Positions 1-30,063 of a stretch of DNA of 30,063 nt are shown here, one piece after another. Positions within the stretch are counted from its first letter, which is position 1; each line of letters begins with the position of its first letter. The notes under the pieces are model-generated. The model had not been told where the DNA came from, made no database searches, and worked only from the letters and a program-made list of their open reading frames with translations. Both the position numbers and the translations under genes were made by a program. The stretch comes from a virus. The DNA is taken from the IMG/VR virus record IMGVR_UViG_3300020578_000305, positions 1 to 30,063 of that record; one strand, written 5' to 3'.

Positions 1-82
1 GTTGCATGTGGAAATCTCACCGAGAATGGCGGACTCGCCACAGATTGTGGCTGACGCGTTTGCTAGGTTTGACGAAACGTGA
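1..82 (+). CDS. C-terminal end of an upstream gene (partial)
   Basis: An open frame enters from the left edge and stops at TGA 80-82, reading ...VEISPRMADSPQIVADAF and a few more residues. The ATG of the next gene follows one base after this stop, the tight junction seen throughout the left block. This supports it as a real gene end. The 26 visible residues are too few to assign a family. Confidence 0.4.
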   Translation, partial: LHVEISPRMADSPQIVADAFARFDET

Positions 83-83
83 C

Positions 84-371
84 ATGGACGCCGGACTCGC
101 CACCGTACTCGCCGCAGCAATAACCGGCGCACTGGCGTTACTCGGCCACCTCATCAACAGGTTTCGCAAAGAAAACAGAGACGACCACGCCTACGTTCAG
201 GGCTTGTTGACGATGCTGCATAAGTCCACGAACCGTATCGAAAGAAAAGTTGAACGGGTTGACGAACGGCTGGACAACCACATAGAGTTCCACGCGACGG
301 GGGGGATGCTTGACAAACGAGGCGCAGTTCACCAAGATGGAGCTGAAGGCAATAGCCAAGTTTCTTCGTAA
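84..371 (+). CDS. Small single-pass membrane protein with coiled-coil tail, holin-like
   Basis: A protein of 95 residues. An N-terminal hydrophobic helix (about residues 3-22, rich in Ala, Leu and Gly) is followed by a basic patch (NRFRKEN). A charged heptad-like helix comes next (about 40-70, with IERKVERVDERLDNHI), and the tail is polar. One membrane helix plus a cytoplasmic coiled coil is common in small phage membrane proteins near lysis genes, and a holin or spanin-like role is possible. The exported transglycosylase lies about 4 kb downstream, so linkage to lysis is weak. The frame is open from an upstream ATG at 6, but that start would overlap the gene ending at 82 and place a basic stretch before the helix, so 84 is preferred. 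No family is recognised with certainty. Confidence 0.7.
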   Translation: MDAGLATVLAAAITGALALLGHLINRFRKENRDDHAYVQGLLTMLHKSTNRIERKVERVDERLDNHIEFHATGGMLDKRGAVHQDGAEGNSQVSS

Positions 372-489
372 GGTCTACCCAGGGGTGGCCGAACAAGACG
401 ACTTGTGGAATCTGATAGCAAAAGTGGAACAACTTGCAAAGGGGAAACATGGAAACAAACAGGACCGCGGGCGCGGAGATCGTACGTGA
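310..489 (+). CDS. Short basic hypothetical protein (59 aa)
   Basis: It starts at TTG 310, just after a run of seven G that can act as ribosome binding site. An internal ATG at 337 is the alternative start and gives 50 residues. The product is helical and charged (MELKAIAKFLRKVYPGVAEQ..., then LWNLIAKVEQLAKGK) and ends in a basic tail. It overlaps the end of the membrane-protein gene by about 60 bases and the start of the next gene by about 40, so it bridges two genes that would otherwise leave a gap. Amino-acid composition looks coding. Function is unknown. Confidence 0.55.
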   Translation: MTNEAQFTKMELKAIAKFLRKVYPGVAEQDDLWNLIAKVEQLAKGKHGNKQDRGRGDRT

Positions 490-787
490 GGCGTACGATT
501 TAATAACCGGACCAAGACAGGACTCATACTCGCACCCTGCCGAGGATTATGAACGCACCGTGGCGATTTACAACGCCATCACTGGGGACGAAATGAGCAG
601 CGAAGAAGCAGTCTTGTTTATGGTGTGTGTGAAACTTTCTCGTTTGCACCACGAAATATCAAATTGTTTGAGTCTTCCCGACAATACTCGCGACGCCATT
701 GGCTATCTGGGGTGTCTCAATATGATCAGGGAGCAAAAAAAAATTAAACACCACGAGTGGATGGAGGAAGTTCATGGGGTTTCTTGA
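449..787 (+). CDS. DUF6378-like phage protein
   Basis: A protein of 112 residues. The pattern A..IVREAYDLITGPRQDSYSHPAEDYERTVAIYNAI, then SSEEAVLFMVCVKLSRL and later DNTRDAIGYLGCL, matches my memory of the DUF6378 family: an all-helical phage protein with a G.R...Y..P.E...R motif and a conserved K.sRl helix. The biochemical role is unknown; the fold recalls MazG-like or dUTPase-like all-alpha proteins, but that is inference. ATG 449 is chosen because an AAGGGG Shine-Dalgarno lies 5-10 bases upstream. The next gene overlaps its 3' end by 14 bases, so the two are co-translated. Confidence 0.82.
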   Translation: METNRTAGAEIVREAYDLITGPRQDSYSHPAEDYERTVAIYNAITGDEMSSEEAVLFMVCVKLSRLHHEISNCLSLPDNTRDAIGYLGCLNMIREQKKIKHHEWMEEVHGVS

Positions 788-1013
788 TGATGCGCGTAGC
801 GCCACACACAAAAGAGTCTTCCCTAACAAGATTGACGAAATCAAACGAGCGCTATCAGACGAGGACTTTGCTGAGTTTGTGGCTGCCATGCAGGACCCAA
901 CAATCAGTCAACGCGCCATTGTCGAAACGTTGAAGAAACGCGGCGTTCACATGGGCCAAGGAACATTGTCGTATCACCGTCGTTTCTTCTTGGACAAGGG
1001 TGATGACCAATGA
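774..1013 (+). CDS. Small HTH-like DNA-binding protein (79 aa)
   Basis: The start is set by GGAGG eight bases upstream of ATG 774. The centre of the protein reads IKRALSDEDFAEFVAAMQD, then TISQRAIVETLKKRGV and GQGTLSYHRR, a helix-turn-helix-like series of helices in which the last could be a recognition helix. The same pattern returns in the protein at 7110-7490 (DEF..FV.A...........I...L...GV.....T....R). The two are probably distant paralogues. A role as a small transcription regulator or DNA-binding adaptor is inferred. It ends in an ATGA overlap with the phosphoesterase gene. Confidence 0.75.
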   Translation: MGFLDDARSATHKRVFPNKIDEIKRALSDEDFAEFVAAMQDPTISQRAIVETLKKRGVHMGQGTLSYHRRFFLDKGDDQ

Positions 1014-2008
1014 CCATCGGTGACGAAATGCGAAACGAGCAAGAGATCATCGATCTCAAACGCGCATTGGAAAATGCACAACGAGCAGCCGCGCGCGCCA
1101 AGAGCAAGAGCGCAGACCTGGTTGAAGCCGTGTATCGGGCAGCCAAGGATGCTGCCTTGGTGCAACCGCGCGTCAAAATACCTGCACCCAAGGCAACCAA
1201 ATCCAAGAAGGCAGAGGTCGCACTGGTGCATCTCACCGACTGGCAGGCGGGCAAGGTGTCGGTGTCGTACAACCTGCAAGTACTACGCAAGCGCATGGAG
1301 CAGATGTGCGACAAGGTGATGGCGTTGACGGAGATACAGCGTGCGCATCACCCGGTCAATGACTGCGTGCTGGTGCTGGGTGGAGATATGGTCGAGGGAT
1401 TGACGGTATTTCCGGGACAGGTGTACGAAATCGAAGCACACCTGTTCGAACAGATGTTTACCGTTGCCAACATCATCGAGTCGGTGGTCCACCGGTTGTC
1501 AGCCAACTTCACCCACCTACGGGTGGTGTGCGAGTACGGCAACCACGGGCGCATCGGTCGCAAGGGCGACATGCCGGGGGCAGACAACGTGGACCGCATG
1601 GCGTACCAGATTGCCTCAGAACGCTGCAACCATCTGAAGCACGTGACGTGGCAGCAGTCAGCAGACTGGTACCAGATTGCCACCATTGGTGCCTACAAGC
1701 TCTTGGTTGTGCACGGAGACGAAATACCGAGCTTCGGGGGCCAAACTCCGGCATACTCGATCCTGCGCAAGTGCAACGCCTGGGCAACCTTTATGGACTT
1801 CCACGACGCCATCATGGGTCATTTTCATACCCCGATCAACCTGACGATGGCGAATGGTGGACGTATTTGGGTGACGGGAAGCCCCGAGTCAGACAACCAA
1901 TACGCCAAGAGTTTTGTGGCAGCTGTCGGAAAACCCTCACAAAGACTAATGTTTGTGGATCCAATCAAGGGCAGGGTAACCTGCGAGTATGTTTGCTGGC
2001 TTGACTAA
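1010..2008 (+). CDS. Calcineurin-like metallophosphoesterase (DNA-repair nuclease type)
   Basis: A protein of 332 residues. After a helical, basic N-terminal region (1-68, perhaps coiled coil) come the five motifs of the calcineurin-type phosphoesterase fold: LTDWQ (75-79), GGDMVEG (124-130), GNHGR (177-181), VVHGDE (233-238) and MGHFHTP (269-275). They provide the Asp, His and Asn ligands of a two-metal site. The second residue of the first motif pair is Gln rather than the usual His (DWQ for DxH), as in some phage members. Phage proteins of this kind resemble SbcD/Mre11 and polymerase small-subunit folds. A nuclease or phosphatase role in DNA metabolism is likely but the substrate is unknown. 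It starts four bases inside the preceding gene, and the exonuclease lies 310 bases downstream. Confidence 0.9.
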   Translation: MTIGDEMRNEQEIIDLKRALENAQRAAARAKSKSADLVEAVYRAAKDAALVQPRVKIPAPKATKSKKAEVALVHLTDWQAGKVSVSYNLQVLRKRMEQMCDKVMALTEIQRAHHPVNDCVLVLGGDMVEGLTVFPGQVYEIEAHLFEQMFTVANIIESVVHRLSANFTHLRVVCEYGNHGRIGRKGDMPGADNVDRMAYQIASERCNHLKHVTWQQSADWYQIATIGAYKLLVVHGDEIPSFGGQTPAYSILRKCNAWATFMDFHDAIMGHFHTPINLTMANGGRIWVTGSPESDNQYAKSFVAAVGKPSQRLMFVDPIKGRVTCEYVCWLD

Positions 2009-2276
2009 GTGCCCTTGGTCCTTGGTGGCAGTCCACTGGATTGACGCATTTGATTCAGAGAATGGCTGGATCCACACCAAAACCTACAAGGCAAAGCCAC
2101 AGTACGTGGTTTCGGTTGGCTGGCTATGGCCAGACTTACTTGAGGGATATGTGTCTGTCACTTGTTCATACTGCCCCGACGAGGAGCCGGAGATGGACAC
2201 GGTTGGCATGGTCACGCACATTCCCAGCGGCATGGTTGTGCAAGTTGTAATGCTGGACAACCCACCGCTACAGTAA
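1989..2276 (+). CDS. Conserved small phage protein, unknown function (95 aa)
   Basis: It overlaps the 3' end of the phosphoesterase gene by 20 bases. The product is beta-rich and tryptophan-rich (WIDAFDSENGWI, VVSVGWLWPDL) with a CSYCPDEEPE stretch and a C-terminal segment GMVTHIPSGMVVQVVML. The order W.DA....GW, SVGWL, then a short basic or hydrophobic beta pair is one I associate with small phage proteins of unknown role. Two cysteines spaced CxxC could bind metal but no second pair is present. No clear Shine-Dalgarno is seen, so translation is probably coupled to the upstream gene. Confidence 0.72.
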   Translation: MFAGLTKCPWSLVAVHWIDAFDSENGWIHTKTYKAKPQYVVSVGWLWPDLLEGYVSVTCSYCPDEEPEMDTVGMVTHIPSGMVVQVVMLDNPPLQ

Positions 2277-2317
2277 CTACACAACACCCACAACCTATAT
2301 TCACCGGAGGAGAACCG

Positions 2318-3259
2318 ATGAAGCACTACACATTCAATAAGCCGCGCCATGGCAGCGCCGAATGGTTGGCAGTTCGCTGGCGTGATGAGAGCGGATTGGC
2401 TCGCATCTCGGCATCGAATGCCGCTGCCATACACAACGAGCATCCGTACACCAGTGCCACGCAGTTGGCGGTTCAGTTGCTCAAGGAGGAACCACCGCAA
2501 CCAGAGGTGGAGAATCGTGCCATGCAGCGTGGCAATACTTTGGAAGGTCCCATTCGGGATTGGGCTGGACAGTTGCTCGGGTTTCCACTGACCACCCCGT
2601 GCGTCATGTACGCGTACGAAGAGGACGGGGTTCGGCTTGTGGCCACCATAGACGCGGTAAGCGAGGTCGGAGGGATTTTTGAAATCAAGACAACACGCAA
2701 GCGCTGGGATGGCAAGCTGCCCAGAATGTGGTACTGGCAGGGGGTTCAGCAAGCAATCTGTGCAAACGTTGACCGTGTTACCTGGGTCATCTTTGACAGC
2801 GATCTGGACATTCAGTTTTTTACACAGATCGTGACGTCCGACGAAAAACGAATGCATTTGGACGCATGCCGAAATTTCTTGGCGGCCATCGACATGGGCA
2901 TGATTCCCGACGGGGCAGAGGTTCGGTACGAGGACGTGCTGAGTCTTTACGATGGTGACGGAACAAGCGTCGACCTCGACCCAACGCTCGGCAAGCTGAT
3001 TGGCGAATACAACAGACGACAGGAAATGGTCGCCGAACACGAAAAGGCAATGGACTCCATCAAGACCAGCATCTGTGAAGCAATGAAAGATGCAGAGTAT
3101 GGGCGAGTGGATGGGAGGTTGCTGGTCACGTGGAAGACGGCCAGCCGCACTTCGTTTGATACCAAAAAATTTGAGGCAGAGCATCCGGCTCTGGCTGCCA
3201 AGTACAAGAAACAAACCAAGTATCGCACATTCCGTGTGATGGAAGGAGACAGACAATGA
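2318..3259 (+). CDS. YqaJ-type viral recombinase exonuclease
   Basis: A protein of 313 residues from ATG 2318, which is preceded by a strong CGGAGGAG Shine-Dalgarno. The frame is open further upstream but only this start has a binding site. PD-(D/E)XK nuclease features of the YqaJ/lambda-exonuclease family are visible in order: S-rich substrate helix (SASNAAAI, 31-38), GNTLE (72-76), IDA (111-113, Asp ligand), FEIKT (121-125, catalytic Glu and Lys) and YWQGVQQA (139-146). The C-terminal third is helical. It should degrade one strand of double-stranded DNA ends 5' to 3', leaving single strands for an annealing protein. The next gene, which overlaps by four bases, is the expected partner. Confidence 0.92.
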   Translation: MKHYTFNKPRHGSAEWLAVRWRDESGLARISASNAAAIHNEHPYTSATQLAVQLLKEEPPQPEVENRAMQRGNTLEGPIRDWAGQLLGFPLTTPCVMYAYEEDGVRLVATIDAVSEVGGIFEIKTTRKRWDGKLPRMWYWQGVQQAICANVDRVTWVIFDSDLDIQFFTQIVTSDEKRMHLDACRNFLAAIDMGMIPDGAEVRYEDVLSLYDGDGTSVDLDPTLGKLIGEYNRRQEMVAEHEKAMDSIKTSICEAMKDAEYGRVDGRLLVTWKTASRTSFDTKKFEAEHPALAAKYKKQTKYRTFRVMEGDRQ

Positions 3260-4041
3260 AATTCAACCTAGACAATTACGAGACGGTGGAGGCAAGGCTT
3301 GCAAAGTTTTGGGAAGACTGTCCCAACGGCCAGGTGTTCACTTCGATCTACCACTACGACGACAACCGCGTGGTGTTCAAGGCAGAGGTATACAAAGACA
3401 TAGCCGATCCACGCCCGGTGGCAACCGGTTTTGCCGAAGAGGTGCGCGATGCATCGCCCGTGAATCGCACGTCGCACGTCGAAAACGCAGAGACAAGCGC
3501 CATCGGAAGGGCTTTGGCCAATTGGCGTTACGCGTCCAAGACACAGCCCCGACCCAGCAGACAAGAAATGGAAAAGGTTCAACGCATGAGCGAGCCGCGC
3601 AACGATGCGGACACCGTTACCAAGTTCCGCGAGGCGTGCGCAAAAGCAAACCTTGATGCACAGGAGGTGGCAAGACAAGCCGATGTTGACTTGAATAATC
3701 TGACAGATACGTCAATGCCCAAGTTGCGTGATGCGTTCAAGCGCATGCAAGCCAAACCCGCACAGCCAGCACAAGACGGCATCTTGGAAAATGTTCAACG
3801 TGTATTCCCAAACGCAACCGAACAACCGCCACAAATAAAAGAGCCGGATGCCAAGGCGAGCAATCCACAAATTGGCAAGTTGCGTGCGATGTTGATGGCC
3901 AACGGAATCGGTGACAGATCCAAACAGATTGAGACCATCGCCGAGATCATCAACCGCCCAATATCCAAACTTGATATGCTTACCAAGGGTGAGGCCAACA
4001 CGGCCATTCAGACCCTGGAAGCAAGAGTAAAGCGTGACTGA
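3256..4041 (+). CDS. Probable single-strand annealing / ssDNA-binding recombination protein
   Basis: A protein of 261 residues in two parts. The N-terminal domain (about 1-95) reads ETVEARLAKFWEDCPNG, then ATGFAEEVRDASPVNRTSHVE and NAETSAIGRALANW. I associate that signature with actinophage proteins encoded beside YqaJ exonucleases and often labelled ERF- or RecT-like. After a polar helical linker, the C-terminal domain (about 200-260) reads PQIGKLRAMLMANGI, then INRPISKLDMLTKGEANTAIQTLEA, a small helical module common in phage recombination and exonuclease-associated proteins. Exonuclease and annealing protein are translationally coupled (ATGA). The role as annealing partner rests mainly on this context, so the family call is less certain than the pathway. 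Confidence 0.8.
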   Translation: MKFNLDNYETVEARLAKFWEDCPNGQVFTSIYHYDDNRVVFKAEVYKDIADPRPVATGFAEEVRDASPVNRTSHVENAETSAIGRALANWRYASKTQPRPSRQEMEKVQRMSEPRNDADTVTKFREACAKANLDAQEVARQADVDLNNLTDTSMPKLRDAFKRMQAKPAQPAQDGILENVQRVFPNATEQPPQIKEPDAKASNPQIGKLRAMLMANGIGDRSKQIETIAEIINRPISKLDMLTKGEANTAIQTLEARVKRD

Positions 4042-4495
4042 CGAACGCAAGGGCTATTGCCAAGGCAACTACGACAAGTGTTCTGATAAGTCCTGTCCGT
4101 TGTTTGGCACGTTGGGTCGGGCGGACAGGCGCGGCGTGCGCAGGGTCAGGGGGTGTGCTGACCCTGCTGCGCGCGGCAAACGCAACAGGCGGAAGGGCGA
4201 CAGTAAGGCACGCCGAGCACGCAAGAAGCTGGGATTGGGTGGCCACCTCACCAGACACGAAGAGAACTGGGGCGGAGCACTGCGGGTTGAAATCAAAGCT
4301 GGTGCCCAGGTCAAGACCATAGCCACCAAATTCAACCTGGCCAAGGCCCAGTCGGACGCGGCCAAAGCATTGGGGGACATACGACCTTTTGCCATGGTTG
4401 CCATGCCGGACGGGTCGAGCGAGGGAATTGTGCTGATGACGTTGTCCGAGTTCTCGGACATCGTTAGCCTGCTCACGGAGAAGGAGAGCGGATAA
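4034..4495 (+). CDS. PD-(D/E)XK resolvase-like protein with N-terminal Cys cluster
   Basis: A protein of 153 residues from GTG 4034, overlapping the previous gene by eight bases. The N-terminus has four cysteines (9, 16, 21, 41) that could bind zinc, followed by a very basic segment (RGKRNRRKGDSKARRARKKLGL). The C-terminal half reads HEENWGGALRVEIKAGAQVK (Glu77, Glu86, Lys88), then a helix with LAKAQSDAAKALGDIRPFAMVAMPDG. Glu...ExK followed by a Gln-bearing helix resembles the active site of small PD-(D/E)XK nucleases such as Holliday-junction resolvases. Its place after the exonuclease and annealing genes fits junction resolution. The nuclease call is inference from this residue pattern. Confidence 0.78.
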   Translation: MTDERKGYCQGNYDKCSDKSCPLFGTLGRADRRGVRRVRGCADPAARGKRNRRKGDSKARRARKKLGLGGHLTRHEENWGGALRVEIKAGAQVKTIATKFNLAKAQSDAAKALGDIRPFAMVAMPDGSSEGIVLMTLSEFSDIVSLLTEKESG

Positions 4496-5055
4496 TGGAT
4501 TTCATTCCGAGATTGCTGGCGTTCGCGTCGGCATCGTTGTTGCTACTCGGGTTCGAGACTGTTGAGCAAGGTCAACAGCCTGCGACCGGCACAACAACGA
4601 CGGTGGTGGCGGGGGGTACCTCCTTCTCTCCCGCCACCACCACCACCACCACCACGATTGCCACCCCCACCACGACTGCCAACGACGCAATGGTTCCGCC
4701 CACGGCTCGGTGTGGTCAGTGGTGGGGGCTGGCATTGGATTTGGGCTGGCATGCCGACAGCATGCCGACCCTCGACTACGTGATGTGGCGCGAGTCCCGG
4801 TGCGACCCGACGCAGCACAACACGACGCTGAATCCAGACGGTTCGACCGACATCGGATTGACTCAAATTAACGACAGGTCATGGTGTTTGCCTACGCGCT
4901 GGTATCCGGACGGATACTTGCAAACAGTTGGCGTACTAACTACTGTTGGGTGCAACGACTTGTTTGATCCGGCGACGAACCTGAAAGCAGCCAAAGCCAT
5001 ACATGAGTACCACACCGGACAAGGACAAAACGGGTTCGGGGCGTGGGGGTTATAG
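4495..5055 (+). CDS. Exported lytic transglycosylase (SLT/lysozyme-like) with Thr-rich linker
   Basis: A protein of 186 residues that should cleave peptidoglycan outside the membrane. Residues 1-20 form a hydrophobic signal sequence (LLAFASASLLLLGF). Residues 30-62 are a Thr/Pro/Ala-rich linker that includes seven threonines in a row. The catalytic domain (about 70-186) contains WRESRCDP (catalytic Glu100), STDIGLTQIND (117-127) and NLKAAKAIHEYH, then FGAWGL at the C-terminus; these are the hallmark motifs of SLT-type transglycosylases. Two or more cysteine pairs suggest disulfides outside the cell. Signal plus linker points to Sec export rather than holin-dependent release. The start codon overlaps the previous stop by one base. 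Confidence 0.87.
   Translation: MDFIPRLLAFASASLLLLGFETVEQGQQPATGTTTTVVAGGTSFSPATTTTTTTIATPTTTANDAMVPPTARCGQWWGLALDLGWHADSMPTLDYVMWRESRCDPTQHNTTLNPDGSTDIGLTQINDRSWCLPTRWYPDGYLQTVGVLTTVGCNDLFDPATNLKAAKAIHEYHTGQGQNGFGAWGL
4634..4654 (+). repeat. (CCA)7 trinucleotide tract in the linker of the transglycosylase
   Basis: Seven uninterrupted CCA units, read as ACC codons, encode a threonine run in the low-complexity linker. Such tracts can gain or lose units in frame and so change linker length without affecting the catalytic domain. Confidence 0.8.
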
Positions 5056-5059
5056 CTAC

Positions 5060-5341
5060 ATGCAACTTTTAAGCGAATGGGAGTTGGTCAATCGTGACAC
5101 TTCATGGATGGAGTTTGCGCGTTGCAGGGGTGCCGACGCCAGCCTGTTCTTTGCGGAGCCAACCGTTGGTCGACACAAGAAACAAACCGAGGCGATAAAA
5201 TATTGCAGCAACTGCGTCGTTTACAAAAACTGTATGAAGTTCGCGATTGACAATCGGATTTCGCACGGCGTGTGGGGCGGTCTTACACCCACACAACGAC
5301 GCCGGTATTGGGTTAACGGAGTGGCACATGACGGAGAATGA
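5060..5341 (+). CDS. WhiB-family iron-sulfur transcription regulator
   Basis: A protein of 93 residues from ATG 5060. Four cysteines (22, 49, 52, 58) sit in the WhiB arrangement: WMEFARCRGAD and SLFFAEP, then YCSNCVVYKNC, and the GVWGG turn (70-74) before a basic LTPTQRRRYW tail that contacts DNA in known members. The cysteines should hold a [4Fe-4S] cluster, and WhiB proteins act by binding region 4 of the primary sigma factor. Phage-borne members are known to alter host transcription, division and superinfection immunity (WhiB of mycobacteriophage TM4). ATG 5003 is an alternative start with 19 more residues, but it lies inside the upstream gene and lacks a binding site, whereas GGGGG lies about 10 bases before 5060. 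This gene is the best evidence for an actinobacterial host. Confidence 0.92.
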   Translation: MQLLSEWELVNRDTSWMEFARCRGADASLFFAEPTVGRHKKQTEAIKYCSNCVVYKNCMKFAIDNRISHGVWGGLTPTQRRRYWVNGVAHDGE

Positions 5342-5513
5342 GTCACACATGTATCAAGTCTGGTTGCAAGAACTACAAATGACAGTCGACTCTTTGCGCG
5401 AGCAAAGGGAAGAGGACCGCTTGCGGATTGCGGAATTACAACAGGAGTTGGCCATGTACCGCAGCATGGTTGACAGGCTCAAGAAGGCCGTGACATTCGG
5501 AGAGTGGACATGA
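5328..5513 (+). CDS. Small coiled-coil protein (61 aa)
   Basis: From ATG 5328 the product is almost entirely one helix with heptads of Leu, Val and Met (WLQELQMTVDSLREQREEDR, then RIAELQQELAMYRSMVDRLK), so it probably forms a dimeric or higher coiled coil. It overlaps the WhiB gene by 14 bases. ATG 5349 is an alternative start, with GGAG about 12 bases upstream. No family is recognised, and the coiled coil by itself says nothing about function. Confidence 0.68.
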   Translation: MTENESHMYQVWLQELQMTVDSLREQREEDRLRIAELQQELAMYRSMVDRLKKAVTFGEWT

Positions 5514-5734
5514 ACGAAGCAAGTTGGTACAAACTCAAGGACGGGACATGGGGCGTCAAGATCCGTCACGATGGCCGAGACGGCGAACCCGTGACGGTTA
5601 CGAACAAAAAGGGAGAAACCAAAACCGTGTGGTTGATTTCAAGGGCCGCAAAGTTTGAGGACGCCCAGTTGTGGTCGGTCAGCTCCAAGGAGTTGGTGGT
5701 CAACGACGAACAGCCAGAACAAGAACCCTTCTAG
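5510..5734 (+). CDS. Small beta-rich phage protein (74 aa), unknown function
   Basis: The start is in an ATGA overlap, with GGAGAG a few bases upstream. The protein begins ASWYKLKDGTWGVKIRHDG and continues with GEPVTVTNKKGETKTVWL and an acidic tail ending EQPEQEPF. The order W.KL.DG.WGV...., V.V..K.G....V is a short beta-sheet pattern found in many phage proteins of unknown role, some of them linked to single-stranded DNA or replication genes. Nothing here allows a firm function. Confidence 0.72.
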   Translation: MNEASWYKLKDGTWGVKIRHDGRDGEPVTVTNKKGETKTVWLISRAAKFEDAQLWSVSSKELVVNDEQPEQEPF

Positions 5735-5736
5735 GC

Positions 5737-6390
5737 GTGAGCAACTATCTCAATGTAAACATCCCGACGTTCTACGCGGGACTCGACTCGGGGTTCCTGT
5801 ACGACCGCGACCCGTCACCAACCAACGAACAGGTGCCGGTGGAGGTGTTCGCATACACGTCGATACCGCAACGCTGCGGCATGTTCTCGGTGATGACCGA
5901 GTACGGCTCACAGCATGCCCGCGTACCGATCCACTACCTGTGGTCGCTGAACAACGAATGCGAATACACCGCCTATCCGCTCGACTGGATACAGCTCTGG
6001 GATTCGGTCTCGTACTACGCGTCGGTCACCATCTACGAATACTGCAAGAACCGTAGCGCAATGATCTGGTTGAAGGACCACACGCAACACAAAGCCAAAT
6101 ACTTGTTCACCATCGACTGGTGCCTTGGCCCGCAGTACTCCAACGGGTACGGAGAGTACGCAGCAGGCCACAAATGCGGGCACGTGTTCGAAGGTGAAGG
6201 CGGACAGTTCTTTATCCAACCGAACAACCGCATCCTGTGGATGGACGGCGGCTCATGGATAACGATGAAACTTGACAAACCCGACTGGAAAATCTTTAGC
6301 CAAGAGTTCTCTTGCGAAAGCACCGGCTCACGATGGGTCAGTGCCAGCGACGAGGAGTTGTATTTTTACACGTTCAAGGAACGCGAATGA
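5737..6390 (+). CDS. Conserved phage protein of unknown function (217 aa)
   Basis: GTG 5737 follows the previous stop by two bases. The frame stays open upstream to about 5671 but that part overlaps the preceding gene. The product is rich in Tyr, Trp and Cys and looks globular and beta-rich: VEVFAYTSIPQRCGMFSVM, then YLWSLNNECEYTAYPLDW, CLGPQYSNGYGEYAAGHKC, and a C-terminal half with ILWMDGGSWITMKLD. Six or more cysteines and several histidines could bind metal but no known motif is evident. No signal peptide or membrane helix is present, so it is likely cytoplasmic. I do not recognise the family. Confidence 0.7.
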   Translation: MSNYLNVNIPTFYAGLDSGFLYDRDPSPTNEQVPVEVFAYTSIPQRCGMFSVMTEYGSQHARVPIHYLWSLNNECEYTAYPLDWIQLWDSVSYYASVTIYEYCKNRSAMIWLKDHTQHKAKYLFTIDWCLGPQYSNGYGEYAAGHKCGHVFEGEGGQFFIQPNNRILWMDGGSWITMKLDKPDWKIFSQEFSCESTGSRWVSASDEELYFYTFKERE

Positions 6391-6560
6391 GCCCCCTCAA
6401 GATAAGGTGCCTGACGTGCGGTGCAATCGTGATCCACGACAAGCGCAACGTGGCCGGATGCAACTGCGATCCGGACGCACCCACTTGGGTGTACATACAA
6501 CCGGATGGCAGGCCTCGTGCCCTTGGCCAGGGCAAGTGGGAGGAGTATGATGTTGCGTGA
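6387..6560 (+). CDS. Small zinc-ribbon-like protein (57 aa)
   Basis: It starts in an ATGA overlap with an AAGGA binding site. The N-terminus reads PLKIRCLTCGAIVIHDKRN and then GCNCDPDAP, that is CxxC and CxC pairs about 15 residues apart, the spacing of a short zinc ribbon. The rest has a beta pattern (WVYIQPDGRPRAL). The arrangement resembles DUF7695-type phage proteins (CxxCG...C.CG, then a D.GR segment), although that assignment is from memory. Zinc binding is likely; the target is unknown. Confidence 0.72.
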   Translation: MSPLKIRCLTCGAIVIHDKRNVAGCNCDPDAPTWVYIQPDGRPRALGQGKWEEYDVA

Positions 6561-6720
6561 CAAGTACAAGTGCCCGAGGTGCGACAATGCGATTACCCTT
6601 CACGTCAAGACGACGGAAGCACCGCTTTGCACAAGGCACTCACCCAAGCCAATCCCAATGGTCCGAACAGGAGGAGCAAGAAATGGAACAACAAACCCAA
6701 CACCCGTCGTTTACGCCTGA
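6550..6720 (+). CDS. Second small zinc-binding protein (56 aa)
   Basis: It reads MLRDKYKCPRCDNAITLHVK, then APLCTRHSPKPIPMVR. CxxC is followed by a single C-T-R-H, a three-Cys-plus-His site that I have seen in short actinophage proteins with a basic Pro-rich tail. GGGAGGAG lies 5-12 bases before the second of two adjacent ATGs (6547, 6550), so 6550 is preferred. The gene overlaps both neighbours. The C-terminal 15 residues run across the start of the next gene and may be little conserved. Confidence 0.68.
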   Translation: MLRDKYKCPRCDNAITLHVKTTEAPLCTRHSPKPIPMVRTGGARNGTTNPTPVVYA

Positions 6721-6904
6721 AGATGTCAGGCTGGTAGAAGAGGTACTTACCGAGATCCTGTACCTTGCCTGCAACGTGCGACCCGAGCTACGGCTACCGA
6801 TAACAAACATTGCCGAAGGTATGGCGGCAATGCTTGACGCTGATGCAGTCGAGCGTTGCAAGGACTACGTCAGGTTCCGGGTGCAATCACAGAACAACGA
6901 GTAG
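6683..6904 (+). CDS. Small helical hypothetical protein (73 aa)
   Basis: ATG 6683 has GAGGAG about 8 bases upstream, so the longer open frame from 6557 is not needed. The product is acidic and helical (EDVRLVEEVLTEILYLACN, then ITNIAEGMAAMLDADAVER) and ends in a polar tail. It is the last gene of the left block: a terminator hairpin begins about 40 bases after its stop. Function is unknown. Confidence 0.7.
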   Translation: MEQQTQHPSFTPEDVRLVEEVLTEILYLACNVRPELRLPITNIAEGMAAMLDADAVERCKDYVRFRVQSQNNE

Positions 6905-6942
6905 GCAAGCACTACCGATACCAAAACAAAACGCGTGAGCCA

Positions 6943-6981
6943 AGACCCACAGGCAGCAAATGCCTGTGGGTCTTTCTGTTT
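6943..6981 (+). terminator. Strong intrinsic terminator closing the left gene block
   Basis: A perfect 13-bp stem (AGACCCACAGGCA / TGCCTGTGGGTCT, 6943-6955 with 6961-6973) closes a GCAAA loop and is followed by TTCTGTTT. It lies just after the last small gene and before the next leader, so it should stop transcription from the left block. Confidence 0.85.
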
Positions 6982-6996
6982 GTGGTTAGTTCTGTC

Positions 6997-7109
6997 CAAG
7001 TCCCCCCCCTTCGGGGGGGGACTTGACGGGTCAGCAAGACTCGGCTGGTGAGCCGAGCCAACTTAGTGTTGGTTCTACTCGCCATCAACCAACCACTAAG
7101 GAGACAATC
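6997..7109 (+). promoter_or_regulatory. Structured leader A upstream of the HTH-like gene
   Basis: Three consecutive hairpins are visible. The first is CAAGT plus eight C, a short TTC loop, eight G plus ACTTG (6997-7025). The second is CTCGGCT / AGCCGAG with loop GGTG (7040-7057). The third is CCAAC / GTTGG with loop TTAGT (7058-7072). After them come CATCAACC and an AAGGAG binding site. The segment 7021-7043 (ACTTGAC..G.CAGCAAGACTCGG) recurs at 11562-11584 in leader B. It lies after a terminator, so it is probably the 5' untranslated region of a new transcript. Its function is not known. Confidence 0.6.
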
Positions 7110-7490
7110 ATGAAGAAGAAGAAGCACAAACAACCCATTGCCAAACCGCAATCGGTTGTCGTTAGGAAACAACAGCCAGCCATGAAGTTTAGGCAGGCAC
7201 TCAACGCAACGGTCAACCCCAGTAGGGGCAGACCACCATTCAAGTTGAACGAAATCGTCAAGGTGCTTGGCGATGAGTTTACTCATTTCGTTGACGCTTG
7301 CTGTGACCGTCGTGTCACAACCCGTTCAATCCATGACGCTCTGCGTTCTTTGGGTGTGGTCATCTCGTATGAGACGATGATGAAGATACGCAAGCAGATT
7401 GAGGGCGAGAACCGTTGGTTCTACGACATGGTTGACGACATCGTCAGCAACACCCAAGACGGCGAAGGCGTCAGGTCAGAGCCATTCTGA
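7110..7490 (+). CDS. HTH-like small protein with basic N-terminus (126 aa)
   Basis: ATG 7110 is preceded by AAGGAG. The first 45 residues are basic and disordered (MKKKKHKQP...), followed by a globular helical part: FKLNEIVKVLGDEFTHFV, then RVTTRSIHDALRSLGVVIS and YETMMKIRKQIEG. This matches the helical pattern of the 79-residue protein at 774-1013, so the two look like members of one HTH-like family. A role as a DNA-binding regulator of the following cassette is plausible from position but unproven. It has its own structured leader (A) and is followed by a second leader (C). Confidence 0.72.
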   Translation: MKKKKHKQPIAKPQSVVVRKQQPAMKFRQALNATVNPSRGRPPFKLNEIVKVLGDEFTHFVDACCDRRVTTRSIHDALRSLGVVISYETMMKIRKQIEGENRWFYDMVDDIVSNTQDGEGVRSEPF

Positions 7491-7595
7491 CAACCCCCTA
7501 TTGCTAGTTGGGGGCAATAATCCTTTGCGTCGGCTGGCAGACCCGATGAAACCCAGCAGTCTGCTACTCACAACATCAACCCACAGGAGAACAAC
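7491..7595 (+). promoter_or_regulatory. Leader C between the HTH-like gene and the 257-aa gene
   Basis: This 105-base gap carries a C5/G5 hairpin (7494-7498 with 7510-7514), a TCGGCTGG word as in leader A, and two pairings that overlap: GCTGG/CCAGC (7533-7537 with 7553-7557) and CAGAC/GTCTG (7538-7542 with 7559-7563). The two pairings cross and are probably alternatives. The segment TCAACCCACAGGAGAA (7576-7591) holds the ribosome binding site and recurs exactly at 8380-8395 before the ATPase gene. Confidence 0.5.
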
Positions 7596-8369
7596 ATGAC
7601 AGAAGAAGAAGCGCTACTGTCCGAGGTCAAGGACATTATTGACACGGCAAGCAAACAAGACGACAAGCAATACGACGAGTATTGCGTCAAGGTCGCCAGA
7701 GAAGTTGAGCAAACCATCTGGAACGAATACGGCTCACTGGAGAGTTATGAACTCTGGTGTCTCCGTCTGCGTCTCAAGAGTACACCAGAAGAGATTGCCA
7801 ACTTACAGGAAGAGACCAAGGACACTCAGTCCCTGGTCATACCACCTGAAGACATGGAAATCAACTCATGCATAGAACTTGCGCTTGGTTACCATGCTGG
7901 TCAGACCCAACACCCAGACTTAAACGGTTTGTTGGAAGACCACAAACGCATGCTCATTCTTGCCGTCAGACAACCAGAAGAACTGGTGGGCTTGGTCGCA
8001 AGGACTGGTGCTTGGATTAGCAGTCAAACGGAAACAAGACCATCTGAAGCACAGGACAAAGAGTCAATCACATTGACGCTCTACATGTGTGCTGGTCGTT
8101 TGGTTGTGATACCGAGAAACGACAAGACCCAGCAGGTAATTGAAGATGGCGTTCAGGTCATCAGATACTTCCGACCAGAAGGCGAAGACGACCAGAAGGA
8201 GATGAACGAATGCGCTGAGTATCTCAGCGACAATCACGGTCGTCTTGCTGCCAACCTGTATGCCGCTTGGGCATACCCCAGAATGTTCATGCTCATTGAC
8301 CGTGAGTTGTTCACGGCTATGGGCAAAGATGCCTTGTTGAAAATAGACAACAAGGAAACTGAGCAGTAA
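7596..8369 (+). CDS. Unknown 257-aa protein, first gene of the ATPase/VWA cassette
   Basis: The start is set by AGGAG just upstream. The protein is acidic and mostly helical. The N-terminal part (1-90) is charged (LLSEVKDIIDTASKQDDKQ, LWCLRLRLKSTPEEI), the middle has HPDLNGLLEDHKRMLILAV and a beta pair (ITLTLYMCAGRLVVIPRND), and the C-terminus is again helical (RLAANLYAAWAYPRMFML). No signal, membrane helix or catalytic motif is evident and I do not recognise a family. The tight link to the ATPase gene 29 bases downstream, with the same binding-site sequence, suggests it works with the ATPase/VWA pair. A hairpin GAGCAG/CTGCTC (8361-8377) spans its stop codon. Confidence 0.8.
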   Translation: MTEEEALLSEVKDIIDTASKQDDKQYDEYCVKVAREVEQTIWNEYGSLESYELWCLRLRLKSTPEEIANLQEETKDTQSLVIPPEDMEINSCIELALGYHAGQTQHPDLNGLLEDHKRMLILAVRQPEELVGLVARTGAWISSQTETRPSEAQDKESITLTLYMCAGRLVVIPRNDKTQQVIEDGVQVIRYFRPEGEDDQKEMNECAEYLSDNHGRLAANLYAAWAYPRMFMLIDRELFTAMGKDALLKIDNKETEQ

Positions 8370-8398
8370 CCCTGCTCATTCAACCCACAGGAGAAACC

Positions 8399-9139
8399 AT
8401 GACACAAGAAACACAAACAACAACCAAACCAGCCAAGCCATTGACCGACTGGGAACGAGCAGAGTTTGCCGTGAAGCACTCAAACAGAGTGTTGCTTTAC
8501 GGTTTGCCCGGAACCGGCAAGACATACTTCGGTCTCAACGCAGGGCTGAAATCAGCAAGCGCCTACCGTCTCATCTGTACGGAAGAGATGACCGATGCCG
8601 ACTTGATTGGCTGCTACAAGCAGAACAGTCAAGGCACATGGTCATTCGCAGAAGGCGTTGGCATCAAGGCTTGGCGTGAAGGCGCAAGGTTGGTTGTTGA
8701 CGAAATCAACCGTATGAACGGTGATGTCGAGAGCCGTATGATGGCACTCATTGACAGCACTGCGTCAAGCAGTTGGCAACACCCAGACACTGGCGAAGTC
8801 GTCAAGCCACACGCTGACTTCAGCGTCGTAGCAACTATGAACGGTGAGCCAGCAGACCTAGCACCTGCTGTGCTTGACCGTCTCATCGTCAGGTGTGAGG
8901 TCAATACCCCACACCCTGATGCCATTGCTGCCTTGCCCGAATACCTTCGTGCCTTGGCAGTCAAGATGACCGAGCCACACAACCCAGACCGTTACTCGTT
9001 GCGAGCATTCGTTGACTTCAACGCAATGTACACAGCGAGCAACAACCTAGAACACAGCGCCCAAGTCATCTTCCCCAATGACTTCAGCGATGTGATGGCT
9101 GTGCTCAAGGTGGCAACAACCAAGGCGGTAACCAAATGA
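8399..9139 (+). CDS. MoxR-like AAA+ ATPase
   Basis: A protein of 246 residues. Walker A is GLPGTGKT (35-42), Walker B is LVVDEINR (98-105), sensor 1 is VVATMNG (143-149), and the following LAPAVLDRL (154-162) carries the arginine of the AAA+ interface. GARLVVDEINRMNGDVESRM and the ATMN sensor are characteristic of the MoxR/CbbQ/GvpN branch, which usually works with a VWA-domain partner to remodel or insert cofactors into client proteins. The length is shorter than typical MoxR (about 300), lacking much of the C-terminal lid. The VWA gene follows with an ATGA overlap, so the pair should be made in step. ATP-driven remodelling is well supported; the client is unknown. Confidence 0.92.
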   Translation: MTQETQTTTKPAKPLTDWERAEFAVKHSNRVLLYGLPGTGKTYFGLNAGLKSASAYRLICTEEMTDADLIGCYKQNSQGTWSFAEGVGIKAWREGARLVVDEINRMNGDVESRMMALIDSTASSSWQHPDTGEVVKPHADFSVVATMNGEPADLAPAVLDRLIVRCEVNTPHPDAIAALPEYLRALAVKMTEPHNPDRYSLRAFVDFNAMYTASNNLEHSAQVIFPNDFSDVMAVLKVATTKAVTK

Positions 9140-10545
9140 CCAAGCAGTTCTTGGGCGAAGCATTGCCCAAGCGACCAGACCAAAAGACCAACAGACTCAC
9201 CAACAACGGTGGGTTTGCCAGCACCCTTGACGGTGTGGCAGTTGATGTAAGAACCATCGAGTCTGGTGGTACCTACACAACACCCACCCTTCAGGGCGTC
9301 GAGTTCGACAGAATGAGACGCTATGGTCTAGTGCTCAGTCGCTGGGCATTACCCGATACAGCAAGGCGATCTAAGCGTTTAGGCAAACCGCTTGGTGCCT
9401 TCACGGCAGCGTCACGAATAGTTGCCAATCACATGTTCAGACAGGTCTTTGACAAAGAAGACCCCAGCCTGAACACCGTGAATGTCATACCGTATGTGAA
9501 CGCCATCAAGTCAGGCAATGTGACACCAGAACTACTACACGCAGTCTTTGCGCTGGAAGGTACTGGTGCCTTTGAGCAGATACTCAAGCAGTTGCCCGGT
9601 GATGGTTTGGCTGCCTTGGTAGCAAACAGTCTTGCTGAAACACAGCAAGTATTGCGCGACAACTATGTCGGCAGCACAGCACACCATTTCGGTTTGCTCA
9701 ACGGCTTACACAGCGGACTTGTCCGCAATCGTAAGCGTGCCTTCACTGTGTATGAGAACATAGTTCACACCATTGACTATGCTTCCCAGAGCACAGCCAG
9801 CGCAGTTGAAGAGCAGAAGCGCAAAGCAAAGCGTAAAGCCAAAGGCAAACCACAAACACACAAGTCCAGCAACAAGTCACAGTCTGGCAGTGAAAACGGC
9901 ATACCCAACAAGACAATCGTCGAGTTGTCTGAAACTACTGGTGGGTGGCAGAAGCCATTCCTAGCCAAGTACCCGTTGGAACTACCACACACTGGCAAAC
10001 TTGGCAGGCGTGAGATAGCGACAAACGAAGGCAAGTACCCCAAGGCGTTCTATCGCTTGGTCACTGACCCTTACCGTCGCATCTTCAAGCGCAAGACCAG
10101 GTCGCTAGGTGGTGTCGTTGTGTTTGACTGCTCAGGCTCAATGGGCTTGTCAAATGACGACATTCATCGTGTGCTCAAGGCGTCTGCTGGTTGTTCAATC
10201 ATCTGTTACTCAGCCAGCAACGATGAAAGCCAAGACAGCAAGCACGGCAACATACACCTGGTCGCCAAGAACGGCAGGCAAGTCCGTTATCTGCCTGAGT
10301 TTCCAGGTGGTAACGGTGTTGACTTGCCTGCTTTACGCTACGGCTACGACCATTTGCGACAGAACGGCAGGTCACCAGTCATCTGGGTATCCGACGGTCA
10401 GGTCACAGGCACTGGTGACCGCAGTTGCGCAAACCTTAGGCGTGAAACCAACAGGTTCATAGACCGACATCACATCACCAGAGTTGATGATGTTGATGAA
10501 GCAATCCACCTACTGGCCAAACTACAGAAGGGAATACGGTCATGA
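9136..10545 (+). CDS. VWA-domain protein, partner of the MoxR-like ATPase
   Basis: A protein of 469 residues. The first 215 residues are helical and contain no known motif (ALPDTARRSKRLGKPLGAF, FEQILKQLPGDGLAALV). Residues 225-255 are a Lys/Ser-rich linker. The C-terminal VWA domain (about 325-469) begins GGVVVFDCSGSMGLS, with the metal-binding DxSxS motif (331-335) intact, and continues with VIWVSDGQVTG (415-424), which supplies the second acidic site. MIDAS-type VWA domains bind a divalent metal and a protein ligand. N-terminal helical region plus C-terminal VWA is the layout of MoxR partners such as CoxE/CbbO. It overlaps the ATPase gene by four bases and the next gene by four. Confidence 0.9.
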   Translation: MTKQFLGEALPKRPDQKTNRLTNNGGFASTLDGVAVDVRTIESGGTYTTPTLQGVEFDRMRRYGLVLSRWALPDTARRSKRLGKPLGAFTAASRIVANHMFRQVFDKEDPSLNTVNVIPYVNAIKSGNVTPELLHAVFALEGTGAFEQILKQLPGDGLAALVANSLAETQQVLRDNYVGSTAHHFGLLNGLHSGLVRNRKRAFTVYENIVHTIDYASQSTASAVEEQKRKAKRKAKGKPQTHKSSNKSQSGSENGIPNKTIVELSETTGGWQKPFLAKYPLELPHTGKLGRREIATNEGKYPKAFYRLVTDPYRRIFKRKTRSLGGVVVFDCSGSMGLSNDDIHRVLKASAGCSIICYSASNDESQDSKHGNIHLVAKNGRQVRYLPEFPGGNGVDLPALRYGYDHLRQNGRSPVIWVSDGQVTGTGDRSCANLRRETNRFIDRHHITRVDDVDEAIHLLAKLQKGIRS

Positions 10546-11192
10546 CCCCAGAAGAACAGATACTCAAGGACACTGAAGCGATACTCAACGGCTGTGCCGA
10601 CGAGATATCAAATGCCCAGACCCGAGAGCATCAGCGCATAATGCCACACTTCAAGAAGTGGGCTGACAACCTGATTACAGAGCAGAACAGGAACCAAAGC
10701 GGTATTCACCTGTTTGTCATCACGGAGTCAGAGGATAAACACGCAGAAGCAGACAACCCGCTTAGTCTCACCGATGGTGTGACAAGCGAGTTCACGCCAA
10801 TGTTCACCTTTGACGACATTGACGAAGCCGTACACCACATGATGGCAATGCCGTCAGCAGTGTTGTTCAACGAGTTTCGCAAACAGAACGACAGCAGGTG
10901 TGCCGTGTATCTCAGAGCCGGTATGTTCAATGTGCTGTACGGTCAACACAAACTGACCGTACACAAGCAGTTGCCAAACGGTGAGTCACTCACCGAGACG
11001 GCAGACATAGCGGTACACGACAAGCCAGATGAGTTCTTCGGCAAACTGAAGATGAGCCAGAAGTACAGGATGCTGTCAACTGCGTTGATGGCAATGTACG
11101 AGATGGGCAAGATCGCTGAGAAGAACACGCCAGAAACATACGGCGTGATGCTCAAGCGTCTGTCTAAGGACTTCGACGGTGATGATGAATGA
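10542..11192 (+). CDS. Unknown 216-aa protein coupled to the VWA gene
   Basis: It begins in an ATGA overlap with the VWA gene, with GAAGGGA upstream. The product is mixed alpha/beta: an N-terminal helical stretch (EEQILKDTEAILNGCADEI), a beta-containing centre (GIHLFVITESEDK, CAVYLRAGMFNVLYGQHKL) and a C-terminal helical tail (KYRMLSTALMAMYEMGKI) ending in an acidic DFDGDDE. No catalytic motif or membrane segment is recognised. Because it is translationally coupled to an ATPase/VWA pair it may be the client, an adaptor or an effector. That is inference from position only. Confidence 0.8.
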   Translation: MTPEEQILKDTEAILNGCADEISNAQTREHQRIMPHFKKWADNLITEQNRNQSGIHLFVITESEDKHAEADNPLSLTDGVTSEFTPMFTFDDIDEAVHHMMAMPSAVLFNEFRKQNDSRCAVYLRAGMFNVLYGQHKLTVHKQLPNGESLTETADIAVHDKPDEFFGKLKMSQKYRMLSTALMAMYEMGKIAEKNTPETYGVMLKRLSKDFDGDDE

Positions 11193-11343
11193 CTGGCATC
11201 AAATACGCTGGCTATTACTACCAGCCAGTGTGGTCAACGGCTTACGGCAGGCAGCCAGTGAGCCATTCACCCTGTGGGATTACATCGCAAACGGTGCGTT
11301 TATCACCATTGCGTTTGTCCTGTGGGTTGCTCTGAGGCGGTAG
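11185..11343 (+). CDS. Small C-terminally anchored membrane protein (52 aa)
   Basis: It starts at ATG 11185 (or ATG 11182 one codon earlier) inside the end of the preceding gene and stops at TAG 11341-11343. It reads NDWHQIRWLLLPASVVNG, then a stretch ending in LWDYIANGAFITIAFVLWVA and two Arg. The last 20 residues form a strong hydrophobic helix with a positively charged end, so the protein is a tail-anchored or small integral membrane protein. A competing frame from ATG 11189 gives 48 residues of less protein-like sequence. The gene closes the ATPase/VWA operon, so it could attach the complex to the membrane. No family is recognised. Confidence 0.6.
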   Translation: MNDWHQIRWLLLPASVVNGLRQAASEPFTLWDYIANGAFITIAFVLWVALRR

Positions 11344-11520
11344 TTGTCTAAACCAATAGGCAGCAAAACCTCAGATAACCTGCGCCAAAGGGGGTCAATG
11401 TCGCTTACAACAGCGGCATTGACCCTCTAAGCGCTACCGATACCAGACTTCAGACGCATTACACGCAGGCGCCTGTTTGTTTATCGTGTGTGTGTGTTCT
11501 TAGCACTATGGCAAGGGGGG
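11344..11520 (+). other. Non-coding stretch after the cassette
   Basis: I see no gene here. It contains the 40-base hairpin listed separately, the word CTACCGATACCA (11434-11445, also at 6912-6923), a short palindrome CAGGCGCCTG followed by TTTGTTT (about 11465-11481), which could be a weak terminator, and a GT-rich run. A promoter for the next gene probably lies here or just to the right, but no convincing -35/-10 pair was found. Confidence 0.5.
11389..11428 (+). terminator. Long hairpin after the cassette, terminator-like without T-tract
   Basis: AGGGGGTCAATG pairs with CATTGACCCTCT (one G-T pair) and the inner CGCT/AGCG continues the stem to a TACAAC loop, giving about 16 bp. It lies 45 bases after the last gene of the ATPase/VWA operon. 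No T-run follows, so it may be an attenuator, an RNA-end stabiliser or an atypical terminator. Confidence 0.5.
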
Positions 11521-11534
11521 CGAACAAGTGTTCG
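11521..11534. promoter_or_regulatory. 14-bp dyad, possible operator
   Basis: CGAACA-AG-TGTTCG is a perfect 6-bp inverted repeat about a 2-base centre, directly before leader B. The short centre is more like a protein-binding dyad than an RNA hairpin. No protein can be assigned to it. Confidence 0.35.
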
Positions 11535-11540
11535 CTAAAC

Positions 11541-11638
11541 CAAGTACCCCCTAAAGGGGGTACTTGACAAGCCAGCAAGACTCGGTTCAGCGACGGCACT
11601 AGCCGAAGCAACTCAACAAGTCAGTAAAGGAGACTAAC
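11541..11638 (+). promoter_or_regulatory. Structured leader B upstream of the 96-aa gene
   Basis: A perfect 11-bp hairpin CAAGTACCCCC / GGGGGTACTTG with loop TAAA (11541-11566) is followed by the core shared with leader A (11562-11584), then a stem TCGGTT / AGCCGA (11582-11587 with 11601-11606), and AAAGGAG before the start codon. The first stem differs from that in leader A by paired changes, so the structure rather than the exact sequence is kept. Confidence 0.6.
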
Positions 11639-11929
11639 TTGAGTACCCTAACAGAAGCAATAAGTAATGCCGTAGTAGAAAGTAACTCATTCATGGGTTC
11701 TTTCTCTTACAACAGAAACCCAGATGGGTCTATCGGAGAAGTCCTAGTGATGGTCTCTGATGGTCAAGCCAATGGAACACCGGAACAAGGTTCTGGTGTT
11801 CTGGTACTTGAGAAGAAGAGCAAGATACAGTTAGTCACTCTAACTGAACTTGTTACCACCAAGACCGTTATGGGTGTTGGTGCTTCTCTCTGGCGTTTCG
11901 TCAATGAGACCCAGAACCTGAAGCGTTAG
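11639..11929 (+). CDS. Unknown 96-aa protein with its own leader
   Basis: TTG 11639 is chosen because AAAGGAGA lies 5-12 bases upstream and no ATG start fits. The product is probably a beta-rich small domain: STLTEAISNAVVESNSFMGS, then GSIGEVLVMVSDGQANGTP, GSGVLVLEKKSKIQLVTL and a C-terminal TVMGVGASLWRFVN. No cysteines, signal or membrane helix are seen. It is a single-gene unit between leader B and a double terminator, which implies independent and possibly high expression. I do not recognise it. Confidence 0.75.
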   Translation: MSTLTEAISNAVVESNSFMGSFSYNRNPDGSIGEVLVMVSDGQANGTPEQGSGVLVLEKKSKIQLVTLTELVTTKTVMGVGASLWRFVNETQNLKR

Positions 11930-11938
11930 TTTCAGGTT
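11915..11938 (+). terminator. 8-bp hairpin spanning the stop of the 96-aa gene
   Basis: AACCTGAA pairs perfectly with TTCAGGTT across loop GCGTTAGT, which contains the stop codon. No T-tract follows directly. It is the first of three hairpins in 120 bases and may protect the 3' end of the mRNA. Confidence 0.45.
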
Positions 11939-11942
11939 GCCG

Positions 11943-11983
11943 AAAGGGTGGTAGGTGCTAAAGCACCTACCACCCTTTCTTTA
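11943..11983 (+). terminator. Intrinsic terminator, first of a tandem pair
   Basis: A perfect 16-bp stem (AAAGGGTGGTAGGTGC / GCACCTACCACCCTTT) with TAAA loop is followed by CTTTATG. The A-rich 5' foot makes it potentially active in both directions. Confidence 0.88.
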
Positions 11984-12004
11984 TGTCTAATCTCTACGCG
12001 CACG

Positions 12005-12042
12005 GGGCTATGGTGCTAAAGCACCATAGCCCTTTCTTTCTG
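12005..12042 (+). terminator. Intrinsic terminator, second of a tandem pair
   Basis: A perfect 12-bp stem (GGGCTATGGTGC / GCACCATAGCCC) with the same TAAA loop is followed by TTTCTTTCTG. Its centre lies 58 bases after that of the first terminator, and 22 of 26 bases after the two stems match, so this is a duplicated unit. Confidence 0.88.
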
Positions 12043-12068
12043 CCTAGTCTCTATGGCTATGGCGAAAT

Positions 12069-12100
12069 GGGGGTCTGCCGAGCCGTCGGGGGGTGGGGGG
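12069..12100. other. G-rich stretch before the structural genes
   Basis: A run of five G (12069-12073) is followed by CGGGGGGTGGGGGG (12087-12100). It lies between the tandem terminators and the first genes of the packaging and structural block. Such a GC-rich non-coding boundary upstream of terminase is where cohesive ends often lie, but nothing in the sequence proves a cos site. A G-quadruplex is another possibility. Confidence 0.35.
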
Positions 12101-12152
12101 CGCAATAACCCGTTCTCTCCATCTACGTAAATCAAGGTGCTACTGTTGGCCC

Positions 12153-12458
12153 ATGGTCGGCTACAGAGAATCCAGGTACAGCTTCAACGATCCCATGGAT
12201 GATTACGAGCGGAGCGCTTTTGGCAATGCCAAACCGGGTTCCAGGGGACGTGTACTCAAGGGTGGCTACCTTGGTTTAGCCAAGGATTTTTTCAAGGCCG
12301 TCACTGCCCCCCTTCGTTTTCCAAAGGTTGAGCCGGGTCAAGGCAAACCCACAAAGCTGCAGCTCAAGTACGAAATCGAGCAGTCCCAAGGGTTGATCGA
12401 CCCGCGGCTCTACATGCAACAGGAGCGACCGGCCCCAAAGCCGAAGAAGAACAAATAG
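12153..12458 (+). CDS. Small basic hypothetical protein (101 aa), first of the structural block
   Basis: ATG 12153 begins a protein with YRESRYSFNDPMDDYERSAF, then GLAKDFFKAVTAPLRFPK and a Pro/Lys-rich tail ending QERPAPKPKKNK. No Shine-Dalgarno is seen; a TACTGT hexamer ends six bases before the ATG. The open frame continues upstream to 12093 but with unlike composition. Position two genes before TerL would suit a small terminase or head-assembly factor, yet no HTH is visible. No family is recognised. Confidence 0.68.
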   Translation: MVGYRESRYSFNDPMDDYERSAFGNAKPGSRGRVLKGGYLGLAKDFFKAVTAPLRFPKVEPGQGKPTKLQLKYEIEQSQGLIDPRLYMQQERPAPKPKKNK

Positions 12459-12717
12459 GCTACGGCTGCTACACGGGGTTCTCTAAGCCCCCCCAAGTTC
12501 TCTTTCACGCCTGAACCCGTCTGTCTCGATACCAAAAGAAGGCGACTACCATCGGTCCCCTTTTCAGGCCACTCATACCGTGCGGTCTAACCATGCTGCC
12601 CGCGTAGTTTGTTTGCGCGGAGGAATGTAACCGTTTAGGTTCGGATCTCTGGAGTTGTGCCAACAAGGTAGCACATTGCTGGCCGAGTTCCAACACCCCC
12701 TGCTAAGATTTTGTTTG
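12459..12717 (+). other. Non-coding gap of about 260 bases
   Basis: No gene, tRNA or strong hairpin was found on either strand. It contains CGATACCAAAA (12527-12537), which also occurs at 6916-6926, and a short AACC/GGTT hairpin near 12630. The right end carries TAAGAT (12704-12709) close to the next start codon and could hold the promoter of that gene. Confidence 0.45.
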
Positions 12718-13206
12718 ATGACGCGTCGTAAGCCCGACCCCAATTTGCCGGATAGTGAAAACAATCGTTTGTACAACCTGCGAAAGGCCCGTGCACAACA
12801 GCGCTTCGAGGAGTATGTAGCCAGTCCACGAAGGCAACAAGCGGCAGACTCCGCCAAGAGGCGTAACCTTCTAAACAGGCCACAGTCCGTTGCCAGAAGG
12901 AAACGGGAAATAGAGCAGCGCGAGAATCCGCCGGTGAAGAATTTGCCCCCTCCGCGCCGCAATGCCGTTCCACAAAATGTTGTCAACGAATTGCCGCCAC
13001 CTCGTCCAAGCAAGGGTGGTAAGAAGAGTTGGGATTTGCCTCGACCGGGCCAGTATTTGGTTCCCGACATCCCTCACGGCATCTATCCCCGCAAACCACT
13101 GCGCGACCCGAAACCCAGCGATAAGCCCAAAAAAGGTACGTATGTTCCGCCCCCTCCTCCGGACAATAAAAAACAAAACAAGATTCAACTATGGTGGTTG
13201 AATTAA
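12718..13206 (+). CDS. Proline- and arginine-rich disordered protein (162 aa)
   Basis: From ATG 12718 the product is helical and basic in its first half (RLYNLRKARAQQRFEEYVA, RKREIEQREN) and proline-rich afterwards (NLPPPRRNAVP, ELPPPRPSKGGK, YVPPPPPDNKK), ending IQLWWLN. No catalytic motif is present. Basic, disordered proteins next to terminase often bind DNA or act in capsid assembly, but this is only context. There is no Shine-Dalgarno; TAAGAT ends eight bases before the ATG. Confidence 0.7.
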   Translation: MTRRKPDPNLPDSENNRLYNLRKARAQQRFEEYVASPRRQQAADSAKRRNLLNRPQSVARRKREIEQRENPPVKNLPPPRRNAVPQNVVNELPPPRPSKGGKKSWDLPRPGQYLVPDIPHGIYPRKPLRDPKPSDKPKKGTYVPPPPPDNKKQNKIQLWWLN

Positions 13207-13233
13207 TTATGGCCGCCAAGAAAAGAAGGTAGT

Positions 13234-13294
13234 GTCCGCCGGCACAGGAGAAACCGGAACGACAACCCGAACGCTCGACGGCGCACCGGCGGAC
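13234..13294. repeat. 9-bp GC-rich inverted repeat immediately upstream of terL
   Basis: GTCCGCCGG (13234-13242) and CCGGCGGAC (13286-13294) are perfect inverted copies separated by 43 bases, in the 107-base gap before TerL. The repeat could form an RNA hairpin in a readthrough transcript, or be a DNA site for terminase. It may also be a barrier isolating the terminase promoter. Confidence 0.55.
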
Positions 13295-13313
13295 GTGGTT
13301 AGTATATCACTAG

Positions 13314-15263
13314 ATGCCAAAAGGTAAGCGCGAGATCACGCCGGATGACCGTGCCATGTTTTGGCAGGCCATGTCTTCCGGGGTCAACATGAAGGAGGCC
13401 GCGCGGATGGCGGGCATTTCCTACTCCAGTGCCACCAAGTGGGTTGCCAAGGCCAAGGCCACGTCGGCGGAACTTGACAAACAGAATCTGGAGTTTGGCA
13501 AACCAAGTGGCGGCAATGCACTGAAGCGCGACCTTGCCGTCACCCGCGACCTGCCCCCGGTCGTGCCACCCGCACGATTGAACAAAGAGGCAGCCAGGTC
13601 CCTGGAAGACTTTGACTACTTCCGCATGCGTTACCTGGGCCGTGTGCCCAGCCCGTGGCAGGTGGATGCCGCGTACAAGATCGTGGCCAAATTGGAATCC
13701 CACGACAAGGAGTTCCTGGTCCTCAACTGCCCCCCTGGTGCCGGCAAGTCGACTTTGTTCCACGACGTAGCGGTGTGGTGCATCGTGCGCAACCGGGCCA
13801 TCCGAGTGATGATCGGGTCGATCTCCCAGACCCTGGCCAAGATGTACTCGCGTCGTATCCGCGAAACCTTGGAGCGCACCAGCCCGCTGCAGCCCGACCC
13901 GGAAATGATCCGACGCGGACTGGCGGTCAATGCCGATGGATGTTTGGCCCTGGACTTCGGCAGGTTCAAGCCAACCAACGTAGGGGCGCTTTGGAGGGCG
14001 GAGGAGTTCATCGTCGAGCAATACGGATCCGGGGGCCTGGACAACAAAGAGCCGACCGTTTCTGCCTACGGCATCGAGTCGGAGTTCATCGGACACCGTG
14101 CCGACCTGTGCTTGTTCGACGACGTCGCGTCCCCGGAAAACTCCAAGGAGTCGGCAGCCCGTGACAAGTTGCTTGAGCGTTGGGACTCGATGGCCGAGGC
14201 TCGCGTCGAACCGGGCGGCGTGTTGGCGGTTATCGGCCAGAGGTTGGGGCCACAAGATCTCTACGCACACTGTCTGGCCAAGGTGACCTACGAAGAAGAC
14301 CCCGACGATTACGACGGCACCGACGTAACAAGCCCCAGCGAAAAAGAGCCGATCAAGAAATACAAGTACGACCACATCGCCTACCGTGCCTACTACGAGG
14401 ACATGGACACCGGACCCGAATCACGTCGCACCATTTCTCCGGCCTGGCCGTATGGCCCCCTGCTTGAGCCGTTCCGTTTGTCCTGGAAGGACCTGTCCTA
14501 CATCCGGCACAACTCGCCCAACAAGTTTGCCGTCGTCTACCAACAAGAGGACATGGCCGAGGGCAACTACCTAATCGAGCGCGTCTGGGCAACCGGTGGC
14601 ATGGGTGGTGATGGCGTGATGTATCCGGGGTGCATCGACAACGAACGCAGACCCGGTTACGTTCCACCGAACCTGGATCCGCCGATCATCTCGATTGCGT
14701 CGGTGGACCCGAGCCCGACGCAATTCTGGGCGATTCAGTGGTGGTTGTATCAGCCGCGCACCAACCTGCGGTTCCTCATCGACGTGGAGCGAGTGAAGCT
14801 CACGGCCGAGGAGTTGCTCGGCTTCAACACCACCACCGGCGATTTCTACGGATTGATGGAGGAGTGGCAGAACAGGTCGTGGAACTTGGGTTATCCGATA
14901 TCGCACTGGATCGTGGAAATCAACGCCGCGCAACGTTTCCTGCTTGCCCATGACTTCGTTCGCAAGTGGCAGGCTCGCCATCACGCCAACGTCGTTCCCC
15001 ACACCACCAGCCGCAACAAGCTCGACGACAACCTGGGCGTGGAGGCCCTGCTGCCACCGCTTTGGCGCAGCGGCTCGGTGCGTTTGCCGACCATGCGTGA
15101 CAACTGGAAAACGCTGGCGTTCGTGGACGAAATGACATCGTGGACGCGGGACAAAAAGAACGGCACCGACCTGGTGATGGCCCATTGGTTTGCCGAGCTG
15201 CACGTGCCGCAATTGTCGCCACTAAAGCAACCACCCAGGCTTTGGCGGCCGTCCTGGATTTAG
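13314..15263 (+). CDS. terL: Terminase large subunit with N-terminal HTH
   Basis: A protein of 649 residues that packages DNA into the procapsid. Residues 8-48 form an HTH (DRAMFWQAMSSGVNMKEAAR, then AGISYSSATKWVAKAK), like those of small terminase subunits. The ATPase domain has Walker A CPPGAGKST (139-147), Walker B LCLFDD (265-270) and motif III VIGQRLGPQDL (306-316). The RNase H-like nuclease domain has its acidic residues at Asp465 (SVDPSPTQ), Glu535 (IVEINAAQ) and Asp619 (TDLVMAHWFAE). The protein is longer than usual for TerL (450-600), mainly because of the N-terminal part. No separate small subunit was recognised. The gene has no Shine-Dalgarno; TAGTAT ends eight bases before the ATG. 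Confidence 0.94.
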   Translation: MPKGKREITPDDRAMFWQAMSSGVNMKEAARMAGISYSSATKWVAKAKATSAELDKQNLEFGKPSGGNALKRDLAVTRDLPPVVPPARLNKEAARSLEDFDYFRMRYLGRVPSPWQVDAAYKIVAKLESHDKEFLVLNCPPGAGKSTLFHDVAVWCIVRNRAIRVMIGSISQTLAKMYSRRIRETLERTSPLQPDPEMIRRGLAVNADGCLALDFGRFKPTNVGALWRAEEFIVEQYGSGGLDNKEPTVSAYGIESEFIGHRADLCLFDDVASPENSKESAARDKLLERWDSMAEARVEPGGVLAVIGQRLGPQDLYAHCLAKVTYEEDPDDYDGTDVTSPSEKEPIKKYKYDHIAYRAYYEDMDTGPESRRTISPAWPYGPLLEPFRLSWKDLSYIRHNSPNKFAVVYQQEDMAEGNYLIERVWATGGMGGDGVMYPGCIDNERRPGYVPPNLDPPIISIASVDPSPTQFWAIQWWLYQPRTNLRFLIDVERVKLTAEELLGFNTTTGDFYGLMEEWQNRSWNLGYPISHWIVEINAAQRFLLAHDFVRKWQARHHANVVPHTTSRNKLDDNLGVEALLPPLWRSGSVRLPTMRDNWKTLAFVDEMTSWTRDKKNGTDLVMAHWFAELHVPQLSPLKQPPRLWRPSWI

Positions 15264-15284
15264 TGTGTTATCGTATTAGCGTTC

Positions 15285-18278
15285 ATGGCTGCCAAAAAAG
15301 ATCCATACAAGCGAATTCAAAAACGCTTCGTGCAGGCGCGCGAACCCGACGTCGAATACGAGGATTTGGACCCCGAGCGTCGCGAACAATTACAGAACCG
15401 TTTCAATATGTTGTCGCAAACCGTCCAGGGTCGCGGCACGATTGCCCGGCGCATTCTTGGCCCCGATGCCCCGCAGGAGCGCGTCAAGGCACTGCGCCAA
15501 CGCATTCGCCAAAACCTTCCGCAATCTGATGGTTCGTCAACACCGTCGGAAGATGCGACTCCGCCCGCCGGCCCGACGATTACAAACGCACGACTTAAGC
15601 CGACATCGGCCGACATTCGCAACATGCAAGTTGGATTCCGCGTGCAGGGTGAGCGCATCGAGGCCAGTCGTCGCGCTGCTTCCGCAATTACAACGACCGT
15701 AACGACGGCCAAGGATAAGGGTTCTGGTCGCATTGGCAAGGGTTACTTTTCAGTCCCCAAGAGTCCAACCGAATTTGCAAAAGAGGTTGGCGCGGGCCTG
15801 ATGGGCCAAGTTAGTTACGTCAACCGCGCATACATAAACCCGGTGATCAATGTCGGTATTGCCGCCTCAAATGTTCTCCGCTCACCGGGCCAGAAAAAAA
15901 CCAAATCACTTCCAACACTCAGCAATAAGGAAATTGCAGTTGAGGCGGCGTTGACGGTTGGCACCGCCGGTGCAGGTGCGATTCTAAAACCATTCTTGCG
16001 GCCAACGGGACAGTTTTTGAAGGGCGTGGCAACTTCGTTGGGCGGGCGCGGCGCGGTGAAAACCGGAGCAGCACTTGCCAACGTTGCCGAACGTCAAGCC
16101 GCGGCGGCTTCCGTGCGTGCCGACACAGCACGCCGACTGAGCGGGCAGGCCCAAATTCTTCGCGAAGGAATGTTGTACGATGATCAAAGCCCAATCACAC
16201 GCTCAACCCAGCCGAAATCGAGCGGCGTCACACGCAATCCTCCAAAGTCCAGCGGAATGGTCAAGAGCCCGACGGCCGAAACGGTTGTTTCCAAGTCGGC
16301 AAAACCCAAAGCATCCAAAGCTGCAAAACCCAAAGTTGCCAAAGCACCCAAACTCACAACAGCAAAAATCGAGGCAGCAACCGAAAAATACGCGCGTGGA
16401 TTCAACAAAGAAGTTGGCGAAATTGAGATGCAGGCAACCGAGTACACGCCGACGATGGTCGTTGAACAAATCTCCAAACCGGCGTCTACCAAGGCCAGGC
16501 AGGCAAAGCCAACAAGTGTCAAGCCGCTCAAACAAGAAACACCGAAGCAAACCACGAAAAAAATCGAGGCAGCGACCGAAAAGTATGCGCCGGGCTTCAA
16601 CAAACAAGTTGGCAAAACCGAAATGCGTTCGACGCAATACGAACCCATTGAAGTTTCTACTCCGGCTTCTCCCGTTGCTGAAGTAAAAACCTCCAAGCCA
16701 GCAAGGGCTTCGCGCAAAGCTACTCAAAAAAAAAGCGAAGTAGCAGCACCGCAAAACGTTAGCCCGGTTTCTGGATCAAAGTATCCACGCTCGGTCAAAT
16801 CTTCTGACCAAAAACAGGAGTTCGACAAGATATACGACGAAATGTCGGAATCTGGTTATTTTGATCAGGGCCATGGGGGTTTGGATGCAATTTTTGATAG
16901 CAGGAAATTTGATGACGTTGTTGAACGCGGCTACTTGACGGACAAACAGGTTGCAAAAATTAACAAAGACGCAGAGAGAATGCGTGCGGATTCTGTTACG
17001 AGGGAGATGACTGCTCGAAAAAAGACCCAAGTGGCAAAACCAAAAACTGCTGACGTAGCCCAACCCTCGGCGGAGGATTTGGAGTTTGCCCGCAAGTATC
17101 CGTACAGTTCCAAGACCGCCGACATTCTTAGGCGACAGCGCGGTATCCAAGATTACGTTCCGCCAGTGGGCAAACAAGATTTTCCAAAAATTGAAATCAA
17201 AACAGCCAGGGTTCAAAAGCCGGAATCAGACATTTTTAATGAACGCTTAAACGCAGTTGTTGCACAGCGACGCGCAGAACAAAAAGCGGCATTCCCTGGC
17301 TTCACGCCGAGAAAAGTCACGAAACTGGCGAAACGTGATCCGTCGTTAGACAGACTTGAAGAACGCGGCTCCATGATTTATCGCATGTATGACCAAGGTA
17401 TCGGTAGCAGAAAACGTCCTTCCGGCATGGCGGAATCAGAAGTACAGCGCGGCACGCCAATACAAAATCAAATGGACGATATTGCCGACATGATGCAGGG
17501 CGGAACCGGTCAGTTCCGTTACGCAGAAATCGCGGTTGGGTCAAAAGATGTTCAAAAAGAAATTGAACGAACCATAGTTCTTCCAACCGCCAAAATCAAA
17601 CGTGGCGAAGCAATCAACCCTCGCTATGTTCGCCGCACGAAAGCAACCAAGCAGGGCGAAATGCCAATGCCAACCCTGATGGGCGAGGGCATGGAGGAGT
17701 TCAGGCCGACCCGAATGCCACTCAGCACGGAGCGCGGACTGAGTCTTGAGCAACGCATTGCCAAGATGGAACGGGAGGATTTTCCGCAGGCGCGATCAGC
17801 ACGGCAAGCCCGCAAATTGTCCGAACAATCTCGTGGTGTCCCGGTTGAGCAACAGCAATTTACAACCGGAACCAAGGGTGGAAGTCCGCTTGGGGGCGCA
17901 GCGAAGAAGTCGCCCATTACTTCGGTTACAACAAAGAAGCCCATCAAGTACGAAAAGATCGTTAAGCCTGGCGGGCAAACGGTGTACAAACCGGTCAAGT
18001 TCAAGTCCGAAACCGTCCCCGCAATCGAAACCACATCCGGCCCAGTGCCAATAGATGAATTGCCACAGAAATGGAACGTGGATCCCACGGTTGTGGAAGC
18101 CGGTCGCAAAGCGCGCAAAGCATCGGAGCTTAGGTCACGTGCCACCCAGGCTGCGCGCTTGCGTAATCGAGGCATACAGGGAGAGGCTCGCGGCGTTACG
18201 CTTCAACAGACCGTTGAAGAAATCAAGAAGGGCAAAGCTTTCCAACGCCGCTTCGATGAACTCAAGGACAAAAAGTGA
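15285..18278 (+). CDS. Large disordered Lys/Ala/Pro-rich repeat protein (997 aa)
   Basis: It lies between TerL and portal. The N-terminus (MAAKKDPYKRIQKRFVQARE, then DPERREQLQNRFNML) is helical and basic. Residues 160-260 contain more hydrophobic, Gly/Ala-rich segments (IAVEAALTVGTAGAGAILKP) that could be membrane-active. Residues 300-500 are a basic AKP-rich region holding two copies of a 31-residue repeat. The remainder has charged helices and many Lys/Arg. No enzymatic motif is visible. The size, basic charge and position suit a capsid-internal, DNA-associated or ejected protein, but this is inference. It overlaps the portal gene by four bases, so its translation is linked to portal synthesis. 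No Shine-Dalgarno is seen at its start. Confidence 0.8.
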   Translation: MAAKKDPYKRIQKRFVQAREPDVEYEDLDPERREQLQNRFNMLSQTVQGRGTIARRILGPDAPQERVKALRQRIRQNLPQSDGSSTPSEDATPPAGPTITNARLKPTSADIRNMQVGFRVQGERIEASRRAASAITTTVTTAKDKGSGRIGKGYFSVPKSPTEFAKEVGAGLMGQVSYVNRAYINPVINVGIAASNVLRSPGQKKTKSLPTLSNKEIAVEAALTVGTAGAGAILKPFLRPTGQFLKGVATSLGGRGAVKTGAALANVAERQAAAASVRADTARRLSGQAQILREGMLYDDQSPITRSTQPKSSGVTRNPPKSSGMVKSPTAETVVSKSAKPKASKAAKPKVAKAPKLTTAKIEAATEKYARGFNKEVGEIEMQATEYTPTMVVEQISKPASTKARQAKPTSVKPLKQETPKQTTKKIEAATEKYAPGFNKQVGKTEMRSTQYEPIEVSTPASPVAEVKTSKPARASRKATQKKSEVAAPQNVSPVSGSKYPRSVKSSDQKQEFDKIYDEMSESGYFDQGHGGLDAIFDSRKFDDVVERGYLTDKQVAKINKDAERMRADSVTREMTARKKTQVAKPKTADVAQPSAEDLEFARKYPYSSKTADILRRQRGIQDYVPPVGKQDFPKIEIKTARVQKPESDIFNERLNAVVAQRRAEQKAAFPGFTPRKVTKLAKRDPSLDRLEERGSMIYRMYDQGIGSRKRPSGMAESEVQRGTPIQNQMDDIADMMQGGTGQFRYAEIAVGSKDVQKEIERTIVLPTAKIKRGEAINPRYVRRTKATKQGEMPMPTLMGEGMEEFRPTRMPLSTERGLSLEQRIAKMEREDFPQARSARQARKLSEQSRGVPVEQQQFTTGTKGGSPLGGAAKKSPITSVTTKKPIKYEKIVKPGGQTVYKPVKFKSETVPAIETTSGPVPIDELPQKWNVDPTVVEAGRKARKASELRSRATQAARLRNRGIQGEARGVTLQQTVEEIKKGKAFQRRFDELKDKK
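16359..16646 (+). repeat. Two 31-codon repeats within the 997-aa protein
   Basis: The units lie at 16359-16451 (residues 359-389) and 16554-16646 (residues 424-454). Both have the pattern T.KIEAATEKYA.GFNK.VG..EM..T.Y.P, with 22 of 31 residues identical. Between and around them are AKP/KPT-rich spacers. Confidence 0.85.
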
Positions 18279-20029
18279 AATCACTGGAAGAAATCGTTGA
18301 ACTGTACCACCAGCGCAGACTTGCCGCTGGCCCCGTACACGCGCAGATGCGTCGGGTCCGCGACCTCGCCAACGGCGACGTAATCGTTCCGCTAAACGAG
18401 TTGGACAAAAACGCCAAGACCAACGTCGCAAACCTGTTGGTGCAGGGCTTGGATCAGATGTCGATGCGCATTGCGTCCACGATGCCGTCCCCCTATTTCC
18501 CGCCAGCCAAGGAAGGATCCGACAGGTCCAAGGGTTACGCAAGGGTGCGCCGCAAAGCAATGCTTGCAATATGGGACGAAAACAAAATGAAGATGAAGAT
18601 GCGCCGTCGCGCACGCCACCTGCTCGCCTATTCAAGCAGCGCGATTATGATGCGCCCCAATTTCCGCACGCTTACCCCGCAGTGGTCGGTCCGCAATCCA
18701 CTCGACACGTTTGCCGCGCCAATGGACGACCCTGATCAATTCGTGCCCGACAACTGTATTTTTACGTACAAGACCTCAGCCAACTGGTTGTTGAACAACT
18801 ACGGTGAGTTGGTTGCCAATCAACTGCGTTTCGGCAATGTCAACTCCGATGCGCGGTACACCATGCTTGAGTATTCCGACTCCGATTCAATCCAGCTAAT
18901 CGTGCTCGGGGCGGAAGACAATCCAGAGTTGAGTGCTTCCGAGCGCGCTGGACTGGAAGCGATCATGTTGGAGGCCATCCCGAATCGCACGGGGCGACCC
19001 ATTGCCGTCATCGCCAATCGCATCACCCTTGACAAGCCGCGTGGTCAGTTTGACGGCGTACTCGGCATGTACTACACGCGCGCCCGACTACAGGCATTGA
19101 CCGAGATCGCCATTGAGCGCGGCATTTTTCCGGAGGAATACCTCATTGCCCGAACCGGGGAAAACCCAGAGATCCTGCAAATGGCGGATGGCAAAAACGG
19201 CGTGTTGGGGGTCGTCAGGGGAGGCGACATCCAACAATTGCAACTCAATCCTGGCTACAAGACCGACACCGCCCTCGACCGCCTAGAGCGCCAAGAGCGT
19301 CTTGAGGGCGCAATTCCGGCCGAGTTTGGTGGCGAGTCGGCAACAAACATCCGCACTGGACGCCGTGGCGAATCCGTGCTGTCCGCCACGGTGGACTACC
19401 GCGTGCAGGAGGCCCAAACAATTTTTGAGCAATCCCTGATGGAGGAGGACAGAATCGCCATCGCCATGGAGCGAGAGTATTGGGGCGACACAACAAAGAC
19501 CTTTTACCTTCCGTCACGCACCGCAACCAAACAAGAGGCGTACATCCCGAACAAGATTTGGGAAACCGATTTCCACTACGTCACGTATTCTGCCGCCGGA
19601 TCTGACGTCAACTCGTTAATAGTCGGTCTCGGTCAGCGCCTTGGCGTCGGAATGATGAGCAAAGAGTCGGCGCGCGAAGCAGACCCGCTGATTGCCGATC
19701 CAGAACTGGAGCATGACAGAATCATTTCCGAAGGCGTTGAAACCGCGCTTTTGTCCAGCATTCAACAACAAGCTGCAAATCCGGCCGGTCCGTATCAACC
19801 GGACGATCTTGCCTATTTGACCATGCTCGTCATGGAGCGAGACACCAGCCTGTACGAAGCAGTTGCCCTAACCGACGAACGCGCCCGCGAGCGCCAAGCG
19901 CAGACAATGCCGATGGGCGCACCAGAAACCATGCCTGGTTTGGCAATGCCGGGAATGGGCGCAGAGGCCCCCGTTGGCACACAAGGCGCACCACCGCTAG
20001 AAGCACTATTGGCACAACTGGGGGGATAA
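18275..20029 (+). CDS. Portal protein
   Basis: A protein of 584 residues. It follows the previous gene in a GTGA overlap. Features shared with phage portals are the N-terminal helical region (LYHQRRLAAGPVHAQMRRV, NVANLLVQGLDQMSMRIAST), the phage-typical PNFRTLTPQWSVRNPLDTFA wing, LVQ/GD-type central strands and the VRGGDIQQLQLNPGY segment. The stem/crown helices follow (TALDRLERQERLEGAIPAEF, then RRGESVLSATVDYRVQEAQT). The C-terminus is Met/Pro/Gly-rich (MPMGAPETMPGLAMPGMG). As a dodecamer it would form the DNA entry ring at one capsid vertex. Order TerL - (997 aa) - portal supports the call. Confidence 0.88.
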   Translation: MKSLEEIVELYHQRRLAAGPVHAQMRRVRDLANGDVIVPLNELDKNAKTNVANLLVQGLDQMSMRIASTMPSPYFPPAKEGSDRSKGYARVRRKAMLAIWDENKMKMKMRRRARHLLAYSSSAIMMRPNFRTLTPQWSVRNPLDTFAAPMDDPDQFVPDNCIFTYKTSANWLLNNYGELVANQLRFGNVNSDARYTMLEYSDSDSIQLIVLGAEDNPELSASERAGLEAIMLEAIPNRTGRPIAVIANRITLDKPRGQFDGVLGMYYTRARLQALTEIAIERGIFPEEYLIARTGENPEILQMADGKNGVLGVVRGGDIQQLQLNPGYKTDTALDRLERQERLEGAIPAEFGGESATNIRTGRRGESVLSATVDYRVQEAQTIFEQSLMEEDRIAIAMEREYWGDTTKTFYLPSRTATKQEAYIPNKIWETDFHYVTYSAAGSDVNSLIVGLGQRLGVGMMSKESAREADPLIADPELEHDRIISEGVETALLSSIQQQAANPAGPYQPDDLAYLTMLVMERDTSLYEAVALTDERARERQAQTMPMGAPETMPGLAMPGMGAEAPVGTQGAPPLEALLAQLGG

Positions 20030-20410
20030 ATGGCTGAAGAAGCAAAAGGCCGCAGGACGGATCTCAACATGCCGCAGGCAAAGGTAAGGCGCATGGTCGC
20101 CAAGAATCAAACATATGGCCAGGCGACCGAACAGATGGAAAGCCAACGCGCAGTACCGATGGGTGCTGGCCCAACGCAGGTCCAGGCACAACAAAGACCG
20201 AAGCCGGGTGGTTCCGACTTTTTGCGCCGCACCGAACGTCCGGATGAACCAATTACTGCAGGCGCACCGTTTGGTCCCGGAGTTGGTCCCGCAGCTGCCG
20301 GCGTGCCGAGATACGACGCAAGACAGAATGCGTTGGACGAAATTAAATTCATCGCGGAGGTAGGTGGAAACGAAGATTTGTTGGATCTTCTGTCACGCTA
20401 CATGTCATAA
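20030..20410 (+). CDS. Small head-associated protein (126 aa), unknown function
   Basis: ATG 20030 follows the portal stop directly, with GGGGG four bases before it. The product is polar and disordered for the first 95 residues (KNQTYGQATEQMESQRAVPM, GAGPTQVQAQQRPKPGG) and ends in a helical segment QNALDEIKFIAEVGGNEDLL. I have seen short proteins with this QATEQ....AVPMG pattern next to portal genes in actinophages. The function is not known; a connector or scaffold-binding peptide is possible. Confidence 0.8.
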   Translation: MAEEAKGRRTDLNMPQAKVRRMVAKNQTYGQATEQMESQRAVPMGAGPTQVQAQQRPKPGGSDFLRRTERPDEPITAGAPFGPGVGPAAAGVPRYDARQNALDEIKFIAEVGGNEDLLDLLSRYMS

Positions 20411-23400
20411 TGGATTTTGACAGGTTTTACACCAACGAAGAGTACAACCAGATTGCCCAACAGTTTCGCGCTGCATCATCCGGGCCAACCGCCGATCCAC
20501 AAAAACTTGCTGAGATAACGCGCAAGTATCCATGGATGAAACCAGAAACAGCCTTGACCCTGGGTCGATTCAACGCGTCGGATGCCGCCATAGACATTGT
20601 CGGCGAACAAGCGGCAATGCGCGAATTGGACGACTACGAAAGAAAAAAGAACACCCAGGGTGACTTGATTGCCCCGTTGCGCTACGTCTTCGACGGGTTG
20701 GGCTGGCTCAAAAAGGGCACGTCTGCGGCAGTGGATTTTATATTGCCCGAGCTCGGCGAGACAGCACTGAAACGCGTGGCGTTACCGTTTGCCAAATCGG
20801 GGCGCTATACACAAACGGCGGCCAAGGGTGCGATCCGTTGGATCAGCGCAATAGGCGATATTGCTCCGGAAACAGCGGCAAACATCGGGTCAATGGTCGC
20901 CGGTTCGTCCAACTACGACCTGTTGGGGTTGTGGGAATCGACATCTTTGGCGGTGATGTTGGAGAACTGGCAAGATACCGGTTCTGGTTATTTCATGAAC
21001 CAAACCCTTCGCGAGGAACAGGCCAAGCGTGCCCGTGCATTTCGTGGCACGATTTACGGCAATGCGTTCACCATTGGTCGTGGTTTGACCAGTTTTGCCG
21101 GAGAGGGATCCTTGGCGTACAAATACGGATCCGGCATCATTGACGCAGCGGTTTTGCTTTCAATACCGGATCCAACCAAGTATCTGGCCAAGGGCATTTA
21201 TGCAATCGGCCAAGGCACCAAGGTTGCCGGCGGGGTGTACCGGCAAATTCAATTGGGAGAAGACATCAATGCCGCACTCAAGGCGGGCGGCGGCATTCGC
21301 GGCTTGGTGCCGCTCATGTCTCGCCAGGACGCCAGTGCCGTTAAAACCGCACTGCGCGCCTCAACCAAAGACCTACACGGAGAAGCAGGGCTTCTCAAGG
21401 AACTCTCCGGCGAAAGCGTGGACGGCACAAAGTTCTTGAACTTCATGAACAGCAACCCCCTTGCGCGACGCCTCGTGGACCACCTTGTCGAGGAGGATAG
21501 CGCCAAAAACATACTTGAGGACGTGTTCCGTTACGAGATTAGTAACGAAACCGCCGCCGGTTTGGCCACCGCAAAAACCAGGGAAGAGGTTATTTCGGTG
21601 TTGACCGAACCGTTCACCCTGGGTGATCGCACGCTCAACGCGAAGATCGGCCGCTACAGAGTAAACCAACCGTTCAAGTACATCCGCCAAAGTCGTTTCT
21701 TCACGCAAATGCCAAAGTCAACAATCGTTACATCTTCCGACGACCCGTTGGAAAACACCGAGTCCGTGCGCAACATGATTCTTAGCATGCGCACGGCCGG
21801 TGTCGCCGAGAACAAAATTTCTTCGTGGGCAGACAAAGCCATTGGTGAATTCAGCAAGAAGGGCACCGGGGCTGGCAGGAAGAACATAATCGACGAATAC
21901 GACAACGTCGTTCGCGAGGTGATGCGAGCCAACGGCGTTGAGGAAATAATCATCAACCGCATCATGGAAAATGCGAGCGCCGGCATCGAAAGGATGCGTA
22001 CTTACTTCATCAATCGCGTCGGCCTACAGACCGACAACGGTCACTTAGCCATGATGGCCCAAATTGTCAAAGACAACATAGACGACAAGGTGCTGGCCGA
22101 AACGATGGCGCGGGCTCTACCGCTTGGCGACGAAATAGCCTTTGCTGGTCCCGCAACCATTAGTCAGCTCTTGTCACGCGTACAGGTTTTGCCAGATGCG
22201 CGTGAGTTGCGCAGGGTTACGCGCAACCCGCTTTTCCAACAACTGTTTTCAAAGGTTGGATTGGGGGAAATGGGGAAGCTGCCGATTGCCGGTAGACGCG
22301 CCAAAGTACAAGTAGAGCGTTATCGAAACCCCGCACGAGCCGAGGAGCTGAAGAAAATCGTGCGCGAACAACAGGCGCTTGACCCTTCGCAGCGCAATCA
22401 GGATCTGTATGAACAGGCGGCAAAGGATCTTGGGCAAATGACCTATACCGAGGAAATTCGCACCATTACCGGCCAACCGCGCCGCTTGATAGACGCAATA
22501 GATTTTGTCCAGAACAAAATTTGGAAACCACTCAATCTTGCCACGGTTGGCTATATCGTGCGCAACGGCATAGACGCCCAGATCCGCATGTCCTTCGGCG
22601 GCGCGCGCTCGTTGCTCAATGGCGGAGCACTGCACCCACTCGACTTCATTCACATTGCAATCGGCCTGCCTGGCAAGGGCACGAAATACGGCAAGAGTAT
22701 TACCGGTATTGATTTGCGCAACCTTGGTGTTGCCAGGCGGTCTTTGCGTACGGGCGAGGTAATTCCAGAATCTGCCGAGGGGGCCGAATTTATATTCGTT
22801 GGTGAAAAACGTTTTAAGAACAATTCGATTGGGTTGGCCGCCGCCAACAAATACAGGGAAAGAACGGGCAAACCCATGTTCGTCCCAGACGAGGGGGACA
22901 TGTTGGACGACGTAACCGCCAGAACGGAAGTTCACCGCCAACTCCGAGAGGGAATCAACCTTTCTTCCTCCAAGGTGGGATTTAGTCCAGAAGACGAAAT
23001 CCGCCATCGTCACGGAACCGGAAGTTTTGTCGGCGCAGAACGCGGAAAACCAGGCTCGAAACAAACCAGAATGCACACGCGCGGAATCATTTACAATCTG
23101 CAAAATTATCAAAGCAGCGAAATGTACAAGAGGATCGCCCGCGGTTTTTATCAAGGCAAAACCGACGACGAGATCGCCGACGACGTCGCTGATTGGATGC
23201 TCAAGAACAAAAGCAGTTTTGATTATCAAAGAAGCAAGGACATGCACAAGTACGGCCGCGCATACAAGGCAAGCGAAAGATCCGAACAGACTTTTGCCCT
23301 GCCAATCGATTTCAACGAATTTGGCGACGATGTTATACGCCAGGTGTTGCGGGCCGATGCGCTAAAGGTTGACATCGCGGCCCTGAGGGAACTTACCGGC

Positions 23401-25620
23401 AACGTCGAAGAACTTAAATTTGCCGCTGCGTATGACGCGATTCCGGAGTTCGGAAAAACAAAAGTCGTGCGTTCCTCGGAAATTGTGCCATACGGTGCAG
23501 GCTTCAAACCCAAAGAACTCAAGGTGGGTCAACGCGTGCGCATTGGGGACGAACAGGGCGTGATTACCAACCTCGCTAAAACCGAGGACGATGCCGGGGA
23601 CCTGGTTACTTTTGTGCCGTTTCGCGAGACGGGCGTGCTGGGCAATTATTCAAATGGTTCCAGTAGCCCGACCTTTCAGCAGCTGATTGAGCGCATCAAT
23701 ATTTGGGACGGAACAAGAGGGGTGCCGAACCAGGTTCGCGTCGAACAAATGGCATACGACGATCCGGGTTTTGACCTTAACAACACCGTCTCCGGTTTTG
23801 TAAATGGCGCAACCGGCTGGATGTTCAACGGACTAAACGATCTGGCCACGCGTCGCTTGGAGCGCTCCCCGCTGTTCCGGCAGTACTACTACCAGGAGGT
23901 ATCAAAACACGTCGACAAACTTTCATACGAAGAGGGAAAACGCCTTTACGCAGACATGATCGACAGGGCGGCAGAGGCTGGGCACGACAGCATACGTTCG
24001 TATCTGGGCGAAGGTTTGACGCAACGGAACAGGGTATCCACAAAGCTTGAGCGCCTGAATACCCGTGCTGCATCGTCGGCCAAGGGAACGTTGACGGTTC
24101 GCGACCTCGATGATTACGCACGATTCAAGGCGCTCGGTGACACCAAGGATTTGTTGTACGACGCGTCTACGCGGAACAACTTTGTCGACGCACTGCGCAT
24201 CGTCATGCCCTTCGCCGATGCATGGAAGGACGTGGTCGGCACATACTTGATGCTTTCGGGACGACACAACATCCACATGATCCGACAGTTTGCCCGCGTT
24301 TACTCCGGCGCGGAAGAAGCTGATCCGGACCAGGATGGTCGCGGGTTTTTCTTCAGGGACCCACAAACCGGCGAAGTCCAATTTTCCTTCCCAATGTCCG
24401 GGTCAATTTCCAAAAAACTAACCGGGCTTGATGCGCCACTTGCTGCGCCAGTTGCAAGGTTGTCGCAGGGCATCAACGTGTATCCAGCCCTTGGTCCGTA
24501 TGCGCAACTTGGTTTATCAAGCATTCTGTCCGGCAACCCCAAGTACAACGACATCAAAGAACTGTTCTTGCCGTACGGCGAAACCGACATCTCGGAAACG
24601 TTGACGGGAAACATTGTCCCCGGTGTCGGGCGCAAGTTGTACGAGGCATTCATGGCCGATACCAACAACCTGTCGAACACCTACGGCAATGTTTATACGG
24701 AAACCATTCGCGCCCTGAGCGTGAACCCCAAATACGACCAATCAACCCCAGAAGGCGTCAATAGCCTGCTTGCCGACGCCAAGTCGAGGGCTCGCACCCT
24801 TACGATCATGCGAATGATGTCGCAGTTCCTCGGACCATCGGCGGGTGTCCAACAGTGGAGAATACCCACCAAGATTGGCGATCAGTACGTCGCGGTCCTG
24901 ACCGAACAGCTCCGCAAATTCCAGGAAGAGGATTACGACACCGCAATCCTCAGATTTGAAAACCTGTATGGCGAAGAGCTTCAGCTGTATGTTTCGTCCA
25001 AGAGCAAGGCTCTTCGCGGCGGTCTCGAAGCAACTCAGGAGTTTGGCGATTGGACCGCCCTGAATCAGGACATACTCAACGAATACGAACGCGTGGGCGC
25101 ATACTTTGGCCCCTCCGGTTCGGATTTCAATTTCACTGTTTGGGGTCAACAGTTGGAGGAGGGTTCTCGCGAAAAATTGAGCGATAGGGAAATGATCAAG
25201 CTGGCACAGTTGCGCGTCGGCTCTGCCAAATACCGCGCCTTTCGTCGGACCCTGCCGGCCAATTTGAGCGAAAAACAGAGCAGCGTGTTGGCTGCCTATC
25301 GGGTTTTGTTGAACGAGGAATTGGGCGACGGCTTCCCCATCAAGGCGGAGTTCTTGGTTGGTGATTATCAAAATTCGTTGAGCGAACTTCGCGATGCACT
25401 AAAAGATCCGCGTCTGGCCGAGAATCCAATCATGGATTCCCTGCGTCAATACATGGAGGCCCGAGACTCGCTTGAGTCGCAAAGCGGCGTTTCCCTTAAG
25501 GCCAAGCGTAATCAAAAATCTCGCGCCAGGCTGTACACATTCGGCGAGTATTTGTCCGATCAAAACACCGAGTTTGGTAGAATCTGGGACCGTTTACTAG
25601 CCCAAGAGGTTGAGTCGTGA
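20410..25620 (+). CDS. Very large virion-associated protein between portal and capsid (1736 aa)
   Basis: The start codon overlaps the previous stop (TAATG). The protein is mostly helical. Visible landmarks are an N-terminal region FYTNEEYNQIAQQFRAAS; Gly/Ala-rich helices at about 90-260 (TAANIGSMVAGSSNYDLLGL); IWKPLNLATVGYIVRNGIDA at about 705-725, a pattern seen in large proteins of other actinophages; a beta-barrel-like segment LKVGQRVRIGDEQGVITNL at about 1037-1055; and FADAWKDVVGTYLMLSG near 1267-1283. The C-terminus is helical and charged. No RNA polymerase, protease or lytic motif was recognised. Size and position suit an internal or ejected virion protein (a polyvalent protein), but this is inference. 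It could also be a tail or connector component. Confidence 0.82.
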   Translation: MDFDRFYTNEEYNQIAQQFRAASSGPTADPQKLAEITRKYPWMKPETALTLGRFNASDAAIDIVGEQAAMRELDDYERKKNTQGDLIAPLRYVFDGLGWLKKGTSAAVDFILPELGETALKRVALPFAKSGRYTQTAAKGAIRWISAIGDIAPETAANIGSMVAGSSNYDLLGLWESTSLAVMLENWQDTGSGYFMNQTLREEQAKRARAFRGTIYGNAFTIGRGLTSFAGEGSLAYKYGSGIIDAAVLLSIPDPTKYLAKGIYAIGQGTKVAGGVYRQIQLGEDINAALKAGGGIRGLVPLMSRQDASAVKTALRASTKDLHGEAGLLKELSGESVDGTKFLNFMNSNPLARRLVDHLVEEDSAKNILEDVFRYEISNETAAGLATAKTREEVISVLTEPFTLGDRTLNAKIGRYRVNQPFKYIRQSRFFTQMPKSTIVTSSDDPLENTESVRNMILSMRTAGVAENKISSWADKAIGEFSKKGTGAGRKNIIDEYDNVVREVMRANGVEEIIINRIMENASAGIERMRTYFINRVGLQTDNGHLAMMAQIVKDNIDDKVLAETMARALPLGDEIAFAGPATISQLLSRVQVLPDARELRRVTRNPLFQQLFSKVGLGEMGKLPIAGRRAKVQVERYRNPARAEELKKIVREQQALDPSQRNQDLYEQAAKDLGQMTYTEEIRTITGQPRRLIDAIDFVQNKIWKPLNLATVGYIVRNGIDAQIRMSFGGARSLLNGGALHPLDFIHIAIGLPGKGTKYGKSITGIDLRNLGVARRSLRTGEVIPESAEGAEFIFVGEKRFKNNSIGLAAANKYRERTGKPMFVPDEGDMLDDVTARTEVHRQLREGINLSSSKVGFSPEDEIRHRHGTGSFVGAERGKPGSKQTRMHTRGIIYNLQNYQSSEMYKRIARGFYQGKTDDEIADDVADWMLKNKSSFDYQRSKDMHKYGRAYKASERSEQTFALPIDFNEFGDDVIRQVLRADALKVDIAALRELTGNVEELKFAAAYDAIPEFGKTKVVRSSEIVPYGAGFKPKELKVGQRVRIGDEQGVITNLAKTEDDAGDLVTFVPFRETGVLGNYSNGSSSPTFQQLIERINIWDGTRGVPNQVRVEQMAYDDPGFDLNNTVSGFVNGATGWMFNGLNDLATRRLERSPLFRQYYYQEVSKHVDKLSYEEGKRLYADMIDRAAEAGHDSIRSYLGEGLTQRNRVSTKLERLNTRAASSAKGTLTVRDLDDYARFKALGDTKDLLYDASTRNNFVDALRIVMPFADAWKDVVGTYLMLSGRHNIHMIRQFARVYSGAEEADPDQDGRGFFFRDPQTGEVQFSFPMSGSISKKLTGLDAPLAAPVARLSQGINVYPALGPYAQLGLSSILSGNPKYNDIKELFLPYGETDISETLTGNIVPGVGRKLYEAFMADTNNLSNTYGNVYTETIRALSVNPKYDQSTPEGVNSLLADAKSRARTLTIMRMMSQFLGPSAGVQQWRIPTKIGDQYVAVLTEQLRKFQEEDYDTAILRFENLYGEELQLYVSSKSKALRGGLEATQEFGDWTALNQDILNEYERVGAYFGPSGSDFNFTVWGQQLEEGSREKLSDREMIKLAQLRVGSAKYRAFRRTLPANLSEKQSSVLAAYRVLLNEELGDGFPIKAEFLVGDYQNSLSELRDALKDPRLAENPIMDSLRQYMEARDSLESQSGVSLKAKRNQKSRARLYTFGEYLSDQNTEFGRIWDRLLAQEVES

Positions 25621-26498
25621 GCGAAAACAACGAAAAAGACAAAGACACAAATCAACAGTCGCCAACAACCGACATGACCAAGGCGGCATTTCCCATTGAT
25701 TCAACGAGCAGTGCGCCGATTGGCTCGGGAATGTTTAGTAAGATTAATCAGACTGCGCCGGGACAAACGGCAACACAAGAGCAGGCGGACCTTAGGCGAG
25801 CAATTGAGGGTGATAATCCGACAATTTTTGTTGGTGAGGCCGCATTGCGCAAACGCGGGGTGCCAATGGGTGGCGGCCCAATGCTTCAAAATTATTTTTA
25901 TGGACAGGGCTTGCTTGACGAAAACGGGGTTCTTCAGAGAGTATCTTACAACGAAGCAGATCTCAACACGGAAGCACAAACCGTGTTGGGCAATATGACT
26001 TCGGAAATGCGCAAACAATGGGCGAGGGAAGCAAAACGCGTCGGTTTTTATGGAAACAACAATCCAAGCCCCATAATTTTGTCGAGAGGGGACGCGTTTA
26101 ACTCGACGGATGTAAATGCCATGGAGTTGTTTTTGTTCTCTGCCAACAGAAAAAACCAGACGGTTTCCGCTTTTCTGCAAACAGTCGGGGGTTTTGCTTC
26201 TGTTCAAACCGGCACGACCAGAGTCGCACCCGTGGTCAGCTCCCCGGAGGACATCGGCTACTACCTGAACCAAACATCCTTGAGCATGACTGGCAAACCC
26301 ATGACCAAGGCGATTGCAAAACAACTAATCGAGCAGTATCAGAAAATGGAACGTGAAGCCGCAACCTCGCGCGTGTCGGCCCCGAGCAAATCGGTGTTTG
26401 CCGAAAGCGCCGTGAAGAAACGTTTGCCAGACGAAACGGCCGGCTACGCCGTGGGTAAAGCGATTCAATTGGCGTTTCAGGCACTGGCGGGTAGATGA
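25617..26498 (+). CDS. Putative virion protein (293 aa), unknown function
   Basis: It starts at GTG 25617 in a GTGA overlap with the 1736-residue gene. The first 75 residues are polar and disordered (SENNEKDKDTNQQSPTT). A globular part follows (AALRKRGVPMGGGPMLQNYF, then MRKQWAREAKRVGFYGN and FNSTDVNAMELFLFSANR), and the C-terminal third is helical with a Lys/Arg-rich end. The mid-region (MRKQWAREAKRVGFYGNNNP, NSTDVNAMELFLF) is typical of actinophage proteins encoded between portal and capsid. It lacks a signal peptide and enzymatic motifs. A head or internal virion role is inferred from context. Confidence 0.8.
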   Translation: MSENNEKDKDTNQQSPTTDMTKAAFPIDSTSSAPIGSGMFSKINQTAPGQTATQEQADLRRAIEGDNPTIFVGEAALRKRGVPMGGGPMLQNYFYGQGLLDENGVLQRVSYNEADLNTEAQTVLGNMTSEMRKQWAREAKRVGFYGNNNPSPIILSRGDAFNSTDVNAMELFLFSANRKNQTVSAFLQTVGGFASVQTGTTRVAPVVSSPEDIGYYLNQTSLSMTGKPMTKAIAKQLIEQYQKMEREAATSRVSAPSKSVFAESAVKKRLPDETAGYAVGKAIQLAFQALAGR

Positions 26499-27520
26499 TG
26501 GCCGAGGGTCGCGAACAATACATCAAGGATCAACTGGCACTTGAAAACCTGAAGGACACCCCCGCTAACCGAAAAAAACTCGGGGCGCGCTACGACAAGA
26601 TATATAAGGGCGGCGACCGCGGTGACTGGCGTACCTACTTCAAGCTGCAGTTTCCACAGCTTGCCGACATGCTCGACGGCGCAGAAGGAGAAAAGAACGC
26701 CCGCGCGGTGTTTGGCGACCTGATTGATCTCTTCATTGAGGTGGCCAACAATCCCAAAAACTTCGATTTGGAAAGCACCGCTGGTCAAGCGGCGTTTACC
26801 AACCGGGTAAAGAGCACCAAATACGCAATTAAAACGACCGACAACCAGGCCAAATGGGATGCCCTGGAACAAGTCGACAAAGATCGTCAGATTGCGTCCG
26901 CCAAGCGGGCTTTGTCATCGGCGTTTGCATCGTCGCAACTTACGGTTACCGAACTCAACGAGCTGGCAACCCTGTCGTTGCGCAACGGATATACCGATCT
27001 AGAACTTAAATACTTGGTTGCCGACAAACTCAACACTCGCCCCGGGGGCCGGGACTTGTTTGAAACCGACGATGCCACCAAACTGCGCAGCGCCTTACGC
27101 AGTTACAACTATCTTGGTCAGGTAAGCGACGAAACCATGAGAGCCGCGCTGACCGGTTCCAGCATCAACGATGTTCCGCAAAGTTCGGAATTGTTGATTG
27201 CAAAAGCCAAGAATTTTGCGAAGACCAAGTACGAAACCTATGCCAAGTACATTGATCAGGGCTTTACCGTTGACGACATCTTCGAGCCGTTCAAAGAGAT
27301 CGCGGCCAAAACCCTGGAACTAAATCCAGTGCAGGTCAGCCTTGACAAATTTGATGCCGCCCTCATCGGCAAGAAGGACGGCACTCCATATTCTGCCAGT
27401 GAGTGGTCGCGAGAACTGAAATCCAACCCCGACTATGGTTGGGAATACACGCAAAATGCGCGCAACTCGGCAATGCGAATGGTGATGAATCTTGAGAAAG
27501 CGTTAGGATTCCGAGAATGA
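26495..27520 (+). CDS. Putative internal virion protein (341 aa)
   Basis: It starts in an ATGATG overlap with the previous gene. The product is almost all helical: YIKDQLALENLKDTPANRK, VFGDLIDLFIEVANNPKNF, AKRALSSAFASSQLTVTELN, and a C-terminal part with YIDQGFTVDDIFEPFKEI. The pattern with a Y..YI.QGF.VDDI.....E....LELNP block is one I associate with virion proteins of actinophages encoded next to the 425-residue type that follows. It carries no catalytic motif. It is probably in the head interior or at the head-tail junction; the exact role is unknown. Confidence 0.8.
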   Translation: MMAEGREQYIKDQLALENLKDTPANRKKLGARYDKIYKGGDRGDWRTYFKLQFPQLADMLDGAEGEKNARAVFGDLIDLFIEVANNPKNFDLESTAGQAAFTNRVKSTKYAIKTTDNQAKWDALEQVDKDRQIASAKRALSSAFASSQLTVTELNELATLSLRNGYTDLELKYLVADKLNTRPGGRDLFETDDATKLRSALRSYNYLGQVSDETMRAALTGSSINDVPQSSELLIAKAKNFAKTKYETYAKYIDQGFTVDDIFEPFKEIAAKTLELNPVQVSLDKFDAALIGKKDGTPYSASEWSRELKSNPDYGWEYTQNARNSAMRMVMNLEKALGFRE

Positions 27521-28794
27521 GCATGATGTATCAACCAAGCAACCAGGCGTTTTTTGACCCCGAAGATGTTCGCGAACTTTCACCAGAGCAGGTGCAACAA
27601 CTCATTGATCAGGGGGTGTTATCTCCAGCGCAACCAGGTTTGAACGTTCCCGCCGATACGACCATCCCGCCAGAGCAGGTCGCACCTCCTGTTGACCCTT
27701 ATGCCGCGAAACGCCGTTATTACACGGCTAGTTCCAAAGTTGTTATTGAGAATGGTCGCCGCATCCAAGTTGTTACTGACATTGACGGTAATGAAACTCG
27801 TACCGACATCGGACCAGCAGAAACTGTCGATGGCAACACGAAACCTGGCGAAACGGAAGCTGAGCGTATCGCTCGTCTTGACCGTGAGGAATCAGCCCGT
27901 CAGTTTGCCGCATCCCAAGCAGCAGAAGCCGCCGCTAGGGGTCAGCGACGAGAAAGCGCACGCCAAATAGTCAAATCTTTCTTGAGCAAATACAACATCT
28001 CGGGGCTCGACGACAGCATAAACAACATTTTGAATGACGGCATTGAGGACAGCAATGCAGTTCTTTTTATGTTGCGCGATACTCCTGAGTTTCAAAAAAG
28101 ATTTGCCGCCAACAGAAGGCGGAAGGAAAGTGGATTTGCGGAACTTGACTTTGCCACATACATTGGCATGGAAAATGCATATCGCGAAACCATGCAGGCG
28201 TTCGGATTGCCAGAGGGTTTTTACAATGATCAAAAAGATTTTGAAAAATTAATTGAGGGCGATGTTTCGCTTGCGGAACTTACTAATCGCATCAGGGATG
28301 GGTTTGTCAAGGTTCGCGATGCCGACCCGGCGGTTCGTCAGCAAATGTTTGAGCTGTATGGGGTTACGGAGTCTGATCTGGCCGCATATTTCATTGATCC
28401 AGAGAGGTCTCGACCCCTGATGATGGCCCAGGACTACAAGAAACAGGCCGCCGCTGCCAGCATTGCTGCACGTGGCTTGGAGCAGGGCGGTTTGCAGTTG
28501 AGCAAAGAGGAGGCCGAGTCATTGGCGGGCCGAGGAGTTACGCCAGAACAAGCCCGCGCCCAGTTCACACAAAGACGCGAATTGGCTGGTTTGTTTGAGG
28601 AAATGGGCGGCGAGGAGTCGTTAACCAGGCAACAAAAACTCGGTGCCACCTTTGGATATGACGTAGAAAGCCAAATAAAACTAGAACGCCGCCGTGACCT
28701 GCGCTTGGGTGAATTTAGAGGGGGCGGTGGATTTGCCCGAACTAGCGGTGCTACCTCCGGCACGGTTGAAACCGGCGTAGGAACCGCCCAGTAA
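27517..28794 (+). CDS. Putative internal virion protein (425 aa)
   Basis: It starts in an ATGA overlap. Residues 1-105 are Pro/Gln-rich and acidic (EQVQQLIDQGVLSPAQPGL), followed by a long charged helix (about 108-150, RIARLDREESARQFAASQAA) and a globular helical domain. That domain contains YRETMQAFGLPEGFYNDQKD, VSLAELTNRIRDGFVKVRDA and YGVTESDLAAYFIDPERSRP, a signature I have seen in actinophage structural proteins. The C-terminal part has alternating helices and a Gly-rich tail (GGGGFARTSGATSGTVETG). It is the last gene before the capsid promoter. A structural role is likely, while the precise position in the virion is not shown. Confidence 0.82.
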   Translation: MSMMYQPSNQAFFDPEDVRELSPEQVQQLIDQGVLSPAQPGLNVPADTTIPPEQVAPPVDPYAAKRRYYTASSKVVIENGRRIQVVTDIDGNETRTDIGPAETVDGNTKPGETEAERIARLDREESARQFAASQAAEAAARGQRRESARQIVKSFLSKYNISGLDDSINNILNDGIEDSNAVLFMLRDTPEFQKRFAANRRRKESGFAELDFATYIGMENAYRETMQAFGLPEGFYNDQKDFEKLIEGDVSLAELTNRIRDGFVKVRDADPAVRQQMFELYGVTESDLAAYFIDPERSRPLMMAQDYKKQAAAASIAARGLEQGGLQLSKEEAESLAGRGVTPEQARAQFTQRRELAGLFEEMGGEESLTRQQKLGATFGYDVESQIKLERRRDLRLGEFRGGGGFARTSGATSGTVETGVGTAQ

Positions 28795-28797
28795 CTA

Positions 28798-28825
28798 TTG
28801 ACAAAAGCCAGTATGTGTGTATACT
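28798..28825 (+). promoter_or_regulatory. Strong sigma-70-type promoter for scaffold and capsid genes
   Basis: TTGACA (28798-28803) and TATACT (28820-28825) are separated by 16 bases; -35 is the consensus hexamer and -10 differs at one position. Transcription should begin near 28832, about 50 bases before the scaffold start codon. It starts three bases after the stop of the 425-residue gene, so it gives an independent boost for capsid synthesis. Confidence 0.85.
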
Positions 28826-28827
28826 GG
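28808..28827. promoter_or_regulatory. Operator-like perfect inverted repeat over the -10 box
   Basis: CCAGTAT and ATACTGG are perfect 7-bp inverted arms around a GTGTGT centre, covering most of the spacer and the whole -10 box. A repressor bound here would block the promoter. The site lies upstream of the predicted transcription start, so it acts as DNA rather than RNA. The protein is unknown. Confidence 0.6.
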
Positions 28828-28882
28828 GGTCAACAGCCTTTGGACTACCTCCGGTCCGAAGTGGGTAAGAGGAGTGTGGATC

Positions 28883-29335
28883 ATGTCTAACGTTAACGAC
28901 GACTTCGATAACGAGGCGCAAGAACAAACCGAGAAGAATCCGGTTCGAGCCAGAATGCGAGAACTGGAATCTGAAGTTAAAACTCTCCGGGAAAAAGCGG
29001 CAGAGGCGGAAAAGCTCCAAAGGGAGCTGGCCTTTTCAAAGGCTGGAATCCCAATGGATTCGCCAATGTCCAAGTATTTCGTGAGGGGCTACGAAGGTGA
29101 GTTCACGCCAGAGGCAATCCGCAAAGCGGCCGAAGAGGCCAATCTCGTAAAGCCCACTGTGGCACCTGCGGAAGAATCAGAGCGAAGAGCCTGGAACAGA
29201 CTGCAGAAAGCAAGTTCAGCGGGCGAGACAAGCGATGCGATTGTTGACTGGAACGTCAAAATTAATCAAGCCCGTAATCAAGACGAAGTAATGCAGATCT
29301 TGGCCCAAATGAGAGAATCAGCAGAAAACATCTAG
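28883..29335 (+). CDS. Capsid scaffolding protein
   Basis: A protein of 150 residues from ATG 28883, preceded by AAGAGGAG. An acidic N-terminus (NDDFDNEAQEQTEKNP) leads into a coiled coil (RARMRELESEVKTLREKAAE, about 20-50). The motif FSKAGIPMDSPMSKYFVRGY with EGEFTPEAIRKAAEEANLV follows (about 52-92), and the C-terminus has VDWNVKINQARNQDEVMQIL. Coiled coil plus the SGIP.DSP.GKYF.....GE.T.EAI..AA pattern is common in actinophage scaffolding proteins located directly before the major capsid gene. It should guide procapsid assembly and be absent from the mature virion. Confidence 0.85.
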   Translation: MSNVNDDFDNEAQEQTEKNPVRARMRELESEVKTLREKAAEAEKLQRELAFSKAGIPMDSPMSKYFVRGYEGEFTPEAIRKAAEEANLVKPTVAPAEESERRAWNRLQKASSAGETSDAIVDWNVKINQARNQDEVMQILAQMRESAENI

Positions 29336-29338
29336 CCC

Positions 29339-29360
29339 ACAGGCCCCGCGCCTGTCGGGG
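29339..29360 (+). other. Overlapping alternative hairpins between scaffold and capsid genes
   Basis: ACAGGC/GCCTGT (29339-29344 with 29350-29355) and CCCCG/CGGGG (29344-29348 with 29356-29360) overlap and cannot both form. They are not followed by a T-tract. In this 44-base gap they may set mRNA stability or tune the scaffold-to-capsid ratio. Confidence 0.45.
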
Positions 29361-29379
29361 AAAGTAACAGGTAAAGAAA

Positions 29380-30063
29380 GTGTCCAAGACACAAACGTCG
29401 AGTCTGTCAACAGACCAGACAGCATTTGACAGGATTGCGTACTTCGCACTCCGCAGCGAACTTCTGTTCGACGCGGTGGCAGACGTAATGCCTGTCGCAC
29501 AAGCAATGCCGGGTTCCAGCGTCAAGTTCACGATTTTCAACGACTTGACCGCCGTTACTTCGGCCCTCACCGAAGACACCGACGTGACACCGGTGGCCAT
29601 GAGCGACAGCCAAGTCGAAGTCACCCTTGCCGAGTACGGCAACGCGGTGAATACGACCGCCAAGTTGCGTGGCACATCGTTCCTCGATGTCGATGCGGCA
29701 GCAGCGAACATCGTCGGCTACAACGCAGGCATCTCGATTGACTCGGTGATCCGCGATGTCCTTGCCGGTGGCACCAACGTCATCTTCGGCGGTGGCGGTT
29801 CATCCGATCCGGCAGGCCGCACCACGGTCCAGGTGGAAGACATCATCGAAGCGAACGACGTTCGCAAGATCGTGTCGGCTCTCCGCAGCGCGAACGCGGT
29901 GTCGTTCAACGGCATGTACATGGGTTTCATTCACCCCGACGTGTCGTTCGACCTGCGCCGTGAAACGGGTGTCGCCTCGTGGCGTGACCCGCACGTGTAC
30001 AGCGACCCCGCCGGTATCTACAACGGTGAAGTCGGCGCGTTCGAGGGTGTCCGTTTCATCGAG
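29380..30063 (+). CDS. Major capsid protein, N4-gp56 type (partial, runs off the right edge)
   Basis: 228 residues are visible from GTG 29380; AGGTAAAG lies about 6 bases upstream. The sequence follows the N4-gp56 capsid family (HK97 fold). In order it shows FDRIAYFALRSELLFDAVAD, AMPGSSVKFTIFNDLTAV, LTEDTDVTPVAMSDSQVE, VTLAEYGNAVNTTAKLRGTS and AANIVGYNAGISIDSVIRDV, then MGFIHPDVSFDLRRETGV. The missing C-terminal part should hold the rest of the A-domain. The order scaffold - capsid under one promoter is the standard head module. The start is uncertain by a few codons, since no ATG occurs near the beginning of the frame. Confidence 0.93.
   Translation, partial: MSKTQTSSLSTDQTAFDRIAYFALRSELLFDAVADVMPVAQAMPGSSVKFTIFNDLTAVTSALTEDTDVTPVAMSDSQVEVTLAEYGNAVNTTAKLRGTSFLDVDAAAANIVGYNAGISIDSVIRDVLAGGTNVIFGGGGSSDPAGRTTVQVEDIIEANDVRKIVSALRSANAVSFNGMYMGFIHPDVSFDLRRETGVASWRDPHVYSDPAGIYNGEVGAFEGVRFIE

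Follow-up and report, generated by a model that had tools for sequence, protein, structure and literature searches.

A cysteine-free giant protein encoded near the portal gene of a viral contig is probably an ejected entry protein of a short-tailed actinophage

The stretch of viral DNA analysed here (the window, 30,063 nucleotides) carries, between genes for a portal protein and an N4-gp56-type major capsid protein, an open reading frame for a giant protein of 1736 residues (Table 1). It starts with ATG, holds a single stop, at its end, and takes up 5211 of the 30,063 bases; this share, 17.3%, agrees with the 17 percent of the original prediction, whose placement of the gene between portal and capsid genes is borne out by the neighbour matches. 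The capsid type had also been named correctly: TIGR04387 is matched at E 5.7e-29 (101.4 bits against a cut-off of 60) and Pfam PF13252 at 2.5e-37. On the 5' side, one gene of 126 codons (p126) separates the giant from the portal gene. Five other contigs encode homologues with 48-76% identity across most or all of the length (one of these contigs is a 3' fragment), and full-length relatives reach down to about 31% identity, so the giant is a real gene and not a chance open frame.

Table 1. Features of the window, in order of position
Feature	Position	Strand	Basis or remark
WhiB domain, actinobacterial host marker	5105..5305	+	PF02467, E 3.4e-20
Large terminase subunit	13314..15263	+	phrog_38, E 2.5e-65
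p997, 997 aa, very basic (pI 10.1), Cys-free	15285..18278	+	ORF
Portal protein, 584 aa	18275..20029	+	phrog_104, E 3.9e-18
p126, 126 aa, Cys-free, phrog_8200	20030..20410	+	1-base overlap with giant start
Giant protein, 1736 aa, 0 Cys, proposed internal/ejected virion protein	20410..25620	+	ORF, family
Conserved WKPLNLATVGYIVRNGIDAQIRM motif, giant residues 705-727	22522..22590	+	alignment; similar string in Streptomyces relative
Predicted beta strands around VGQRVRIGDEQGVITNL, giant residues 1034-1074	23509..23631	+	AlphaFold model
C-terminal module, giant residues ~1125-1736, common (in part) to all three lineages	23782..25617	+	profile/sequence comparison
Giant residues 1241-1400, among group A's most conserved stretches	24130..24609	+	model mostly pLDDT <50 from residue 1252
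p293, 293 aa, Cys-free	25617..26498	+	4-base overlap with giant end
p341, 341 aa, no hydrolase domain in window copy	26495..27520	+	phrog_34303/6654
p425, 425 aa, Cys-free	27517..28794	+	phrog_8424
Probable scaffold, 172 aa	28817..29335	+	phrog_7813
Major capsid protein (MCP), N4-gp56 family, cut by window end	29380..30063	+	TIGR04387, PF13252

The order portal, p126, giant, p293, p341, p425, MCP is conserved, and synteny from portal to p425 holds in every locus long enough, with no p293 detected in one of them (L038). Relatives of p341 bear N-terminal peptidoglycan hydrolase domains of the NlpC/P60 or SLT type: NlpC_P60 in gp11 (3.3e-29) and SLT in gp12 (5e-6) of the phage Kumquat, and SLT_3 in L038 (5.9e-12). 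The Kumquat counterpart of the 172-residue protein weakly matches the head scaffolding family phrog_233 (E 0.0024). Tail-like genes (phrog_7578, phrog_11667, phrog_23837), mostly encoding cysteines, lie 3' of the capsid gene, and their profiles gave no match to T7 gp11/12/17, P22 gp4/10 or crAss gp43/44. The basic protein p997 is possibly another internal protein. WhiB genes are present in the window and in 13 of 18 related records and indicate actinobacterial hosts; judged from its genes, the window virus probably infects actinobacteria. A pattern scan of genome contigs returned 236 matches, none of them a relative of the giant, and thus gives no prophage or host evidence.

Sequence comparison places the giant in a large, unnamed family; it is no orphan. 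Members of this family measure about 1500-2040 residues and fall into three lineages, one of which includes cultured Streptomyces podophages (Beephvirinae), where they are annotated only as "hypothetical protein" and belong to phrog_10618, with no function assigned there. A literature search found no reports on the family. The window giant is not listed for phrog_10618 up to E 0.1, a group A relative (L033) reaches it at E 2.6e-9, and hhalign joins the group A and group B profiles at E 6.8e-15; a match of the B and C profiles over only 29 columns (E 0.0009) was set aside. Kumquat gp9, the phrog_10618 member, shares with the window giant its place among the genes, a similar size, homology at the C terminus and the absence of cysteine. 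They differ in that only about 21-24% of residues in the aligned part are identical, the N-terminal half lies outside the profile match, and Kumquat has a pair of p341-type partners, which bear NlpC/P60 and SLT domains.

Domain searches agree with the earlier statement that the protein has no recognised domain: nothing was found in Pfam up to E 0.1 or in NCBIfam up to E 1, and the best PHROG match had an E of only 0.073. Weak Pfam matches in relatives (E 0.016-0.22) were set aside because they are mutually inconsistent. Profile searches of PDB sequences found nothing for residues 690-1736; residues 1-860 matched only helical chains, among them a designed repeat (E 0.0014) and chains of RiPP/LigA type, and these were read as generic helix matches. 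The segments quoted earlier are all present: VRNGIDAQ at 717-724, VGQRVRIGDEQGVITNL at 1039-1055 and FADAWKDVVGTYLML at 1268-1282. The AlphaFold models are of low confidence (mean pLDDT 58.7 and 62.1); in one of them residues 1042-1045, 1048-1056 and 1065-1074 form strands and residues 1258-1283 a helix, the helix mostly below pLDDT 50. With these models, Foldseek against BFVD returned nothing below E 0.018 apart from homologue-like uncharacterised or unnamed phage proteins, and the best VIA-align hits (Z 6.4 and 6.1) cover short helical stretches and lie under the tool's stated noise level. A clear fold match to a known tail or portal-associated family, the outcome that would have spoken against entry, did not appear with these low-confidence models; nor are the folds thereby shown to be new. 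By 19-residue hydropathy the giant has no strong membrane helix, its best stretch scoring 1.19 against 1.44 for T7 gp16 and 1.18 for P22 gp16. The string DQDGR at residues 1307-1311, invariant in six group A sequences, resembles the RNA polymerase motif DxxGR given in a passage of PMC2784036. The string is not conserved in the Kumquat sequence and is treated as chance.

Exclusion of cysteine is, at the level of sequence, the decisive pattern for how the giant is read. Counts were made on complete, unique proteins, and since these are mutually related, Poisson figures are not used as probabilities. Zero cysteines are found in 65 of 73 complete giants; the other eight hold ten, at residues 8-43 of the longest open reading frame, and in seven of the eight they precede the start that homology or annotation indicates, the eighth being L038. 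The partners are similar, with no cysteine in p126 (81/81), p293 (79/79) and p425 (82/83). For p341 the count is 78 of 123, the other 45 having one cysteine each, which in 42 is that of the NlpC/P60 catalytic DCSG. Two residual cysteines occur in the 60% clusters, and the 3'-truncated L062 has one. Among comparison proteins, zero-cysteine members make up 0/57 for large terminase (TerL), 0/70 for portal, 19/57 for MCP, 3/18 for the tail protein tail294 and 0/9 for tail617.

The same pattern recurs in known systems. In the T7, P22 and N4 stretches, all five ejection proteins of at least 500 residues have no cysteine, and all seven other late proteins of that size counted have at least two; in crAss001, cargo proteins gp45-50 have 0-3 in 534-2412 residues and the muzzle gp44 has 10 in 1371 (roles as given in parts of PMC10172136). 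For a giant virion RNA polymerase (vRNAP), passages of PMC3715699 and PMC2784036 suggest that lack of cysteine may matter for tail passage or cell entry. The absence is not specific, for the T7 and P22 scaffolds, N4 gp56 and gp57 and P22 gp26 are cysteine-free too, while T7 gp14 and crAss gp45 have one and two cysteines. Cysteine depletion is usual, though not formally defining, for podophage ejection proteins, and the giant shows it.

No sequence relation was detected between the giant and the internal proteins of T7, P22, N4 and crAss001 that were compared. Profiles of groups A and B against single T7 gp16 and P22 gp16 sequences gave E 0.24 or worse, and group A against the first 3008 residues of N4 vRNAP aligned over 78 columns at E 0.05, with a probability of 1.0%. 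The best matches to controls, of group B to T7 gp15 (20 columns) and of group A to the P22 portal (15 columns), both at E 0.035, are at chance level, as is that of group B to p997 (E 0.015). T7 gp15/gp16 and P22 gp7/gp20/gp16 are, like the giant, large, mostly helical (the giant by low-confidence model) and cysteine-depleted, with clustered genes and, in some phages, linked peptidoglycan-hydrolase activity; the giant's genes, by contrast, lie between portal and capsid, and its hosts would be actinobacteria, not Gram-negatives. N4 gp50 (with gp51 and gp52) is likewise a cysteine-free giant beside the same capsid type, but is about twice as long and has a polymerase domain of which none was found here, nor did PHROGs give any RNA polymerase match. 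The crAss001 cargo gp45-gp50, large, low in cysteine and detected in virions by mass spectrometry (part of PMC10172136), differs in that its RNA polymerase function has no counterpart found in the giant and gp45, gp47 and gp50 show no sequence relation to it.

Could the giant simply be a tape measure? The five largely covered records hold no other open reading frame above 732 residues, and no gene for a tape measure came to light. The tail of Abafar (Beephvirinae) is put at 16 nm in a passage of PMC11536984, and its giant of about 1644 residues would as a tape measure specify about 247 nm; this mismatch and the lack of a long tail led to rejection of this reading. Instead, the giant probably belongs to the ejectosome of a short-tailed actinophage, as an entry protein that is carried inside the virion and ejected. 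The original prediction of an injected multi-domain protein acting at entry finds indirect support in its first half: near-total cysteine exclusion is common to the giant, its operon partners and known ejection proteins, the gene lies beside the portal, relatives have hydrolase partners and there is neither tape measure gene nor long tail. The multi-domain, polyvalent half found no backing, as Pfam detected no large-polyvalent or enzymatic domain in the window giant and 11 relatives. Gene order, family membership and WhiB complete the sequence-level support. The operon, of putatively internal proteins, is clustered in the window and relatives, with hydrolases on the relatives' p341 only; the hydrolase-free p341 of the window and the giant's want of a strong membrane helix count against ejection.

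An unlikely alternative is that the giant remains on the virion as an external, portal-proximal part of the short tail (nozzle, knob or adsorption apparatus). This would fit the gene's place just after the portal, the strands predicted at residues 1034-1074 and the annotation of two partners in Streptomyces phages as "minor tail protein"; yet the tail-like genes after the capsid gene mostly encode cysteines, unlike the giant, the known external T7 gp12 and crAss gp44 have 5 and 10, and the admittedly weak models match no tail fold. It is very improbable that the giant is an assembly protein of internal core or scaffold type, organising portal and capsid without being ejected: T7 gp9 and P22 gp8 also lack cysteine and the gene lies between portal and scaffold/capsid genes, but a separate scaffold-sized gene stands directly 5' of the capsid gene, and partners with peptidoglycan hydrolases would be needless for assembly. 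Least probable of all is that the ejected giant acts chiefly in the cytoplasm, as an effector or enzyme resembling a virion RNA polymerase or a polyvalent anti-defence protein: size, lack of cysteine and capsid type recall N4, whose vRNAP is described as injected in part of PMC2784036, but Pfam, NCBIfam and PHROGs give no enzymatic or large-polyvalent domain, and hhalign to N4 vRNAP (its first 3008 residues) and crAss gp47/gp50 is not significant.

As an ejected entry protein, the giant would be made from a tightly coupled operon (p126, giant, p293, p341, p425) that follows the portal gene and whose products we infer to be internal to the virion, and it would be stored in the head near the portal. 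On docking it would be threaded, largely unfolded, through the short tail to enter the cell before the DNA, helping to form a conduit across both the thick wall and the membrane of the actinobacterial host, while p341-type partners may cut peptidoglycan in many relatives. We infer its presence in virions, ejection and conduit formation from the genes; the virus whose podovirus morphology is documented is a relative in group B.

More tentatively, and with belief and doubt nearly in balance, actinobacterial short-tailed phages may have independently evolved a five-gene, cysteine-excluded ejectosome, stored in the head and forming a conduit through the thick, Gram-positive-type wall, with the cysteine signature being general. 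In such a system p341 would carry swappable peptidoglycan hydrolases, and the catalytic residue of NlpC/P60 would be the sole exception to the absence of cysteine. Head-stored, ejected proteins are so far known mainly for viruses of Gram-negative bacteria, among whose hosts a review counts Mycobacteria. If the proposal is true, short-tailed actinophages, including cultured Streptomyces phages, would have crossed the wall with a giant internal protein of their own, an unannotated family (phrog_10618 and relatives) found in many environmental virus contigs would gain a function, and the cysteine pattern would offer a simple route to ejected proteins where sequence similarity fails.

The gene was predicted to encode 1736 residues over 17 percent of the window, to lack any recognised domain and to lie between the portal and a capsid gene of N4-gp56 type, and all of this is borne out: the reading frame is intact, searches of Pfam, NCBIfam and PHROGs yielded nothing usable for the product, and the capsid gene matches TIGR04387 (see table). 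We argue that this protein, the giant, is probably an internal virion component that is ejected via a short tail and helps form a conduit through wall and membrane. The evidence for such a putative entry role is a genomic pattern. AlphaFold models, built as residues 1-860 (23 sequences) and 690-1736 (25 sequences), are mostly helical and have low mean confidence (pLDDT 58.7 and 62.1), and a large part of the highly conserved region between residues ~1252 and ~1424 falls below 50; fold searches with them turned up nothing beyond phage homologues that are themselves uncharacterised and PDB matches at noise level.

Coordinates of the giant gene, other window genes and related loci
Feature	Record	Position	Strand	Properties
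YqaJ-type recombinase nuclease gene	window	2162-3259		early part
SLT_3 lysozyme-like gene	window	4495-5055		186 aa; Pfam E 1e-6; far from late genes
WhiB-domain gene	window	5003-5341		domain 5105-5305
AAA_5 ATPase gene	window	8399-9139		early part
p997	window	15285-18278		997 aa; pI 10.1; lysine/arginine-rich; 0 Cys; between terminase and portal
Portal gene	window			one side of giant; phrog_104, E 3.9e-18
Giant gene	window	20410-25620	+	intact ORF; 1736 aa; 17.3% of window
N4-gp56-type capsid gene	window			other side of giant; cut by window end; TIGR04387, E 5.7e-29
gp11 and gp12	Kumquat (L001)	12181-14789		adjacent p341 paralogues
Long p341	L018	9314-10885		
Portal-to-capsid locus	ct2KA10 (L053; OX376640)	3158-18766		

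The gene family is already in databases, without a function, and our searches of an open-access collection listed no paper that reports one. The window giant, searched by tblastn against 50,697 phage records, matched five Streptomyces phage records (24% identity, residues 1231-1567). Their type is represented by Kumquat gp9 (1644 aa), labelled 'hypothetical protein' and a member of phrog_10618, a PHROG without assigned function; it is carried by 29 records of Streptomyces phages. When IMG/VR was scanned with profiles, 49 relatives of the window giant emerged, the complete ones 1581-2040 aa long, along with 58 of the Streptomyces type, a set that partly overlaps the 49. A third lineage was reached via the portal, 22% identical in Caudovirales sp. 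ct2KA10, which has a 1764-aa gene at the giant's place, a cysteine-free product and nine IMG/VR relatives. The ct2KA10 record is without annotation, and its portal-to-capsid gene order is that of the window. Profile-profile comparison matched window-type giants to the Streptomyces type (E 6.8e-15, profile columns 1034-1677) and to the ct2KA10 type (E 1.3e-6, columns 1190-1677), and the latter two to each other over 29 columns only (E 0.0009). At this level of comparison it is the C-terminal part that joins the lineages; the N-terminal halves are not joined by profile matches. One window-group relative, L033, matches phrog_10618 directly (E 2.6e-9).

In the 52 sources surveyed, contigs of sufficient length run from terL through portal, p126, giant, p293, p341, p425 and scaffold to MCP, the p-genes being named by their length in the window. 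Of the 52, p126 was present in 43 (the other nine giants are cut at the 5' end), the portal in 41, p293 in 50 (absent from the locus L038 and the truncated L040), p341 in 50 and p425 in 47. The scaffold profile does not reach most Streptomyces-type loci; the Kumquat gene there matches phrog_7813, as the window scaffold does. PHROG families 104, 8200, 6654, 8424, 7813 and 1357 follow in the same order in ct2KA10 as in the window, where each junction from p126 through p425 overlaps by 1 to 4 bases, typical of translational coupling. The p997 product is apparently disordered; its relatives vary widely in length, the same slot holds an endolysin in Streptomyces phages, and one locus (L019) has an odd weak p997-profile match upstream of terL.

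Cysteine is largely excluded from the products of p126 through p425. In the window the giant, p997, p126, p293, p341, p425 and the scaffold have none, in contrast to TerL (6), the portal (1) and 11 checked left-part ORFs (2 to 7 each). Across all loci, counting complete unique proteins with related sequences included, cysteine is absent from 65/73 giants, 81/81 p126, 79/79 p293, 82/83 p425 and 78/123 p341 proteins, against 0/57 TerL, 0/70 portal, 19/57 MCP and, for two tail-like families, 3/18 (tail294) and 0/9 (tail617). The remaining eight giants hold 10 cysteines, all within residues 8-43 of the longest reading, and in seven, by homology or annotation (Geostin is annotated), the start lies downstream of them; the eighth is that of L038. 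Clustering at 60% identity leaves 27 giants, which together contain 2 cysteines in 45,154 residues. The 45 p341 proteins with cysteine have one each, in 42 that of the NlpC/P60 DCSG motif, the catalytic residue.

As yardsticks from known phages, T7 gp15 and gp16, P22 gp7, gp20 and gp16, and N4 gp51 and gp52 have no cysteine, nor does N4 gp50 within the 3008 residues counted; T7 gp14 has one, and T7 gp12, gp17 and portal, P22 portal and tailspike, and N4 gp53 and portal have 2 to 8. In crAss001, gp45, 46, 47, 49 and 50, described as cargo proteins in PMC10172136, have 2, 0, 1, 1 and 3, and gp44, the muzzle, has 10. Two papers on N4-like phages (PMC3715699, PMC2784036) put forward the idea that the giant polymerase can get through the tail or into the cell because it has no cysteine. 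However, zero counts also occur in scaffolds, some capsid proteins, P22 gp26 and N4 gp57, which counts against the specificity of the signal.

Could the giant instead be a tape measure? The Streptomyces relatives are cultured phages. One of them, Abafar, shares 99.1% identity with Kumquat in the giant, and PMC11536984 describes its virion as podoviral, the tail measuring 16 nm; with the 1.5 A per residue that this paper uses, 1644 aa would predict ~247 nm, and the candidate was rejected. Tail-like genes are positioned after the capsid gene. No other ORF exceeds 732 aa in five largely covered records (four window-group, one ct2KA10-group), so these offer no tape measure candidate. WhiB was found in 14 of 19 records searched (13 of 18 related records plus the window); among 14 control genomes, only Corynebacterium glutamicum gave a signal, which points to actinobacterial hosts. 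The window WhiB gene is an actinobacterial regulator borne by a phage.

Wall hydrolases accompany the giant in many relatives. Kumquat gp11 has an NlpC/P60 domain (Pfam, 3.3e-29) and gp12 an SLT domain (5e-6), both share phrog_6654 with window p341, and the L038 partner has SLT_3 (5.9e-12). The Kumquat pair have different N-terminal hydrolases and a shared C-terminal part; two complete p341 copies occur in 38 of the 85 loci with complete copies. No NlpC/P60 or SLT-type domain was found in window p341, and the window SLT_3 product could serve as the endolysin or supply the wall-cutting enzyme not seen among the window's entry genes. Swapping of lysozyme activity among ejection proteins is called typical in PMC8954989. 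In three loci (L018, L025, L032) p341 is longer, at 523-524 aa, owing to an N-terminal extension of ~200 residues; the L018 and L032 versions gave no Pfam match.

Tested against the T7, P22, N4 and crAss001 families, the giant is by sequence a member of none, but by analogy it may work like their proteins. Stored near the portal, it would upon docking be unfolded through the short tail and would help build a conduit spanning the wall and membrane of the actinobacterial host, while p341-type partners, in many relatives, would open the peptidoglycan. Since a review (PMC8954989) states that podophages infecting Gram-negative bacteria commonly have ejection proteins and that phi29-like phages have none, such a set in an actinophage would, if true, be new beside those known.
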